Below, piece after piece: positions 1-64,000 of a stretch of DNA of 64,000 nucleotides. The notes below the pieces were generated by a model, which saw nothing but the letters and a program-made list of their open reading frames with translations, was not told the DNA's origin and searched no databases. Position 1 is the first letter of the stretch. Each line of letters opens with the position of its first letter. The stretch is from assembly GCF_018919395.1 (NCBI RefSeq), contig NZ_JAHLME010000004.1, positions 310,001-374,000 on the forward strand. The letters run 5' to 3'. The position numbers were made by a program, and so were the translations under genes. This DNA is from Geomonas azotofigens. GTDB taxonomy: Bacteria > Desulfobacterota > Desulfuromonadia > Geobacterales > Geobacteraceae.

Positions 1-480
1 CTGCGCCACCTTGTTCAGTTTCTCGATCCCCACCGGCTCGCCGTACTCGGCCTTGCTGGGGGTGTAGTAGACCGGGCCGAAGGTGATGAAATCGGCGCCC
101 ATCTCCTGGGCGGTGATGGCCTGGGTCTGGTTGTGGCAGGATACCCCGATCAGCTTGCGCTCGCCCAGAAGCCGCCGCACCTTGTACAGCGGCAGGCTGG
201 AGCTCCCGATGTGGACGCCGTCGGCGTCGACCGCCAGCGCCACGTCCACCCGGTCGTTCACGAAGAGCTTGGCGCCGTAGCGCGAGGTGAGGCGGCGCAG
301 CTCCTGGGCCGTCTCGTAGAGTTCCTTGGTGCTGGTCCCCTTGTCCCTCAGCTGCACGGCGCGCACGCCCCCCCTCAAGGCCTCCTCGACCACGAACTCC
401 AGGTTGCGCCCGAGGGTCTCGCCGCGCCCGGTGATCAGGTAGAGGTTGAAGTCTATCCAGGGGGAGTCGAGTCCTCTCAC
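1..480 (-). CDS. thiE: Thiamine-phosphate synthase ThiE (partial, C-terminus outside window)
   Basis: Couples the thiazole phosphate made by ThiG to the hydroxymethylpyrimidine moiety to give thiamine phosphate. The visible 160 codons read as a TIM-barrel ThiE: an N-terminal YLITGR strand, VQLRDKG (the pyrophosphate/pyrimidine contact region), [15 protein letters not shown] and GVSCHN, then [10 protein letters not shown]. The start is a GTG at 478-480 that overlaps the thiG stop (GTGA), so the two are translationally coupled. The gene runs off the left edge of the window; no frameshift is visible. Family call is firm. Confidence 0.93.
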
Positions 481-1259
481 GCGATCAGCCCCGCCAGCGG
501 GGAGGATGCGGTGGCGTAGAGCTTCCTCGGGATGCGGCCGGCGCGGTAGGCGAGCCTGCCTGCCCTGACCGCGAGGTTCATCGCCTCGGCCATGGCGACC
601 GGGTCCTGGGCACCGGCGATGGCGGTGTTCATGAGTACGCCGTCGCAGCCAAGCTCCATGGCGATGGCCGCGTCCGATGCGGTGCCGACGCCGGCATCCA
701 CGATCACCGGGACCTTGACGGTCTCCAGGATGATCTGGATGTTGTACGGGTTGCGGATGCCGAGGCCCGAGCCGATGGGGGCCCCCAGCGGCATCACCGC
801 GGCGCACCCCATGTCCTCCAGCTTCTTGCAGATGATGGGGTCGTCGCTCGTGTAGGGGAGCACGGTGAATCCCTCGGCGATCAGCACCTTGGCCGCCTTC
901 AGGAGCTCCTCGTTGTTGGGGAAGAGCGTTTTCTCGTCACCGAGCACCTCGAGCTTGACGAAGTCGGAGAGCCCCGCCTCGCGGGCGAGCCGGCAGGTGC
1001 GGATGGCGTCCTCGGCGGTGTAGCAGCCGGCGGTGTTGGGGAGCAGGGTGTATTTCTTCAGGTCGATGTGGTCTAGGAGGGATTCCTTGCTCCGGTCCGA
1101 GATGTTCACCCTTCTCACCGCCACGGTGATGATCTGGGCGCCGGAGACCTCGATGGCGCGCACCATCTGCTGGAAGTCGGCGTACTTGCCGGTCCCCACC
1201 ATGAGGCGGGAGTCGAATTCGCGTCCTGCGATGACGAGCTTGTCACTTGTTAAAGGCAT
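477..1259 (-). CDS. thiG: Thiazole synthase ThiG
   Basis: Forms the thiazole ring of thiamine from deoxyxylulose phosphate, dehydroglycine and the ThiS thiocarboxylate. About 260 residues, the usual family length, with the typical GTGKY near the N-terminus, the Schiff-base lysine region VKLEVLGD, and the phosphate-binding stretches GSGLGIRNP and [12 protein letters not shown] start at the ATG ending at 1259, seven bases after a GGAG; a GTG one codon upstream is too close to that site. It lies between thiS and thiE, all on the minus strand, and overlaps thiE by a few bases. Confidence 0.95.
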
Positions 1260-1366
1260 CACTGTTCTCCAATCGGTAGCGTCTTGTCAGATGGTCGGCT
1301 CGGTCCGGCGGCAGCGGGACCGGAAGGTGAGCGGGAGACGAGCGGACGGCCCGCGGCGGGAGATCT

Positions 1367-1576
1367 CTAGCCGCGGACGGCGCCCCCTCCCACGAAATGG
1401 ACGATCTCCAGGGCGTCCCCCTCCTTGAGCCGGGTGGTCTCGTACTGCGCCTTGGGGAGGATGTCCAGGTTCAGCTCGACCGCGACGCGGCGCGGGTCGA
1501 TGCCGAGGGAGACCAGGTACTGCTGAACCGTGAGGGGATCGATCGATACGGCTTCGCCGTTGGTGGTGATGTTCAC
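1367..1576 (-). CDS. thiS: Sulfur carrier protein ThiS, with C-terminal extension
   Basis: Small ubiquitin-fold sulfur carrier of 69 residues. A GTG start at 1574-1576 follows GGAG at good spacing and gives the usual beginning VNITTNGEA. The family normally ends in a Gly-Gly that ThiF adenylates and that carries the thiocarboxylate. Here the motif HFVGGG is followed by four more residues (AVRG), so the reactive Gly-Gly is not terminal. Either a protease trims it or the carrier works differently; see findings. Located about 110 bp upstream of thiG, same strand. No TPP riboswitch signature was seen upstream. Confidence 0.88.
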   Translation of the reverse strand: MNITTNGEAVSIDPLTVQQYLVSLGIDPRRVAVELNLDILPKAQYETTRLKEGDALEIVHFVGGGAVRG

Positions 1577-1774
1577 TGCGGCTCCGGTACTGCGTGACGT
1601 TGAGGCTGGCCGGGCCGGACCGCGGTAAGAGCCGGGCCTGACCCGACCGTAAACTAACAATACGGCCCCTCGCTGTCAATCGTTTTCTTCCGCGCAGTTA
1701 AGCTCCGTGCGGGGTCCCGGGAGGGGGAGGGGGGAGGGGAGGGGGGAGGGGAAATGCCGGGTTTGTATACGGCT
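1577..1774. other. Spacer with G-rich tract (1719-1751)
   Basis: Non-coding spacer between the kinase gene and thiS, both on the minus strand. At 1719-1751 the plus strand has six G runs of 3-6 separated by single A residues, a strong G-quadruplex pattern; transcripts of the minus-strand genes would carry the C-rich complement. I see no tight hairpin plus U-run terminator here. Confidence 0.6.
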
Positions 1775-3400
1775 TCAGGCGCTTGCCGGTCCGGCCGGGT
1801 GTTGCCCCGTCGCCGGGGTCGGCGGGGAGGACGCGGCGGCTTCCGCCTCCGGCATGGGAAGCAGGATGGTGAAGGTGGTCCCGGCCCCCTCCTGGCTTTG
1901 CACCTCGATATGTCCGCCGTGCTCCTGGATGATGCCGTAGGATACCGACAGCCCGAGGCCGGTCCCCTTGTTGGACTTGGTGGTGAAGAAGGGGTCGAAA
2001 ATCCGGTCCAGGTTGGCCTCCGGGATGCCGCAGCCGTTGTCGCTGATCTTGATGAAGGCCTGCCCCTGCACCGGGTCGATACCGGTCACCACCATGACCA
2101 TCCCCTCGCCGCGCAGGGCGTGCCCGGCGTTGACCAGCATATTCACCAGGACCTGCTCAATCTGGTTCGGGTCGATCAGAAGCGACGGGATGCGCCCCGA
2201 GTAGTTGCGGGCGATGGTGACGTCCTGGAAGAGGATCTGGTGCCGGACCAGTTCGAGCGCGGCGTCCGAGATCTCGTTGAGCGAGCAGGGGGTCTTCTGG
2301 GGCGGTGCGCAGCGGGCGAACTCCAGGAGCCCCTTGACGATGCCGGCACAGCGCTTGGTTTCCCTGAGCACGGTCTCGATGTCGTTTTTGAGGACCGGGT
2401 CGAGCTTCGGGTTGCTCTGGATCAGGGAGGCGAACACGAGGATCCCGGTCAGGGGGTTGTTGATCTCGTGGGCGATGCCCGCCACCAGCTCCCCCAGCGA
2501 GGCGAGCTTTTCCGAGCGGATCAGCTGCGCCTGCATGCGCGTGATCTCCTGGGTCCTTTGCTGCACCATCAGCTCAAGGTCGCGTCCCCACCCCTCCAGT
2601 TCCTCCCTCGCCTTCTTTAGGTTCACGGTCATGGCGTTGAACGAGTCGGCCAGCTCGCCCAACTCGTCGTGGGCGAAGCTGTGCACCAGGCCGTCCAGTT
2701 CCCCCCGCGCCAGCATCTGGGTGTGCTCCAGGAGCTCCCGCACCGGACGGTTCACCAGCTTCTGGGTGAAATAGGTGAGGCTCAGCGAGGTGAGGGTGAT
2801 CAGGAGCAGGGTCAGGAGCAGCATGCGACCGCGGTAGGCGTCCAGGAGGGAGTGCATCCGGTCCAGCGGGACCACCACGTCCAGCACGCCGAGCACCTTG
2901 AATTTTTCCGGGTGAAAGTGGCAGCTCGCCGTGTAGCAGCTCTCCTCGTTGTAGATGGCATTGGTGATGCCGAGGAACTCGGCGCCGGATTTGCCGTAGA
3001 AGCGGCGGCTGCGGTTCTTGGAGGGGGCGGTCAGGAGCAGTTCGGGGCCGCCGTGGCAGACGGCGCAGACCTCGGAGCGCTTGCCGAGCACGGTCCCGGT
3101 CTCGGCGTCGTCGGTGGAGAAGATGATGCGGCCGGTCTTGTTGATCAGGCGGATCCGCTCCACCCCCTGCTGGTTGCCGATCTCCTCGATGGTTTTGTAG
3201 AACAGGGGACGGTCGTCCCGCAGCATCTGGTTGTGGGTGGTGCGGATGATGGTCTCGGTGATGCGGTCGGCCTCGGAGATCGCCTCCTGCAGCAGGAGCC
3301 CCTTGAGGCTTCTCAGGTTCAGGTAGGCGAACAGGGCCATGGTGCACAAAAGCACGAGCCCCGTGGCAAGGGCAAGCTTGGAAATCAGGTTGAGGCGCAC
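1775..3400 (-). CDS. Sensor histidine kinase with two-haem periplasmic sensor domain
   Basis: Membrane histidine kinase, 541 aa. TM1 is about residues 8-28. The periplasmic sensor spans about 30-185 and carries a CAVCH motif (C112-H116) and a CX4CH motif (C155-H161), both possible c-type haem attachment sites. TM2 (about 190-210) and a HAMP segment follow, then a coiled coil, a HisKA domain with GIAHEINNPLTG and a HATPase with SDNGCGIP and GTGLGLSVSYG. The start is GTG, seven bases after GGAG. No response regulator lies next to it. The same sensor layout, with both motifs at the same residue numbers, recurs in the protein at 12775-13617. Haem-bearing PAS-like sensors are known in Geobacter chemoreceptors; that this one binds haem is inferred. 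Confidence 0.9.
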   Translation of the reverse strand: MRLNLISKLALATGLVLLCTMALFAYLNLRSLKGLLLQEAISEADRITETIIRTTHNQMLRDDRPLFYKTIEEIGNQQGVERIRLINKTGRIIFSTDDAETGTVLGKRSEVCAVCHGGPELLLTAPSKNRSRRFYGKSGAEFLGITNAIYNEESCYTASCHFHPEKFKVLGVLDVVVPLDRMHSLLDAYRGRMLLLTLLLITLTSLSLTYFTQKLVNRPVRELLEHTQMLARGELDGLVHSFAHDELGELADSFNAMTVNLKKAREELEGWGRDLELMVQQRTQEITRMQAQLIRSEKLASLGELVAGIAHEINNPLTGILVFASLIQSNPKLDPVLKNDIETVLRETKRCAGIVKGLLEFARCAPPQKTPCSLNEISDAALELVRHQILFQDVTIARNYSGRIPSLLIDPNQIEQVLVNMLVNAGHALRGEGMVMVVTGIDPVQGQAFIKISDNGCGIPEANLDRIFDPFFTTKSNKGTGLGLSVSYGIIQEHGGHIEVQSQEGAGTTFTILLPMPEAEAAASSPPTPATGQHPAGPASA

Positions 3401-3480
3401 AGTCGCTCTCCGCCGATTCGCCGGCGCCGATGCCCCGGCGCCAGACCATCAAGATCGCATCGCTGCGAACGTCTTGTTGC

Positions 3481-3509
3481 TTGACATTTCTAGAACATAA
3501 TTCTATATT
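3481..3509 (+). promoter_or_regulatory. Strong sigma-70-type promoter with internal dyad
   Basis: TTGACA (3481-3486), 17 bp, TATATT (3504-3509), a near-consensus promoter reading toward the IclR gene. A perfect dyad TAGAA-N5-TTCTA (3491-3505) sits between the two boxes, so a repressor bound there would block polymerase. It starts about 210 bp upstream of the IclR start, giving a long leader. A second TTGACA occurs at 3658-3663 without a good -10. The rest of the 3401-3727 spacer shows nothing else I can name. Confidence 0.55.
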
Positions 3510-3727
3510 TTTCGTGTATGACACTATCTGCAGCCGCATCCTGCCGACTTTACCAGTGGAAGCTGTTTTACCGCTTCTCTCATGGGGCGGGTTTCGGGGC
3601 GGAAGCGGTACGGCGAGTTTAAACACATTAAAAGGGTTTATCAAGAGATTAATTTTCTTGACACGGCTTATCAAATGGCCTAGTTAATATTGTTTGAAAT
3701 TTTTCCTGATATTTATAGGTGCAGCCA

Positions 3728-4510
3728 ATGGCGAAAAAAGAGAAATCTGAGTACATCATTCAGGCCGTCTCCCATGCACTCGACCTCCTGGAGCAGTTCC
3801 ACGACGAGGTGGACGAACTGGGTGTGACCGAGCTGAGCAAGAGGCTGAAGCTTCACAAGAACAACGTTTTCCGCCTCCTGGCTACCCTGGAGTCCCGGAA
3901 CTACATAGAGCAGAACAAGGTAACGGAGAACTACCGGCTTGGGCTCAAGACCCTGGAGCTGGGGCAGACCTTCATCAAGCAGATGGGTCTCTTGCGTCAG
4001 TCCCGCCCGGTGCTCGAGGCGCTGGTCAAGGAGTGCAACGAGACCACCTACGTCGCCATCCTCAAGGAGTTCCACATCGTCTACCTGGACGTGGTGGAGA
4101 CCGACCTGACCGTCAGGGTCGTGCCGCGCGTCGGCGCCCGTCTGCCGGCCTACTGCACCGCCGCCGGCAAGGTCCAGATCGCTTACATGACCGACGAGGA
4201 ACTTGAGAACTACCTCCCCACCAAGGAGATGAAGCGGTACACCCCGAAGACCGTCACCGACCGCGAGGAGCTCAAGAAGCACCTCAAGGTGATCGCCGAG
4301 CAGGGATACGCCATCGACGACGAGGAGATGGATGTCGGCGTCAAGTGCGTGGGCGCCCCGATCCGCGACTACACCCGCCGCATCATCGGCGCGGTGAGCA
4401 TCTCCGGCCCCTCGATGCGCTTCACCGACGAGCGGCTCGAGAAGGAGCTGATCCCGCTGGTGATCCGCTCCGGCGAGGAGATCTCCCACAAGCTCGGCTA
4501 CCACAAGTAG
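3728..4510 (+). CDS. IclR-family transcriptional regulator
   Basis: 260-aa regulator. An N-terminal winged helix-turn-helix (about residues 5-70; VTELSKRLKLHKNNVFRLL, then YIEQNKVTENYRLG) is followed by the IclR effector-binding GAF-like domain (about 80-255) with the typical GARLPAYCTAAGK segment and the C-terminal ...GAVSISGPS. The ATG at 3728 follows AGGT at seven bases; the in-frame GTG upstream lies in that site. The effector is not predictable. It is separated from sfrAB by a minus-strand gene pair, so control of sfrAB is possible but not shown. Confidence 0.92.
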   Translation: MAKKEKSEYIIQAVSHALDLLEQFHDEVDELGVTELSKRLKLHKNNVFRLLATLESRNYIEQNKVTENYRLGLKTLELGQTFIKQMGLLRQSRPVLEALVKECNETTYVAILKEFHIVYLDVVETDLTVRVVPRVGARLPAYCTAAGKVQIAYMTDEELENYLPTKEMKRYTPKTVTDREELKKHLKVIAEQGYAIDDEEMDVGVKCVGAPIRDYTRRIIGAVSISGPSMRFTDERLEKELIPLVIRSGEEISHKLGYHK

Positions 4511-4517
4511 CGATTAG

Positions 4518-4549
4518 AAAAGGCCCCCGCCGCAAGCGGGGGCCTTTTT
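4518..4549. terminator. Rho-independent terminator, bidirectional
   Basis: GC-rich stem AGGCCCCCGC / GCGGGGGCCT with a short loop, followed by a T-run on the plus strand and preceded by an A-run, so it can end both the IclR transcript and the converging coaE transcript. Confidence 0.9.
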
Positions 4550-4600
4550 CGTCGTACCTCTTTTTTAGATCTTCCCGCAGCTCTTGCCTGCCGACCTGGC

Positions 4601-5209
4601 TCACCTCTCGGTGCGGTCCACTATCTCCTCACGCCACAGCTTGCGCACCTGCGCCTCCAGGTCCTCCTTGCTGCCGCGGTTGTCGATGACGACCTTCCCC
4701 AGTTTCTTCTTCTCCTCCATGGGCATCTGCGACGCGATGCGCGACAGCGCCGCCTCCCGGGAGAGGCCGTCGCGTGCCATCAGGCGCTGGAGCTGGGTCT
4801 CCCGGTCCAGGTAGACCACCCACACCTCGTGCACGCGGGAGGTGATCCCCGCCTCGAAGAGCAGGGGGGCCACGTAGAAGGCGGTGCCGGTCCCCGCCTC
4901 CCGAAGCCGCTCCAGCTTCTCCTCCGCCCGCTTTCTGATGGCGGGGTGGGTGATTTCCTCAAGGGTGCGCCTGGCCGACGGGTCGGCGAACACGATCTCG
5001 CCGAGGGCGGCGCGGTTCAGGGTGCCGTCGGGGTTGAGCACCTGCTCCCCGAAGCTCGCCGCGATCCGCGCCAGGGCCTCCTCGCCCGGCTGCACCACTT
5101 CCCGTGCCAGTTGGTCGGCGTCGATCACGGCCGCTCCCAACTCTTCGAAGAGCTGCGCCGCGCTGGTCTTGCCCGAGGCGATCCCCCCGGTGAGTCCTAT
5201 GATGCGCAT
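4601..5209 (-). CDS. coaE: Dephospho-CoA kinase CoaE
   Basis: Last step of coenzyme A synthesis: phosphorylates the ribose 3'-OH of dephospho-CoA. 202 aa, standard length. Begins MRIIGLTGGIASGKT (P-loop), then the DADQLAREV segment, the HPAIRKR lid region and VVYLDRETQLQRLMARDGLS. The frame is open further upstream, but the ATG at 5209 matches the conserved N-terminus. Lies 16 bp downstream of the FapA-type gene and is probably cotranscribed with it. Confidence 0.96.
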   Translation of the reverse strand: MRIIGLTGGIASGKTSAAQLFEELGAAVIDADQLAREVVQPGEEALARIAASFGEQVLNPDGTLNRAALGEIVFADPSARRTLEEITHPAIRKRAEEKLERLREAGTGTAFYVAPLLFEAGITSRVHEVWVVYLDRETQLQRLMARDGLSREAALSRIASQMPMEEKKKLGKVVIDNRGSKEDLEAQVRKLWREEIVDRTER

Positions 5210-5225
5210 GCCGTTTCCTTGTTTT

Positions 5226-6863
5226 TCAATATGCGATGCCCTCCTCGCCCAGGGTGAAGGTCGGGTTGGTGAGGTCCTCCTCGACGAGAAGGGTGCTGGA
5301 GCCGATCCTGATCTGCGCGCCCAGGAAGGCGTCGCGCTCCACCTCGACCCGGGCCAGGGCATTGATCTCCATCCTCTTTTGCAGCCGTTTCTTTTCGCCG
5401 GTCAGCTCGGCCAGTTCTCCCTGGCACTTGGTGTAGATGCGCTGCTTCAGGTTCAAAAGCCCCGCCTCCATGCTGCCGGGGTTCTCCTTGACGTAGGCCA
5501 GCGTCTTGGTGAGCTCATCCAGCTGGCGCTGCTTCTCGGTCAGGTTTTCCTGCACCATCTCGAGTTTCCGGTTCAGTGCGGGGTCGACGCCGACCTCGAT
5601 CACGGTGGGGACCCCGGCGTGGGAGCCGATGACGACGGCGTGCACCAGGGAGATGGCGCGGCATACCCCGCCGATGATGTGTCCCTTGCGCCCACCTTTC
5701 TCGCCGACCAGGATGCTCCCGCCGGAGGTGAGGTCGCTCTGCATGGCCAGTTCGCGGATGACGATGTCTCCGCCGGCGCTGATGGCCGCGTTCTCGGCGA
5801 ACTGCACCGTCACGGTCCCCCCCGCCTCCAGCTGGGCCATCTCCTGGCGGCTCACCATCTTGCCCGGCTGGCTGGCGTGGCCGTGGCCGATCACTCCCCC
5901 CTGGATCACGATGTTCCCTCCGGCCTTGACCCGGGCGGCCTCGACGATCCCTCCCACCGTGATGTCCTCGGTGGCGGTCACCTCCATCCCCTCGCTGACG
6001 TCGCCGGCGATCTCCAGCGATCCCTTGAAGCGGAGGTTGCCGGTGGAGAGGTCGACCCGCTTCACCTTGAAGACGGGATCGACGTTGACGCCGCGCGGCA
6101 CGATCGACGGGTAGCCGGAAATGGCGGCGACCAGCAGGTCCGGGTCGGTCAGGTCGCAGGCGATGCCGGTCAGGTTGTCCGCGAAGGGGAGATCGACCCC
6201 GTCGGTGGTGGGGAGTTCCACCCCGAGGAGGTTGATCCCGGGGACGCCGGTGGTGGGGCGGGTGCGCCGCAAGAGCGGGTCGCCCAGGCTCACGCTGACG
6301 ATATCCCCAAGGTTGCGGTAGTCGGCGGTGTCGTCGTCGGAGAGTTGCGGCATCTGGGTCGCCATCTCCGGGATCAGGCTGATGAACTGGCTGTCCTCCC
6401 CGGGGACGGGCGGGGTTCCCTGGGCGATCGCCACCTTGCTGGCCTCCCCCGCCTCCAGCGCGGCCTTGATCTCGTCATAGAGGATGCCGCAGACCACGCC
6501 CTCGCGGGAAAGCGCCTGCTCCACCTCTTCGAGCGTGATGCGGTGCCCGCCATGGGCCGGCTGGATGGTCATGGTGGCGGTCATCATGTCGTCGGAGAGC
6601 TGCAGGGCGAGGGTGGCGTCGCGCCGTTCGCCGATCTGCAGGGTGAACGTCACCGGGGAGACGGCACAGCGGGCGAGCACCTGCGCCAGTGCGTCTTCGG
6701 ACAGGAACAGGTCGCCGTATCCCAGCGCCTCGATCGCCTCGCGCAACTGCGGGACGTCCAGCGCGCGCCGCTGGGTGACCGGGGTGTACTGTGCCAGCAG
6801 GGACTTCTGGTCCGGGCTCAGTTGCAGTTTTAGGCCGGTGCCGTCGAGAATGTCGGTCTCCAT
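5226..6863 (-). CDS. FapA/DUF342-family protein
   Basis: 545-aa cytoplasmic protein of the DUF342/FapA family. The N-terminal part (to about residue 220) is mixed alpha/beta; the middle (about 230-420) is rich in short G-V/I turns such as GNIVIQGGVIGHG and GGSILVGEKGG, typical of the right-handed parallel beta-helix of this family; a coiled coil (about 425-500) and a short C-terminal domain follow. Relatives have been tied to flagellar assembly or polymer-related functions, but no flagellar gene is nearby, so the role here is open. ATG at 6863 follows GGAGGGG at good distance. Confidence 0.88.
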   Translation of the reverse strand: METDILDGTGLKLQLSPDQKSLLAQYTPVTQRRALDVPQLREAIEALGYGDLFLSEDALAQVLARCAVSPVTFTLQIGERRDATLALQLSDDMMTATMTIQPAHGGHRITLEEVEQALSREGVVCGILYDEIKAALEAGEASKVAIAQGTPPVPGEDSQFISLIPEMATQMPQLSDDDTADYRNLGDIVSVSLGDPLLRRTRPTTGVPGINLLGVELPTTDGVDLPFADNLTGIACDLTDPDLLVAAISGYPSIVPRGVNVDPVFKVKRVDLSTGNLRFKGSLEIAGDVSEGMEVTATEDITVGGIVEAARVKAGGNIVIQGGVIGHGHASQPGKMVSRQEMAQLEAGGTVTVQFAENAAISAGGDIVIRELAMQSDLTSGGSILVGEKGGRKGHIIGGVCRAISLVHAVVIGSHAGVPTVIEVGVDPALNRKLEMVQENLTEKQRQLDELTKTLAYVKENPGSMEAGLLNLKQRIYTKCQGELAELTGEKKRLQKRMEINALARVEVERDAFLGAQIRIGSSTLLVEEDLTNPTFTLGEEGIAY

Positions 6864-7225
6864 GACCCCTCCGGTGACGCCCACAGGGTCTTCATGGGCG
6901 CGTCCCTATTAAGTATCGGCGTCTCCGGGGAAAAGTTGAATTCTTTGAGAGGGCGCGTCGCGTCGTGCCGCAGCGATGTTAGGGCCTGTCGCCGACAAAA
7001 ACAACCATTAATTGCAGCTATGCGGAGGAGCGCCGCGCGCCGCGGTCGGTGCTTGCTGTATACGCCCTACCACAGCGATAATCCGCATGATTTTTCGCTT
7101 GATTAGAGCTGAGTGATGTGGTAAAAACTGGATACTGTATACAATGTGCACCGGACAATTTACTTAATAAATGTAAATATTTAGCCGATAATGCGGCCAA
7201 TTTTACAGCTATTTCGGAGGCCTAA
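6864..7225. other. Divergent intergenic region upstream of sfrB
   Basis: 362 bp between the FapA-type gene (minus) and sfrB (plus). AT-rich toward sfrB. The only clear element is a dyad ATTTAC-N9-GTAAAT at 7158-7178, close to the sfrB start, a possible operator. Two TGTATA half-sites (7057, 7136) lack the partner half seen in the cytochrome promoters. I could not place a convincing promoter. Confidence 0.4.
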
Positions 7226-9238
7226 GTGGCAGAGGTAGTTTTTTCCAGCTGGGGCAGAAACATAGTTGATAACCGCAAGGGGGGCGAGAAGAAGGATGTC
7301 TCCTTCAAGCTGCCCGCCACCTACGACGGAGAGCGGCCGCTTTCGGCTTTCATCGGCTGGGATGGCATCATTTTGTACAACAAGGATGTCGATATCCCCG
7401 CCATGGTCGCCGAGTACATGAAGCGGGTGCAGACCAAGTACGTCTGCGGCAAGTGCACCCCGGGCAAGAAGGGGACCCGCGTCATCATGGACGCCCTCTC
7501 CGGGATCATGGAGGGGCGCGGCAAGGAGGAGGATCTCGACACCATCCTCGACGTCGGGAGCGTGCTGTCGCACTGCAAGTGCACGCTCTGCCCGAGCTCG
7601 GCGGTGCCGGTCATCGACGCGGTCACCCACTTCCGCGACGCCTTCGTGAACTACATCCGCGGCGCCAAGAGCCTCTCCTCGGAATTCCGGTACATCGAGA
7701 AGTACACCGCGCCCTGCATGGACAAGTGCCCGGCCCACATCGATATCCCCGCCTACATCGAGTCGGTGAAGGATTACCGTTTCGGCGATTCTCTGGAGAC
7801 CATCCGCGAATCGATGCCGCTTCCCTCGGTCTGCGGCCGCGTCTGCCCGCACCCGTGTGAGACCGCCTGCCGCAGGAAGAACGTGGACGAGCCGATCAAC
7901 ATCATGGTGCTCAAACGCAGCGCCTCCGATTACGAATGGCAGCACGGTCACCTCCCGCCGATGGCTCCCAAGGGGAAGCAGTCCAAGAAGATCGCCGTGG
8001 TGGGAGCGGGGCCGGCAGGTCTCGCCGCCGCCTACTACCTGGCCCTGGAAGGGTACCCCGTCACCATCTACGAGGCGCTTCCCTTAGGCGGCGGCATGGT
8101 CGCCGTGGGCATCCCCCCCTACCGCCAGCCGCGTCACCTGCTGCAGCGCGACATCGACATCATCCAGGGACTGGGCGTCGAGATCATCTACAACACCCGG
8201 GTGGGCAAGGACATCACCCTCGACGAGCTGAGGAAGAAGTTCGACGCCGTGCTCCTCGCGCCGGGCGCACACCGCTCAAAGCCGATGGGGGTCGAGGGGG
8301 AGGACAAGGGGTACAAGGGCTTCCTGACCGGCGGTATCGACTTCCTGAGAAACGTCTACCTGGGCCTTCCCACCGGGATGGGCAAGAAGGTCTTCGTGGT
8401 TGGCGGCGGCAACACCGCCATCGACTGCGTCAGGGTGGCGCTGCGCGAGGGGGCCGAGGAGTCGGTGCTCGTCTACCGCCGCTCCCGCAACGAGATGCCG
8501 GCGGATGTGTGGGAGGTCGACGGGGCGGACGAGGAAGGGGTACGCTTCGAGTTCCAGGTGCTCCCGACCAAGGTCATCGCCAACGAGAACAACGAGGTCA
8601 CCGGGGTCGAGCTGATCAGGATGGCCCTGGGCGAACCGGACGCTTCCGGGCGTCGCCGTCCGGAACCGGTGCCGGGCTCCGAGTTCATCATCGAGTGCGA
8701 CACCATCATCCCGGCCATCGGCCAGGACGCGGACCTCTCCTTCATCCCGGCCGACGCGGGGATCGACACCACCAAGTGGAGCACCATCGTCACCAAGTAC
8801 GTGCCGCTCAAGGGGCACGACGGCAAGGACCTGAAGGACGGCATGGGCAACATGCTCTCCAGGACCCTGATCACCGACTGCGACGGCGTCTTCGCCTCCG
8901 GTGACGCCGAGATCGGCCCGCTCACCGTCGTGGCCTGCGTCGGCAACGGCCACCGCGCCGCCAAGGTGATCCAGCGCTACCTCGAAGGGAAGGGGGTCGA
9001 GCTCTCCGACGACGAGCGGATGGAGGACATCCTCACCTACTTCGGCGTCTACGACAAGAACGAGGACGTGCAGTGGCTGGACAGCGCCTCGCGCGAGCAC
9101 CAGAAGGAGGTGCACGGCAAGGAGAGGGCGAGCTTCAAGAACTACTGCGAGGTGGAGCTGGGGTACGCCAACAGCCAGGCGGTGCGGGAGGCCGAGAGGT
9201 GCCTGCGCTGCTACCGGGTCGCCATGGTCGCCGTCTAG
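7226..9238 (+). CDS. sfrB: NADPH oxidoreductase beta subunit SfrB
   Basis: 670-aa flavin/iron-sulfur electron-input subunit of the SfrAB complex, known in G. sulfurreducens as a cytoplasmic NADPH oxidoreductase, first isolated as a soluble Fe(III) reductase and later linked to acetate metabolism. Domain order: a NuoF-like [4Fe-4S] segment (CGKCTPGKKG near residue 73, CKCTLC near 117); a GltD-type N-terminal domain with two cysteine clusters (CMDKCPAHIDIPAY, CGRVCPHPCETACRR); an FAD fold (GAGPAGLAAAYYLALEGY near 260); an NAD(P) fold (GGGNTAIDC); a GDAEIGPLTVV flavin motif; and a CLRC end. The start is GTG after CGGAGG. sfrA follows 55 bp downstream. Confidence 0.92.
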   Translation: MAEVVFSSWGRNIVDNRKGGEKKDVSFKLPATYDGERPLSAFIGWDGIILYNKDVDIPAMVAEYMKRVQTKYVCGKCTPGKKGTRVIMDALSGIMEGRGKEEDLDTILDVGSVLSHCKCTLCPSSAVPVIDAVTHFRDAFVNYIRGAKSLSSEFRYIEKYTAPCMDKCPAHIDIPAYIESVKDYRFGDSLETIRESMPLPSVCGRVCPHPCETACRRKNVDEPINIMVLKRSASDYEWQHGHLPPMAPKGKQSKKIAVVGAGPAGLAAAYYLALEGYPVTIYEALPLGGGMVAVGIPPYRQPRHLLQRDIDIIQGLGVEIIYNTRVGKDITLDELRKKFDAVLLAPGAHRSKPMGVEGEDKGYKGFLTGGIDFLRNVYLGLPTGMGKKVFVVGGGNTAIDCVRVALREGAEESVLVYRRSRNEMPADVWEVDGADEEGVRFEFQVLPTKVIANENNEVTGVELIRMALGEPDASGRRRPEPVPGSEFIIECDTIIPAIGQDADLSFIPADAGIDTTKWSTIVTKYVPLKGHDGKDLKDGMGNMLSRTLITDCDGVFASGDAEIGPLTVVACVGNGHRAAKVIQRYLEGKGVELSDDERMEDILTYFGVYDKNEDVQWLDSASREHQKEVHGKERASFKNYCEVELGYANSQAVREAERCLRCYRVAMVAV

Positions 9239-9293
9239 GGCGGCAGCGCCGGGACCTATTGCAATTCATTACACCGAATACTGAGGGTTTTAT

Positions 9294-11765
9294 ATGGTCA
9301 GCTTAACCATTGATGGCAAAAGCGTGCAGGTCGAGAAAGGTACCACCATACTGGAGGCCGCAGCCACGGTAGGGATCACGATCCCGACGCTGTGCTGGCT
9401 CAAGAAGGTCTCCCCCACCGGCGCCTGCCGCGTCTGCGCGGTAGAGGTCGCGGGTGTGGAGCGTACCATGACCGCCTGCAACACCCCGGTCAAGGAGGGG
9501 ATCGAGGTCACCACGGACACGCCCGCCCTGAGGGAAGCCCGCCGCAAGATCATGGAGCTCATGCTGGTGAACCACCCGCTGGACTGCCCGGTCTGCGACG
9601 CCGGCGGCGAGTGCGACCTGCAGGATTCCTGCTACGCGCTCAACGCGACCAAGCAGGATTACTCGGCGATCCTGGAGCGCAAGGAGATCCGCTACGACTG
9701 GCCGCTCATCGAAAGCGACCCCAACCGCTGCATCCTGTGCGAGAAGTGCGTCAAGGTGGACCACGAGGTGGTCGGCTGCGACGCCATCATGGTGGTCAAC
9801 AAGGGCGAGGACGCCATCATCGACACGGTGGACGGCAAGCCGCTCAACTGCGAGTTCTGCGGCAACTGCGTCGCGGCCTGTCCGACCGGCGCGCTGATCA
9901 CCAAGCCCTTCAAGTTCAAGGGGCGCCCCTGGACCTTCAACCGCATCCCCAGCGTCTGCGCCTTCTGCGGCGCCGGCTGCCAGATCGAGTACCACGCCAA
10001 GGACGGGCGCGTGGAGCGGGTCACCAGCGAGGACGACAGCTACAACAACGGCAACCTCTGCATCAACGGCCGCTTCGGCTACCGCTACCTGCACTCCCAG
10101 GAGAGGCTCTCCGAGCCGCTTTTGCGCGGGGACTCCGGGACCCTCGCCAAGGCCGACTGGGACACCGCCCTGGCCACCGTGGCCTCCAGGCTCAAGGAGA
10201 TCGTGGCGCGTGACGGCGGCAAGGCGGTGGCGGGTCTGGGCTCACCCAGGCTCACCAACGAGGAGAGCTTCCTGTTCCGCAAGATCTTCAGCGAGGGGCT
10301 CGGCAGCTCCAACCTCGACTCCGAGGCGGGGCTCGGCTTCGCCCAGGCCCAGGCCCAGATGCAGCGGCGTTTCGGTTTCACCGGCGCCAGCAAGCAGCTG
10401 GACGCTCTCGACGAGGCGCAGGCGATCCTGGTCTTTGGCTGCGACCTGAACGCCGAGGCGACCGGCGCCGAGTACCGGGTCATCAAGGCCGCCACCAAGA
10501 AGGACGCCCGCCTGGTGCTCGTGAACATGCGCGACGTGAAACTCCGGAAGTTCTCCAACGCGCACCTGAAGCACCTGCCCGGCGCCGAGCTCCAGGTGAT
10601 CTACGCCCTGATGAAGGGGCTCCTCGACGCGGGTGTGGCGCTTCCCGCCGGGGCCGAGAACATCAAGGACGGCCTCGCGCAGCTCTCCATGGACGAACTC
10701 TGCCAGCAGGCCGGCGTCACCGTGGCCGCTGTCGAGAACGCGGTGCGGCAGCTTGCCGGCATGACCCGCGTCGCCATCGTCTTCGGCGCCGACCTGATCA
10801 GGAGCGCCGACGCTTCCGCCAAGGTCGCCGCACTGGCCGACCTCGCCGTCCTCACCGGTTCGGCGAGCGAGCAGGGGGGCGGCATCTTCCCCGTCGACGC
10901 CAAGAACAACACCGTGGGGCTCTTGGACATGGGGGTCACCCCCGGTGCCGACGGCAAGGACATCTGGGGCATCGTCGAGGGGATCGAGCAGGGGAGCATC
11001 AAAGCCCTCTACCTCCTGGGATGCGACCTGGCCGGCTTCCCGGACAACCAGCGCATCCGCAAGGCGCTCGGCAAGCTTGAGCTCTTGGTGGTGCAGGACG
11101 TCTTCCAGGGGGATTCCCTCGATTACGCCCACGTCGTGCTTCCCGCAGGCGCCGCCGCCGAGAAGAGCGGTTCCTTCACCTCGCTCGACAACCGCGTTCA
11201 GGCCATCTTCAAGGCGGTGGACGCGCCCGGGCAGGCCAAGGAGGATTGGGCCATCCTGGCCGGCCTGTATGACAGGCTGACCGGCAACGTCCAGAGGATC
11301 ACCCCGGCGAGCCTCATGGAGGAGATCAAGGGCGCGGCCAAGGGGTACCAGCCTTTCGACGGATCCCGCGGCGGCGCCATCAAGGGGGGGAGCGCGGTGC
11401 GTACGGATGCCCCGCTGGCACCGATCGCCAAGCCCGCGGCGCCCGCGCAGCCGAAGTTCCAACTCCTGGTCGGCCCCATCGGGTTCCATAACGGCACCTC
11501 CACCACCCGTTCCGACGCCAACCTCGACGTGGCGCCGGCCGGCTTCGTGGAACTGCACCCCGCCGACGCGGCCGCGCTCGGCATCGCCCAAGGCGGCAGC
11601 GTGAAGCTTTCCTCGGGCAACGGTACCCTCACCGCGGCGGCCAAGGTCAGCGCCAGCGTCCAGCCCGGGCTGCTCTTCGCCCCGTCCCACTTCCGCGACC
11701 TCAACGCCAACGCGCTCCTCAAGGGGAACTGCAACCTGGTCGAGGTGAAGGTGGAAAAAGCGTAA
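9294..11765 (+). CDS. sfrA: NADPH oxidoreductase alpha subunit SfrA (NuoG/formate-dehydrogenase-like)
   Basis: 823-aa iron-sulfur/molybdopterin-fold partner of SfrB. N-terminal [2Fe-2S] ferredoxin domain (CWLKKVSPTGACRVC), a NuoG-type HPLDCPVCDAGGECDLQD segment, a 2x[4Fe-4S] ferredoxin (CILCEKC, CEFCGNCVAACPTG), then a molybdopterin-oxidoreductase fold that begins with CAFCGAGC. Where formate dehydrogenases have a Cys or Sec ligand after the conserved N-x-D, this protein reads NLDSEAGLGF, with neither. That fits a NuoG-like electron conduit rather than a formate dehydrogenase. The C-terminal 100 residues resemble the dinucleotide-binding domain. Followed by a terminator. Confidence 0.92.
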   Translation: MVSLTIDGKSVQVEKGTTILEAAATVGITIPTLCWLKKVSPTGACRVCAVEVAGVERTMTACNTPVKEGIEVTTDTPALREARRKIMELMLVNHPLDCPVCDAGGECDLQDSCYALNATKQDYSAILERKEIRYDWPLIESDPNRCILCEKCVKVDHEVVGCDAIMVVNKGEDAIIDTVDGKPLNCEFCGNCVAACPTGALITKPFKFKGRPWTFNRIPSVCAFCGAGCQIEYHAKDGRVERVTSEDDSYNNGNLCINGRFGYRYLHSQERLSEPLLRGDSGTLAKADWDTALATVASRLKEIVARDGGKAVAGLGSPRLTNEESFLFRKIFSEGLGSSNLDSEAGLGFAQAQAQMQRRFGFTGASKQLDALDEAQAILVFGCDLNAEATGAEYRVIKAATKKDARLVLVNMRDVKLRKFSNAHLKHLPGAELQVIYALMKGLLDAGVALPAGAENIKDGLAQLSMDELCQQAGVTVAAVENAVRQLAGMTRVAIVFGADLIRSADASAKVAALADLAVLTGSASEQGGGIFPVDAKNNTVGLLDMGVTPGADGKDIWGIVEGIEQGSIKALYLLGCDLAGFPDNQRIRKALGKLELLVVQDVFQGDSLDYAHVVLPAGAAAEKSGSFTSLDNRVQAIFKAVDAPGQAKEDWAILAGLYDRLTGNVQRITPASLMEEIKGAAKGYQPFDGSRGGAIKGGSAVRTDAPLAPIAKPAAPAQPKFQLLVGPIGFHNGTSTTRSDANLDVAPAGFVELHPADAAALGIAQGGSVKLSSGNGTLTAAAKVSASVQPGLLFAPSHFRDLNANALLKGNCNLVEVKVEKA

Positions 11766-11792
11766 CCCGCCGTCACGGCGTGACTGACGAAG

Positions 11793-11826
11793 AGGCCCCG
11801 TCCACCGGCACGGGGCCTTTTTTTTA
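11793..11826 (+). terminator. Rho-independent terminator after sfrA
   Basis: Stem AGGCCCCGT / ACGGGGCCT-like arms around CCACCGGC, followed directly by a run of eight or more T. Ends the sfrBA transcript. Confidence 0.9.
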
Positions 11827-11906
11827 TGGCGGGCCGAAGCGTATGATGCTAGTCTTCTGGCTCAGCGGCGGTCCAATAACCAGCTACTTCTCAAGGGGAG
11901 ATGCCC

Positions 11907-12143
11907 ATGGACGATAAACTTGCGCAGATAGCGGCGCTGGCGGGAAAGAACGACAAGATCGCCGAGAAGCTGGACCAGATGCTCACCGGTCCCAACGACC
12001 GTGCCTACGTGGTCTGCAGTTTCGAGGACTGCAAGCTGCACCAGAAGGGGCGCTGCACCATCTACACGGTGCTCGATGTGCCGCGCATGAAGACCGGGCA
12101 GCCCTGCAGCGGCTATGAAAAGGTGAGCGCGGCGGAGAACTGA
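11907..12143 (+). CDS. Small four-cysteine protein, unknown function
   Basis: 78-residue cytoplasmic protein (no signal peptide or TM). The N-terminal half is an amphipathic helix (LAQIAALAGKNDKIAEKLDQ); the C-terminal half has four cysteines in the pattern C-x4-C-x7-C-x16-C (CSFEDCKLHQKGRC...PCSGYEK), suggesting a metal site. The ATG at 11907 lies six bases after AAGGGGAG; another ATG two codons upstream abuts that site and is unlikely. It converges with the cytochrome-module gene at 12153. I do not recognise the family. Confidence 0.75.
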   Translation: MDDKLAQIAALAGKNDKIAEKLDQMLTGPNDRAYVVCSFEDCKLHQKGRCTIYTVLDVPRMKTGQPCSGYEKVSAAEN

Positions 12144-12152
12144 GGCGGGAGG

Positions 12153-12761
12153 TTAGTAGAGGGATTCTTCGTTTTCCTCGGGAGGCATCCTGCCGTTTCG
12201 TTCCAGGAAGGCGAGTTGCTCGCTGCGCTTGCCGATCTGGTCGTTGCAGAAGGTCCAGATCCGGTAGCTTTCCAGGCATAGGATGGTGAAGCCGGCGCCG
12301 AAGACGGCCCAGTAGTTGTCCTGGAGCCCCTCGGCGAAATAGTAGAAGAGGTAGAAGCCGGCCAGGTAGCCGACGTGGCAGAAGCTGCTTGGATGGCGCA
12401 CGCCGCTCATCATGCGCGACAGGCTCAGTATGATGGCGGAGAAGGTGTAGAGCACCAGCACCAGGCTGATCATGAGCGGCTTGGGCGCCGCCCCCAGCGT
12501 CGCCACCACCTCCTGCGGCCTGGGCAGAAACCAGAAGTCGCGCCAGGCGACGGTACTCAAAAGCAGAAACAGGGAAAGCGCCCACAGTCCCCGGTTCGAG
12601 AACCGTTTCAGGCGCCCTATCTCGTCCAGAAGTCCCTGGCGCAACTGTCCCTGCGCGTCCCGCGCCACGTTCCCCATGGTCCCCGTCTCGTTGTTTTCCG
12701 CCTGCTCCATCGCTCGCTCGATTCTCTGAAGGGGCGGGCACCTGCGGAGCCAGTCCCCCAT
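12153..12761 (-). CDS. Four-TM membrane protein, last gene of left respiratory module
   Basis: Up to 202 aa with about four TM helices (LWALSLFLLLSTVAW; LMISLVLVLYTFSAIILSL; VGYLAGFYLFYYF; YWAVFGAGFTILCLESY) after a charged cytoplasmic N-terminus. It is a paralogue of the protein at 27081-27626, which closes the right module: both share an RRGLW-type entry into TM1 and an R-x-P-S/G...H-V/N-G motif before TM3, and a charged tail. The start is uncertain: the ATG at 12761 lies 11 bp after the upstream stop without a clear ribosome site; an ATG at 12710 is possible. Function unknown; the position suggests an accessory of the cytochrome complex. Confidence 0.8.
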   Translation of the reverse strand: MGDWLRRCPPLQRIERAMEQAENNETGTMGNVARDAQGQLRQGLLDEIGRLKRFSNRGLWALSLFLLLSTVAWRDFWFLPRPQEVVATLGAAPKPLMISLVLVLYTFSAIILSLSRMMSGVRHPSSFCHVGYLAGFYLFYYFAEGLQDNYWAVFGAGFTILCLESYRIWTFCNDQIGKRSEQLAFLERNGRMPPEENEESLY

Positions 12762-12774
12762 CTAACGAAAAAAG

Positions 12775-13617
12775 TCACTTGTGCTGGCAGACGGGATCAT
12801 GCTCCGTCGCCTGGAAAGGCTTTTGCTCAATTTCGTTTAATTTGGCCCTGATAAAGTAGTAAGATTGTGCGATCTTGTCAAGCTCATAGGGAAGGTTCGG
12901 CGGCCGCGAAGTGCCGTTTTCTTCCTCGCCCCTCTCAGTGTACTCCTGCAGCTTCCTCATCGGAACCAGTACGATCATCTTTAACAGCGTGATAACGCCG
13001 GCGATGGTGAGGAACAGGGTCAGGATGGAAAAGATCAGCATCTGCATCTTGATCAGTGCCAGAGAGTGCAGCGTCGCTTCCTGTGACAGTCCGATGTCCA
13101 GCGTTCCCAGCACCCGCTGTTCGGCCGGGTGGAAGTGGCAGGCTGCGTTGGCGCATTCCGGCTCGTTGTAGATGGGCGCCGTTATGGCGAGGATCTCGTC
13201 GCCTGAGGCGTTCTTGAAGGTGCGCGCCTTCTGCATGGTCCCAAGCGTGGTGATCGGCGCCGCCTTCTCGTGGCAGACCACGCACCCCTCCGCCTTCTTG
13301 TCCACCTGGCGGTTCACCTCCTCGGGCTTCGAGGAGAAGGCCACCACCCCACGCTTGTTGAAGATGCGCACGTGCTGCACCCCGTTTTGGGCGCTGATGT
13401 TGCGGATGATGGCGCGGTTGAGTTCCGAGTCCGATTTCATCATCGCGTAACGGGTGGATTTGAGCACGATGCCGGCCAGGTTGTTGGCCTGCGTGATGGA
13501 ATCCCGGATCACCACCTGCTTGATGGCCCCGTACAGGAGCACGAAGCAGACCACCAGAAATCCGGTAACCACTATCCCTACGGGAACCAAGGCCCTTCCT
13601 GCGATCTTGTCGAACAT
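12775..13617 (-). CDS. Membrane sensor protein with two-haem periplasmic domain, no kinase
   Basis: 280 aa. TM1 (about 10-31), periplasmic domain (about 32-188), TM2 (about 190-215), then a HAMP-like segment (VPMRKLQEYTERG) and about 50 cytoplasmic residues with no HisKA, GGDEF or methyl-accepting domain. The periplasmic part has CVVCH (C112-H116) and CANAACH (CX4CH, C155-H161), exactly the residue numbers of the two motifs in the kinase at 1775-3400; the FHP after the second motif and the GTLD/GVLD strand are also shared. The ATG at 13617 follows GGAG; longer frames upstream lack the TM start context. It is cotranscribed with the HybA/HybB-like genes. Redox sensing is inferred. Confidence 0.85.
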   Translation of the reverse strand: MFDKIAGRALVPVGIVVTGFLVVCFVLLYGAIKQVVIRDSITQANNLAGIVLKSTRYAMMKSDSELNRAIIRNISAQNGVQHVRIFNKRGVVAFSSKPEEVNRQVDKKAEGCVVCHEKAAPITTLGTMQKARTFKNASGDEILAITAPIYNEPECANAACHFHPAEQRVLGTLDIGLSQEATLHSLALIKMQMLIFSILTLFLTIAGVITLLKMIVLVPMRKLQEYTERGEEENGTSRPPNLPYELDKIAQSYYFIRAKLNEIEQKPFQATEHDPVCQHK

Positions 13618-13776
13618 GGCTCCATCTCCAATCTGGGTCGCCGGCTTACCGCCGCCGTCAGCCCCGCTGTGCTGCATCTTACTTCCCTTGAAAGACCCTG
13701 CGAGGGCGCCGGCCTCGCGGGGACTGGCTCCGTCAGGTGCCTGTCCCCTTGAGAACCGGCTCGCCCCCTGCACCTG

Positions 13777-15132
13777 CTAATCGAGCTTGGTCATGCTGCT
13801 GTAGCTTGCCACCGGTACGCTGCTCGCCTCGCGCCGGCCCAGCGCCGCTGCCGGCACCGCCTCGGGCACGGTCTCCTCCTGCTCCTGACGGCGCCATTTA
13901 TAGAGGATCGGGAGCCGGTACAGGATGAAGCGGTAGACCACGATGTAGGTGGCGAAGATGGTCAGGCTGATGATCACCTCGCGCCAGGGCGGGATCTCGC
14001 GGTGCGGCAGTTTCCAGTTGAAGGTGATCATGGCGGTGTTGACCCGGTTCAGCACCACGCCGAACACGGTCATGAAGGCGCCCATGCGGACGATGGCCAT
14101 CTTCCTCGTGTGCACCCCGTAGGTCATCAGGGTGAGCGGAAGCATGAAGCCGACGATGATCTCGAACATGAACCACTGCCCCCAGCCGGTGTCCAGGTAG
14201 GCCCACTTGTTGTCGTGCGCGATGCCGATCAGCTTGATGGTGATGTAGGTGGCGATCCCCATGCAGGCGCCCTTGGCGAGCGACACGGTCACCTTGTCCA
14301 GTTTCTCGTGGAAGCGGCTGTCGCCGCGCCACGCCATGGTCTTGGCCACGATGGTGCTCACCGTGATCACCATGCACAGGCCGCCCGGCAGCGAGGATAC
14401 GAAGAAGTGCAGCCACTGGAACGAGGAGGAGTACCAAAGCGGGTGTACCTTGCCCGGCGCGTAGGTGAAAAGCGCGCCCAGCGCCCCCTGGTGCAGGGTC
14501 GACAGGATGATGCCGGAAACGGTGAGCCCCAGGGTGATCTTGCGGACGGCGCGCTTGCCAGCCGGGAAGCCGATCCATTCGAAGAAGGCGGTCGACACTT
14601 CGGCGACCTGCACCGAGAGGTAGGTGGCGACGTGCCAGGCCACCAGGAAGAGCACCGCGGCGGGACCGAAGGAGACCACCATCGGGTAGGGGAGGCGCCA
14701 GGGCTGCCCCAGGTCGGCCAACAGGTACATGACCGCGAAGAAGTATCCTAAAAGCCCGTTCAAAAGCGCCAGCCGCTCGATCGGCTCCAGGTCATGCCTG
14801 CCGAAGATCTCGCAGGCGGTACCAAGCTGGAAGCCCGAGGAGGAGAGCGGCACCATGGCGAAGAGGCCGAAACCCAGGAACAGCCCCCAGGGGTAGTCGT
14901 TGGAGCCGCTGGTGGCCCAGGCCAACCCGAAGAAGAACCGGCCGATCAGGATCGGGATGCCGACAGCGAAGATCGCCGCCAGGATCCAGTTGAAGGGGTT
15001 CCGGAAGGCCTGCAGCAGGTACTGGCTCGGGGTGAGCCCCAAAAGGAGCTTGTTGACCAGCGTGCGCTTCTTGCCGTCATCGTCGTAGGGTGAGTCCACT
15101 ATTGCCAAACCGTGCTGGATCATTTTTTTCAT
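13777..15132 (-). CDS. HybB/NrfD-family quinone-interacting membrane subunit
   Basis: 451-aa polytopic membrane protein with about ten TM helices, of the NrfD/HybB (PsrC-like) family that exchanges electrons with (mena)quinone. Recognisable parts: FFGLAWATSGSNDYPWGLF near TM2, LADLGQPWRLPYP, and the LSTLHQGALGALF stretch typical of HybB. The charged, Ala-rich C-terminus is cytoplasmic. Its start overlaps the stop of the ferredoxin gene (ATGA, 15129-15132), so the two are coupled. With the ferredoxin and the pentahaem cytochrome it forms a cytochrome c / Fe-S / NrfD complex of the Qrc or Cbc type. Confidence 0.9.
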   Translation of the reverse strand: MKKMIQHGLAIVDSPYDDDGKKRTLVNKLLLGLTPSQYLLQAFRNPFNWILAAIFAVGIPILIGRFFFGLAWATSGSNDYPWGLFLGFGLFAMVPLSSSGFQLGTACEIFGRHDLEPIERLALLNGLLGYFFAVMYLLADLGQPWRLPYPMVVSFGPAAVLFLVAWHVATYLSVQVAEVSTAFFEWIGFPAGKRAVRKITLGLTVSGIILSTLHQGALGALFTYAPGKVHPLWYSSSFQWLHFFVSSLPGGLCMVITVSTIVAKTMAWRGDSRFHEKLDKVTVSLAKGACMGIATYITIKLIGIAHDNKWAYLDTGWGQWFMFEIIVGFMLPLTLMTYGVHTRKMAIVRMGAFMTVFGVVLNRVNTAMITFNWKLPHREIPPWREVIISLTIFATYIVVYRFILYRLPILYKWRRQEQEETVPEAVPAAALGRREASSVPVASYSSMTKLD

Positions 15133-16046
15133 GGCTTGGTATCCTCCTGGTTGGAATCGGTATCATGCCCATGCTCACCGTGCTCCTGGTTCTTGCAGAG
15201 CAGGTGGATGCCGGAGAACAGCGCCGGCCAGATGGAAAGCACCATCGGCACCATGCCGAGGAAATCCTTCACGTTGGAGATGATGGGATCGTTCGAGAGC
15301 GTGGTGTCGAAGCCGAGCTTGTCGAACCCGACCGGGGCCAGGTAGAGCCAGCTGGTGCCGCCGACTTCCTTCTCGCCGTAGACGTGGTCCACGTAGCGGT
15401 CGGGGGTGGCGCGGATGCGCTCGTGTGCCAGCTTGAGCAGGTCGGCGCGGTGCCCGAAGGTGAGCGCTTCCTGGGGACAGATCTCGACGCAGGCCGGCGG
15501 TTTGCCGTACTTGAGCCTGGTGTCGTAGCACAGGATGCATTTCTTGACGACCGGGTTGGTCGCGCTGTCGTAGTCGTAGCCCGGCGCGTTGAACGGGCAC
15601 GCGATCATGCAGTTGCGGCAGCCGACGCAGACCTTGGAGTTGTAGATCACCGCCCCTTCCTGGGTCTTCGTATAGGCGTTCACGAAGCAGGAGGTGAGGC
15701 AGGCGGGCTCGTTGCAGTGGTTGCACTGCACCTTGCGGTACACGGGGCCCGACGGTTGCCCCTTCTGGTAGCTGTTCACCACCGTGTAGGCCTTCGCGGT
15801 CGGGCGCCGGTCGTGTTGGAATACCGACGGATCGTCGAAGGAGGTATCCGGTTCCGGCAGTTTCTGTTCCTTGTTGCAGGCAGCCTCGCAGCTGCGGCAG
15901 CCGATGCAGCGGGTGGTGTCGACCAGGACGCCCATGGCTTCGGGGTATCCCTCAAAGGAACCGCTGGCCCAACCCTTGTTGGTCTTGCCCAGCGCTATCG
16001 TGGTCCCGCCTATCAGGCACGCCTTCAGGAAGTTTCTTCGTTTCAT
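15129..16046 (-). CDS. HybA-like periplasmic 4Fe-4S ferredoxin subunit
   Basis: 305 aa. N-terminus MKRRNFLKACLIGGTT resembles a twin-arginine signal (RRNFLK), so the folded protein is probably exported. It has four [4Fe-4S] cysteine groups: CIGCRSCEAAC, CNHCNEPAC...C, CVGCRNCMIACP and CILCYD...CVEICP. A hydrophobic segment near residues 255-280 (FLGMVPMVLSIWPALFSGI) would anchor it, followed by a His/Asp-rich tail. It would carry electrons between the pentahaem cytochrome and the HybB-like subunit, with which its gene overlaps. Confidence 0.92.
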   Translation of the reverse strand: MKRRNFLKACLIGGTTIALGKTNKGWASGSFEGYPEAMGVLVDTTRCIGCRSCEAACNKEQKLPEPDTSFDDPSVFQHDRRPTAKAYTVVNSYQKGQPSGPVYRKVQCNHCNEPACLTSCFVNAYTKTQEGAVIYNSKVCVGCRNCMIACPFNAPGYDYDSATNPVVKKCILCYDTRLKYGKPPACVEICPQEALTFGHRADLLKLAHERIRATPDRYVDHVYGEKEVGGTSWLYLAPVGFDKLGFDTTLSNDPIISNVKDFLGMVPMVLSIWPALFSGIHLLCKNQEHGEHGHDTDSNQEDTKP

Positions 16047-16092
16047 CAGCGTTCCTCCTCAATTCATGATGAGCTGCTGTAGTTGGTGCATC

Positions 16093-16617
16093 TCATTCCT
16101 CTTCTGCATGGGCGGGTTTGGCTCCCTTGCGGTTCGTACTGTAGAAGGCGGCGCCCTCTTTTGTGCGCGGATGGCAGTCCTGGCACCCGGTCGGGCCGTT
16201 GCCCACCTTGGCGTGGCAGCCGATGCAGTTTTGGTGCATGGCCCCCTTGAGCCCCATCTTGTCGAGGTGGTAGCGCTGCTTGTCGGCGCGCTTGGCGGCC
16301 AGGGTCTCCGGGGAGAACGGGGTGGCCGAATGGCAACCCTTGCAGGAGACCACGGCGGTCGGGCTCGAGTTCTGATGGCAGCGGGCGCAGTTGGGGTCGA
16401 GGACCAGGGTGCCGGTGGTGTGGTGGTGGCAGTCGGCGCACTCCTTGATGGACTGGATGTGCTTTGCGTGGTTGAAGGTGAACGGGCTGAACAGCTTGCC
16501 GCTCTGGTTCAAGGTGATGGAGTCCGGCACCGGCGCGCACTGCAGCGCAGCAGGGGAGGACACCGATATGGCGCCTATGGAAAGCGCGGCAACTATAAGA
16601 TGTTTGTAAGAGGACAT
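16093..16617 (-). CDS. Periplasmic pentahaem c-type cytochrome (c3/c7-like)
   Basis: 174 aa with a signal peptide (about 1-24). Five CXXCH motifs start at residues 60, 77, 92, 131 and 145; extra histidines (H50, H53, H65, H66, H117, H128) can serve as distal ligands, as in class III cytochromes. The ATG at 16617 follows AGGAGAA at eight bases; the frame is open upstream without a signal-like start. Lies just upstream of the HybA- and HybB-like genes and would be the electron entry or exit of that complex. Confidence 0.9.
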   Translation of the reverse strand: MSSYKHLIVAALSIGAISVSSPAALQCAPVPDSITLNQSGKLFSPFTFNHAKHIQSIKECADCHHHTTGTLVLDPNCARCHQNSSPTAVVSCKGCHSATPFSPETLAAKRADKQRYHLDKMGLKGAMHQNCIGCHAKVGNGPTGCQDCHPRTKEGAAFYSTNRKGAKPAHAEEE

Positions 16618-16678
16618 GTCATGTTCTCCTGGCTCTGTAGTAGTGGGGAGTCGGACTCCCTTGCTGCTCGATTCGATG

Positions 16679-16855
16679 CTAGTGGCGCGCCGCTTCCTTG
16701 GTTTCATCCTGTTCTCTTTTGTGCAGGTAGCGGTAGAACATGGGGAAACCGATGAAGAAGGCTACGCAGATCAGGTATTCCACCCCTTTGATGTACTGGT
16801 AGAAATCCACCAGCGTGAAGACTTCCTTTATCTGTCCTATGGCGTCCAGTGTCAT
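16679..16855 (-). CDS. 58-aa single-TM protein in cytochrome operon
   Basis: A small open frame with an excellent ribosome site (AAAGGAG, eight bases before ATG at 16855). One TM helix (GVEYLICVAFFIGFPMFYRY) with a charged C-terminal tail (HKREQDETKEAARH). It sits between two supported genes of the same operon, about 40 and 60 bp from each. Tiny membrane subunits accompany other cytochrome/NrfD complexes (for example HmcD of Desulfovibrio), so a structural role is plausible; no homology is claimed. Confidence 0.75.
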   Translation of the reverse strand: MTLDAIGQIKEVFTLVDFYQYIKGVEYLICVAFFIGFPMFYRYLHKREQDETKEAARH

Positions 16856-16894
16856 GGCTTGGCTCCTTTGCGATCAGGTTGAATTCCATCGCCC

Positions 16895-17143
16895 CTAGTG
16901 GCTCTTGACGCGGGAGGGGGCCTTTTCCTGTTCCTTGCCGATCCCCTTGAGCATGCCGTAGAGCGTGATCATGGCCGGGATCAGCTGGACCACCAGCACC
17001 AGGGCGCAGAAGCCGAGGAAAAGCAGGATGCCGAGCTTGCTGACGAATACCTTGCTGGTCGAGGCGGCGAAAGCATTGGCCGTCGTCATGAGAAAGACAA
17101 TACCCGTGTTCGCTAAAGCTGACAGACGCATCGTGGTTTTCAT
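16895..17143 (-). CDS. Small two-helix membrane protein (Q-x-x-P family)
   Basis: 82 aa: an N-terminal hydrophobic or signal-like helix (TGIVFLMTTANAFA), then a TM helix GILLFLGFCALVLVVQLIP followed by MLKGI and a short charged tail. The core FLGFCALVLVVQLIP nearly repeats FLGFCALLLVAQFFP at the end of the protein at 24493-25206, and the proteins at 17723 and 24198 share the Q-[LV]-[IV]-P ... KGI pattern. The start follows GGAGGAG. Function unknown; see findings. Confidence 0.82.
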   Translation of the reverse strand: MKTTMRLSALANTGIVFLMTTANAFAASTSKVFVSKLGILLFLGFCALVLVVQLIPAMITLYGMLKGIGKEQEKAPSRVKSH

Positions 17144-17226
17144 AATCTCCTCCTTTTGGGCTTTGATGTGAAAGACTCGGTCGTTTTATCTTCGGGGCCT
17201 CCCGGTGCCTGCCCCCTTTGTTACCC

Positions 17227-17613
17227 TTAGGCCATCTGCAACTTGAGGCTCTCGAAGGCACACTGCACTGCCTGTCTGATCTCGGCGCGGTCCTCGGCGT
17301 TGACCGGTTTCAGCGCGTGATAGAAGATCCCCTCGCTCCTGAGCTTTCTGGAGAGCGGCAGCGAGGTGCCGGCGGCTATGAGGATGATGGACAGCTTGCG
17401 GTTGCACTGTTTCAGCAGCGGGATGATCTCCGATGCCGAGAACTCGTCGAACTTGGTCCCCAGGAGCACCACCTGCGCGGTTCTTTTCAGGATCCCGGAA
17501 AGGGCGCTTTCTATGGAGTTGGTGACGATCACGTTGTAGCCGGACTCGATGAACATCTCGGCCATCTGTTTTCTGCAGTCCATGTCTTCGTCCACGATGA
17601 GAAGTCCTTGCAT
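17227..17613 (-). CDS. Stand-alone pseudo-receiver domain protein
   Basis: 128 aa with the length and strand pattern of a response-regulator receiver. The acidic pair is present (VDEDMD), and the conserved lysine (YHALKPV), but at the end of strand 3 where the phospho-accepting Asp belongs the sequence is VVLLGTKFDEF: a glycine takes the Asp position. It has no output domain. The N-terminal half of the protein at 24493 is homologous and has the same substitution (VLLLGSDFD). Likely a protein-protein interaction module, not a phosphorylated switch (inference). Confidence 0.85.
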   Translation of the reverse strand: MQGLLIVDEDMDCRKQMAEMFIESGYNVIVTNSIESALSGILKRTAQVVLLGTKFDEFSASEIIPLLKQCNRKLSIILIAAGTSLPLSRKLRSEGIFYHALKPVNAEDRAEIRQAVQCAFESLKLQMA

Positions 17614-17722
17614 AGCTTTACCCTCACACGGCTGGGAGCATCGGTTCCGCTGTAGCCTGGCTGCGCACCGCCGACACCGGGGGCGCGCCGGCGGAAGTCC
17701 CGCCCCGCCAGCCGGCCAGCGG

Positions 17723-17974
17723 TCATAGGCTGGTCCTGTTGGTCTTGGCAGCCTCTTTCGCGCGCCGCTCGGCTTCGGTGGAAAAGATCCCTTTGAAGAT
17801 ACGGAAAAACATCGTGAGGCCGGGGACCAGCTGAAACAGGATCACCATGGCTACGAATGCGATAAAGACGATCGCGCCCAGCCCGAGCCCCGCGGGTTCC
17901 GTTGCGGCGGGAGATGCCATAGCCTGGGTTCCGTCCATCACCAGCGAGGCTGTCGTTACGGTTAGAACCTTCAT
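17723..17974 (-). CDS. Small membrane protein, first gene of left module (Q-x-x-P family)
   Basis: 83 aa: a signal-like N-terminus (MKVLTVTTASLVMDGTQAMA), one TM helix (AIVFIAFVAMVILFQLVPG), then FRIFKGI and a basic tail. ATG at 17974 follows AAAGGAG. It is the first gene after the sigma-54 promoter at 18040-18055 and matches the protein at 24198-24467, the first gene of the right module, in length, topology and the QLVPG...KGI pattern. Function unknown. Confidence 0.83.
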   Translation of the reverse strand: MKVLTVTTASLVMDGTQAMASPAATEPAGLGLGAIVFIAFVAMVILFQLVPGLTMFFRIFKGIFSTEAERRAKEAAKTNRTSL

Positions 17975-18039
17975 GATAGTCTCCTTTCCTTTGGTGTGCC
18001 TGCGAACCTGGTCAGCTAACCTGCCTGATGACCTTACTA

Positions 18040-18055
18040 AGCATCCAACGTGCCA
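18040..18055 (-). promoter_or_regulatory. Sigma-54 promoter of left respiratory module
   Basis: On the minus strand the bases read TGGCACGTTGGATGCT: GG and GC separated by ten bases, with an exact -24 box (TGGCACG) and a -12 box one base from TTGCT. It would start transcription near 18028, about 55 bases before the first gene (17974). Dyads for an activator lie 87 bp upstream. Confidence 0.85.
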
Positions 18056-18141
18056 TCCGTGAGAAAAAGTTATAAGTTGCTGGTTTTCCGTATGTTTGTT
18101 GGCGGATGCGTTTCCTCTTGGGGGCGTCCGGGGCGGTCCAA

Positions 18142-18160
18142 TGTATAGCCGCCCTATACA
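18142..18160. promoter_or_regulatory. Activator dyad A, TGTATA-N7-TATACA
   Basis: Perfect inverted repeat TGTATA (18142-18147), seven bases, TATACA (18155-18160); the arms extend one base further on each side. It lies 87 bp upstream of the sigma-54 promoter, a normal enhancer distance. The same dyad occurs at 28934 before the other sigma-54 cytochrome promoter. Confidence 0.75.
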
Positions 18161-18243
18161 TGCCGCGGCTCCCCCGTGAGCGGGCTTGTTGCGGCGGTCA
18201 GGAAAAACGCAATGATTTCGGCGTACAAGGGGGCGGGGCGCGG

Positions 18244-18262
18244 TGTATTGTTCCGGCATACA
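18244..18262. promoter_or_regulatory. Activator dyad B, variant TGTATT-N7-CATACA
   Basis: Same geometry as dyad A with one changed base in each half (GGTGTAT-N9-ATACACC is a perfect palindrome). It lies 102 bp from dyad A, closer to the divergent activator gene at 18534, so it may also serve autoregulation. Confidence 0.6.
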
Positions 18263-18374
18263 CCAATAAATTCGGGTGCATTGGCGCGCTCAAGGTCGGT
18301 CGTCGGCCGCAGTCGGAGCCGAAACGGCAGGTCAGTCACAGGCAATGCAGTGAAAGTATTTTCATGTCTTTTTG

Positions 18375-18403
18375 TTGACAGAGGACCCTTTGTGGGCTAT
18401 TGA
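18375..18403 (+). promoter_or_regulatory. Possible sigma-70 promoter for the first NtrC-type gene
   Basis: TTGACA (18375-18380), 17 bp, TATTGA (18398-18403). The -35 is perfect and the -10 weak. It lies about 130 bp upstream of the regulator gene. The rest of the 17975-18533 spacer holds the sigma-54 promoter and the two dyads described separately. Confidence 0.4.
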
Positions 18404-18533
18404 TACAGCGGGCGGACTCCGTCGTGGGAGCCTCCCAATGGCAGAGGATGACGCGTGGGGCCGTCCTGCTTCAGCGGGCTCGAAAAACCGATAGGCACGG
18501 TGCATCTATAGCTGGATTTAACATGGTGATTCT

Positions 18534-19940
18534 ATGCATATTCTTGTCGTTGATGATGAGTCTGTTATTAGGGATGGCCTGGCACGAATTCTCGAAGGAG
18601 ATTCCTTCACCGTAGATGCCGCCAAGAACGGGCATGCTGCCATAGAGCTTTTGCAGCAGAAACAGTTCGATCTGATAATCACCGACCTCAAGATGCCGGG
18701 CATGAGCGGGTTCGAGGTGCTGAACGCGGTCAAGATACTGCAGCCGGACACTCCGGTGATCATGATCACGGGGTTCGCCACGGTGGAGACCGCCGTCGAG
18801 GCGATGAAAAACGGCACCGTCGATTACATCGTCAAGCCCTTCACGCCTGAGCAGATCCTGGAGAAGGTGCATCTCGCGCTGGAACAGAAGAAGACCACGG
18901 TGGAAGATATCGTGGTGAAGAAGGAGATTGACTGCCACCACGGCTTCGACGAGTTCGTCGGGGAAAGCCGGGAGATGCAGAAGGTCTACCGCCGCATCAT
19001 CCAGGTCGCCTCCACCGACAGCACCGTCCTCATTACCGGCGAGAGCGGCACCGGCAAGGAGCTCGCCGCCCGCGCCATCCACAAGCACAGTTCCAGGCGC
19101 GACCAGCCCTTCGTCGCCGTCGACTGCACCGCCCTCGCCGAAAACCTCCTGGAAAGCGAACTTTTCGGCCATGTCAAAGGCTCCTTCACCGGCGCCGTCC
19201 AGACCAAGATGGGCCTGTTGATGGTTGCCGACGGGGGGACGCTCTTTCTCGACGAGGTCTCCAACATCAGCCTCTCCACCCAGGCGAAACTCCTGCGCGT
19301 GCTGCAGGAGCGCCAGGTCACCCCGATCGGCGGCACCCAGCCGGTCTCCTTCAACATCCACCTCGTCGCCGCCACCAACCGCAACCTGAAGACCATGGTG
19401 GCCGAGGGGAAGTTCCGGGAAGACCTCTTTTTCCGTCTCAACATCATCCCCCTGGAACTCCCCCCGCTGCGCGAGCGTAAAGGGGACATTCCGCTCCTGA
19501 TCCGCCATTTCATGCACAAGTTCGTCGAGGAGGTCGGCAAGGACCTGCGGGGCATCTCCCCGGAGGCGATGCACTTTCTGGAGAACTACGCCTACCCGGG
19601 CAACGTCCGCGAACTGGTGAACACCATCGAGCGCGCGGTGGTCCTGTGCGAGGGGGACGTGATCCAGAAGGAAAATCTGGAACTGGGCGAGGCGGCCGAG
19701 GTCTGCAGCACCGGGTTCGACGGCTTCGTCCCGACCAGCGCCGAGGCCCTCAAGGAGATGAAGCGCCACATCCGCGACCGCTCCGTCGAGAACGTCGAGA
19801 AAGCGTTCGTGATCCAGGCCTTGAAGCGCAACAACTGGAACATCTCCCGCGCTGCCGAGGAAACCGGCATGCTGCGCCCCAATTTCCAGACCATGTTGAA
19901 GCGGTTGGGCATCTCGGTTAAGGATTATTTCGGGCGGTAG
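18534..19940 (+). CDS. NtrC-family sigma-54 activator (receiver, AAA+, Fis-type HTH)
   Basis: 468 aa. Receiver domain 1-120 with VVDDE, the phospho-acceptor in IITDLKMPGMSG and YIVKPF; sigma-54 AAA+ domain about 140-370 with Walker A GESGTGKE, Walker B GGTLFLDEV and the sigma-54 loop as GSFTGA instead of the usual GAFTGA; C-terminal Fis-type HTH (NNWNISRAAEETGMLRPNFQ). No good ribosome site precedes the ATG. It is divergent from the left cytochrome module, with dyads A and B between, so it probably binds TGTATA-N7-TATACA (inference). G. sulfurreducens has a sigma-54 activator (BccR) controlling cbcBA; this gene or the one at 22468 could be its counterpart. Confidence 0.93.
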   Translation: MHILVVDDESVIRDGLARILEGDSFTVDAAKNGHAAIELLQQKQFDLIITDLKMPGMSGFEVLNAVKILQPDTPVIMITGFATVETAVEAMKNGTVDYIVKPFTPEQILEKVHLALEQKKTTVEDIVVKKEIDCHHGFDEFVGESREMQKVYRRIIQVASTDSTVLITGESGTGKELAARAIHKHSSRRDQPFVAVDCTALAENLLESELFGHVKGSFTGAVQTKMGLLMVADGGTLFLDEVSNISLSTQAKLLRVLQERQVTPIGGTQPVSFNIHLVAATNRNLKTMVAEGKFREDLFFRLNIIPLELPPLRERKGDIPLLIRHFMHKFVEEVGKDLRGISPEAMHFLENYAYPGNVRELVNTIERAVVLCEGDVIQKENLELGEAAEVCSTGFDGFVPTSAEALKEMKRHIRDRSVENVEKAFVIQALKRNNWNISRAAEETGMLRPNFQTMLKRLGISVKDYFGR

Positions 19941-20150
19941 GGTAGCCCCGCCGGTCTCCCGTCGCTGCACGAGTCGCTCCCCCCGACGGCGACCACCGCG
20001 GCCGATACTGTTTCTGCGTCGCCCTTTTTCCCCTGACTTCCTCACAACTCCTCTCTTTAATTCTGCGCAGACTCATGGCGAGCTTTTTCCAATGTGTTAA
20101 ACTCAATGCGGGTTTCTCTTAACGGCCGCGAACGGCAGGGGAGAGCGTGC

Positions 20151-22463
20151 ATGAAACAGATCAACAGTGAAAGAAAGCTGACCCCCCTCAATATCTCGAT
20201 CGTCTATGCCGTGGTCGGTGTCCTCTGGGGCGCCGCCTCTTGTCTGTTCCCCGCCGTCCTGGCCCATAAAAGCTTCATGTACACCTCAGTGGAGACCTTG
20301 AACCACGCCTTCTTCATACTTGCCACGGCTGCGCTTTTGTACCTCCTGATCAGTCGCAGCGAAGGGGACGTGGTGCGCGGCAGGGAGTCGCTGTTCAGGG
20401 TGAACCGGGCCTTGAAGACCTTCAGCGGCTGCAACCAGGCCCTGGTGCGGGCCACGGATGAGCTGCAGCTGATGAAGGACGTCTGCCGCACCATTGTCGA
20501 GACCGGGGGGTACAAGCTGGCCTGGGTGGGGATGGCCGAGCATGACGACTGGAAGACGGTGCGCCCCGTGGCGCAGTGGGGCGACCGCGGGGGCTACCTC
20601 ACCAAGCTGGACATGAGTTGGGCGGACATCGACCGGGGGCGCGGCCCCACCGGCACCGCCATCAGGACCGGCACCACGCGCATCGCCCAGAATATCCGCT
20701 ACGATGCCAGTTGGACCCTGTGGCGGGAGGAGGCGCTGAAACATGGCTTCGCCGCGTCGATATCTCTGCCGTTGATAAACGAAGGGCGCCCCCTGGGAGC
20801 GCTGGTGATCTTCGCAGGGGAAAAGCGGGCCTTCGGCAAACAGGAGGTCAAGCTCCTGGAGCAACTGGCGGACGATCTCTCCTTTGGGATCGCGACCTTG
20901 CGCATGAACGTGGAGCGCAAGAAGGCGGAACAGGAAATCATGCTGCTCGCCTCGGTGATCGAACAGTCCAAGGAAGGGCTCATCCTTTTCGACAGCGACG
21001 GGCTGATACAGTACGTGAACCCGGCCATCGAGACCATCACCGGGCACGACGCCCAGTGCGTGGTCGGGCGCAACGTCGCTGCTCTGGGCGACGGCGACGG
21101 CGGCGTGGAGCTCTATCGTTTCGTGTGGGCCGACCTGACCAAGGGGGAGCGGCGGACGGGGGGGCACTTTATCCAGAAGGGCAAAGATGGGGAGTGCTAC
21201 GAGATCGACATTACCTTCTGGTCCATCTCCGATACCGACGGCGCGGTGAAAAACCACGCCGCGCTGGTCCGCGACGTGACCCACGAACTGCAACTGGAGC
21301 GGCAACTGCGCCAGGCCCAGAGGATGGAGGCCATCGCCACGCTCGCCGGCGGCATCGCCCACGATTTCAACAACAACCTGGCTTCCATCATCACCTGCAC
21401 CGAGATGGCGCGGGATGACGTGCCTCTGGAAAGCCCCCTGCGCGAGCTTCTGGACGTGGTGCTGAAGTCGAGTTACCGGGGGCGCAAGCTCGTGAAGCAG
21501 ATCCTCACCTTCTGCTGCAAGGGGGAGCAGGAGCGGCAACCGGTCCAGGTCGAGTCGATCATGAGCGAGTGCCTGAACCTGATGCGCCCGTCGATCCCTT
21601 CCTCGATAACGGTGCACGCGCATCTGGAACCGGATCTCGGCATGATCATGGCCGACCCGACCCAGATTCACCAGATCATAATGAACCTGGTGACCAACGC
21701 GAGCCATGCCATGAGGCTCAAGGGGGGGACCCTCGAGCTGGCGCTGGAAAACGCCAACCTCGACGCCGATTCCCTCGGCGCGCCCGATCTCCCTCCCGGA
21801 CCGTACTTGAAGTTGACGGTCAAGGACTCGGGGCACGGCATGGACCAGAAGACCATGGAGCAGATCTTCGATCCTTTCTTCACCACCAAGGGGCACAACG
21901 AGGGTACCGGGCTCGGCCTGTCGGTGGTGCACGGCATCGTCAGGAACCACGGCGGGGGGATCACGGTAAGCAGCAGGCCAGGGCTTGGAGCCACCTTCGA
22001 GGTGTTTCTGCCCCGGACCGCCGCCGTTCAGAAGGATTGCCTGCTGCAGCCGGAGGAAGTTTCGGTGGCCGGCAGTGGCAGGATCCTCTTTGTCGACGAT
22101 GAGGAAGACGTCGTCTTTGCCGGGAAGAAGATGTTGGAGCGGCTTGGGTACCAGGTGGTTACCGGCCGCGACGGCATGGAGGCGCTGGAAATTTTCCGCG
22201 CGGACCCGGGAGGTGTGGACCTGGTCATCACCGACCAGACCATGCCGCGCATGACGGGGATCGAGCTGTCCCGCGAGCTCGTCGCCGTCCGCTCCGACCT
22301 GCCGGTCATTCTCTGCACCGGGTTGGGATCGGGGGTGGACCGTACCGCACAGCGCGAGGAGGCGGAGCAGGCGGGGGTCCGCGAGGTGGCCTACAAGCCG
22401 CTGGACCGCGAGGAGATGACGGCGATGATACACCGGGTAATGGCACCGGCCGGGGAGGCATGA
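20151..22463 (+). CDS. Hybrid sensor histidine kinase (TM-GAF-PAS-HisKA-HATPase-REC)
   Basis: 770 aa. Two TM helices (about 14-35 and 52-72) with almost no periplasmic loop; a GAF domain (about 90-250); a PAS domain (about 260-380); HisKA with GGIAHDFNNNLASI; HATPase with DSGHGMDQ and GTGLGLSVVHG; and a C-terminal receiver (FVDDEEDV, VITDQTMPRMTG, AYKPLD). The ATG at 20151 follows GGGGAG at seven bases. It lies four bases before the second activator gene and is probably its kinase; the first activator could be a second target. Confidence 0.92.
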   Translation: MKQINSERKLTPLNISIVYAVVGVLWGAASCLFPAVLAHKSFMYTSVETLNHAFFILATAALLYLLISRSEGDVVRGRESLFRVNRALKTFSGCNQALVRATDELQLMKDVCRTIVETGGYKLAWVGMAEHDDWKTVRPVAQWGDRGGYLTKLDMSWADIDRGRGPTGTAIRTGTTRIAQNIRYDASWTLWREEALKHGFAASISLPLINEGRPLGALVIFAGEKRAFGKQEVKLLEQLADDLSFGIATLRMNVERKKAEQEIMLLASVIEQSKEGLILFDSDGLIQYVNPAIETITGHDAQCVVGRNVAALGDGDGGVELYRFVWADLTKGERRTGGHFIQKGKDGECYEIDITFWSISDTDGAVKNHAALVRDVTHELQLERQLRQAQRMEAIATLAGGIAHDFNNNLASIITCTEMARDDVPLESPLRELLDVVLKSSYRGRKLVKQILTFCCKGEQERQPVQVESIMSECLNLMRPSIPSSITVHAHLEPDLGMIMADPTQIHQIIMNLVTNASHAMRLKGGTLELALENANLDADSLGAPDLPPGPYLKLTVKDSGHGMDQKTMEQIFDPFFTTKGHNEGTGLGLSVVHGIVRNHGGGITVSSRPGLGATFEVFLPRTAAVQKDCLLQPEEVSVAGSGRILFVDDEEDVVFAGKKMLERLGYQVVTGRDGMEALEIFRADPGGVDLVITDQTMPRMTGIELSRELVAVRSDLPVILCTGLGSGVDRTAQREEAEQAGVREVAYKPLDREEMTAMIHRVMAPAGEA

Positions 22464-22467
22464 GGAG

Positions 22468-23883
22468 ATGGCGAAGATCCTGATCATCGACGACGAGGAG
22501 ACTGTCTGCCAGTCCATGTCCCTGGTGGGCAAGCGTGCCGGGCACGAAACGAGCTGCGCTATGACGCTCGTCGCCGGCTGTCAGCTGGCGGCCGAAGGGG
22601 AGTTTGACCTCGTGTTCCTCGATGTGCGGCTTCCCGACGGCAACGGCCTGGAGATGCTGCCGCGCCTGGCGCAGGCGCCGTCCAAGCCGGAGATCGTCAT
22701 CATGACCGGCTACGGCGACCCGGCCGGCGCCGAATTGGCCATCAACAGCGGCGCGTGGGACTACATCGAGAAGGGATCCTCGGTGAAGGACATCACCCTT
22801 TCGCTGGTGCGGGCCCTGGAGTACCGCAAGCAGAAGCTCTCCCTCTCCGGGCGCCAGGAGGTGGTTGCCCTGAAGCGGGAGAACATCATCGGCAACAGCC
22901 CCGCCCTGACCGCCTGTCTCGATGCCGTGGCGCGCGCGGCGGTGAGCGACGCGGGTGTTCTCATCCTGGGGGAAACGGGGTCGGGCAAGGAGCTTTTCGC
23001 CCGGGCGGTGCACCAGAACAGCAAGCGCAGCGACAAGCCATTCGTGGTGGTGGACTGCGCCAGCCTGCCGGAGACGCTGGTGGAGAGCCTTTTGTTCGGG
23101 CACGAGAAGGGGGCCTTCACCGGCGCGGAAAAGGCGCGCGACGGCCTGATCAGCCAGGCCCATGGCGGGACCCTATTTCTGGACGAGGTGGGCGAGCTCC
23201 CCTTCGCCACGCAAAAGGCTTTCCTCAGGGTGCTGCAGGAGAGGCGTTATCGTCCGGTGGGGGGGCAGCGCGAACTGGAGAGCGATTTCCGTCTGGTGGC
23301 GGCCACCAACCGCAAGCTGAACCAGATGGCGGAGGAGGGGACCTTCCGCAGCGACCTCCTCTTCAGGTTGAGCACCTTTGTCATCGAGCTCCCCCCGTTG
23401 CGGGAGCGCAGCGAGGACATCAAGGAGCTGGCCCGCTATTACATGGACAAGTTCTGTGAGAATAACGGCCTGTCGCCCAAGGGGAGCTGCCCGGAATTCA
23501 TGGAGACCCTGCAGGCCTACAGCTGGCCCGGCAACGTGCGCGAGTTCATCAACACCATGGAGCGCACCGTGCTGACCGCCCGGGAGCAACCGGTCCTTTT
23601 CGCCCAGCACCTGCCTACGCAGATCCGGGTACAGGTTACCCAAAGCGCCGTCAACCGCCACGAGACCGCAGCCGCGCCCCCCGCCCAACTGGCGCCGCCT
23701 ACCCGACTCCCCAAGTTGACCGACTTCCGCGACAGCATCTATACCCAGGCCGAAAAGCAGTACCTCTGCGACCTGATGGTACTGGCCCAAAATGACATCG
23801 CCACCGCCTGCAACCTCTCCGGCCTTTCGCAGTCCCGCCTCTACGCCCTCTTGAAGATCCACGACCTGCACCGCTTGACCTAG
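22468..23883 (+). CDS. NtrC-family sigma-54 activator, partner of the hybrid kinase
   Basis: 471 aa. Receiver (IIDDEE, phospho-acceptor in VFLDVRLPDGNG; the conserved Lys is followed by Gly, YIEKGS); AAA+ domain with GETGSGKE, canonical GAFTGA and GGTLFLDEVGE; Fis-type HTH at the end (NDIATACNLSGLSQSRLYALL). Coupled to the kinase gene (gap 4 bp). Downstream lie two tandem TTCCTG/CAGGAA dyads and a sigma-54 promoter for the right module, which it may drive (inference). A BccR counterpart is possible. Confidence 0.93.
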   Translation: MAKILIIDDEETVCQSMSLVGKRAGHETSCAMTLVAGCQLAAEGEFDLVFLDVRLPDGNGLEMLPRLAQAPSKPEIVIMTGYGDPAGAELAINSGAWDYIEKGSSVKDITLSLVRALEYRKQKLSLSGRQEVVALKRENIIGNSPALTACLDAVARAAVSDAGVLILGETGSGKELFARAVHQNSKRSDKPFVVVDCASLPETLVESLLFGHEKGAFTGAEKARDGLISQAHGGTLFLDEVGELPFATQKAFLRVLQERRYRPVGGQRELESDFRLVAATNRKLNQMAEEGTFRSDLLFRLSTFVIELPPLRERSEDIKELARYYMDKFCENNGLSPKGSCPEFMETLQAYSWPGNVREFINTMERTVLTAREQPVLFAQHLPTQIRVQVTQSAVNRHETAAAPPAQLAPPTRLPKLTDFRDSIYTQAEKQYLCDLMVLAQNDIATACNLSGLSQSRLYALLKIHDLHRLT

Positions 23884-23919
23884 CCCCCCGTATCGCTTCC
23901 CTGTCGCCCTCCCCCTTTT

Positions 23920-23955
23920 TTCCTGTCCCGCAAGAACGTTCCTGCCCGGCAGGAA
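23920..23955. promoter_or_regulatory. Tandem enhancer-like dyads TTCCTG-N5-CAGGAA
   Basis: Two 17-bp dyads in the spacer upstream of the right module: TTCCTGTCCCGCAAGAA (23920-23936, one mismatched pair) and TTCCTGCCCGGCAGGAA (23939-23955, perfect). Centres are 19 bp apart. They lie about 180 bp upstream of the sigma-54 promoter at 24135. No T-run follows, so a terminator is unlikely. Confidence 0.55.
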
Positions 23956-24134
23956 ATTAATTCGATGATCCGCCTAAATAATCCTGTGGTGTAAACAGTT
24001 GTAATGAAAAGAGATTATCCGTGCGGCACGCTGGTTCTCTTGTCCGGAAGGGTGTTGCCCCTCAAACCCATTTTTTGGCCGACTCTCTTTGTAAATGTCT
24101 GTTTTTGTTATGTTTTTCGGTTTTATGCGCGTTT

Positions 24135-24150
24135 CGGCACCGTGGTTGCT
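24135..24150 (+). promoter_or_regulatory. Sigma-54 promoter of right respiratory module
   Basis: CGGCACCGTGGTTGCT: GG and GC ten bases apart with a full TTGCT at -12 and GGCAC at -24. It lies 48 bp upstream of the first gene (24198). The remaining 23884-24197 spacer contains only the tandem dyads at 23920-23955 and AT-rich sequence. Confidence 0.8.
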
Positions 24151-24197
24151 AAGTATGGGTAACCCTTCGGGGAATAATGCGGAAAAAGGAGAGGGCC

Positions 24198-24467
24198 ATG
24201 ACAAAGGAAACGCGCGAATCATTGTCCGGGAAAGTGACAAGTTGGTCGATCATCGGGGTGGTAGTGGCCGGGACGCTCCTCATATCCGGCATTGCCGACG
24301 TCTCCGAGGGGAGCGGGCTGATGGCGAAGATATTCCTTCTCTTCATCGGCGCCATCATCGTCGTGCAGGTCATCCCTGGCATCATGCTCTTCAGCGCGAT
24401 GCTCAAGGGTATTTACGGGCTGTTCGGCAAGAAGGTAAAGGTCCCTCTGGAAGATGACAAAAAGTAG
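24198..24467 (+). CDS. Small membrane protein, first gene of right module (Q-x-x-P family)
   Basis: 89 aa with two hydrophobic helices (SIIGVVVAGTLLISGI; IFLLFIGAIIVVQVIPGI), then AMLKGI and a charged tail. The second helix carries the Q-V-I-P-G ... KGI signature shared with the proteins at 17723 and 16895. ATG at 24198 follows GGAGAGG. It occupies the same position, directly after a sigma-54 promoter and before a pseudo-receiver gene, as 17723 does in the left module. Confidence 0.83.
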   Translation: MTKETRESLSGKVTSWSIIGVVVAGTLLISGIADVSEGSGLMAKIFLLFIGAIIVVQVIPGIMLFSAMLKGIYGLFGKKVKVPLEDDKK

Positions 24468-24492
24468 CTGTTCGTGAGACGCGAGGTGGCTT

Positions 24493-25206
24493 ATGGACGA
24501 ACGGGGAATCATCATAGCGGACCGCGACGCGGATTTCCGCAGGCAGGTAGCCGAATACTTCCGCAAGGCGGGGTATGAGGTTGAGACCACTGATTCAACA
24601 GTCCACGTGCTCTGCAGCATCCTGCAGAAGAAGACACCGGTGTTGTTGTTGGGAAGTGACTTCGACCAGAAGGTTTCGTCTTCCGACCTGATTCACCTGC
24701 TGAAAAAGTGCAACCGCCATCTGAACGTCATCATGGTCTCCGACGACCTGCCGCTGAGCCAGGCGAGGCAAGTACGCAAGGAAGGGATCTTCTACCAGGC
24801 CATGAAGCCGGTGGAAAACGGTGATACCGAGGAACTTGGGCTCGCCGTCGAATGCGCCTTCAAGACCTACCGCGCGAGCCGGCAGCAGGAGCGCATGGAG
24901 GCCGCGATGCGGCGCCGGGCACATCGGCGGGAGTCGGTGGAAAAGCAACCCGCCAGTGTGCCCAGGCGCTTCTCCTGGCTGATCGCGCTCTCCGTTCTCG
25001 TCTTCGGCACCAGTTTCCTGGCACTTTCGGCCGCCCAGAGCACCGATCGTGGCGGCAACCTGGGTATGTGGCTCTTCCTCGGATTCTGTGCGCTTTTGCT
25101 CGTGGCGCAGTTCTTCCCGGTGTTCAGGATCAAGTTGCCGCATCGCATCTCGGCGCAGCATGCCGCCAAAGAGCAGGCTGCCTCATTCGACAAAAAATCA
25201 TCCTAA
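24493..25206 (+). CDS. Pseudo-receiver fused to two TM helices
   Basis: 237 aa. Residues 1-125 are a receiver-like domain homologous to the stand-alone protein at 17227: ADRDAD acidic pair, then VLLLGSDFDQ where the phospho-Asp is replaced by Gly, and FYQAMKPV. A basic linker (about 130-155) leads to two TM helices (FSWLIALSVLVFGTSFLALS and GMWLFLGFCALLLVAQFFP). The second is nearly identical to the TM core of the small protein at 16895. So one protein here equals two adjacent genes in the left module. Not phosphorylated in the usual way (inference); function unknown. Confidence 0.87.
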   Translation: MDERGIIIADRDADFRRQVAEYFRKAGYEVETTDSTVHVLCSILQKKTPVLLLGSDFDQKVSSSDLIHLLKKCNRHLNVIMVSDDLPLSQARQVRKEGIFYQAMKPVENGDTEELGLAVECAFKTYRASRQQERMEAAMRRRAHRRESVEKQPASVPRRFSWLIALSVLVFGTSFLALSAAQSTDRGGNLGMWLFLGFCALLLVAQFFPVFRIKLPHRISAQHAAKEQAASFDKKSS

Positions 25207-25234
25207 AGGACGTGCTCCTTGAAAGGAGGGATAC

Positions 25235-26323
25235 GTGAAACCAGCCGACCTACAAAAGATGAGTTTGCTCGCCAAGCTGGCGTTGTGCGCCTGGGCCCTT
25301 GCCGGGCTTATCGCTCAAGCCAACGCCTGGGGCTTCTCTTACGGGGACCAGACCGCCAACAACCAGGCCTGCCTGTCCTGTCATGGTAAAACCGGCGAGG
25401 TGCCCAAGGGGACCTACATCGACCCGCAACGCTTCACACAGACCGCCCACGCCAACCTCGGGTGTGAAGCCTGCCACGCGACCGTCCCCGCCAACCACCC
25501 CGACGGTAACAAGGTGCCTAAGGCCGACTGCCGCGAATGCCACTCCGGCATCAGCGAGGAGTACGCCAGGGGGCTGCACGCCTCCAAGACCGCCTGCAAT
25601 GGCTGCCATAACCCGCACCTGGTGCAGAACCCCAAGGACGTTTCCGGACAGGAGATCAACATGATCTGCTCCAACTGCCACAACTCCTTGGAGATGACCG
25701 CGAAGCATGGCGAATGGCTACCCCAGTCGGAACTGCACCTGCGCATGCTGCCGTGCATCACCTGCCATACCGGTGCCCGGGACTACTACATCAGCATGTA
25801 CATCGTCAAGAGCAAGGGTGACAGCCGGTTCGGCAAGCGGGAAGTCGCCGAGTACGACGAACTGAAAACCATGGCCGGTGGCCGCCCCATCGTGTCCCTC
25901 ATCGACACCAACCGGGACAACTACGTTTCTCTCGAGGAATTGCGCGTCTTCAACCGGACCCAGACGTCGCTCCACCTGTACGGGATGATGACCCCCGCGA
26001 CGGTCTCACACAAGTTCGAGATTCTCGACAGCAGGCGTAACTGCAGTTTCTGCCATACCTCGGGCTCCGGGCCGATGCAGACGAGTTTCATAGCCGTGCC
26101 GGAAGCAGATGGCACCTTCCTGAGAGTGCCGGTGGAAAAGGGGGCGGTCCTCGATGCCCTCTACGCCGCTCCGGATTTCTACATGATGGGGTCCACCAAG
26201 AACGCGAAGCTGAATCAGATCGGGCTCGCCATCATCTGCTGCGGTCTCATCATGCCGGTGGGACACGGGTTCGTACGGTTCCTGACCCGTAAAAATAGGA
26301 AACAAAAGGAGCATCAGTCATGA
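25235..26323 (+). CDS. cbcA: Seven-haem c-type cytochrome, CbcA-like, with EF-hand-like loop
   Basis: 362 aa. Signal or anchor helix near 10-31; seven CXXCH motifs at residues 46, 77, 99, 121, 145, 174 and 270; C-terminal TM helix (about 318-345) and basic tail, so it is anchored facing the periplasm. Residues 224-235 (DTNRDNYVSLEE) match a calcium-binding EF-hand loop. The start is GTG after AGGAGGG. Its gene overlaps the cytochrome b gene. In G. sulfurreducens, CbcA (seven haems) and CbcB (b-type) form a menaquinol oxidase needed for respiration of low-potential acceptors and controlled by a sigma-54 activator; this pair fits in composition and setting. The symbol rests on that match, not on a search. 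Confidence 0.87.
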   Translation: MKPADLQKMSLLAKLALCAWALAGLIAQANAWGFSYGDQTANNQACLSCHGKTGEVPKGTYIDPQRFTQTAHANLGCEACHATVPANHPDGNKVPKADCRECHSGISEEYARGLHASKTACNGCHNPHLVQNPKDVSGQEINMICSNCHNSLEMTAKHGEWLPQSELHLRMLPCITCHTGARDYYISMYIVKSKGDSRFGKREVAEYDELKTMAGGRPIVSLIDTNRDNYVSLEELRVFNRTQTSLHLYGMMTPATVSHKFEILDSRRNCSFCHTSGSGPMQTSFIAVPEADGTFLRVPVEKGAVLDALYAAPDFYMMGSTKNAKLNQIGLAIICCGLIMPVGHGFVRFLTRKNRKQKEHQS

Positions 26324-27042
26324 GCGAGAAAACGAGGATCTACCTACAGCCCTGGCCCATACGCATCTGGCACTGGATCAACGCCTCGGGCATCATCATC
26401 CTGATCCTGTCCGGCGCCCAGATCCGCTTTCCTGAGACACTGAGCATCTTCAGCAGCTACAAGAGCGCCATCGAGGTGCACAACACCGCCGGGATCATCG
26501 TTGCCATCTCCTTCTCGTTCTGGTTCTTCTACTACAAGATGGTGAAGAACACGCTGGACAAGCTGTACATCCCGGACGAGGAGGACATCAAGCACGGCCT
26601 GGTACGCCAGCTCCTTTATTACTGCTTCTGGTACTTCCTGGGGCGCCCGAGCCCGTATCATGCCACGCCTGATCACAAGTTCAACCCGATGCAGAAATCG
26701 GCCTACCTGGCAGTCATGTTCGTACTCATGCCGCTGGTGGGGCTCACGGGTATCCTGCTGCTGAACGTGACCCCCCTGCGTGTGCTGGTTCTCATGTGGG
26801 GCGGCATCAAGGTCATCGTCGCGCTCCATTTCCTCCTGGCCTGTTCGCTGCTCGCCTTCCTCTGCACGCACGTCTACCTGGCGACCCTGGGGGACTACAT
26901 CAAGCCGATGCTGATCGGGTGGGAGGACGTGGAAGAGCATGAGGAAGCTGAGCCGGCACCGGAGGTGGTCATACCCGGCTACCGCCCGGTACGTCACTAC
27001 CCGGAATACGAGCGGGAACTACTTGAGCAGCGTCACAGCTGA
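26320..27042 (+). CDS. cbcB: Cytochrome b subunit, CbcB-like (FdnI/HydC family)
   Basis: 240-aa membrane cytochrome b of the formate dehydrogenase/hydrogenase gamma family with four to five TM helices. Haem-ligand histidines are likely H18 (IRIWHWINASG), H52 (AIEVHNTAGI) and those in VALHFLLACSLLAFLCTHVYLA. It takes electrons from menaquinol and passes them to the seven-haem partner. ATGA overlap with the upstream gene shows coupling. Compare CbcL, where the c and b parts are fused. The C-terminal 40 residues are acidic and cytoplasmic. Confidence 0.88.
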   Translation: MSEKTRIYLQPWPIRIWHWINASGIIILILSGAQIRFPETLSIFSSYKSAIEVHNTAGIIVAISFSFWFFYYKMVKNTLDKLYIPDEEDIKHGLVRQLLYYCFWYFLGRPSPYHATPDHKFNPMQKSAYLAVMFVLMPLVGLTGILLLNVTPLRVLVLMWGGIKVIVALHFLLACSLLAFLCTHVYLATLGDYIKPMLIGWEDVEEHEEAEPAPEVVIPGYRPVRHYPEYERELLEQRHS

Positions 27043-27080
27043 GGGGACAGGGTTGCTAATTCCGGGAAAGGAGAACGGCC

Positions 27081-27626
27081 ATGTCAGGACATCATCTTAT
27101 CGAGCATATCAAGGCGAAACCGATACGGGAATCCGCCCAGGTCGCAACGGGAAGCGAACTTCCCTGGAGCCGCGAACAGGTGGCCAAAAATGTCGAGCAG
27201 CTTCATGTCCTTTCCCGTCGCGGGCTGTGGGGGGTGGTGCTTTTCCTGGGGCTGAGCAGCGTTGCGCTGGCACTTAGCCAGGGGACCTTGCCGTGCGTTG
27301 CCCAGACGGAGCTTGAGCAAATCATCGGCCCTCTGCCGTCCGCCGACCTGCTCAACCTGGTGCTCGGTGTCTCGTGGCTGTCCGCCCTGGTGTTGATCGT
27401 GGGGCGGCGCGGGAGCGACGGCAGACCCGGGTACCGTTGGCACAACGTCGGCCTTCCCGCCGTTTTCTACCCGCTCTATGCCTTCTGTGACACGACCGGC
27501 AGCTACTTCCCCGTCGTTTTTCTCGCCGGCCTCGTTTTACTGCTGTTGGAACACGCTTTCGTCGTATGCTACACCGCCAAGGCGATCAAGGAGGAAACGA
27601 CCCGCCTGGAACGCCTGCGCGATTGA
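27081..27626 (+). CDS. Four-TM membrane protein, last gene of right respiratory module
   Basis: 181 aa: cytoplasmic N-terminus of about 45 residues, then four TM helices (LWGVVLFLGLSSVALAL; LNLVLGVSWLSALVLIV; HNVGLPAVFYPLYAF; FPVVFLAGLVLLLLEHAFVV) and a charged tail. Paralogue of the protein at 12153 that ends the left module (RRGLW at TM1 entry, same spacing of helices). No known domain recognised. Followed by a terminator. Confidence 0.82.
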   Translation: MSGHHLIEHIKAKPIRESAQVATGSELPWSREQVAKNVEQLHVLSRRGLWGVVLFLGLSSVALALSQGTLPCVAQTELEQIIGPLPSADLLNLVLGVSWLSALVLIVGRRGSDGRPGYRWHNVGLPAVFYPLYAFCDTTGSYFPVVFLAGLVLLLLEHAFVVCYTAKAIKEETTRLERLRD

Positions 27627-27657
27627 TCTTTCTGTGCAGGAACGGCCCTCCATGCAC

Positions 27658-27697
27658 AACCGGCCACTCGATCTCGAGTGGCCGGTTTTTTTGTTTT
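27658..27697. terminator. Bidirectional rho-independent terminator
   Basis: Perfect 14-bp stem AACCGGCCACTCGA / TCGAGTGGCCGGTT with a 2-base loop, then a T-run. It sits between two converging transcripts (right module and dodecahaem cytochrome). Confidence 0.92.
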
Positions 27698-27718
27698 AGG
27701 GACTGGAGCGGGGCTTCG

Positions 27719-28711
27719 TTAGCCGTGCGAGTGGCAGGAATCACAGTTGCCGTTTACCGTGAACGCGGACTTGCCGTCGTGGCAGGCCCCGCACGATTTG
27801 GCCTTTTTCATCTCGTCCATGGAGACGGCCTTGCCGCCGCGCTTGGTCGGGAAGGTGCCGGTGTGGCAATCCTTGCACTTGTACATGCCCAGATGGTTGC
27901 TGTGGCTGAACTTCACGTCACCGACGTCCGCCACCTTGAACTTGATCTCCTGGACCGGATGGCACTTGTCGCATTGCGAAACAGCAAACGCTTCCTTGGC
28001 GTTGTGGCAGGCCCCGCAGGATTTCCCCTTCTCCATCGCCGCCATGGTGACCGGCTTACTCGACCCCAGCGGGAACAGCTTGGTGTGGCAGGAACTGCAG
28101 CTGTAGATCTCGACATGCTTGCTGTGGCTGAAGACGGTGGGGCCGGTCTCCTTCACCTTGAAGACCACCTGCTTGGGCGAGGGATGGCAGCCGTCGCACT
28201 TGGCGACGCTGAACGCCTTCTTCCCGTTGTGGCAGGCGCCGCACGATTTCCCTTTCTCCATCTCGGCCATCGACACCGACTTGTTGGGACCGGTCTTGTA
28301 GAGGGAGTTGTGGCAGGCGTTGCACTGCATCGTTTTCAGGTGCTTGTTGTGGCTGAAGAGGACCGGCCCGGTCTCCTTCACCTTGAAGGTGATGTTCTTC
28401 ACCTGGTGACAGGCCGTGCATTTGGCGACGCTGAAGGCTTTTTTCCCGTTATGGCACCTGCCGCAGGATTTCCCCTTCTCCATGTCGGCCATGGTGTATT
28501 TCGCTTTGGCCGCGCGCGGATTCTCGTGGCACGACTTGCAGCTCACGTTCGGACTCTTCTCCGATTTCTTCTTCAGGTGCACTTTGTGGCTGAAGACGAC
28601 CTTGCCTCCCCCGTCGGTCTGGTAGGTGATGTCCTTCAGCTCGAGGGCGTTTGCTGCGGAAGATCCTACGGCTAGCGCGGCCAGGACGATGAACGCCGAT
28701 TTGAATCTCAT
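27719..28711 (-). CDS. omcQ: Dodecahaem cytochrome made of four c7 domains, OmcQ-like
   Basis: 330-aa periplasmic protein with a signal peptide (about 1-22). Twelve CXXCH motifs form four repeats of three: Cys at 58/83/98, 130/157/172, 205/232/247 and 279/307/323, with repeat length 72-76. Each repeat has the FSHxxHL and MEKGKSCGxCHNGKKAF pattern of triheme cytochrome c7. G. sulfurreducens has two such wire-like proteins (GSU1996 and GSU0592/OmcQ); the second is beside cbcBA, as here. Its own sigma-54 promoter carries the same activator dyads as the left module. Symbol assigned by architecture and neighbourhood. Confidence 0.88.
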   Translation of the reverse strand: MRFKSAFIVLAALAVGSSAANALELKDITYQTDGGGKVVFSHKVHLKKKSEKSPNVSCKSCHENPRAAKAKYTMADMEKGKSCGRCHNGKKAFSVAKCTACHQVKNITFKVKETGPVLFSHNKHLKTMQCNACHNSLYKTGPNKSVSMAEMEKGKSCGACHNGKKAFSVAKCDGCHPSPKQVVFKVKETGPTVFSHSKHVEIYSCSSCHTKLFPLGSSKPVTMAAMEKGKSCGACHNAKEAFAVSQCDKCHPVQEIKFKVADVGDVKFSHSNHLGMYKCKDCHTGTFPTKRGGKAVSMDEMKKAKSCGACHDGKSAFTVNGNCDSCHSHG

Positions 28712-28842
28712 GGTTTCCTCCTTTGACGGTGTAGTGGTTTGGCTTGCTTATGATCGCCTCTTTGAGGTGCGTTCTTGTGTGTTGGACGACTCCGGCCGGC
28801 ATGCCGCTGACTGCCACGGATAAACCGGCACGTGATCTCTTT

Positions 28843-28858
28843 AGCATTAGCCGTGCCT
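28843..28858 (-). promoter_or_regulatory. Sigma-54 promoter of the dodecahaem cytochrome gene
   Basis: The minus strand reads AGGCACGGCTAATGCT: GG and GC ten bases apart, -24 box GGCACG and -12 box ATGCT, the same -12 as the promoter at 18040. It lies about 130 bp upstream of the start codon. Confidence 0.8.
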
Positions 28859-28933
28859 GATTTTTGATGATCACTTAAGTGGTCGAAATTCATTAGGTTT
28901 GTGTGGGTGCGCTCCCGGGTCGCGGCGGGCGAC

Positions 28934-28952
28934 TGTATAAAGCTGCTATACA
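28934..28952. promoter_or_regulatory. Activator dyad C, TGTATA-N7-TATACA
   Basis: Perfect dyad TGTATA (28934-28939), seven bases, TATACA (28947-28952), 76 bp upstream of the sigma-54 promoter. Matches dyad A exactly in both half-sites. Confidence 0.75.
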
Positions 28953-29033
28953 GCGCGTCGGGGCTTTTGCTAGCAAGTCATCGAAAAGACATATGTTTCT
29001 GACGAGGACCTGGCGACGCCTGATGGCGGTTGC

Positions 29034-29052
29034 TGTATAGCAAACATATACG
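29034..29052. promoter_or_regulatory. Activator dyad D, TGTATA-N7-TATACG
   Basis: Same geometry as dyad C with one changed end base, 100 bp further upstream. Dyads A and B are 102 bp apart, so the pair spacing is conserved. Confidence 0.62.
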
Positions 29053-29087
29053 AACCGAGGCGGTCCACCGTAGCTTGAAGAGGCGAC

Positions 29088-29118
29088 AAAAAAGGCCGCG
29101 GGTGCAAAGCCCGCGGCC
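29088..29118 (-). terminator. Rho-independent terminator of the AspT-type gene
   Basis: On the minus strand GGCCGCGGG, a 7-base loop, CCCGCGGCC, then six T. It ends the transcript of the transporter gene at 29144. Confidence 0.9.
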
Positions 29119-29143
29119 CCCATTCACGGTTGGGGAGGTGGTG

Positions 29144-30790
29144 TCAAAGCTGTCCCGTGGCGACGAGGATGATGTGCACCAGGATGATCTTGCCAATGGT
29201 GGCGAACGGGAACACGCAGGCATAGCCCTGGTCGGAAAGGTCGTTGCCGGTCTGCTCCTTGATGTAGCCCAACCCGGGCGTCGAGGTATGCATCCCGGCG
29301 ACGATGCCGACCGCCAGGGTCATCGGGAGCTTCATGATCTTGTGCGCGATGAACAGGCCGAGAAAGGCGGTGACCGAGGTGACGCATACGCCGGTGATGA
29401 AGATGCTGCCGCCGCCACCGTGGCTTAAGGTGGTGAGCAGGCTGTAGCCGGAACGGGTACCGATGCCGGCCAGGAACAGCACCAGCCCCACCTGTTTCAG
29501 GACCATGCTGGCGCTGTAGGGGAGGCTCCAGACCATCTTCCCGGTCCTTCCGAAGGTGCCGAGCAGGATGCCGACGATGAGCGGGCCTCCGGCAAAGCCC
29601 AGCTGCATGCTGCCGCCGCCGGGGAAGGGGAAGGGGATGAGCCCCAGGACCAGCCCGATCACGAGCCCCAGGCTGAAGGTCATCACGTCGACCTCGCTCA
29701 CCCTGCGGTAGGAGTTGCCGAAGAAGGCGGTGACGTCGTCCATGCAGGTCTTGTGGGCGAGGACCCTGACCACGTCCCCGAGTTCCAGGACCATCTCGGC
29801 CTCGGGCAGGAACTCGTTGTCGCCGCGGCGCACCAGCGTGATCACCTCGCCGAAGCGCTGGTCCTGGTGCAGTTCCCCGATGGTCCGGCCGATAGCCTGG
29901 GGACTGGAGACGAAGACCCTGCGGTACTCGTACTCGGTGCGGTCCAGCCCGAGACGCTCCTTGCTCCTTCTTTCCCCGAGCACCGTCGCGATCTTCTCGA
30001 TCTCGTGGGGTGCCCCGGCCACCATCGCCAGGTCCCCAGGCTGCAGCACGGTTGTGGGGCCGGCATAGAAGAACTCGTCCCCCCGTTTGATCCGGCTGAA
30101 GATGACGTCGCAGTTGTTGGACTCGTTCAGCTTCTGAACGGTGGTTTCCGGCGGCTCCACGTGCTGGACCTTGATGGTGCAGTGCACCAGCGAGTTGCGG
30201 TCCTCGGGTTTGCGCAGCACCTTGAACTCGGCCTGGTAGTCCACCTTCCAGATCTTCTGGCAGACGTTGATGGTGAGCATGAGGCCGATGACGCCGATCG
30301 GGTAGGCGACCGAGAAGCCGACCACGGGCTCGGCGAGCAGCGCCTCCAGCATGTCCGCCGGTGCGGTCTGGCGGATCGATTCCAGCGCGCCCCCCAGCGC
30401 GGGCGAGGCGGTCATGCTGCCGCAGAAGATGCCGGCCGCGATGCCGGGCTTGATGGCGAAGTACCTCTGCATGGCGACGCAGAGCGCGGCCGAGGCACAG
30501 AGGACCCCACCGGCGAGGACGTTGTTCATCACGCCGTTTCTGCGGAAGGTCGAGATGAAGGAGGGGCCGGCGGAAAGTCCGACGGTGTAGACGAAGAGCG
30601 CCTGCCCCATGATGTACACGATGGCCGGCGCCTTCATGTCGGGGTGGAGCATTCCGAAGGCGAGCCCGACGAAGAGGACGGCACCGACGCCGAGGGTGAT
30701 GCCGTACACCTTGATCTTGCCCAGTGGATAGCCCAGTGCCGCGACCATGAGCAGAAGCATCAACGGGTTCTCGAGGAGTATCTTGATCAT
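29144..30790 (-). CDS. AspT/YidE-family membrane transporter with two RCK_C (TrkA_C) domains
   Basis: 548 aa. About five TM helices (3-180), a cytoplasmic middle with two RCK_C/TrkA_C domains (about 200-275 and 290-365), then five or six more TM helices (375-548). This is the aspartate:alanine antiporter-like exchanger layout (AspT, YidE, YbjL). Repeated GxGxxxxPALGGAL / GMHTSTPGLGY motifs mark the two transport halves. Substrate not predictable. The ATG at 30790 follows AGGTGG. Own terminator downstream. Confidence 0.9.
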   Translation of the reverse strand: MIKILLENPLMLLLMVAALGYPLGKIKVYGITLGVGAVLFVGLAFGMLHPDMKAPAIVYIMGQALFVYTVGLSAGPSFISTFRRNGVMNNVLAGGVLCASAALCVAMQRYFAIKPGIAAGIFCGSMTASPALGGALESIRQTAPADMLEALLAEPVVGFSVAYPIGVIGLMLTINVCQKIWKVDYQAEFKVLRKPEDRNSLVHCTIKVQHVEPPETTVQKLNESNNCDVIFSRIKRGDEFFYAGPTTVLQPGDLAMVAGAPHEIEKIATVLGERRSKERLGLDRTEYEYRRVFVSSPQAIGRTIGELHQDQRFGEVITLVRRGDNEFLPEAEMVLELGDVVRVLAHKTCMDDVTAFFGNSYRRVSEVDVMTFSLGLVIGLVLGLIPFPFPGGGSMQLGFAGGPLIVGILLGTFGRTGKMVWSLPYSASMVLKQVGLVLFLAGIGTRSGYSLLTTLSHGGGGSIFITGVCVTSVTAFLGLFIAHKIMKLPMTLAVGIVAGMHTSTPGLGYIKEQTGNDLSDQGYACVFPFATIGKIILVHIILVATGQL

Positions 30791-30874
30791 GATTGCCACC
30801 TCTGTCGCCGGCAGGCGCCGCCGCACCCGCCCCAGATGAACCTCACGCCGCCATGATGAGTCCCACGCGTCCCT

Positions 30875-33358
30875 CTATTCGCTCAGCTTGAACTGTCCCA
30901 CGAGTTTTTTTTGCTCTTCCGCCAGCCGAGACAGCAGCAGCGCCGACGAGGCCGATTCCTGCGCGTTCTTCGCGGTGTCCTGCACCACCTCGTTGATGCT
31001 CTGGATGTTGTTGCTGATCTCCACGGTGGTGGCGGTCTGCTCCTCAGCCGCCGTGGCGATCTGGTTCACCTGCAGGGTGACGGAACCGATCTGCTGCAGG
31101 ATCTCCTCGAGCGCCGCGCCGGATTTCGCCGCCTCGACCGTGCCCGCCTCGACCCGGGTCACTCCCGACTGCATCACGCCGATGGCCCCCTTGGTCTGCT
31201 GCTGCACCGCCTTGATCATCTCCCCGATCTCGCGGGTGGCGCTGGCCGTCCTCTGCGCCAGTGCGCGCACCTCGTCGGCCACCACGGCGAAGCCGCGTCC
31301 CTGTTCTCCCGCGCGCGCCGCCTCGATGGCCGCGTTCAAGGCCAACAGGTTGGTCTGGTCGGCGATGTCGTTGATGGTGTTGACGATGGCGCCGATCTGC
31401 TCCGACTTTTGTCCCAGGTCCCCGATGGTGACCGCGGAGGCGCGCACCTGTTCGGCGATCTGGTTCATGCCCCGGACCGTCCCCTTCACCACGTCCGCGC
31501 CGGCTACGGCGGCGTCGTTGGCCTGCTTGGAGCCGGCCGCGGCCTGGGTGCAGCTGACCGCGATGTCGTTGGAGGTGGCGGCCATCTCCTCGCTGGCGGT
31601 CGCGACCGTGGCCGCCTGCTCCGCGACCCGCGCCGCGCCCGCGGCCATCTGTTCGGCGGCGCAGGAGAGCTCGGTCGAGGTCGAGGCGACCTGGGTGGTG
31701 TTGTGCGACACCCGCGAGATCACCTCGTGGAAGTGCACCACGATGTTGTTGATGCTGTTGCAGATGTCGCCGATCTCGTCACGGGAGCCGATCTTGATCC
31801 TCCTGGTGAGGTTGCCGTCGGCGATCTCGGCCGTGACCAGCTTGGCGTGGGAGAGGGGCTTGGTGATGGAAGCGATGATGCGCAGGCTGATCACCAGCGA
31901 GATCACTACGACGGCGATGGAAACCGCGATCATGACGTAGGAGAGGAGGGTGGCGTTGTCGACCGCGTTGCGCACGCCGGTCAGGATCTGCTGCTGGTTC
32001 TCGCCGATGCTCTTCACCTGCTCCTCGCTTCGTTGCGCCTGCTCCCGCGAGATGCCGCGCGCCGACTCCAGCGCCCTCTGCATGGCCCCGTTGCTCCTGA
32101 TCACGCCGAGCTTGGTGGTTTCTATCTTCTGGATCGAGGACGAGGCGCGCCGCACCGTTTCCGAGACGTCGGAGATCTTCTGGGCGAGTTCCTTCTGGCC
32201 TGACTCGAGCAGCACCTTGCGAGCCAGGGCGATGTTGGTGTCGATCCTCTTGCGGGTCGCCGATAGGGTGGCGGCAAGCCTCCCCACCTCCGCGTCGGTG
32301 GAGCTCAGCATGATCTGGCGCACCCCGGAGTTCAGCTCCTTCACGTCGACGCTGATGTTGCTTCCCGCCTCCATGACGCTGTTGGCCGCGTTCTGGAAGC
32401 CCAGCGACGAGACCACTTTGCTGCGATCCTTCACGATCTGCAGTTCCAGTGCGTCGATGGTGTTGAAGATCTTCTTGCTGTTCTCTTCCAGCGGCTTCAG
32501 GATGTCGCGCGCCTTGTTGGCGTACTGTTCGGCGTCCGCCTTTTCCGGGTTGTTGAGCATCTCCAGCTTGAGTGCCACCAGCCCTCCCTCCTCGGCGCCG
32601 ATCTGGTTCAGGATGTCGGCGGCCACCCCCTTGACCTCCTTGATGGCCGGGTTGTCCCCCTGGTCCACCTCGATGTTGCGGGTCAGCTCCACCGTGTTCT
32701 TCAGGCGCTCCCTGAGGGGGGCCACCTTGAACTTGTTCTTGACCAGCTCCAGGTCGCTCAGGATGATGTTGATGTCCTTGAGCCGGCTTTGCAGGGTGAG
32801 GAGCTTCTTGATCGAGCTGTTCACCTGGAGGTTGGCGGCCTGGGACGAGTTGATGTTGGAGAGGGCGCTGCTCCCCATCGCACTGATCTGCTTGCGCAAC
32901 CCCGCGACACTCGCCTCGGCCTTTTGCAGCTCCGAATTCACTGTGGCGATCTCGTTTTTGAAGAGCGTCATGTCCTTGAGCCGTTGCGAGGCGACCTGGA
33001 CCACGGTCTTCTCGATGTCGCGCAGCACCGCCGTGTCCACCCCGCTGGAGGCGGCTCCCCCCTGGACGATCTGGTCGTTCAGCTCCTCCATCCTCTTGAT
33101 GCGGGTGGTGATCGCCTCCGAGAGATGGGCTACCTCGGCCGGCTCAGTGGTCATCTCCAGCCGCATGAAATCCGCGGAGACCTTTTCCACCGTCTGCTGC
33201 AGCTCCAGCATCTTCAGGTGCAGCGGCGTCGATTTGCCGGTCAGGATCTCGATGCTCGACTTCACCTTGGCGATGGAAAAGAGCCCGATGCCGGCCAGGA
33301 CGGAAATGCCGACGATGGTCAGCGCGATGTTGCCCAAAAGCTTGCTCTTGACGGTCAT
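30875..33358 (-). CDS. Methyl-accepting chemotaxis protein with large helical periplasmic domain
   Basis: 827 aa. TM1 (about 10-30), a long helical periplasmic region of about 460 residues with no cysteine haem motif, TM2 ([19 protein letters not shown]), HAMP, and a methyl-accepting domain whose hairpin tip reads [20 protein letters not shown] and [16 protein letters not shown]. The periplasmic part is much longer than a single Cache or 4HB domain. It lies 88 bp downstream of a periplasmic binding protein gene, same strand, with no permease or ATPase genes, so the binding protein may be its ligand-presenting partner (inference). Confidence 0.9.
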
Positions 33359-33446
33359 TGCCACCCCCCGAGTCAGGTTGCGGTACCAACAAAACCGGCG
33401 CCGCGCGGGGCACGGCACCGGTCATCGGCTCTTCACGGCCCTGCGC

Positions 33447-34580
33447 CTACTTCAGGGAGACGAGCTTGTCGCCCTTCACCACTTGCAGGTAGACGTTGTC
33501 CTGCCCCTGGTGGTTGTTCGGGGAGAAGGAGAGCTTGATCCCCCCCATGTCGGCCCCTTTCATGCTCTCGTAGGCCTGGATGAAGCCGGCCTGGGTCGGC
33601 GGGTTGCCCGCCTTCTCGAGGGCCATGATCATCGATTTGGCCGCCATGCACCCCTCCATGCTCACCGAGTTGAAGCCGACGTCCTCCGGGTTCTTCTCGA
33701 TGGCCTCCTTGCATTCTTTGGTGATGGGAAGGGACAGGTCATCCAGTTCCGGCACCACCTGGCTCATGATGACCCCCTCCGCGGTCCCCGGGCCCACCGC
33801 CTTCACGAGGTTCATGCCGCCGGCGAACGAGCCGGAGGCGAGGTAGGCGCTGACCCCTTCCTTGCGTGCCAGCTTGATGAATTCCGCGCCCGGCTTGTAG
33901 ACGGCGCCGACGATGATGGCGTCGGGCTTGCCGGCCATGATGCTCGCCAGACCGGCGGTGACCGCCACCGTGTTCCTCTCGAAGGAACCCTTGGAGACGA
34001 GGCTCAGTCCGTGGCGTTTGACGGCGTTCTCGGTCGAGGCGAGGATGTCGGTCCCGAGACCGTCGTTCTGGTAGAAGACCGCGAAACGCTTCGCCCCCTG
34101 CTTGACCAGCTGGTCGACGATGCGGTCCACCTCCTGCTGGTAGCTCGCCCTGATGTGGAACACCTCCCGGACCACCGGCGTGCGCAGCTCGGTAGCGCCC
34201 GTCCTCGGGTTGATGTAGGGGAGCCTGTACTCCTTGACCACCGGGAGGCTCGCCACGCAGTTGGAGGTGCCCACGGAGCCGACCACGGCGAAGACCTTCT
34301 GCTCGTCGGCGAGCTTCAGGAGGCAGTCGATGGTCTTGTCCGTCACCATCTGGTCGTCCAGGGAGACCAGTTCCACCTTCCTGCCGTTGACCCCCCCCTT
34401 GGCGTTGACCGCCTTGAAATAGGCTTCCACCCCTACCTTCATCCCCCTCCCGGACCCCTTGTTGGCGCCGGTCTGGTCGTTCACCATGCCGATCTTGATC
34501 ACGTCGCCCACCGGCCCCGCGGCATGCGCCGTCGGAGCGAGCATCATCAGCACCACGGTCAGGAACATCATCCTTTTCAT
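33447..34580 (-). CDS. Periplasmic substrate-binding protein, Leu/Ile/Val (type I) family
   Basis: 377 aa with a signal peptide (MKRMMFLTVVLMMLAPTAHA). Two-lobed LivJ/LivK-like fold: IKIGMVNDQTGANKG at the N-terminus, VAVVGSVGTSN, FHIRASYQQE, FYQNDGLGTD. Such proteins usually feed a branched-chain amino acid ABC transporter, but no transporter genes flank it; the chemoreceptor gene does. The ATG at 34580 follows AAGGAGG; an upstream in-frame codon overlaps that site. Confidence 0.9.
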   Translation of the reverse strand: MKRMMFLTVVLMMLAPTAHAAGPVGDVIKIGMVNDQTGANKGSGRGMKVGVEAYFKAVNAKGGVNGRKVELVSLDDQMVTDKTIDCLLKLADEQKVFAVVGSVGTSNCVASLPVVKEYRLPYINPRTGATELRTPVVREVFHIRASYQQEVDRIVDQLVKQGAKRFAVFYQNDGLGTDILASTENAVKRHGLSLVSKGSFERNTVAVTAGLASIMAGKPDAIIVGAVYKPGAEFIKLARKEGVSAYLASGSFAGGMNLVKAVGPGTAEGVIMSQVVPELDDLSLPITKECKEAIEKNPEDVGFNSVSMEGCMAAKSMIMALEKAGNPPTQAGFIQAYESMKGADMGGIKLSFSPNNHQGQDNVYLQVVKGDKLVSLK

Positions 34581-34710
34581 GACATCCTCCTTCACTCGGG
34601 TAGGGCCTGCCGGGGGACGAGCGGGGCGGCGGACGGGACCAAATTCCCAGCTGGCTTGCCGCCTTAGCCGCGCGGTTCCCCGGAGCGGGGCCGTATTAAA
34701 AAACTTTAAA

Positions 34711-34738
34711 ATAATATCCGCTAATGATTGCTTGGCAA
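34711..34738 (-). promoter_or_regulatory. Sigma-70-type promoter of the binding protein/chemoreceptor genes
   Basis: Minus strand TTGCCA, 16 bp, TATTAT; each box has one mismatch. It would start about 120 bases before the binding protein. Confidence 0.55.
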
Positions 34739-34827
34739 GCCGATCTCTTAGCCGGGATCAGTCATTGTCCCGGTGCAGTCATGGCGAGGAGCGGGAGTGG
34801 TCGGCGCGGGGCGGGAAACACATGAGG

Positions 34828-34860
34828 GAAAAAAAGAAAAGGCCTCATGTGACTGAGGCC
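34828..34860 (-). terminator. Rho-independent terminator after the receiver/TPR gene
   Basis: Minus strand GGCCTCA, 6-base loop, TGAGGCC, followed by TTTTCTTTTTTT. Confidence 0.85.
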
Positions 34861-34896
34861 CCGGACGTGGTCAGGATGGTGGAGGACGGCGGTGTG

Positions 34897-36813
34897 TCAG
34901 CCGAAGATGCGTTTGAAGAGTCCCTTCTTCTCCGCTTCCCGGCGTTCCTTGATCAGGCGCATCCCCCCCATGGCGTGCGGCTGGTGCGGGTTGAGCTTGA
35001 GGGCCTTCTGGAATTCGCCCTCGGCCAGCCCGTCCCTCCCCTCGTCGAGCAGCATCCAGCCGCGGAAGGCGAAGGCGTCGGCGTTGCGCTCGGCCTGCAG
35101 GCTCTTGGAGAGAAGCATGCGGCACTTCTCAAGGGCGCCCTGGGAGCGCTGGTTGCCCGGGTTCTTGTAGATGGACCAGGCCAGGAAGGCGCTGGTCTGG
35201 GCGTCGTTGGGGTCGAGGGTGTAGGCGTCCTGCAGGGCCCGCTCGGCGTTGCCGTAATCCTCCATCTCCAGGAACACCTTGCCGGACTGGAACTGGATGC
35301 GCGCCTGCAGTTCGTCCTCGCGCTTGCCCCCAAGGCCCACGGTGTCGGCGTTGAGCATCTCGTCGTAGCGCTCCTTGGCGATGACGCTGGAGAGGGTGTT
35401 GTAGGCGTTAGCGTAGTGGGAGAGGACGTCTTGGGCCCGCCCCAGGGTGTCCCCGGAGAGCTGCATGAACTTTTCCGGCGAGTACTCCCGGGTCTTGGCG
35501 AAGTACGCCTCCTTGAGCGTGGCGAAGCTGAAGGTGCCGGGCGTCATGCCGAAGATCTCGTAGTAGTTCTTGTTCTGGATCGCCGCGTAGTCCCGCTGCA
35601 CCTCCTGCTCGAAATCGATCTCGGAGGGGGACAGCGGAGCCGCCATCCCCTTCTTGCCGACCACCAGCTCGATCGAATCCGACACCTCGTCCACCAGGTC
35701 GTCGAAGTTGACCGCGTCGGCCCGCCGCTCGGCGACCTCCTCGATGGGGCGGTTGAAAAGGAGTTTCTGCGGGAAATCCGGCTGCTGGTCGGCAACCGGC
35801 GCGGCGGACAGGGACAGCATCCCCATGCGCACCATGAGGTCGATGAGGGCGGCGCCCCGGGCCGGGGTGCCACAGTCGGAGAGGATCGCCTGCACCGTTT
35901 TGCCCTGGCCCAGCTGCTGCAGCAGGTCGACCTCATCCGGCCCCATGTTGAGCAGGTTCACCATCCGGAAGTAGTCGGTGGTGCGCACCGGGCAGAGGGT
36001 GCCGCGGCTGGTGAGGTAGGGGGCGAGGTCGAAACTGGCGGCTCCGGCTGCCTGGTGCAACAGGCGCGGGACGGGGATGGGGGTAAGGGGGAGCTCCATG
36101 CCGGCGAGGTCGGGGACGAACCGGGGGGACTGGTTCTGCAGCAGCGCCTCGACGAGGGAGCGGAACAGGAACGACCGGGACTGCTCCAGCAGGTCGTCGT
36201 AGCCGATCAGACCGGCTTCCACGAGTGGCAGGCGCCCCGGGCGGGCCGGCGGGAACTCCTGCAGGTCGCCGCGCTGCAGGTGGTTGGTGGCGACGAGGAA
36301 CGGTACGAAGCCGGGCGAGGAGAAGCTGGCGGGTTCCCCGCCGACCACGAAGGTCCTGGTCCCGCCGCGCAGCTCCAGCGTGCCGCTTCTGCCGTCGCGG
36401 TACAGCTCCAGGAGGAGCCGGGAGATGTCCTTGCGGGCCGGGCCCTGTTCCAGGGCGCTCTGGACCGCCTTCAGGAACTCCTCCTTGCCGAAGGGCTTCT
36501 CGAGGTAGGCCATGACCCCCAGCTTGGCGGCGGCGCGGGCGTACGCTTCGCCCCGGAACACGCCGGTCATGATCACCACCGGGAGTTCCTTCAGCGCGGC
36601 GCTGCGGCGCACCCGCTGCAGCAGGTCCACCCCGTTCATGCCGGGCAGTTTCAGGTCGAGCACCAGGAGATCGAAGCGCTGCGCCTGCAACAGCGCCAGC
36701 GCGGCCTCCCCGCTGCCGGCGCTCTTCACCTGGTGCCCACGCGCTTCCAGTACCGTGCGCAGCATCACGGCGAGCCGCTCGTTGTCCTCAACCAGCAGGA
36801 TGCTGCCTGTCAT
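34897..36813 (-). CDS. Receiver / DUF4388-like / degenerate J-domain / TPR protein
   Basis: 638 aa, cytoplasmic. Residues 1-120 are a canonical receiver (LVEDNE, LVLDLKLPGMNG, YLEKPF). About 125-370 resembles DUF4388/PATAN domains found in delta-proteobacterial signalling proteins (GTLELRGG..., LLHQAAGAASFDL). About 425-490 looks like a DnaJ J-domain (NYYEIFGMTPGTFSFATLKE) but the HPD that contacts Hsp70 is replaced by YSPEK. The end (500-630) is TPR repeats. ATG at 36813 directly abuts the mltG stop, so the two genes are cotranscribed (this gene second from the left end). Role unknown. Confidence 0.85.
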   Translation of the reverse strand: MTGSILLVEDNERLAVMLRTVLEARGHQVKSAGSGEAALALLQAQRFDLLVLDLKLPGMNGVDLLQRVRRSAALKELPVVIMTGVFRGEAYARAAAKLGVMAYLEKPFGKEEFLKAVQSALEQGPARKDISRLLLELYRDGRSGTLELRGGTRTFVVGGEPASFSSPGFVPFLVATNHLQRGDLQEFPPARPGRLPLVEAGLIGYDDLLEQSRSFLFRSLVEALLQNQSPRFVPDLAGMELPLTPIPVPRLLHQAAGAASFDLAPYLTSRGTLCPVRTTDYFRMVNLLNMGPDEVDLLQQLGQGKTVQAILSDCGTPARGAALIDLMVRMGMLSLSAAPVADQQPDFPQKLLFNRPIEEVAERRADAVNFDDLVDEVSDSIELVVGKKGMAAPLSPSEIDFEQEVQRDYAAIQNKNYYEIFGMTPGTFSFATLKEAYFAKTREYSPEKFMQLSGDTLGRAQDVLSHYANAYNTLSSVIAKERYDEMLNADTVGLGGKREDELQARIQFQSGKVFLEMEDYGNAERALQDAYTLDPNDAQTSAFLAWSIYKNPGNQRSQGALEKCRMLLSKSLQAERNADAFAFRGWMLLDEGRDGLAEGEFQKALKLNPHQPHAMGGMRLIKERREAEKKGLFKRIFG

Positions 36814-37860
36814 CTAGCTTCCCCCTTGCGACGTCGTCGCGGGTGTCTTCAGATACTTGCGCACCGCCTCGTTGTGAGCCGCGAGATCCTTGGAGAACTG
36901 GTGGCTGCCGTCACCGCGCCCCACGAAGTAGAGGTAGGGGACGGCGGCGGGATTGAGCACCGCCTCGATGGCGTCCTTGCCGGGGTTGCCGATCGGCCCC
37001 GGCGGCAGTGCCGGAATCAGGTAGGTGTTGTACGGGGTGGGCTTCAGGATGTCCTCCCGCCGCACCTTGCCGGCGAAGGCGCGCACCCCGTACAGCGCGG
37101 TGGGGTCGCTCTGCAGCCGCATGCCGAGCCTCAGGCGATTCTGGAACACGGCGGCGATGAGGGGCTTCTCCGCGGGGAGCACCGCCTCCTTCTCGACCAT
37201 CGAGGCGAGGGTGAGGAGCGTACGCACCGGGACCCCCTTGGCCTTGGCCCGGCTGTCCACCGACTCCTTCAGGTACGCCTGCTGGCGCAGCACCATCTCG
37301 CGCACCACCTCGCGCTCCGTCTTGCCCGGCAGGATGTTATAACTCCCGGGGAAGAGGTATCCCTCGGCGCTGGCGGCGTCGATGCCCAGCTCCCTGAGCA
37401 GCGCCTGGTCCCGGCACGCGGCCAGGAAATTCTCCTTCGGGTAAATGGCGCGTTTCTCAAGCATCTCCGCCACCTGGTAGCTCGAGTACCCCTCCGGCAG
37501 CGCGAACATGCGCTGGTAGACATCGCCGTTGATCATCTTGGCGAGGATCTGGCTCGGGCGCATGCCGTCGTCGAACTGGTAGTAACCGGCCTTCAGCCGC
37601 GCGTCGCCCCCCTTGAGGCGCGCGTAGAGGGTGAAGAGGCGGGCGCTGGAGAGGATGTGACGCGCCTCGAGGTCCGTCGCCAGCGCTTTGAGCGGGCGAC
37701 CCTTGCCTAGTTCGACGATCTCCACGCGCTTGCCGTCGCCGGGGGGAGACAGCAGGAAGCGGGAAAAGCGGGTGATGGGTACCAGGGTGACTATCAGCAG
37801 CAGCGCGAGGAAGAGTTTGCGCTGTCGCCGGAAGATATCTTTGAGGCTGGAAGCTACGAT
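36814..37860 (-). CDS. mltG: Endolytic murein transglycosylase MltG, probable non-standard start
   Basis: YceG-family lytic transglycosylase that cuts nascent peptidoglycan strands. The core has GYLFPGSY, ASMVEKEA (catalytic Glu) and LQSDPTALYG ... TPYNTY with PPGPIGNPG. From the first standard start (GTG at 37725) the protein would be 303 aa and lack the membrane anchor. The same frame continues upstream with RRQRKLFLALLLIVTLVPIT, a normal MltG anchor, until a stop at 37870. No ATG, GTG or TTG lies in that stretch; an ATC at 37858-37860, seven bases after AGGA, is the best start and gives 348 aa, the family's usual length. If the annotation is restricted to standard starts, use 37725. Confidence 0.85.
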   Translation of the reverse strand: MVASSLKDIFRRQRKLFLALLLIVTLVPITRFSRFLLSPPGDGKRVEIVELGKGRPLKALATDLEARHILSSARLFTLYARLKGGDARLKAGYYQFDDGMRPSQILAKMINGDVYQRMFALPEGYSSYQVAEMLEKRAIYPKENFLAACRDQALLRELGIDAASAEGYLFPGSYNILPGKTEREVVREMVLRQQAYLKESVDSRAKAKGVPVRTLLTLASMVEKEAVLPAEKPLIAAVFQNRLRLGMRLQSDPTALYGVRAFAGKVRREDILKPTPYNTYLIPALPPGPIGNPGKDAIEAVLNPAAVPYLYFVGRGDGSHQFSKDLAAHNEAVRKYLKTPATTSQGGS

Positions 37861-37998
37861 GGCACTATCCTATGGGAAACGGTGCTTTTGCTAACTCTGC
37901 ACTAGGTTTAGGTGAAATCGGCAACTGTGTCAAGGCCAAATGCCAGAGCGGGCGGAGGTAGTGAAACCGGTTGGCTTAGTTTAATAATATTTTTTTTA

Positions 37999-38027
37999 AA
38001 GACAGTGGGGCAATTCCAATGTATCAT
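37999..38027 (+). promoter_or_regulatory. Possible sigma-70 promoter for the GH13-type gene
   Basis: AAGACA (37999-38004), 17 bp, TATCAT (38022-38027), in an AT-rich spacer about 60 bp before the start codon. Confidence 0.45.
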
Positions 38028-38089
38028 ATTTAGCCGTGCCGCTCGGCCCGGAGCGGTCCACCACTACAGTTGGGCAGACGAGGTGCTTG

Positions 38090-41000
38090 ATGAAGCAGAG
38101 GTTTATTAACTCCGACTACTTCCCGTTTCAGATCCAGATTTCCGCCGCCTGCGGCGACCGGATCGCCCTGCGCGACATCCTCGAGGAGCTCGGGGACGTG
38201 CCCGGCATCATCTACGCGCGCCGGGTCGCCACCAAGCTGAACAAGCAGCTCTCGCCGCACGAGACCGCCATCATGCCGGGGCTGCTGCACCTTTATTCCA
38301 TCCTGAGCCGCGTCTACCGCTACGTGATGGGGCAGTACTGCGCCAAGCAGCAGCCCGGCGTGATCGCCGCGCTCATGGCCCAGGCCGGTTATCCCGACTT
38401 CGGCGGGGACGCCGTGGCCACGCTGCAGCGTTTCATGGAGCTGTTCCCCTCTCAGCGGATGGTGCTGGGCAACGACACGCCGCTTGCGTTCCTGGCCGGT
38501 GACGACGATGACCGGACCCGCCGCCAGGCGCTTTCGGCGGAACTGCTGCTCATGCTGTTAAACGGTGAGAACCGGGCCCTGGACCAGTTCCGCCGCCTCT
38601 TCGACGCCACGCCACTGGCCGAATCGTCCCCGTACCTCAAGGTGACCTCGGAGCTGGACCGTCGCCTGGCCCAGGCCCCCCCCTTCGAGCCGATGGGCAT
38701 TTCGCTGCCGGAGCTCTTGCGGGCGCCGATCAAGGCCTCTCCGGACTCGCTGGCCGGGCAGATCGCCTACATCAGGGCGCACTGGGCCGCCATTCTCCCC
38801 CCTGAGCTGCTCACCGAACTGGTCACCGCGCTGGACATCGTCTCCCAGGAGGGGCGCGCCTTCTTCGGCGGCCCCGGCGAGCCCAAGGTGCTCCGCTTCG
38901 GCCGGGGCGCCCGTGGCGGCGACGAATATCCCGAATACGAGCGCTTCTCTCAGGACGCGGACTGGATGGCCAACGTGGTGATGATCGCCAAGATGGTGTA
39001 CGTCTGGCTGGGACAGCTCGCCAAGACCTACCAGACCGAGGTGCGCACCCTGGACCAGATCCCGGATGCGGAGCTGGACCGCCTGGCCCGCTACGGCTTC
39101 AGCGCGCTCTGGCTGATCGGCATCTGGGAGCGCTCCCCCTCCTCTCAACAGATAAAACGCATCGCCGGCAACCAGGAGGCGATCTCCTCGGCCTACTCGC
39201 TCTACGACTACGTGATCGCCAACGACCTGGGGGGCGAATGGGCCCTGGACAACCTGCGCCAGCGCTGCGCCGCCCGCGGCATTCGCCTGGCGAGCGACAT
39301 GGTCCCCAACCACACCGGCCTCTACTCCAAGTGGACCGTGGAGCACCCGGACTGGTTCATCCAGCTCGACTACCCGCCGTACCCCGACTACCAGTTCAAC
39401 GGTCCCGACCTCTCGCCGGACGGGCGCATCGGCCTGTTCATCGAGGACGGCTACTGGGACAAGCGGGACGCGGCGGTCGTCTTCAAGCACCTGGACCGCG
39501 ACAACGGCCGGGTGCGCTACATCTACCACGGTAACGACGGCACCTCGACCCCCTGGAACGACACCGCGCAGCTGAACTACCTGATCCCGCAGGTGCGCGA
39601 GGCGGTCATCGGCACCATCCTCCACGTGGCGCGCCAGTTCCCCATCATCCGTTTCGACGCAGCCATGACGCTCGCCAAGAAGCATTACCAGCGCCTGTGG
39701 TACCCGCTGCCGGGCCACGGCTCCGGCGTCCCCTCCCGCGCCGAGTACGGCATGGACCGCGCCAGCTTCGACGAAGTCTTCCCGACCGAGTTCTGGCGCG
39801 AGGTGGTCGACCGCGTGGCTGCGGAAGCGCCCGATACCCTTCTTTTGGCGGAGGCGTTCTGGCTCATGGAAGGGTACTTCGTCAGGACCCTCGGCATGCA
39901 CCGCGTCTACAACTCCGCTTTCATGAACATGCTGAAGATGGAGGAGAACGCCAAGTACCGGCAGACGGTGAAGAACGTGCTCGAATTCGAGCCGGAGATC
40001 CTCAAGCGCTTCGTGAATTTCATGAACAACCCGGACGAGCGCACCGCCGTGGAGCAGTTCGGCAAGGAGGGGAAATACTTCGGCGCCACCGTGCTCCTGG
40101 TCACCATGCCCGGCCTCCCCATGTTCGGCCACGGGCAGATCGAGGGGTTCCACGAGAAGTACGGCATGGAGTACCGGCGCGCCTACTGGGACGAGCCGGT
40201 GGACCCGCACCTGGTCGCCCGCCACGAGAGCGACATCTTCCCGCTCATGCGCCGGCGCCACATCTTCTCGGGGAGCGAGCAGTTCACCCTGTACGACTTC
40301 TACGCGGGGCACAGCGTCAACGAGAACGTCTTCGCCTATTCCAACAGAAATGACGGCGAGCGCGGCCTCATCCTGTTCCACAATGCCTTCGCCTCCACCG
40401 CCGGCTGGATCCGCACCTCCTGCGCCGTGCTCAGGAAGAACGCCTCCGGCGGCACCACGCTCGCGCAGACCACCCTGGGGGATGCGCTGGGCTTCAAGGG
40501 TGACGGGCGCCACTACTACAGCTTCCGCGACTACGCCTCGGGCCTTTGCTACCTGAGAAATGGCCGCGACCTGTGCGACAAGGGGATCTACGTCGAGATG
40601 GGCGCCTACGAGTACCACGCCTTCCTCGACTTCCACGAGATCTACGATGACGACTACGGCACCTGGGGAACGCTCTGCCACCGGTTGAACGGCGCCGGAG
40701 TGGAGAACCTGGATGAAGAGGTCAAGAAGGTGCGCTATGGCGCCCTGCACGAGTCGTTCAGGTTGTTCCTCTCCAAGGCCGCCGTGGTGCTGCAGGAGCC
40801 GGACGTTCTCTCGCGGACCCGCGTTGAGCCGCTGGAACCGCTGCTCGCCTCCTTCTACAAGGCATTGGCGCCGCAGGCGCCGGAAAAGGCCCAGCGCGCC
40901 CTGCTCGGCGTCTTCGGCACCGAGTTGCCGCGGGCCCTGCAATCGGTCGGGGAAGGGGGCCTGCTTCCCGCCGAATGGCTTGTTTTCACCGCGTTCTTCG

Positions 41001-41491
41001 CGCTGCACAAGGCGGGCGGGCTGAAGGAGAGCGAGAGCGCGCAGCTCTTCGAGGAGTTGGGGCTGGTGCACCCGCTGGTGCAGGTCCTCCAGGGCCTTCC
41101 GCCGGCGGACCCGGAACAGGTCGTCGATCTCCCCCCGCGCGCTTTCGGGAAGCTGCTCGGGCTACTGCTACGGCACGAGGCTTTCCTGACCGATTGCCGC
41201 GCCATCGGGGCGACCCGCTGCTCGGCCGCCCTCTTCTCCGATCCGGCGGCGGCCAAGTTCCTGCTCCTGCACGAAAGCGACGGCGCGCAGTGGTTCAACA
41301 AGGAACGCTTCGAGCTGCTGGTGGACTGGCTGGCGCAGGTGGAGCCGTACGGGGCGCCTAGCACCGAAGTCAAGGCCGCCAAGGGACGGGAGCTCTCCGC
41401 TGAGGCCGTGGCCAGGCTGATGAAGGAGAGCGCCGCGGCCGCCGGTTACCGGCTCGACCAGCTAATGAATGTTTTGCAGACCGGCTTCTGA
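38090..41491 (+). CDS. Very large GH13 (alpha-amylase-type) protein
   Basis: 1133 aa, no signal peptide. Residues 1-330 are an N-terminal extension of unknown fold. The barrel runs from about 335: DMVPNHTG (region I, near 403), IIRFDAAM (region II with the nucleophile Asp, near 521), LLAEAFW (region III with the acid Glu, near 584) and FMNNPDE (region IV Asp, near 645). So all three catalytic carboxylates are present. About 350 further residues follow, mostly helical. Probably acts on intracellular glucans; substrate unknown. The ATG at 38090 follows GAGG. Monocistronic or leading scpB (gap 89 bp). Confidence 0.87.
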   Translation: MKQRFINSDYFPFQIQISAACGDRIALRDILEELGDVPGIIYARRVATKLNKQLSPHETAIMPGLLHLYSILSRVYRYVMGQYCAKQQPGVIAALMAQAGYPDFGGDAVATLQRFMELFPSQRMVLGNDTPLAFLAGDDDDRTRRQALSAELLLMLLNGENRALDQFRRLFDATPLAESSPYLKVTSELDRRLAQAPPFEPMGISLPELLRAPIKASPDSLAGQIAYIRAHWAAILPPELLTELVTALDIVSQEGRAFFGGPGEPKVLRFGRGARGGDEYPEYERFSQDADWMANVVMIAKMVYVWLGQLAKTYQTEVRTLDQIPDAELDRLARYGFSALWLIGIWERSPSSQQIKRIAGNQEAISSAYSLYDYVIANDLGGEWALDNLRQRCAARGIRLASDMVPNHTGLYSKWTVEHPDWFIQLDYPPYPDYQFNGPDLSPDGRIGLFIEDGYWDKRDAAVVFKHLDRDNGRVRYIYHGNDGTSTPWNDTAQLNYLIPQVREAVIGTILHVARQFPIIRFDAAMTLAKKHYQRLWYPLPGHGSGVPSRAEYGMDRASFDEVFPTEFWREVVDRVAAEAPDTLLLAEAFWLMEGYFVRTLGMHRVYNSAFMNMLKMEENAKYRQTVKNVLEFEPEILKRFVNFMNNPDERTAVEQFGKEGKYFGATVLLVTMPGLPMFGHGQIEGFHEKYGMEYRRAYWDEPVDPHLVARHESDIFPLMRRRHIFSGSEQFTLYDFYAGHSVNENVFAYSNRNDGERGLILFHNAFASTAGWIRTSCAVLRKNASGGTTLAQTTLGDALGFKGDGRHYYSFRDYASGLCYLRNGRDLCDKGIYVEMGAYEYHAFLDFHEIYDDDYGTWGTLCHRLNGAGVENLDEEVKKVRYGALHESFRLFLSKAAVVLQEPDVLSRTRVEPLEPLLASFYKALAPQAPEKAQRALLGVFGTELPRALQSVGEGGLLPAEWLVFTAFFALHKAGGLKESESAQLFEELGLVHPLVQVLQGLPPADPEQVVDLPPRAFGKLLGLLLRHEAFLTDCRAIGATRCSAALFSDPAAAKFLLLHESDGAQWFNKERFELLVDWLAQVEPYGAPSTEVKAAKGRELSAEAVARLMKESAAAAGYRLDQLMNVLQTGF

Positions 41492-41580
41492 TTTTTCCGA
41501 GTTACCTGTTAGAATCAGAGCTGGCGCTTGATCATCCGGAGCGCCCGTATCTATCGAATCATGAAAGAGAGGGGGAAGCA

Positions 41581-42360
41581 ATGGCGGTCATCAATACGGC
41601 ACTGCAGGACAACGTAGGGACCATCACCTTCAACGACCCCGAGCACCGCAACATGCTGAGCGGCGCCCTCATCGACGAGATGCTGCAGTCGATCGGCGCT
41701 CTGCAGAAGGGGAGGATGAGGGTTTTGGTGATCAGGGCCCCCAAGGGGTCCAAGGTGTGGTCGGCCGGGCACGACGTGCACGAGCTGCCGCTGCCGGGAC
41801 GCGATCCCCTTTCCTACCACGACCCGCTGGTCACCGTGCTCCGTTCCATCCAGAGCCTCCCCATTCCGGTCATCGCCATGATCGAGGGGAGCGTCTGGGG
41901 GGGCGCCTGCGACCTCGCCCTTTCCTGCGACATCCTGATCGGCTGCCCGACCTCCTCGTTCTGCATGACCCCGGCGAAGATCGGCGTCCCTTACAACGTC
42001 TCGGGGATCCTGCATTTCATGAACATCATGGGGGTGAACTTCGCCAAGGAGATGTTCTTCACGGCGGAGCCCCTCTCGGCCGAGCAGGCGAGCAAGGCGG
42101 GGCTTTTGAACCACCTGGTCGAGGCGGAGGAGCTGGAAGAGTTCACCTACAACATGGCCCACAAGATCACCAGGAACAGCCCGCTTTCCATCGGCGTCAT
42201 CAAGGAGCAGATCCGGCTTCTGGCCAGCGCCCATCCCCTTTCGCCGCTCACCTTCGAGCGGGTGCAGGGGCTCAGGCGCACCGTCTACGACAGCAAGGAC
42301 TACGCGGAGGGGATCAAGGCCTTCCTGGAAAAGCGCCCGCCCGTCTTCACCGGCGACTAG
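41581..42360 (+). CDS. scpB: Methylmalonyl-CoA decarboxylase (crotonase family, ScpB-like)
   Basis: 259-aa crotonase-fold enzyme. E. coli ScpB (YgfG) converts methylmalonyl-CoA to propionyl-CoA, and this protein shares its typical stretches: APKGSKVWSAGHDVHELP, GRDPLSYHDPL, IEGSVWGGACDLALSCD (oxyanion-hole Gly), GVPYNVSGI, LNHLVEAEELEEFT and YDSKDYAEGIKAFLEKR. The match is over the whole length. ATG follows AGAGGGG. Belongs to the succinate-propionate route. Confidence 0.9.
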   Translation: MAVINTALQDNVGTITFNDPEHRNMLSGALIDEMLQSIGALQKGRMRVLVIRAPKGSKVWSAGHDVHELPLPGRDPLSYHDPLVTVLRSIQSLPIPVIAMIEGSVWGGACDLALSCDILIGCPTSSFCMTPAKIGVPYNVSGILHFMNIMGVNFAKEMFFTAEPLSAEQASKAGLLNHLVEAEELEEFTYNMAHKITRNSPLSIGVIKEQIRLLASAHPLSPLTFERVQGLRRTVYDSKDYAEGIKAFLEKRPPVFTGD

Positions 42361-42399
42361 CCCGCCTCACTCCGGCCAGCCTGCTGTCACTCCCTCCAG

Positions 42400-42522
42400 C
42401 GAGGTTTCCCTCCCTCTCCCGGAGGGAGAGGGCAGGGGTAAGGGCGCTGCACCGGGCGAATCCTTCGTGGCGCGCCCCTCACCCGGCCTTCGGCCACCCT
42501 CTCCCGGAGGGCGAGGGGACGT
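42400..42522. repeat. REP-like GC-rich interspersed repeat
   Basis: Two copies of CTCTCCCGGAGGG in mirror contexts, with GGTAAGG / TCACCCGGCCTTCGGCC between, a pattern common between genes in high-GC proteobacteria. No coding frame. Its spread can only be tested on the whole genome. Confidence 0.5.
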
Positions 42523-42527
42523 ACCTG

Positions 42528-42564
42528 CAAAAACGCCCGACCGGCTGCAGCCGGTCGGGCGTTT
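42528..42564 (-). terminator. Strong hairpin terminator downstream of the rubredoxin/M16 genes
   Basis: 15-bp stem AAACGCCCGACCGGC / GCCGGTCGGGCGTTT with loop TGCA; five T follow on the minus strand, only three on the plus. It may end both scpB and the converging minus operon. Confidence 0.85.
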
Positions 42565-42573
42565 GGGTTGATG

Positions 42574-42600
42574 CTGTAGGGGCGAATAATCGTTCGCCCG
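42574..42600 (+). repeat. Short palindromic interspersed repeat, copy 1
   Basis: Begins CTGTAGGGGCGAATAAT and continues CGTTCGCCC; the GGGCGAA / TTCGCCC arms pair. Copies 2 and 3 are at 50755 and 50833. Confidence 0.65.
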
Positions 42601-42607
42601 CCTCTGG

Positions 42608-42718
42608 CTATTCCTCAGCCTTCTCGAAGTTCCCCTTCTCCTGGCACTGCGGGCACTTCTGCGGCTTGCAGCGTCCTTCCTTGGTGAATCCACAGCTCTT
42701 GCATTTCCATGTCGCCAT
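42608..42718 (-). CDS. 36-aa RCKP-type rubredoxin-like protein
   Basis: A tiny but convincing gene: ATG at 42718 follows AGGAGGAA at good distance. The protein has two CxxC pairs, CKSC and CPQC, with RCKPQKCPQC between, which is the RCKP-type rubredoxin-like knuckle. It would bind one iron or zinc. It lies nine bp downstream of an M16 peptidase gene and may be cotranscribed. Confidence 0.82.
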   Translation of the reverse strand: MATWKCKSCGFTKEGRCKPQKCPQCQEKGNFEKAEE

Positions 42719-42727
42719 AACTTCCTC

Positions 42728-44236
42728 CTATTTGTTGTTGTTCAGCTTTATTTCGCGCACCTCGCCGAAGACGGAGAGCGGCTGGTCGAACTTCTTCTCG
42801 TCCCCGACCACCACGAGCTTCATCGCGTCGGGGCGAAGGTACTGCTTGGCCACGCGCAGCACGTCGGCGCGGGTGACGCGGGCGATGTTGTCGCGGTAGT
42901 TCTCCAGGTACCCCTTGGGATACCCGTAGAATTCCAGGCGCGCCTGCTGCGCCACCACCGAACTGCTCCGCTCGAAGGCGAAGATGAAGGAATTGATGAT
43001 GGACTCCTTGGCGAGCTGCAGCTCGGCCTCGGAGACCTCGGCCTGGGTCATGCCGGTGATGATCGATTCCAACAGCGTAATGGTGCGCGCCGTCGACGCC
43101 ACCTTGGTCTCGGTCTCGGCTATGAAGGTTCCCTTGAAGCGGCGCCCCGGATCGAAGTAGGCGTCCACGTTGTAGGCGAGCCCCTGGTTGGAGCGGATCT
43201 CCTGGGTGAGCCGCGAGGTGAAGCCGCCGCCGAGGATGTAGTCCATCACCTTGATGGCGTAGAGGTCCGGGTTGTTTTTGTCGATGCCCAGGTGCCCCAT
43301 GCGGATGACCGACTGGTTCACCTCCTTCTGCACGTGCAGCACCGCCGGGGTCATCTCCTCGCCCGGCTTGGGCACCACCGGGAAGGGGGCGCTCTGGTTG
43401 GGCCAGTCGCCGAACAGCGCCTCGAGCTTCTTGAGCAGCTCCGCCCGATCGAAGTCGCCGGAGACGGCGAGGATCATGTTGGCCGGGTAGAAATAGCGCT
43501 TGTGGAATGCGATCAGGTCGTCGCGGGTGATAGCGTTCACGGTGGCGACGGTCGGGATGCGCCCCAGCGGGTGCCCGGCGTAGATGGCGCGGGTGAGCTC
43601 ACGCCCGGCCACCGCTTTCGGGTCGTCGTTCTGGCGCCGGATCCCTTCGATGGCGTGGCTCTTGGCCAGCTCGAAGCGTGCCGGATCGAAGGCCGGCTCA
43701 CGGACCACCTCGGCGAAGAGGGTGAGGGTGCGGTCCAGGTTCCTGGACAGCGTGGAGAAGGAGATGTTGGCGTTGTCCGCGTTCATGCCGGACTCGATGG
43801 AGGAGGCCATGAACTCCAGCTCCCGGTCCAGCTTCTCGGCGGGGGTCTTCACGGTGCCGCCGCTTCTCAGGGTGGCGCCGGTCAGGGAGGCGAGCCCCAC
43901 CTTCGCGTCCGGCTCGTAGAGGCTGCCGACGTTCAGGTAGCTGGTCAGGTTCACTATGGGGAGCTCGCGGTCCTGGAGGAGATAGACCACCATGCCGTTT
44001 TTAAGCTGTACGCGCTCGCTCTTGGGAAGCTGGAATTTGAGCGGCGGGAAGGTCATGGTGCGCGGATTTGGGGGTGCCGCCGCCTGCACTCCAGGGATCG
44101 CGTCGAGCTTGGCTTCTGCAATGGCGCTGGACCTGAAGGCGTAGGCCTCGGGTATGGCGAAGGCGAGCAGGAAGCCGAAAGTGGCCAGGCGGGCCAGGCC
44201 GGATTTGCTGAACAACCGTTTGCTGATTGAAATCAT
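42728..44236 (-). CDS. M16-family peptidase-like protein, non-catalytic partner
   Basis: 502 aa with a signal peptide (about 15-33). M16 fold with two halves, but the HxxEH zinc motif of active members is missing in the N-terminal domain (LASLTGATLRSGG in its place). The C-terminal half keeps the R-Y type region (GLAYNVDAYF). Such members pair with an active subunit; that subunit is encoded three bases upstream (44240). Likely a periplasmic heterodimeric peptidase. Confidence 0.9.
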   Translation of the reverse strand: MISISKRLFSKSGLARLATFGFLLAFAIPEAYAFRSSAIAEAKLDAIPGVQAAAPPNPRTMTFPPLKFQLPKSERVQLKNGMVVYLLQDRELPIVNLTSYLNVGSLYEPDAKVGLASLTGATLRSGGTVKTPAEKLDRELEFMASSIESGMNADNANISFSTLSRNLDRTLTLFAEVVREPAFDPARFELAKSHAIEGIRRQNDDPKAVAGRELTRAIYAGHPLGRIPTVATVNAITRDDLIAFHKRYFYPANMILAVSGDFDRAELLKKLEALFGDWPNQSAPFPVVPKPGEEMTPAVLHVQKEVNQSVIRMGHLGIDKNNPDLYAIKVMDYILGGGFTSRLTQEIRSNQGLAYNVDAYFDPGRRFKGTFIAETETKVASTARTITLLESIITGMTQAEVSEAELQLAKESIINSFIFAFERSSSVVAQQARLEFYGYPKGYLENYRDNIARVTRADVLRVAKQYLRPDAMKLVVVGDEKKFDQPLSVFGEVREIKLNNNK

Positions 44237-44239
44237 TAC

Positions 44240-45730
44240 TTACTGTCCCCCTTCAGCCTTGGTGAGGTAGCCGACGTTGCGGTTTTGGCGCGTGAAGTAC
44301 TGCTTGGCCACGCGCATCACATCCTCGGGCGTGATCTTCGCCACCTTCTGGCGGTGTTCGATCAGGTAACGCCAGGTCCCCGCTATCGCCTCGTACTCGG
44401 TGAGGTTGCGGGCCAGGCCGCCGTTGGATGCCATCTGGCGGGACTCTTCGAACTCGAGCTGGTTCAGGATCTGCTGCAGCTCCTCGTGGGTCATCGGCTC
44501 GGTCTTCAGGCGCTCCAACTCCTTGTAGATCGCCTGCTCCACCTCGGCCACGGTGTGCGGCGCGCGCGGCGTCGCGTTGATGATGAAGAGGTTGGGGTAG
44601 CGGCTCCCGGGCGCCCCGAACGAGGAGACCGAGGTGACCAGCTTCTGCTCCAGGACGAGCTTCTTGTACAGCCGCGAGGTGCGGCCGCTGGTGAGCAGCA
44701 TGTCGATCACGTCGAAGACGTAGTCGTCCGCCGACGGGAGCGTCGGCTTGTGGTAGCCGATCATCAGTTCCGGCTCCGCGTCGCCGATCACCTCGGTCCG
44801 CTTCTCGCCCCCCTGCTCGGGTTCGGTGACCGCCACCGGCGGCACCGGGGTTCCCGGCTTGATGTCGCCGAAGTACCTCTCGACCAGGGCGATGGTCTTG
44901 TTGGGATCGATGTCACCGACGATGGCCACGATGGCATTGTTCGGCGCGTAGTACTTGTGCAGGAAGTTCTCCGCCTTGGTCCGGGTCAGGTTCTCGATGT
45001 CGGACATCCAGCCGATGGTGGGCTGGCCGTTGGGGTGCGCGTTGAAGGCGTCTGCCAGGAAGGTCTCCCAGAGTTTCCCTTCCGGTTCCGCGTCATAGGA
45101 GCGGCGCCGCTCCTCCATGACCACGCTCCGCTCCGTGTAGAACTCCCTGAGCACCGCGTTCTGCATCCGGTCCGACTCGATGGCCGCCCAGAGCTCCAGC
45201 TTGTTGGCCGGGATGTTGATCAGGTAGGTGGTGCCGTCCTTGCTGGTGAAGGCGTTGTAGCCGGAGCCGCCGTTACGCGAGTAGATGTCCGCGAACTCCT
45301 CCTTGACCACGTACGTCTCCGCCTCCTTCTCGAGGGCGGCCAGTTCGGCCGTCAGCTTCTCGACCAGCTTGGCATCGGCCTGCTCGCGCTTGATCTTCTC
45401 GGCCATGAGCTTTTGGGCGGTCGCCTCGATCTTGTCCAGGATCGGTTTCTCCGCTGCGTAGTCCCTGGTCCCCAGGGTCTTGGTTCCCTTGAAAAGCATG
45501 TGCTCCAGGAGGTGGGCGAGGCCCCGCTCGTCGCTTCTCTCGTCCACGCTTCCTACCTTGAAGCGGATCCAGGCCGCGACGGTGGGCGAGTTGTGGCGCT
45601 CCACCATCAAAAGCTTCATCCCGTTTTTCAGGGTGTGCTCGTGCACCCGTTCGGCCAGCCCCTGGGCGAAGCAGGTGGCGGCGTTGACGAGGATGGCGAT
45701 GGCGACGACGCATCTTGCTACTGACTTCAT
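44240..45730 (-). CDS. M16-family zinc peptidase, catalytic subunit
   Basis: 496 aa with a signal peptide (about 1-22). Contains the inverted zinc motif HLLEH (about residue 73) with the downstream glutamate region YNAFTSKDGTTY, and the second M16 domain from about 265. Probably a processing protease in the periplasm. Pairs with the non-catalytic protein immediately downstream. Confidence 0.92.
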   Translation of the reverse strand: MKSVARCVVAIAILVNAATCFAQGLAERVHEHTLKNGMKLLMVERHNSPTVAAWIRFKVGSVDERSDERGLAHLLEHMLFKGTKTLGTRDYAAEKPILDKIEATAQKLMAEKIKREQADAKLVEKLTAELAALEKEAETYVVKEEFADIYSRNGGSGYNAFTSKDGTTYLINIPANKLELWAAIESDRMQNAVLREFYTERSVVMEERRRSYDAEPEGKLWETFLADAFNAHPNGQPTIGWMSDIENLTRTKAENFLHKYYAPNNAIVAIVGDIDPNKTIALVERYFGDIKPGTPVPPVAVTEPEQGGEKRTEVIGDAEPELMIGYHKPTLPSADDYVFDVIDMLLTSGRTSRLYKKLVLEQKLVTSVSSFGAPGSRYPNLFIINATPRAPHTVAEVEQAIYKELERLKTEPMTHEELQQILNQLEFEESRQMASNGGLARNLTEYEAIAGTWRYLIEHRQKVAKITPEDVMRVAKQYFTRQNRNVGYLTKAEGGQ

Positions 45731-45811
45731 GACTACCTCGGCTCGATGGTTTTAATGTGAAACGAGGAAAAAGGATAACATTTGTCCTTTTGAAGCGCAA
45801 GGGGGTGGAGA

Positions 45812-45844
45812 CAAGAAACCCCGCGGGGAGGAACTCCCGCGGGG
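45812..45844 (-). terminator. Rho-independent terminator after lon
   Basis: Minus strand CCCCGCGGG, 7-base loop, CCCGCGGGG, then TTTCTTG. The T-run is short. Confidence 0.7.
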
Positions 45845-45884
45845 ATCTGGGGATACGGCGACCGGTGCGGCGTGACGCGGCAAG

Positions 45885-48203
45885 CTACTTGAGGGCCTGG
45901 GCGAACACCTCGCGGATGTCATCGACGAAGAAGAACTGCAGCTCCTCTTTCACGTTTTCCGGGATGTCGTCCAGGTCCTTCTTGTTCTTGGCCGGCGCCA
46001 GCACCTTCTTCACCCCGGCGCGCCTCGCCGCGAGGACCTTTTCCTTGAGCCCGCCGATGGCGAGCACCCGTCCGGTGAGGCTCATCTCGCCGGTCATGGC
46101 GACGTCCCGCCGGGCCGGGCGCCCGGAGAAGAGCGAAACGATGGTGGTGGCCATGGTGATCCCGGCGGAGGGGCCGTCCTTGGGGATGCTCCCCGCGGGG
46201 ACGTGGATGTGCAGCGTGGTGTCGTCGAAGGCCTTCTTTTCGATGCCGAGTTCGGTGCAGTTCGCCTTGACGAAGGAGAGGGCGGCGCGGGCGGATTCCT
46301 TCATCACCTCCCCCAACGACCCGGTCAGGATCAGGTCCTCCTTCCCTTTCATCTTGGTCGCCTCGACGAAAATGATGTCGCCGCCGCTCTCGGTCCAGGC
46401 GAGCCCTGTGGCCACGCCGATGCGGTCCTTCTCGGAAGCGACCTCGTCAAAGAACTTGGGCGGACCGAGGAGCTCCGCCACCGTGTTCGGGTCGACCATG
46501 GTGCGTACCGGTTTACCCTGCGCCACTTCCTTGGCGATCTTTCGGCAGACCGATGCGACGTTGCGCTGGAGGTTTCTGACCCCGGCCTCGCGGGTGTAAT
46601 CGTGGGTGATCCGGTAGATGGCCTCGTCGGTGAATTCGGGCGCCATCTTGGCCAGGCCGTTCTCCTCCACCTCCCGGGCGACCAGGTACTTCTTGGCGAT
46701 GTTGAGCTTCTCCTCGTCGGTGTAGCCGGAGAGGATGATCACCTCCATGCGGTCCTTAAGGGGCGCCGGGATCGGGTCGAGCTGGTTGGCCGTGGTGATG
46801 AACATCACGTTGGTCAGGTCGAAGGGGACGTCGAGGTAGTGGTCGGTGAAGGAGAAGTTCTGCTCGGGGTCCAGCACCTCCAAAAGGGCGCTGGCGGGGT
46901 CGCCGCGGAAGTCGGCGCCGATCTTGTCCACCTCGTCCAGCATGAAGACCGGGTTGTTGGAGCCGGCGCGGTTGATCTCCTGGATGATGCGGCCGGGGAG
47001 GGCGCCGATGTAGGTGCGCCGGTGACCGCGGATCTCGGCCTCGTCGCGCATGCCGCCCAGCGAGATGCGGATGAACTTGCGCCCCAGCGTGCGGGCGATG
47101 GACTTGCCCAGGCTGGTCTTGCCGACGCCCGGAGGCCCCACGAAGCAGAGGATCGGGCCCTTCATCTTGTCTTTCAGGGTCCGCACCGCCAGGTACTCGA
47201 GGATCCGCTCCTTCACCTTCTTCAGGTCGTAGTGGTCCTCGTTCAGTACCGATTCGGCCTGGTTGATGTCCTTGTTGTCGGGGGTGCTGGTCTGCCACGG
47301 GATGGTGGTCAGATAGTCGAGGTAGGTGCGGGAGACCGTGTACTCGGGGGACGCCGGATTGATCCGCTCCAGCCGCCTCATCTCCTTCTCGGCGATCTTG
47401 CGGACGTCGTCCGGCATCTTGGCGCTCTCGATCTTGCTCCTGAGCTCGTTGGTCTCGCCCTGGCGCGAATCCTCCTCGCCCAGCTCCTCCTGGATCTGCT
47501 TCATCTGCTCGCGCAGCAGGAATTCCTTCTGGCTCTTGCCGACCTTCTTGGTGACCTCCGCCTGCACCTCACCCTTGATCTGCAGCCGCTGCACCTCGTT
47601 GGTGAGGTGCATGTAGACCTTCTTCAACCGCTCGAGCGGGTCGATGGTCTCCAGGAGCTTTTGCAGCTCGTCGATGGGGAGGTTCAGGTAGAGCGCCACC
47701 AGGTCGGAGAGGCGCGCGGGGTTGTCGATGAAGTCGATCATCTTCATGACGTCGTCGGGAAGGGGGCGGCCGTAGGAGAGGGCGATTTTCAGAAGGGCGT
47801 TCAGGCTCCCCACCAGCGCCTCCGAGACCATGGACTTCTCGGCGAACTCGCGTACCGGCTCGAGGCGGGACAGCGCCACTGGCGTCTGCTGCACGATGGC
47901 CAGCACCCGGACCCTGATAACGCCTTCGAGGACCACCTTGGCGCCGCCTCCGGCCAGCTTGTTGATCTGCATCACCTTGCACAGGGTGCCGATCTCGTGC
48001 AGCGCCGAGTGCAACTCCCCGGTCGGTTCCTGTTTCAACTTCACCAGGGCCACCAGGTTGTTGAAGAGCACCGCCTCCTCGAAGGGGGGCATATCTTCCT
48101 GTTTCAGGAAGATGGTGAAGACCATGTACGGGAAGGCAATGATCTCCCGCAGGGGATACAGCGGGACGATCTCCGGCATGTTGATGGTGATGTTCTCTGT
48201 CAT
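45885..48203 (-). CDS. lon: ATP-dependent protease Lon
   Basis: 772 aa, the usual size for LonA. N-terminal substrate-binding domain (about 8-200), coiled coil, AAA+ domain (Walker [10 protein letters not shown], Walker B FMLDEVDK) and the protease domain with the Ser-Lys dyad in [14 protein letters not shown] and the later K (LPIGGLKEK-like segment [14 protein letters not shown]). Degrades misfolded and regulatory proteins. Start at 48203 has only a weak GGAAA site. Confidence 0.97.
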
Positions 48204-48288
48204 GGCAGTATTTCCAGATACTTGGTTGAGGGCGCGAATTTAGAAAGATTACTGGAGAAGCGCCCCCTGTCAACCTGGAGCTGCCTGT

Positions 48289-50232
48289 TTAGATGGCCTC
48301 CCATGCTTGGTACAACGCGGCGATTTCCGCGCTGAGCTCGGCGTGACGTTCGCCGGCGACGCGGGCGGCCTCGTGGTTGGCGAAGAACTCGGGCGCCGCC
48401 ATTTCCTCCTCCAGCTTGGCGAGTTCCCCTTCCTTCACCCCGATCTTTTCCTCGATCTCTGCCAGCTTGCGCTCCCGGGCCCGTTCCTCCTTCTGGCGCT
48501 GCTTGTCCATGTCGCGCTGCTGCTGGCGGGAAAGGCGCTGATCCGGTTGCTCGTCAGCCGGCGCGGACGGCTTTTCCTCCCCCTTGGCGGGGGTGAGCCG
48601 CCCCAGCCCGTCCTGTCCCGGCGCTCCGGCCGCTCCCGCGGTCTTCTCCAGGTAGTATTCGTAGTCGCCGTAGAAGCTCTCCAGCTTGCCGCCGCCGACC
48701 TCGACCACCCGGGTGGCCAGGCCGTCGATGAAATGCCGGTCGTGCGAGACGAAGACCACGGTGCCGCCGAAATTCTTGAGCGCCTCGAGGAGGACGTCCT
48801 TGCTGAACAGGTCGAGGTGGTTGGTAGGCTCGTCCATCAACAGCAGGTTGGTGGGCCGCAGTAACAGCTTGGCGAGCGCCAGGCGGTTTCTCTCGCCGCC
48901 GGAGAGGACGCCGACCTTCTTGTGGATGTCATCGCCGGAGAAGAGGAAGGCACCCAGTATGTCGCGCAACTGCGGCACCATGTCGTAGGGCGCGTCGGCC
49001 AGCAGTTCGTCGTAGACCGAACGGGAGGCATCCAGTTCCTGGGCCTGGTCCTGGGCGAAGTAGTCCTTGATGACGTTGTGCCCGTCCTTGACGCTGCCGG
49101 AGGTGACGTCGGCGTTGGCCAAGACGCGCATCAGGGTCGATTTGCCGGCGCCGTTGTGACCGACCAGCGCGATTCTCTCTCCGCTTTCCACGGTAAGGTC
49201 GACCTGGTTCAGCACCACGTTGCTGCCGTAGGCCTTGACCACGCCGGAAAGCTCCATCACGGTCTTGCCGCTTTTGGGAGCGCTCGGGAAGCGGAAATGG
49301 ATCTTCTTGCGCTCCGGCGGGAGCACGATGCGCTCGATCTTTTCCAACTGTTTGATGCGCGACTGCACCATAGCCGCCTTGTCCGCCTTGTAGCGGAAGC
49401 GGGAGATGAAATCCTCCATCTTCTCGACTTCCTCGTCCTGGCGCCGCTTGGCCTCGCGCAGCGCCGAGACCCGCTCCTCGCGCTGCACCAGGTAATTGCT
49501 GTAGTTGCAGTGGTAGTCGGTGATGGCGTGGTTCCAGACCTCGGCGATCCGCGAACAGACCTGGTCCAGGAAGAAGCGGTCGTGGGAAACCAGCATGACG
49601 GAGTAGGGGTAGCCCTGCAGGTACCCTTCCAGCCAGTTGCGCGCCTCGATGTCCAGGTGGTTGGTGGGTTCGTCCAAAAGGAGCACGTTCGGTTTTTTCA
49701 GGAGCAGCTTGGCGAGGGCGATGCGCATCTGCCACCCCCCCGAGAACTCGCCGCATTCCTTTTCCCAGTCAGCGGGGGAGAAGCCGAGACCGGTGAGGAC
49801 GTTGCCCACCTCGCTCTCCATGGCGTAGCCACCCTTCAAGCGGAACTCCTCCTGGAGGTGGCCGAAGCGGTCCAGGAGCTGGTCGTGCCCCGGTGCGTCG
49901 TGCGGTTCGTGCTCCAGGCGGGCCGTCAACTCCGCGATCTCCCGCTCGATATCCTGCAGCTCGGACAGCGCCGTCATCACCTCGGCGAAGAGCGGTTGCC
50001 CCTTGGCGACGATGCCGTCCTGCGGCAGGTAGCCGACCGTGCCGCCGCGGGTGATCTGGATCTCGCCGCTGCTACTCTCGACCTCGCCGGCGATGATGCG
50101 CATGAGCGTTGATTTGCCGGCGCCGTTTTCGCCGACGAGGCCCACGCGCTCGCCCTTTTTCAGGTGCCAGCTGATCTCGGTGAAAAGCGGTTTACCCGCG
50201 AAATCCTTGGACAGTTTCTTCAGGTGCAGCAT
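48289..50232 (-). CDS. ABC-F family ATPase (ribosome-associated type)
   Basis: 647 aa, no TM helices. Two ABC domains with Walker [10 protein letters not shown] and GHNGAGKST, signature motifs SGGWQ and SGGERN, Walker [12 protein letters not shown] and [11 protein letters not shown], and the ABC-F linker (about 240-310, Arg/Lys-rich helices) between them. The C-terminal 110 residues are a charged coiled coil, as in Uup or YheS. Probably acts on the ribosome. ATG at 50232 follows AAGGAAGGAAA. Confidence 0.93.
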
Positions 50233-50261
50233 GAGTATTTCCTTCCTTCTAAAACCGTCAG

Positions 50262-50345
50262 CCACGGAGAAAATCCGAGGACATCTGAGAAAGTCAAAAA
50301 CAATAAGTCCCGGTTTTCTCCGAAGTCCTCAGATGTTCTCCGTGG
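50262..50345. repeat. Imperfect 31-bp inverted repeat (possible mobile-repeat remnant)
   Basis: Arm 1 (50262-50292) begins CCACGGAGAAAATCC; arm 2 (50315-50345), read on the other strand, begins CCACGGAGAACATCT. They match at 27 of 31 positions. The arms lie between the ABC-F and HNH genes and would form a long hairpin in the transcript. Confidence 0.65.
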
Positions 50346-50359
50346 CCAATGGTTTGGTT

Positions 50360-50692
50360 TTACTTCTTGTCCTTCCCCTCGAGGTAGTCCGCGAGGATGG
50401 TGCGGCTGTGCTCGTCGTCGTGGCAGTAGACGCAGAGGTTTTCCCAGTTGCTGCCGTCGGGCGGGTTGTAGTTGTGGTTGCCGTCCTTGTGGTGCACGGT
50501 CAACAGGTGCAGGTTGGAGAGCTCGAACTCGCGCCCGCACTTGGCGCAGATCCAGCCATGCAGCTTGAGCGATTTCTCCCGGTAGTTCTCGGGGCGCTGC
50601 TGCTCGCCACGCATCTTGCGCACCAACTCGTCGATCTCCTCGGCGCTCTTGGGCGGGACGTTTCTTGGGCCGCGCGGGCGAAATGCAGACAT
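50360..50692 (-). CDS. HNH nuclease, YajD-like
   Basis: 110 aa. Residues 1-40 are charged; then CAKCGREFELSNLHLLTVHH (CxxC plus the HH of the HNH core), N-rich DGNHNYNPPDGSNWENLCVYCH (Asn and second CxxC/H) with EH at the end. All HNH metal ligands appear present. The layout and size match E. coli YajD, a member of unknown role. The ATG at 50692 follows AGGAGG. Confidence 0.88.
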   Translation of the reverse strand: MSAFRPRGPRNVPPKSAEEIDELVRKMRGEQQRPENYREKSLKLHGWICAKCGREFELSNLHLLTVHHKDGNHNYNPPDGSNWENLCVYCHDDEHSRTILADYLEGKDKK

Positions 50693-50754
50693 GGGTGATC
50701 CTCCTGTTGTTAGTGCGGCGAATTGCCAGCGCTCCCCCCTCCGCGGCACGGGAC

Positions 50755-50780
50755 CTGTAGGGGCAAATATATTTGCCCGG
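50755..50780 (+). repeat. Short palindromic interspersed repeat, copy 2
   Basis: Begins CTGTAGGGGCAAATATATT and ends TGCCC: same length and palindrome as copy 1 with base-paired changes (GGGCAAA / TTTGCCC). Paired changes suggest the hairpin is preserved. Confidence 0.6.
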
Positions 50781-50832
50781 CGCTCTGGCCCTGACCACCG
50801 CCGGGGCGAGAGCACAGGGGGGCGGCAAAGGG

Positions 50833-50858
50833 GGGCGAATGATTATTCGCCCCTACAG
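50833..50858 (-). repeat. Short palindromic interspersed repeat, copy 3 (inverted)
   Basis: Minus strand begins CTGTAGGGGCGAATAATCA and ends TTCGCCC; it differs from copy 1 at one position. With copy 2 it forms a head-to-head pair about 50 bp apart. Confidence 0.65.
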
Positions 50859-50890
50859 GTGCCGGCCGGTGATTCCCTCCGCAGGGTAAC

Positions 50891-51466
50891 TTAAAGGTTC
50901 CCCTTGAGCCCGATGGCTTCCGCCTCGGTCTTCATCCCCTCGATGGTGTCGGCGATCAACTCGTTCAACTCCACTCCCATCATGGCCGCTCCCTTCTCGA
51001 TGATGGAACGGTCGGCGCCGGCGGCGAACGCCTTGTCCTTCCACTTCTTGGTAACGCTCTTCACCGGGAGGTCCAGGATGCTCCTGGAGGGACGCACTAG
51101 CGCGGAGGCGGCCACGAGGCCGGTCAGTTCATCGATGGTGAAGAGGGTCTTCTCCAGGTTGGAGAGGGGCTCGACGTCGCTGCAGATCCCCCAGCCGTGG
51201 GAAACCACCGCCCGGATATACTCCTCCGGCCATCCGGCACTTTTCAGGATCTCCGGCGCCTTGTGGCAGTGCTCCTCGGGATGGCGCTCGTAGTCGATGT
51301 CGTGTGCCAGGCCGATCAGGCCCCACATCTCCTCATCCTCGCCGTACTTCTTCGCCATGTGGCGCATCACCGCCTCCACCGCGAGGGAGTGTCTTCTCAT
51401 CTGGTCGCTGGGCAGGTATTCCTCGACAAGTTTCCAGGTCGCTTCCCTGGTCGGTTTACTACTCAT
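50891..51466 (-). CDS. HD-domain hydrolase
   Basis: 191-aa soluble protein of the HD phosphohydrolase family: H (MRRHSLAVEAVM) and the HD pair (GLAHDIDYERHPEEH) plus the downstream D (TIDELTG) are all present. Usually acts on phosphate esters or nucleotides; substrate not predictable. ATG at 51466 lies about nine bases after GGGAGG. Confidence 0.87.
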   Translation of the reverse strand: MSSKPTREATWKLVEEYLPSDQMRRHSLAVEAVMRHMAKKYGEDEEMWGLIGLAHDIDYERHPEEHCHKAPEILKSAGWPEEYIRAVVSHGWGICSDVEPLSNLEKTLFTIDELTGLVAASALVRPSRSILDLPVKSVTKKWKDKAFAAGADRSIIEKGAAMMGVELNELIADTIEGMKTEAEAIGLKGNL

Positions 51467-51536
51467 AAACGCGTGCCTCCCTGATGATTGATACAGCCTT
51501 GGGATCGTAGTCAAAACAGCCAACGATGTCAATTAG

Positions 51537-52037
51537 CTAAGCCTTGGGCTCCAGGCGTGCGATCTTGGGTTCGTGCCCCTTCTTGTACACCATCAGCGTC
51601 CGCTTGAAGCTAATCACGATGTCGCCGCCCTGGGTGAAGCCGGTGGTCTTCACCGTCACGATGCCGATGTTCGGCCGCGACTTCGATTCCCGCTTGGCAA
51701 GGACCTCCGACTGTGAGTAGAGGGTATCCCCCTCGAAAACCGGGTTGGGCAGGGTGACCTCGTCCCAGCCGAGGTTCGCGAACACGTTCTGGGATATATC
51801 GGTGACGCTCTGACCGGTGACGATGGCCAGGGTGAGGGTCGAGTCGACCAGCGGCTTGCCGAACTCGGTCTGCGCCGAGTAGTGCTGGTCGAAGTGGATC
51901 GGCGCCGTGTTCTGGGTCAGCAGCGTGAACCATATGTTGTCCGTCTTGGTGATGGTGCGCCCCAGCGGGTGCGGATAGACGTCGCCTACTTCAAAATCCT
52001 CGAAGAACCTGCCGCGCCAACCTTCCTTGATTGCCAT
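51537..52037 (-). CDS. MaoC-like dehydratase (hot-dog fold)
   Basis: 166 aa. MaoC-type acyl-CoA hydratase: FEVGDVYPHPLGRTIT at the N-terminus and the catalytic Asp-His pattern region NTAPIHFDQHYSAQTEFGKPLVDSTL (split here as NTAPIHFDQHY and GKPLVDS). Probably acts on a hydroxyacyl-CoA. Lies between the HD hydrolase and the DMT transporter genes, same strand. Confidence 0.88.
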   Translation of the reverse strand: MAIKEGWRGRFFEDFEVGDVYPHPLGRTITKTDNIWFTLLTQNTAPIHFDQHYSAQTEFGKPLVDSTLTLAIVTGQSVTDISQNVFANLGWDEVTLPNPVFEGDTLYSQSEVLAKRESKSRPNIGIVTVKTTGFTQGGDIVISFKRTLMVYKKGHEPKIARLEPKA

Positions 52038-52083
52038 CTCGACCTCCGGTCTATAGTAGGAGCGGCGTCCGCCGCGGATCATC

Positions 52084-53025
52084 TCAATCGGCTGCCGTCT
52101 GGGAGCTCACGTAGAGGACCAGCCCGACCAGCGAAAGCGTTATGCCGATCATCCCCGCCGCGCCCGGCCAGGCTCCGCCAAGGAACACGATCTCGCCCAG
52201 CAAGGAGAAGATCACCTCGGTGGACTGGGTGGCGTCGACGGCGGAAAGCTCGAAAGGCGTCGCGGCGATGTGGCGCGCCTTGTAGAAAAGTGTGGTGGCT
52301 ATGACGCCGGAGAATACGGCGACCACGGCGGTGTTGAGCAACTGCCCGCCCGAAGGCGCGGGAGGCTGCACGCAGAGCGTCAGCACGATCCAGAACGGGA
52401 TCGAGCCGAGCACCATGATCAGCACCCGCGCCACGCTGTCGTCGAGGATTGCCGTGCTGGCTTCCGGGATCCTGGCGATCTTGCCGTGACGCGCTTCCCA
52501 GATCAGCTGGTTCCCCAGCGGGTAGGCTGCCGCCGCCACCAGCACGGGCACCACACCCAAGATCGTTTCCCGCATGGATGCGGCCGACGCCTGTTCGCAG
52601 GTGACCAGCACGATGCCGATAAAGATCAGGGCGGTGAACATGATGCCGCGCATCGGGACGCGCTTGCCGAACAGCAGCAATACCAGCGGCGTCGCGAGGA
52701 TGGTGGACTGCCAGGTGGTCGCCACCACCCAGCCGGGGGCGAAGGAGGAGCTGAAGGTAAGCAGCGAATAGAAGACGCCGAATCCTGTGCTGCCGGCCAT
52801 GGTCCAGAAAAACCAGTTGCTCCGGAACGCGGTGAATACTCCCTTGAGCAGGCGGGACTTGCCCGCGAGTACCAGCCAAAGGCTCAGCATGAAGAACATG
52901 TAGAAGTAGCGCAGACTGGCCGTCCAGATCCAGTGACCGCCCTGCAGGCTCATGGCGCGGTTGAGAACGAAGGTGCTGCTGAAAAATAGGGCGGAACAAA
53001 TGCCGATGAGAATAAGACGTGTCAT
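52084..53025 (-). CDS. Drug/metabolite transporter family (multidrug-type efflux) protein
   Basis: 313 aa with ten predicted TM helices in two repeats of five (EamA-like; the multidrug-resistance-efflux subfamily). Runs of hydrophobic segments are regular and the N-terminus is MTRLILIGICSALFFSSTF. Substrate unknown. Probably first gene of the minus run continuing through MaoC and the HD protein (gaps of about 46 and 70 bp). Confidence 0.88.
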   Translation of the reverse strand: MTRLILIGICSALFFSSTFVLNRAMSLQGGHWIWTASLRYFYMFFMLSLWLVLAGKSRLLKGVFTAFRSNWFFWTMAGSTGFGVFYSLLTFSSSFAPGWVVATTWQSTILATPLVLLLFGKRVPMRGIMFTALIFIGIVLVTCEQASAASMRETILGVVPVLVAAAAYPLGNQLIWEARHGKIARIPEASTAILDDSVARVLIMVLGSIPFWIVLTLCVQPPAPSGGQLLNTAVVAVFSGVIATTLFYKARHIAATPFELSAVDATQSTEVIFSLLGEIVFLGGAWPGAAGMIGITLSLVGLVLYVSSQTAAD

Positions 53026-53238
53026 TGGTACCCGGACTGGATGAGTTATCCCTGCTGCTGGATTGGCTAGATCTCTGTAGCTGAAATCGTCTTACAGGTA
53101 AAGCGAAAACGGTTCAGCTCAAAGCCTGTCATCATCCTCTCGTCACCTCCGGAGGGGGCTGTCTCTCTGCACATGGTAAACGGTCCAAAGTAGCGCAAAC
53201 ACAGGTTTGACAGGGATTCGGAGTGGGGCCATTCTGCG

Positions 53239-53267
53239 TTGACAATAGTTGTCTATGATGATACTTT
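53239..53267 (+). promoter_or_regulatory. Possible promoter with a dyad overlapping the -35
   Basis: TTGACA (53239-53244) with a 17-bp spacer and weak -10 TACTTT. A dyad GACAA-TAG-TTGTC (53241-53253) overlaps the -35. The rest of the 53026-53314 spacer shows nothing I can name. Confidence 0.4.
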
Positions 53268-53314
53268 CCGACACGTTCAACGCTTTATACCTTATGCCCG
53301 GAAAGGTTCAACAC

Positions 53315-55663
53315 GTGCATCTTTATAAGATTTTCCGTGCCTCATTCTCGAAAATTCCAGCAGTCCTGCTTCTCATAGCGCTCCTTCTGCCCGCGCCCGC
53401 CTTTTCTCTCGATTCTGACGACTCACAAATCTTCATCACCGGGTTCAACGCCTATCAGAAAAGAGACTATAAGACCGCGATCGACAACATGTCGGGGCTG
53501 CTCAAGAAGTATCCGGAAACGCCGCTCAAAGACATGGCGATTTTCTGGCTCGCCAGGGCCCACTACAAGGTCGGCAACAACGCCGAGGCCGGCAAGTACA
53601 TGGCGCAGTTCCTCCATGACTATCCCGAGAGCCCGCTGAAAGCGACCGTCGAAGACGAGTTGCTCCAGCTCGCTGATAAATATCAGAAGGGTCAGCCTAT
53701 CGCTGCCGCGCCGAAACCCGCTGCGCAACCGGCGATAGACAAAGCCGTCATAGAGAAAGCAGCCGCTGAAAAGGCCGCAGCAGCGAAAGCCGCAGCCGAC
53801 AAAGCCGCAGCCGACAAAGCCGCCGCCGACAAAGCCGCCGCCGACAAGGCTGCTGCAGAGAAGGCTGCTGCAGAGAAGGCTGCTGCAGAGAAGGCTGCTG
53901 CAGAGAAGGCTGTCGCAGAGAAGGCTGTCGCAGAGAAGGCTGTCGCAGAGAAGGCTGTCGCAGAGAAGGCTGTCGCAGAGAAGGCTGTCGCCCAGAAGAC
54001 CGAGGTGAAGAAAAACGCAAAGGCGAAGAAGGCCTCTGCCGAGAAAGGGAAGTCGGCCGCTCTTCGCAAGAAGGCCATCGCAGCTTACAAGGACGTCATC
54101 GATCGCTATCCCGGCACCCCGGCCGCGTCCAACGCATCGGCGAAACTGCTGCAGATGGGGATTCAGTATCCGGTAGTCAAGGGGACGGGCGCGACCGCAT
54201 CGTCGGGAGAAGTGACCCAGGTCTTCGAAATCGAGGTGGCCCAGTTCGCCGATCTCGATGTCGAGCTCGGAGCTGCCGCGGAGACGCTGGAGGCAGGCAA
54301 GCAGTTTGCCATTCCCATGGTGGTCGTCAATACCGGGAACGGCAGCGACAGCTTCAATCTTGAATCCGGCTTCCCGCCGGAGTACGGCTTCCACTTCGCC
54401 GCCGCGTCCACTCCGGATGTCGCCATCGCCAAGACTCCCACCCTCGCCGTCGGGGAGAAGTTCCGGTTGCTCGGAGTCGGCACCGTCCCGCGCGCCAATA
54501 TCGACGGACAGAAGAACAGCTACCCCGTGAAGGTCACCTCCTCCTTCGCCAGGGAGGCGTCGCAGACCCGGGAGATCGCTATGACCACCTCCGCGCCGCT
54601 GCTCAGGGGCGTGGTGAAGACCGATAAGACCAGGCTGTTGCCGGGCGAGAAGGTTTCCTACCGCGTCTCCCTGCTCAACATAGGCAGCGCGGCGGCTCGC
54701 GGCGTAACCTTCCGCCTCAACTACCCGTCGCAGTACGAGCCGGTGGCATTGCCGTCGGGATTCAAGCAGGAAGAGGGCGCCCTGGTCATGGACGCCATGC
54801 GGCTCAAGTCGGGCGAGAGCCAGGACCTCAACGTCACCTTCCGTCTCAAGGACGAGGCGCTCGCGGACCAGGAGCTGCTCGTCAGGGCGGACCTCCTCAA
54901 TGGCGAACTGGACAAGAAGGAATCCTTCGTATCCGCCACCACCGTCGTGCAGAGGGTGAGCGGCGTCACCGCCAGGGCCGGCGCCGGCAAGCTGGTCGTC
55001 ATCCCCGGCCAGACCGTCTCGGTGCCGCTGGTCGTCACCAACACCGGCAACGTCCGCGAAGTGTTCTCCATCAAGGCGAACGCTCCCGCCAATGCCACCT
55101 ACAACTTCTACGAGGACGTGAACCGGGACGGCAAACGCCAGACCAGCGAACCCATCATCAACCACGTCGGCCCCCTCTCTCCCAAGGAAGAGGCGTATGT
55201 CGTCCTCGAGATCGAGACACCGGTCAGCGCGGCCGATGGTGGTGCGGCTTCCGCTTCGGTCCGGTTCGAGTCGGAGAATGCACCGGACCGCTCCGCCGCC
55301 GTCCACCTGCAACTGGCCTACTCCCGCCCGGTGCTGGAATTGAGCCTGGCCGCGCGCGGCGGCAAACTGAAGCCGGGCGAGGTCTCCTCGCTGGAAATCA
55401 ACTGCGTCAACCGCGGCTCCAACCTGGCCAAGCAGGTCACCCTGCAGAGCGTCCTTCCGGCGCAGCTCGAACTGGTCGCGGCGGATCCGTCCTTCAGCAG
55501 GTTCGACAACGGTGTCTATGTCTGGCGCTTCGACGAGCTCGGCGCTGGCGAAAAGCGCAACATCAAGGTAACCTATCGCGTGAAGCCGGGCATCGCCGTC
55601 GGCACCAGCGTGCAGATGAAGAACTCGCTGACCTACCAGGATCTTCTCGGGAACAGGTACTAA
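53315..55663 (+). CDS. Secreted TPR / pentapeptide-repeat / DUF11-like protein
   Basis: 782 aa from the GTG at 53315, which follows AAAGG at eight bases; in-frame starts upstream (53255, 53294) lack a ribosome site and overlap the likely promoter. Signal peptide (IPAVLLLIALLLPAPAFS), TPR-like helices (GFNAYQKRDYKTAIDNMSGL...), a Lys/Ala/Glu pentapeptide repeat region (about 143-230) probably forming a long helix as in TolA, then a second TPR-like piece and at least four beta-sandwich repeats of the DUF11/CARDB type (VVTNTGNVREVFSI). Probably anchored across the periplasm. Followed by a LysM gene one base away. Confidence 0.82.
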   Translation: MHLYKIFRASFSKIPAVLLLIALLLPAPAFSLDSDDSQIFITGFNAYQKRDYKTAIDNMSGLLKKYPETPLKDMAIFWLARAHYKVGNNAEAGKYMAQFLHDYPESPLKATVEDELLQLADKYQKGQPIAAAPKPAAQPAIDKAVIEKAAAEKAAAAKAAADKAAADKAAADKAAADKAAAEKAAAEKAAAEKAAAEKAVAEKAVAEKAVAEKAVAEKAVAEKAVAQKTEVKKNAKAKKASAEKGKSAALRKKAIAAYKDVIDRYPGTPAASNASAKLLQMGIQYPVVKGTGATASSGEVTQVFEIEVAQFADLDVELGAAAETLEAGKQFAIPMVVVNTGNGSDSFNLESGFPPEYGFHFAAASTPDVAIAKTPTLAVGEKFRLLGVGTVPRANIDGQKNSYPVKVTSSFAREASQTREIAMTTSAPLLRGVVKTDKTRLLPGEKVSYRVSLLNIGSAAARGVTFRLNYPSQYEPVALPSGFKQEEGALVMDAMRLKSGESQDLNVTFRLKDEALADQELLVRADLLNGELDKKESFVSATTVVQRVSGVTARAGAGKLVVIPGQTVSVPLVVTNTGNVREVFSIKANAPANATYNFYEDVNRDGKRQTSEPIINHVGPLSPKEEAYVVLEIETPVSAADGGAASASVRFESENAPDRSAAVHLQLAYSRPVLELSLAARGGKLKPGEVSSLEINCVNRGSNLAKQVTLQSVLPAQLELVAADPSFSRFDNGVYVWRFDELGAGEKRNIKVTYRVKPGIAVGTSVQMKNSLTYQDLLGNRY
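53741..53995 (+). repeat. In-frame 15-bp tandem repeats coding KAxAx pentads
   Basis: Seventeen consecutive 15-bp units. They fall into blocks: AAAGCCGCAGCCGAC / AAAGCCGCCGCCGAC copies, then AAGGCTGCTGCAGAG x4, then AAGGCTGTCGCAGAG x5. Near-identical DNA within blocks suggests recent duplication. Confidence 0.92.
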
Positions 55664-55664
55664 G

Positions 55665-56273
55665 ATGGCTAACCGCCGCATCGTCATCCTTGGCAGCCTC
55701 GTTTTGCTTGTCTGCGGCACCGCCGGGCATGCCGAAGAGATGCTGCTCTACACGCCGAAGGAGGCCACGAGTGCTGAGGCACCGGCGTCTCCCAAGGATG
55801 GTGTCCTGGTTCGCACGGTGACGGTCAAGCGCGGCGACACGCTCGCCAAGCTCTCCAGGAAGCACATCGGGGTATCCGACTACTTCCCGCAGATGCTCGT
55901 CTTCAACAAGATAAAGAATCCCGACCTGATCCATCCCGGCGAGAAGCTGCTGGTTCCGGTGCCGGCGGGACAGGCGGTCAAGCCAGCCAGGTCGGCGAAG
56001 TCGGCGAAGTCGGTGCCGGCCGGGGAGGCCAAGCCCCGAACTGCGGCACGCCGGTCGGCGACCCGGAAGCATGCCGCCTCCGTGGAAAGCACGTCCGTCA
56101 AGCCGGGCGAACAGGACCTGTTCCAGAGGAGCCAGCGCTCCTATCTCGACCGTGATTACCGCGAGGCCCTGGCCCGCTTCAACGATTTTTTACGCAAGTT
56201 TCCCCGTTCCAGGTTCGCCGCGGATGCCTCCCTGTACCGCGCGGACTGCCTCCTGCACTTATCCGGGGAGTAA
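55665..56273 (+). CDS. LysM-domain periplasmic protein
   Basis: 202 aa. Signal peptide (about 1-23), a LysM peptidoglycan-binding domain (about 50-100, VKRGDTLAKLSRKHIG...PGEKLLVPV), a basic linker, and a TPR-like C-terminus (QRSYLDRDYREALARFNDFL). ATG at 55665 follows the upstream stop by one base, so the two are coupled. Together they look like an envelope pair. Confidence 0.87.
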   Translation: MANRRIVILGSLVLLVCGTAGHAEEMLLYTPKEATSAEAPASPKDGVLVRTVTVKRGDTLAKLSRKHIGVSDYFPQMLVFNKIKNPDLIHPGEKLLVPVPAGQAVKPARSAKSAKSVPAGEAKPRTAARRSATRKHAASVESTSVKPGEQDLFQRSQRSYLDRDYREALARFNDFLRKFPRSRFAADASLYRADCLLHLSGE

Positions 56274-56459
56274 CTACCACCTCTTCCGCCCGCTTCCAGA
56301 CCCACACCGACACCGCGACACGCGCGCGGGGGCACCAGTAGCCGAAGCGCCAAGCTCCGCTACAGACCCTGCCGCTACAGGTGCGAACTGGACGGGCAGA
56401 GGTGAAACCTTTTGTAATGATATGTATTTATGACGTTTTTTGAATAGGAGGGTTTTGAA
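56274..56459. other. Spacer, nothing identified
   Basis: 186 bp between the LysM gene and the next. No hairpin terminator or promoter that I can support; AT-rich toward 56460. Confidence 0.4.
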
Positions 56460-56942
56460 ATGCAAGAAGCGATGGCGTTCCGTGTGGCGGCAGGTGCGGG
56501 GCAGGTCTTGGGGGTATGCGAGAGGGCGGAGTTCACCTGCGCCGAGCTCTATCACTATTTCGCCAACCTGTTCAAGGACGAGCGGGAGATCTTTTACATC
56601 TGGCTGAAGAGCGCCCTGGAGCGGGAAAACCGGGCCAGGCTGCTGACCCTGGTCGGCAAGCTCGCGCTGGACGATGTGATCGCGGGGGTGCACCTGGAGT
56701 TGGCGGAGGCCGAAGAGATCCTCGCCAAGGTGCGCGCCTCGCTCGAGCTGGCAAAAGAAGAGCCCCCCGAGGTCCGGGAGGCTCTCCAACTCGCCATGGA
56801 TCTGGAACGGACCCTGGACCGCATCACCATGGAAAAGGTGGTGCAGTTCACCGAGTCGTACCAGAAGTGGTTCTTGGCCATCATGAATCGCGACCAGATG
56901 GAGCTTCTGCAAAACGCCTACAAGCAGCTCGGCCGGGACTAG
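56460..56942 (+). CDS. Ferritin-like helical-bundle protein, unknown function
   Basis: 160 aa, nearly all helical, with a clear AGGAGGG ribosome site. Helix pattern and the E-rich YHYFANLFKDEREIFYIWL suggest a ferritin/rubrerythrin-like bundle; the usual ExxH pairs are only partly present (E...H at AGVHLELAEAEE), so metal binding is uncertain. No signal peptide. I do not recognise the family. Confidence 0.72.
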   Translation: MQEAMAFRVAAGAGQVLGVCERAEFTCAELYHYFANLFKDEREIFYIWLKSALERENRARLLTLVGKLALDDVIAGVHLELAEAEEILAKVRASLELAKEEPPEVREALQLAMDLERTLDRITMEKVVQFTESYQKWFLAIMNRDQMELLQNAYKQLGRD

Positions 56943-56969
56943 CCCGGCTACTGAGAAGTCACCACGCGG

Positions 56970-58514
56970 CTACCGGGTTTCCTGACGGTAGCCGTTCAAT
57001 TTCGCCAGCTCCCGCACCAGCGGATCGACCTTGCGGTCGGTGATGAAGATCCTCCCCCCCTTGGCGTCGTTGAGCATGACGCCAGGCATGCGCACCCCGT
57101 ATCCCTTCTCCCAAAGCGACCACAGTTCCTGCTCGCCATAGCGCCCGGCGACGTCCAGCCGGTTCAGCAGCTTGTCGGACAGGCTCTGCAAATCGTCGTG
57201 GTCCTGCACCGGGATCACCTGGTAACCCTTCCCCTCCAAGAGGTTGGTGAGCGAGTCGCCGAGCGGGTCTCCCTGGAAACGCGCCAGCACGTAGCGCTTG
57301 CCGTTCTTCTCGAAGTAGCGGTACACGGGGATCTCCAGCCGCACGCCGTTGTTGTCGTCGGCGTAGAGGTCGATGCTCTTGTCGGCCTGGAACCGGATGC
57401 CGAGGGCTTCCAGGAGCGCGTCCGCGATCCCCCTGGGATCCTTCTCCGGGATCTGGTACAGCACGCTGTCGTCCGGCCTCCCCGTGATGATGGGGGCGGT
57501 CGAGGGCGTCTCCACCAGCTTGAAGCCGTGCGAGGCGAGCAGGCGTACCAGAGCCTGCGGCGTGGCCGGGCGCTTGCCCGGGACCTTGAGCAGGGTGATG
57601 TCCTGGCGCAGCAGGCTGTCCTGGCTCTTCTCGATCTTGAAGTCGGCCTGGACGATCACCTTGCAGTCGGTGCCGAAGTCGACCAGGAAGTCCTCCTCGA
57701 AGGAATAGAAGCGGGCGGCGTTCAGCAGGGCGCGGTAAAAGGCGCGCGGATTGTCGGGACGCTCGGAGACCACGGTCAACTGCGGGTTTTTCTCCTGGAG
57801 CAGCGACTTGATCAGCGGCGGCAGCGACGCGCCGGCATCGACCAGGATGGTGCCGCCGTCCTGCGCCGCCAGCACCGGGTACCGCTGCGGATCGAGCGAG
57901 AGGGAGAAGGCGCTGGAAAGGTAATCGAGCTGGGCCTTGCTGGAGGGGGCGTTCGGGACCAGCTGCGGCCAGACTTTCGCCGCGTCCTGCACCGTTTCGG
58001 GGTTGTACGTCGCGCTCTGCAGACCCTCCGGCCGCGACACCGGGGCCTTGAAGAACATCATGGTGCCGCCCTTGCCTTTCGCCTCCGGCGCGGCACCCCG
58101 GCCCGACTTGGCGGCGACCTTGACTGCACGACGGGGCTTCGACTTGCCGATATGCTCGGTCGCGTCCAGCGGGATCAACAGCGTGGTCCCCACCCGCAGC
58201 CTGCGGATGTCCGTGAGGTGGTTGGCCGACTTGACCCGGTAGGCCACCGCGTCGGCGCGGTCGCCGGTGATGCCGTACTCCCTGGCCAGCACCCGGTACA
58301 GGAAGTCGCCGCGCTTCACCTTGTACGTCACCGTGCCGGACGGCTTTGGCGCCGGCTTCGCTTTCTGGGCGGGAGGCGCCGGCATGGGGTACTTCTTGGC
58401 CAGCGCCGCAGGTTCGATCTCGAACTTCTTGTCGATGGAGTAGGAGGTTAACGGAAAAGCGCCCAGCAGGATAAGGGCCAGGCCCAGTTGTTTCTTGTCG
58501 AGACTAACCAGCAT
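56970..58514 (-). CDS. LysM-domain membrane/periplasmic protein
   Basis: 514 aa from the ATG at 58514 (six bases after GGGAG). N-terminal hydrophobic segment (about 8-25), a LysM domain (about 64-115, YKVKRGDFLYRVLAREYG...GTTLLIPL), then about 370 residues with alternating alpha/beta pattern and no family I recognise (region TLLKVPGKRPATPQALVRLL). Same strand and about 80 bp after the gene at 58598, so probably one operon. Confidence 0.85.
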   Translation of the reverse strand: MLVSLDKKQLGLALILLGAFPLTSYSIDKKFEIEPAALAKKYPMPAPPAQKAKPAPKPSGTVTYKVKRGDFLYRVLAREYGITGDRADAVAYRVKSANHLTDIRRLRVGTTLLIPLDATEHIGKSKPRRAVKVAAKSGRGAAPEAKGKGGTMMFFKAPVSRPEGLQSATYNPETVQDAAKVWPQLVPNAPSSKAQLDYLSSAFSLSLDPQRYPVLAAQDGGTILVDAGASLPPLIKSLLQEKNPQLTVVSERPDNPRAFYRALLNAARFYSFEEDFLVDFGTDCKVIVQADFKIEKSQDSLLRQDITLLKVPGKRPATPQALVRLLASHGFKLVETPSTAPIITGRPDDSVLYQIPEKDPRGIADALLEALGIRFQADKSIDLYADDNNGVRLEIPVYRYFEKNGKRYVLARFQGDPLGDSLTNLLEGKGYQVIPVQDHDDLQSLSDKLLNRLDVAGRYGEQELWSLWEKGYGVRMPGVMLNDAKGGRIFITDRKVDPLVRELAKLNGYRQETR

Positions 58515-58597
58515 GCAAACTCCCAAAATGGTTACCGCCGTAGGCGATAGCATGACACTACAAAGTGAGGTGGATGTTTTAAAAGCGTTCGATGCGC

Positions 58598-60079
58598 CTA
58601 CTTGTGACCGCTGTCCGGCAACTGCAGCACGAGGCCGCGGATGCGCCGCTCCGAGGCGTCCCGGTAGATCGCGATTTCGGCACCGTTGCCGGCCTTTCTG
58701 GTCTCGATGACGAGCCCCTTTCCTTCGCGCGCCTCGCCCTTGCCCGGGAGGTTGGCTCCGGTCGCTTCCTTGAAGTAGCTCCCCATCAGGCTCTCGTCGA
58801 GCTCGCGTCCCCCCTCGGCCAGCACCTGGATGGCCCTGAGCTTGCCCTGCTCCCGGTAGATCCTGAATTGCTTCCCGTCCCCCCGGTACAGCTCCCACCC
58901 CGGGTGGGCGGCGGCGTAGGCGGCGTCGGCGGGAACGGCGGGGACAAAATGGGGCAGGCTGTCGCGTCCCTGCCGCGCAGTCGGTGCGGGTTGGGCTGTC
59001 GCCGGTGCCGGTTGGGGCGTCGCAGCGGGTCGGGGCGTCGCGGCGGTCGGGGGGGGCGCTGCCGGTGCGGGTGCCGTGGCCGCCGTGGTGGTCCCGGGCG
59101 AAGGCCGCGCCGGTTCCGGCTTCGATCGCTGCCAGACCACCACGCCCAGGGCGAGCGCCACGACGCCGAAGATCGCGAGCCCCTTGACGAGGGTGCCGCT
59201 GTTCCTGCCGTCGGCCGCCTCGGGGGCTGGCTCGGTGTCATCTTCTTCCAGGGCTTCCCCGCAGAGTTCGGGCGGCTTACGGTAGATCTGGTCGGGGGTC
59301 GGGTACAGAGACTTCGGGTGTTTGGACGCTTTGGCGGGGGGCTCAGCGGTCGCTTCCTGACCCGCCTGCGGCTCCTCGGCTGCCGGGATGACCGGCGCCG
59401 TCGGAGCTTCCTGCCGCGACGGCCGCGCAGGCGGGGGGGGCGGTGCCGGCTCCGATACGAAGAAGCCGATCTCCTCGGTGGGAGCGGCGTCCGCCTCTTT
59501 GGCCGCACGCGGGGCTGCCGTCGACCCCTTTGCCGCGTCACTCACCGGTCGGGTCTCGGGTTGGACCGGCCACAGCGGGGCGAGATGCGGCTCGAAGGCG
59601 CCGTCGTCGAAGTCGGGTATCTCGAACTCGGGCCTTTCCTCCATGGTGAAAAGGTCGGGGATGTCGGCAAGGTCGGAGAGGTCGGAAAAATCGGTTGGGG
59701 ACTTGGGTGATATTTCGGCGACGACTTCCATCGTCAGCAGCTGCAGCACCTCGGCGCTCAGGCGCGAGGTGGGGAGGGCGAGGCTGAAAGAGCGGTCAAA
59801 GCCGGCGGGGAGGCGCCCCGGCGTCCCGTTCTCGTCGAGAAGGATCAACTGCACGGAGGGGTCGGTCACCAGCTCCCGGGTCTGGGTCGCGATCTCCTCG
59901 CAAGGGATCCCGTCCAGGCTGCTCTGGATGAAAACGTAGCGGGGGTGCTCCTTGGGCAGCCTCCTGATGGCACTAGGAAGGTCCGTCTCAAAGGTGAGGC
60001 TTTTCGGAGACTGGATCCGCAGGCTCTCGATAAGATCAAGTGCACGTTCATCACTGGCAATGAAGAAGATCTCGGCCAT
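58598..60079 (-). CDS. Receiver-like fold with TM helix and periplasmic C-terminus
   Basis: 493 aa. The first 120 residues have a receiver-like alpha/beta pattern (IFFIASDERALDLI, YVFIQSSLDG, QLILLDEN), but the phospho-acceptor Asp is missing. A Pro/Ala-rich cytoplasmic linker follows, one TM helix (about 308-325, LAIFGVVALALGVVVW), another Pro/Ala-rich stretch, then a small folded C-terminal domain (about 400-493). So signals could pass from the cytoplasm to the envelope, or it may be an assembly factor. Family not recognised. Confidence 0.8.
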   Translation of the reverse strand: MAEIFFIASDERALDLIESLRIQSPKSLTFETDLPSAIRRLPKEHPRYVFIQSSLDGIPCEEIATQTRELVTDPSVQLILLDENGTPGRLPAGFDRSFSLALPTSRLSAEVLQLLTMEVVAEISPKSPTDFSDLSDLADIPDLFTMEERPEFEIPDFDDGAFEPHLAPLWPVQPETRPVSDAAKGSTAAPRAAKEADAAPTEEIGFFVSEPAPPPPPARPSRQEAPTAPVIPAAEEPQAGQEATAEPPAKASKHPKSLYPTPDQIYRKPPELCGEALEEDDTEPAPEAADGRNSGTLVKGLAIFGVVALALGVVVWQRSKPEPARPSPGTTTAATAPAPAAPPPTAATPRPAATPQPAPATAQPAPTARQGRDSLPHFVPAVPADAAYAAAHPGWELYRGDGKQFRIYREQGKLRAIQVLAEGGRELDESLMGSYFKEATGANLPGKGEAREGKGLVIETRKAGNGAEIAIYRDASERRIRGLVLQLPDSGHK

Positions 60080-60235
60080 TCAATATCCATGTTTATGAAT
60101 GAGGGTCAATATATCATGTTTCAAAAAACTGGATGTAGCCATACCGCCTGAATCTGAAGTGTTGGACGCTGTTTGTTTTTAATACAAATTCCTGCAAACG
60201 TCAAAATTATTTTGGACTAATACGGTAAAGAAGGG

Positions 60236-61012
60236 TTAATTATTCGGCGCCGCTTTACTGGAAGCGGGGCGATAGAACTCGATCGCGTTTTGGCAAAGAA
60301 CCTTCCGGGCCTGATCGATGTCGAGCGTGTCGAGTATGAGACGCAGGTCCTGGTCCTGGTAGGGGCGCGGCGCCCGGGTGGAGGGGAGGTCGGTGCCGAA
60401 CATGAGGGCGTCGGGGTTGACGCGGCAGATGTCCCGGAGGGCGCCGGCGACGCCGAAGTCGACCCTGCCAAAGCCCGTGGCTTTGACGCGGACCCCGCGC
60501 TCCACCAGTGCCAGCAGGGCGGGGAGGCCGCTCCCGGAGAGCCCGAGGTGATCGATGCTGACCGCGGGAAGCGCCGCCAGGATGGGGGCGAGCCCGGGGA
60601 GCTGCCGGGAGTCGACGTAGAGCTCGACGTGCCACCCTGCCAGTTCATGGACCCGGCGCGCCATCCGGTCCAGGTGCTCCACCTTTTCCGATCCGCCGCG
60701 CTTGATGTTGAAGCGCACCGCGCGCACCCCGAGGTTGTCCAGGCGCAGTATTTCTTCGTTGCTGACGCCGGCGGGGAGCTGGGTCACCCCCACGAAGCGC
60801 GGTCCCAGCGTGGCCAGGGCGTCTTCCAGGTAGGTTTGGTCAAGGGCCTGGAAGGAGCCGGAGACGATGGCGCCGCCAGCGAGGTTCATGGCCGCCGTGC
60901 GGCGCAGGTAGTCATGGCAGGTGAAGTCGTCGGGGAGGTAGCCCTGGTTCTCCACCAGGGGAAAGCGGCGGTCGATGATATGGAAGTGGCTGTCGAAGAC
61001 GGGAAGGTCCAT
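60236..61012 (-). CDS. Amidohydrolase (PF04909-type, TIM barrel)
   Basis: 258 aa. FDSHFHIID at the N-terminus (HxH metal ligands), a later H in SIDHLGLSG, and FGTDLPSTR near the end with the catalytic Asp. This is the amidohydrolase 2 layout used by lactone hydrolases and decarboxylases; substrate unknown. Gap of 156 bp to the preceding gene is AT-rich without a clear promoter. Confidence 0.87.
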   Translation of the reverse strand: MDLPVFDSHFHIIDRRFPLVENQGYLPDDFTCHDYLRRTAAMNLAGGAIVSGSFQALDQTYLEDALATLGPRFVGVTQLPAGVSNEEILRLDNLGVRAVRFNIKRGGSEKVEHLDRMARRVHELAGWHVELYVDSRQLPGLAPILAALPAVSIDHLGLSGSGLPALLALVERGVRVKATGFGRVDFGVAGALRDICRVNPDALMFGTDLPSTRAPRPYQDQDLRLILDTLDIDQARKVLCQNAIEFYRPASSKAAPNN

Positions 61013-61033
61013 CTGCTCCCTCCTCCGGCGCTT

Positions 61034-61498
61034 TCAGTGGCGCCGGCTGATATCCTGGTTCGGGCCGATCTGGAGGCTCGCCTTGGCGATGAAGATCTCG
61101 CGCAGGAAGCAGACCAGCCCCGACACCATGAGGATCATACCAATGATGAAAAAAAGCGCGACCGGAAGCGAGATGTCGTAGCGCAGGTAGTCGCCGATGA
61201 AGAGCATGGCGATGACGGTGCAGACCAAGACGGCGGTGGCGGTGCACAAAAAGATCGCGTGGCCGATCAGGTCGGCGCGGCGCTTGAGGACGGCGAGGGC
61301 GGCATGCAGCCGGGGGGCCGCCTCGGGCTCGGCGTGCTCCAGTTTCCCCTCGTGGAAACGGGCGCGGTCGATGACCCGCGCCAGCCGGTTGGTCATCACG
61401 CTCAGCATGGTGCCGATCGCGGTGAGCAAAAACACGGGGGCGACCGAGAGCTGGATGACGTGGGCCATGGTGCCGATGGTTTGGGAATCGCGCAGCAT
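61034..61498 (-). CDS. DUF2721 membrane protein
   Basis: 154 aa with three to four TM helices (VIQLSVAPVFLLTAIGTML; AIFLCTATAVLVCTVIAML; VALFFIIGMILMVSGLVCFL) and the conserved NRLARVIDRAR between TM1 and TM2 that marks DUF2721. The ATG at 61498 follows AAGGAGAA; a TTG one codon earlier is less likely. Function unknown. Confidence 0.87.
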   Translation of the reverse strand: MLRDSQTIGTMAHVIQLSVAPVFLLTAIGTMLSVMTNRLARVIDRARFHEGKLEHAEPEAAPRLHAALAVLKRRADLIGHAIFLCTATAVLVCTVIAMLFIGDYLRYDISLPVALFFIIGMILMVSGLVCFLREIFIAKASLQIGPNQDISRRH

Positions 61499-61522
61499 CA
61501 ATCTTCTCCTTGTGAATCCTCT

Positions 61523-62011
61523 TCAGGTCTCGAATCGTTGTTCCAGCTCCGTCCTGACCTGGTCCATGTCTATCCCCTTCAACCTGATCAGGTCCTTCAT
61601 CACCGGATCGAGCATGGCGTTGGCGGTGTTGAGCTGCGACCTCTTGGCGCGGATCTCCCGGAGCGCCTTTTCGCGCCCCTCGTTGGTCAAAAGCAGGTCG
61701 GAGCGCTCGTTGTAGAAGCGGTGGATCAGGAAGTTCCTCGCCTTCAAGGCCCTTCGGAGCGCGTGCACCGAATCGTCGGTGAAACCGACCTTCTGCTTGA
61801 TCTCCTCCATGAGGCGCCCCATGGTCTGGGCCCCGAGCGACTCCATGGAGCCGCGGAACTCCTCCTCGGTAAGGTCGCCGTCGCTCAGATCGATCAGGAG
61901 CGTGACGATGAAGGAGATGTAGAGCTCGATCCTCTGGCAATCCTGGACCGCGGCACCCATTTCCAGGTAGATCGGGTTGAGCGCTGTGGCGTCGATTCTG
62001 GTTTCCTGCAT
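61523..62011 (-). CDS. HEPN-like helical protein
   Basis: 162 aa, helical, no TM helix. Contains ARNFLIHRFY: an R-N-x3-H arrangement as in HEPN-domain proteins (Rx4H). The usual MNT nucleotidyltransferase partner is not adjacent; the neighbours are DUF2721 and an amidohydrolase. Family assignment is tentative. Confidence 0.65.
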   Translation of the reverse strand: MQETRIDATALNPIYLEMGAAVQDCQRIELYISFIVTLLIDLSDGDLTEEEFRGSMESLGAQTMGRLMEEIKQKVGFTDDSVHALRRALKARNFLIHRFYNERSDLLLTNEGREKALREIRAKRSQLNTANAMLDPVMKDLIRLKGIDMDQVRTELEQRFET

Positions 62012-62578
62012 GGCGCTACCTCGGCGTGATCAGGCCGGCAGTGGCCGGCAGAGGAATCCATAACACAATTCTTGAGCGCCATAAACAGGTAAATGCGGGA
62101 GGCGGTCCCGTGATGTGGCATGGGGGCGCGTTCGCGGCGGAGGTGTGCGGCGCCGCGTGCCCCTCCTTTTTCGCACACCGCGGCCGGCGTCGCATTCCTT
62201 CGCGGCCGCTCCGCCGGGTGGCCGCACCCGAAGGGGCCGGTCGCGCTAAGGGGTTGAAACGGCGGAGTATTTCATGTGCGCCGCCGCTTCCGCGTCCTCA
62301 TGGGCAAAGGGGCGTCAGGGCGCTAAGGCGCGCGGGGACGGACCGGCGCGGTACAATGCCGCGTGGTCACTATGCTTTTTTATGGTGCGGGAGAAAAAAA
62401 CTCTGCTATAATCACTCGGTTTTCATTAATCTTGCCAGCCCCGGCTCCTTATCGGGGATGCATATAAGAGAAGACACGACCGGCCCTGCCGGCGTGATCA
62501 CAAACTGGGCGTGATGGGTGCCGTGGTCCTGATGGGACCGGCTCCCGCGACCCCTAAAGGAAAGGGAACAACGTATAT
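62012..62578. other. Long leader/intergenic region with extended -10 promoter for RNase E/G
   Basis: 567 bp without a supported gene. An extended -10 element TGCTATAAT (TATAAT at 62407-62412) reads toward the RNase gene and predicts a leader of about 160 bases. That leader has two possible hairpins (around 62481-62497 and 62525-62551). 62030-62400 is GC-rich and shows nothing I can name. Confidence 0.5.
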
Positions 62579-64000
62579 ATGTCAAAGAAGATGCTGATCA
62601 ATGCGCTTCACGCAGAAGAGGCGCGGGTGGCGATCGTCGAGGACGGTCGCCTTGTGGACCTGGATGTCGAGATTGCCGGCAACGAACAGACGCGCGGCAA
62701 CATCTACAAGGGGGTGGTGGTCCGCGTTGAGCCGGGACTGCAGGCCGCCTTCGTGGATATCGGGCTCAAGAAGCTCGGCTTTTTGCAGATGGGCGAGCTG
62801 CACCCGGAGAACTGGAAGTGGCGTGAGGACATCCCCGAGGAACAGCGCCATCGCCGCCCGCGCATCCAGGAGGTGCTCAGGAGGGGGCAGGAACTGATCG
62901 TCCAGGTGGAGAAGGGAGAGCGCGACAACAAGGGCTCGGCCCTCACCACCTACATCTCGCTGCCGGGGCGCTACATGGTGCTCATGCCGGGGAGCGATTC
63001 CTCCGGCATCTCCCGCAAGGTGGAAGCCGAGGGTGAGCGCAAGAAGCTCAAGGAAATCATCGCCGAGATGACCATCCCCGAGGGGTACGGCTACATCATC
63101 CGCACCGAGGCGATGGGGCGCACCCGCGACGAGCTGCAAAAGGACCTGGACAGCCTGATCGCCCTGTACGAGGGGATCCGGGCGCAAGGGGCGGGGATGA
63201 AGGGGGCCGGCATGGTCTACCAGGAGTCCGCGCTGATCATCCGCACCATCCGCGACTACTTCTCCGCCGACATCGACGAGGTCCTGGTCGACAGCAAGGA
63301 CGTCTTCAAGGACGTGCGCGACGCCTTGAAGGAGATCGATCCCGCCTTCGAGAAGCTGGTCAAGATGCACCAGGAGAAGCGCCCCATCTTCTCGCGCTAC
63401 CAGTTGGAGGAGCAGATCGACCTGATCTACGAGAAGAAGGTGCCGCTCAAATCCGGGGGCTCCATCTTCATCGAGCCGACCGAGGCGCTGGTCTCCATCG
63501 ACGTCAACTCGGGCAAGTCCACCGGCGAGAAGGGGGTCGAGGACACCGCCTTCAAGACCAACCTGGAGGCCGCCGAGGAGGCGGCGCGCCAGCTCAGGCT
63601 GCGCGACCTGGGGGGGCTCATCGTCATCGACTTCATCGACATGCGCGACAGAAAGCACAACGCCGAGGTGGAGAAGACCCTCAAGAACGCCCTCAAGGCG
63701 GACAAGGCGCGGGTGAACGTGGCGCGCATCTCGGAGTTCGGGCTCCTGGAGATGTCCCGCCAGCGCATCCGCCAGACCCTGAACCAGGCCAGCACGCTGG
63801 AGTGTCCGCACTGCGACGGCAGGGGCAAGGTGAAGTCGGTCGAGGCGATGGCCCTTTCCTTCCTGAGGAAGGTGCACGCCGCCGCCGCCAAGGGAACCAT
63901 CGGCGAGGTGGTGGGGAGCCTGCCGCTCGAGGTGGCCTACTACCTCCTGAACCGCAAGCGTCACGAACTTTCCCAGATCGAGAACGACTACGACATCGAG
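62579..64000 (+). CDS. rng: Ribonuclease E/G (partial, C-terminus outside window)
   Basis: 474 codons are visible from an ATG at 62579; the frame is open to the window end. RNase E/G catalytic core: N-terminal S1 domain (about 35-125), the catalytic acidic residues D308 (SIDVNSGKS) and D351 (VIDFIDMRD), and the zinc-link cysteines C409 and C412 (CPHC). These agree with E. coli RNase E numbering (303, 346, 404, 407). Whether it carries a degradosome tail cannot be seen. The ribosome site AAAGGAAAGGG is somewhat far from the ATG. Confidence 0.95.
   Translation, partial: MSKKMLINALHAEEARVAIVEDGRLVDLDVEIAGNEQTRGNIYKGVVVRVEPGLQAAFVDIGLKKLGFLQMGELHPENWKWREDIPEEQRHRRPRIQEVLRRGQELIVQVEKGERDNKGSALTTYISLPGRYMVLMPGSDSSGISRKVEAEGERKKLKEIIAEMTIPEGYGYIIRTEAMGRTRDELQKDLDSLIALYEGIRAQGAGMKGAGMVYQESALIIRTIRDYFSADIDEVLVDSKDVFKDVRDALKEIDPAFEKLVKMHQEKRPIFSRYQLEEQIDLIYEKKVPLKSGGSIFIEPTEALVSIDVNSGKSTGEKGVEDTAFKTNLEAAEEAARQLRLRDLGGLIVIDFIDMRDRKHNAEVEKTLKNALKADKARVNVARISEFGLLEMSRQRIRQTLNQASTLECPHCDGRGKVKSVEAMALSFLRKVHAAAAKGTIGEVVGSLPLEVAYYLLNRKRHELSQIENDYDIE

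Follow-up and report, generated by a model that had tools for sequence, protein, structure and literature searches.

Paired TGTAT-N9-ATACA dyads as candidate enhancers of a conserved sigma-54 activator at electron-transfer promoters of Geomonas azotofigens and its relatives

Two sigma-54-like promoters in the window (the whole 64,000-nucleotide stretch of DNA that was analysed, from the metal-respiring soil bacterium Geomonas azotofigens) are each preceded by a pair of TGTAT-N9-ATACA dyads about 100 bp apart. Taking the sequence evidence jointly, we consider it very probable that both pairs are enhancers of one sigma-54 activator, EBP1, driving the left respiratory operon and an omcQ-like cytochrome gene. 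The sites, the promoter-like elements, their conservation, the linkage of the sites to EBP1 and not to a second activator (EBP2), and the co-inheritance of EBP1 with a periplasmic histidine kinase are all seen in the sequences. What is new is the operator as defined here, its separation from EBP2, the targets outside the locus and the di-haem kinase inherited together with EBP1.

Dyad pairs and sigma-54-like promoters in the window

The sites and promoters, in window coordinates, are:

18142..18160, no strand: dyad A, candidate proximal EBP1 operator of the left promoter; TGTATAGCCGCCCTATACA, 0 mismatches to TGTATA-N7-TATACA
18244..18262, no strand: dyad B, candidate distal EBP1 operator of the left promoter; 2 mismatches to TGTATA-N7-TATACA, perfect in TGTAT-N9-ATACA
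28934..28952, no strand: dyad C, candidate proximal EBP1 operator of the omcQ-like promoter; 0 mismatches
29034..29052, no strand: dyad D, candidate distal EBP1 operator of the omcQ-like promoter; 1 mismatch, one change from the core
18041..18055, minus strand: sigma-54-like promoter of the left respiratory operon; TGGCACGTTGGATGC, 97 bp from the centre of dyad A to the first G of GG
28844..28858, minus strand: sigma-54-like promoter of the omcQ-like gene; AGGCACGGCTAATGC, 86 bp from the centre of dyad C to the first G of GG

The four dyads lie where they had been predicted and are the only window matches to TGTATA-N7-TATACA at up to two mismatches, compared with a mean of 0.10 matches (maximum 1) in dinucleotide shuffles of the window. 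The spacings are also as predicted, at 102 bp for A and B and 100 bp for C and D. The original prediction described the nearer dyad of each pair as perfect and the farther as altered. This holds for the motif as then written (A and C perfect, two changes in B and one in D), but B is perfect under the refined core TGTAT-N9-ATACA. That core reflects 56 distinct sites upstream of EBP1 orthologues, selected by having at most one mismatch to TGTAT-N9-ATACA, in which positions 6 and 14 of the 19-mer are free to vary; the sole deviation from it among the four dyads is a C in place of the first T of D.

A scan of the genome (4.97 Mb, 18 contigs) found exact matches to TGTAT-N9-ATACA at A, B and C only, with none for the reversed control. 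TGTATA-N7-TATACA occurs twice without mismatch (A and C), and dyad D plus one other site (C1:1015906) are added at one mismatch. Enrichment of this pattern in the genome appeared at up to one mismatch (4 sites vs 0 for the reversed control) but not at up to two (19 vs 26, no excess), and the weak two-mismatch matches are therefore uninformative. The additional site at C1:1015906 lies, by eye, between transporter and regulator genes and has no partner dyad.

Dyads A and B are positioned between the left operon and the divergent EBP1 gene, and C and D are flanked by the omcQ-like cytochrome gene and, on the other side, by the 3' end of a gene for a transporter. Mechanically called open reading frames overlap A and B (17723-18259) and D (29030-29428); by our reading all four dyads are intergenic. 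Both arms of dyad A and the core arms of dyad B are identical in 13/13 aligned sequences (window included), and in alignments at both promoters the dyads form conserved islands within diverged DNA, with arms kept across genera and spacers free.

Both promoter-like elements have GG-N10-GC at -24/-12, closely resemble TGGCACG-N4-TTGC (10.8 and 10.1 on our own weights, for which the maximum is 11.4) and are conserved in the alignments. Elsewhere in the window, sigma-54-like sites scoring at least 9.9 at 54295 (plus strand), 58831 (plus strand) and 54311 (minus strand) have no dyad nearby.

Linkage of the dyads to EBP1

The divergent gene next to dyad B encodes the proposed binder:

18534..19940, plus strand: EBP1, divergent activator of 468 aa with receiver, sigma-54 AAA+ and Fis-type HTH domains; proposed binder of A-D
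18375..18403, plus strand: probable sigma-70 promoter of EBP1 (TTGACA, 17 bp, TATTGA); TTGACA identical in 13/13 aligned sequences, -10 box assigned by eye

EBP1 matches PF00072, PF00158 and PF02954 and is 99% identical to its copy in Geomonas diazotrophica (locus L129). Using a threshold of at least 63% identity, below which there was a clear gap, we found 48 orthologues in 47 of 58 genomes. Their AAA+ loop reads GSFTGA in 44/48 and GAFTGA in the other 4, and the residues RPNFQ of the putative recognition helix are identical in all 48. An inverted repeat, GTGAAAGTATTTTCATG, lies at 18350-18366, immediately upstream of the EBP1 -35 box, and its GTGAA and TTTTCATG are identical in 13/13 aligned sequences.

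We scored dyads in 20-kb loci at up to two mismatches, with a pair defined as two sites 85-125 bp apart. Within 500 bp upstream of EBP1, at least one dyad was present at 38/48 loci (a pair at 31, a single dyad at 7) and none at 10, counts that, here and below, are not independent across loci and genomes because the genomes are related. Other 500-bp tiles of the same loci contained a dyad in 31/1621 cases and a pair in 10/1621, and shuffled upstream regions gave a mean of 1.35/48 with a dyad and 0/48 with a pair. The motif was also recovered without bias: when exact palindromes of 5 bp, with any gap from 0 to 20, were counted in 28 EBP1 upstream regions, TGTAT-N9-ATACA ranked first (16/28 loci), while the best palindrome in four other tiles of those loci reached 7. 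In 31/31 paired loci, a sigma-54-like site with a score of at least 9.0 (maximum 11.4) follows the pair at 83-118 bp on its far side from EBP1; the side facing EBP1 has one in 1/31, and random positions in 38/620.

The association extends to whole genomes, where dyads at up to one mismatch outnumbered the reversed control in the 47 genomes with EBP1 (213 vs 113) and not in the 11 without it (12 vs 33). Paralogous activators had no dyad at up to two mismatches in 16 loci (69,216 bases) from four genomes.

Some loci depart from the pattern. The upstream dyad is single in L097, L104, L105, L115, L117, L119 and L120. Of the ten loci with none in the 500 bp upstream, L098 and L099 are cases in which EBP1 has moved and one dyad is left by the module promoter, adjoining the other kinase gene. 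L113 and L116 have pairs elsewhere in the locus; the dyad lies kilobases from EBP1 in L111 and L118; and L107, L109, L110 (family f2) and L121 have none anywhere in the locus at up to two mismatches.

A second activator with a different candidate operator

The cluster holds a second sigma-54 activator, followed by a separate set of sites:

22468..23883, plus strand: EBP2, second sigma-54 activator (Pfam), not a likely binder of A-D
23920..23955, no strand: tandem TTCCTG-N5-CAGGAA dyads, the first copy with one change; proposed EBP2 operator
24135..24149, plus strand: conserved sigma-54-like promoter of a cbcBA-like operon (8 aligned Geomonas sequences); proposed EBP2 target

EBP2 orthologues were found in 21/58 genomes, all of them among the 47 with EBP1, and dyad pairs are present in genomes without EBP2. 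Seven loci hold EBP2 separately from EBP1; no pair was found in them (0/7), only one isolated two-mismatch match. TTCCTG-N5-CAGGAA, at up to one mismatch, lies between EBP2 and the cbcBA-like operon in 8/8 aligned Geomonas sequences, with a second copy preceding the first in 5/8. It also follows EBP2 in 4/7 EBP2-alone loci (L123, L124, L125 and L127), and L126 has one perfect copy within a cbcA-homologous stretch; it is absent from L122 and L128, and from L098, where EBP2 lies beside EBP1. We propose this sequence as a candidate second operator, for EBP2, less firmly than we assign TGTAT-N9-ATACA to EBP1.

The original prediction had proposed a single enhancer-binding protein, with the activator at 18534 as the best candidate, and the contrast between 31/48 EBP1 loci and 0/7 EBP2-alone loci supports this. 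As the pairs track EBP1, none occurs at EBP2-alone loci and EBP2 has a different candidate operator, the assignment to EBP1 is well supported, and we rejected EBP2 as the binder of A-D.

Distances between dyads and promoters

The nearer dyad edge is 87 bp from the -24 box for A and 76 bp for C, and the distal dyad centres are 199 bp (B) and 186 bp (D) from the first G of GG. Among relatives, 28 of 31 collapsed values for the distance within a pair fall at 100-107 bp (the remainder being 90, 93 and 112), and the proximal dyad is mostly 83-119 bp from GG, with a strong mode at 107-108 and doubtful entries at 71 and 136. At the homologous omcQ promoter the distance is 86-88 bp in the main group of Geomonas and 107-109 bp in Citrifermentans and others, about two turns apart.

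The 11-bp difference between A and C had been predicted, with the remark that it is about one helical turn. The difference is correct; helical phasing across relatives is compatible with the distances and not established by them. We collapsed the distances by hand to 39, one per clade and promoter, with promoter scores of at least 9.0 except L168. The doubtful values 71, 103, 115 and 136 were retained, and six were left out (L088, 69; L095, 132; L100, 61; L106, 59; L113, 40; L098, 116) because the dyad faced away, was distal or overlapped another. All 39 gave R 0.61 at 11 bp, a strong periodicity that is due to the 107-108 mode alone: without the modal 106-109 class (19 entries) the remaining 20 showed no significant periodicity (at 10.5-11 bp, p 0.05-0.14). 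Scanning periods of 6-20 bp gave the best fit at 12.0 with the mode and at 8.2 without it. Given these p values and a non-helical best period, we rejected helical quantisation and limit the claim to a mode at 107-108.

Wider pairs were also seen. The two sites in L063 are 134 apart. In L203 (G027:C1:460000-471000, at about 10404-10654), dyads 134 bp apart precede a sigma-54-like promoter near which we recognised no target gene, and in L147 (G026:C1, near a contig end) a perfect dyad and a second one 144 bp away lie upstream of an open reading frame with three CxxCH motifs.

Genes behind the dyad promoters

In the window the genes behind the two promoters are:

17723..17974, minus strand: first left-operon gene, encoding a small protein with a single apparent TM segment; its homologues lie behind dyad pairs in G043 and G052
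17227..17613, minus strand: receiver-like protein RR128, left operon
16093..16707, minus strand: five-haem c-type cytochrome, left module
15129..16046, minus strand: iron-sulphur protein; best NCBIfam match HmcB, just below cut-off
13777..15132, minus strand: NrfD-type membrane subunit; best NCBIfam match HmcC, below cut-off
27719..28711, minus strand: omcQ-like 12-haem cytochrome, behind the C/D promoter

The name omcQ for the last gene is that of the original prediction and is presumptive. The receiver-like proteins at 17227-17613 and 24493-25206 read, by eye, LLGTKFDE or LLGSDFDQ at the usual Asp phosphoacceptor, and the receiver-like proteins of both modules are possibly pseudo-receivers.

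The module divergent from EBP1 varies. Outside genus g1 (the group holding Geomonas and Citrifermentans), 29 EBP1 loci have cbcA homologues (19) or the five-haem/iron-sulphur/NrfD module (6) on this side, or are arranged otherwise (4); the 19 loci within g1 have the five-haem module (13), cbcA (4) or neither (2). The pair stays with the promoter while the genes behind it change. Outside the EBP1 upstream region, pairs precede omcQ homologues in 15 loci and also occur in L113 and L116.

Off-locus targets were sought at up to one mismatch in 8 of the 58 genomes, with loci read for part of the matches. G043 and G052 have pairs with sigma-54-like promoters on contigs other than that of EBP1. Behind these promoters are small-protein homologues in both genomes and, in G043, an RR128 homologue as well; tblastn with 15 window proteins found no cytochrome in about 10 kb of sequence read there. 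A third off-contig pair, in G054, runs into the contig end. In G046 one pair lies about 10 kb from EBP1, before an RR128/five-haem module, and a second precedes two small proteins.

A co-inherited di-haem kinase

Two proteins encoded in the window have related periplasmic sensors:

1775..3400, minus strand: periplasmic histidine kinase with di-haem motifs (sensor, HAMP, HisKA, HATPase), probable EBP1 partner
12775..13773, minus strand: sensor with CxxCH and CxxxxCH and no kinase, in the respiratory operon

Over 224 aa, the kinase-less sensor shares 31% identity with the kinase's sensor half. In five EBP1 neighbourhoods that we read, the next gene was a histidine kinase with haem motifs in its periplasmic domain. 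The one from L101, which has CxxCH, CxxxxCH, HAMP, HisKA and HATPase, served as search query. With presence defined as E below 1e-120, the kinase was found in 46/47 EBP1 genomes (missing in G049) and in 0/11 others (Fisher p 5e-11); it is split over two contigs in G025, and partial with one stop in G051. Of the 46 genomes, 20 have the kinase within 500 bp of EBP1, all of them among the 27 outside genus g1. Another 18 have it farther off but within 20 kb, at 2.2 kb in G056 and at 14-15 kb in 17 genomes of genus g1. In the other 8 it is on a different contig, the g1 cases being G008 and G015. Because the two genes of genus g1 are 14-15 kb apart or on different contigs, their pairing rests on descent. 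From this co-inheritance the di-haem kinase is likely the partner of EBP1.

We modelled the sensor domain from a 12-sequence alignment. The model is of low confidence (mean pLDDT 63.6), and it matches Cache/PDC-type kinase sensors (WalK, DctB and CitA), with GSU0935 (3b42) at rank 15; by sequence, the only match among solved structures had E 0.46. The kinase would sense redox potential. Nitric oxide is a live alternative signal, since NO-sensor properties are reported, in the part of a 2026 preprint available to us, for a family of single-haem Cache domains joined to signalling modules (sCache_heme, PMC12889525).

Proposed mechanism and alternatives

We infer binding, phosphorylation, looping and the redox signal as follows. 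EBP1 would be made, probably from its sigma-70 promoter, and the periplasmic kinase with di-haem motifs (1775-3400) would probably phosphorylate it. Phosphorylated dimers would sit on both TGTAT-N9-ATACA dyads of a pair, about 100 bp from each other, assemble there and reach sigma-54 polymerase by looping. In this way they would activate the left five-haem/iron-sulphur/NrfD operon as well as the gene for the omcQ-like cytochrome. Judged from sequence, the conserved enhancer architecture is real and of a known kind.

The main competitor attributes the dyads to an unlinked regulator, activator or repressor, that co-occurs with EBP1 by happenstance. Binding by EBP1 is a prediction and 10/48 EBP1 loci have no nearby site, which leaves room for such a regulator, but we consider it improbable: the sites go with EBP1, 31/31 paired loci stand at enhancer distance from sigma-54-like promoters, and the excess of dyads is confined to genomes with EBP1. 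Binding by EBP2 (22468) instead of EBP1 is less probable by a good measure. EBP2 is likewise a sigma-54 activator of the same cluster, but it occurs in 21/58 genomes, all with EBP1, while pairs occur without it; it has no pair at any of the seven loci where it stands alone, and it has its own candidate tandem operator, TTCCTG-N5-CAGGAA. That the dyads are functionless palindromes of chance or composition is hardly credible. The half-sites are short and the genome has no excess at up to two mismatches, but shuffling predicts 0.10 sites where there are four, and the conservation of arms across genera with free spacers speaks strongly against it.

With EBP1 as the binder, a wider and rather speculative reading, which we hold only tentatively, is an order-wide potential switch. 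The di-haem kinase would read periplasmic redox potential and phosphorylate EBP1, which would bridge dyads about ten turns apart and control whichever menaquinol-oxidising cytochrome module sits behind them, while the kinase-less di-haem sensor would feed back on the kinase. Relatives of Geobacter swap inner-membrane cytochromes as acceptor potential falls, and to our knowledge no sensor has been identified for this change. Little is known, according to the part of one report available to us (PMC5585712), about how the many histidine kinases and response regulators of G. sulfurreducens act in extracellular respiration. Here a candidate operator, activator and di-haem sensor kinase are named together with putative target promoters, and the activator is set apart from its neighbour EBP2. 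As the layout recurs in related genera, control of the electron-transfer genes becomes testable.

Comparison with known systems

EBP1 resembles NtrC-class enhancer-binding proteins in its receiver, its AAA+ domain with a GSFTGA/GAFTGA loop and its Fis-type HTH, and the palindromic sites upstream of GG-N10-GC promoters are likewise of that class. The arrangement differs in that about ten helical turns separate the dyads of a pair, with the pair kept across genera, whereas in textbook cases such as NtrC the site pairs are much closer together. Sites for such activators are generally about 100-150 bp upstream of the promoter, as stated in the part of a review available to us (PMC7057263).

The closest named counterpart comes from synteny. 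In genus g10 (L101 and L102), the genes divergent from EBP1 are homologues of those for the small protein, RR128, cbcA, cbcB and omcQ, an order that we take to match GSU0592-0598 of Geobacter sulfurreducens. BccR of that organism reportedly helps to induce cbcBA at low potential (work by Joshi, Chan and Bond in 2021), and on this synteny we tentatively identify EBP1 with BccR. The window differs from the BccR locus in that its EBP1-side operon is the five-haem/iron-sulphur/NrfD module, and its cbcBA-like genes follow EBP2. GSU059x, OmcQ and GSU1648 are absent from the main text, in the part available to us, of a paper on the RpoN regulon of G. sulfurreducens (PMC2725144).

The kinase sensor resembles the haem-c Cache/PAS-like sensors (GSU0935, GSU0582) in being periplasmic with a covalent-haem motif, and the low-confidence model suggests a possible fold match. 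It differs from them in having two haem motifs (CxxCH and CxxxxCH) and a fused kinase.
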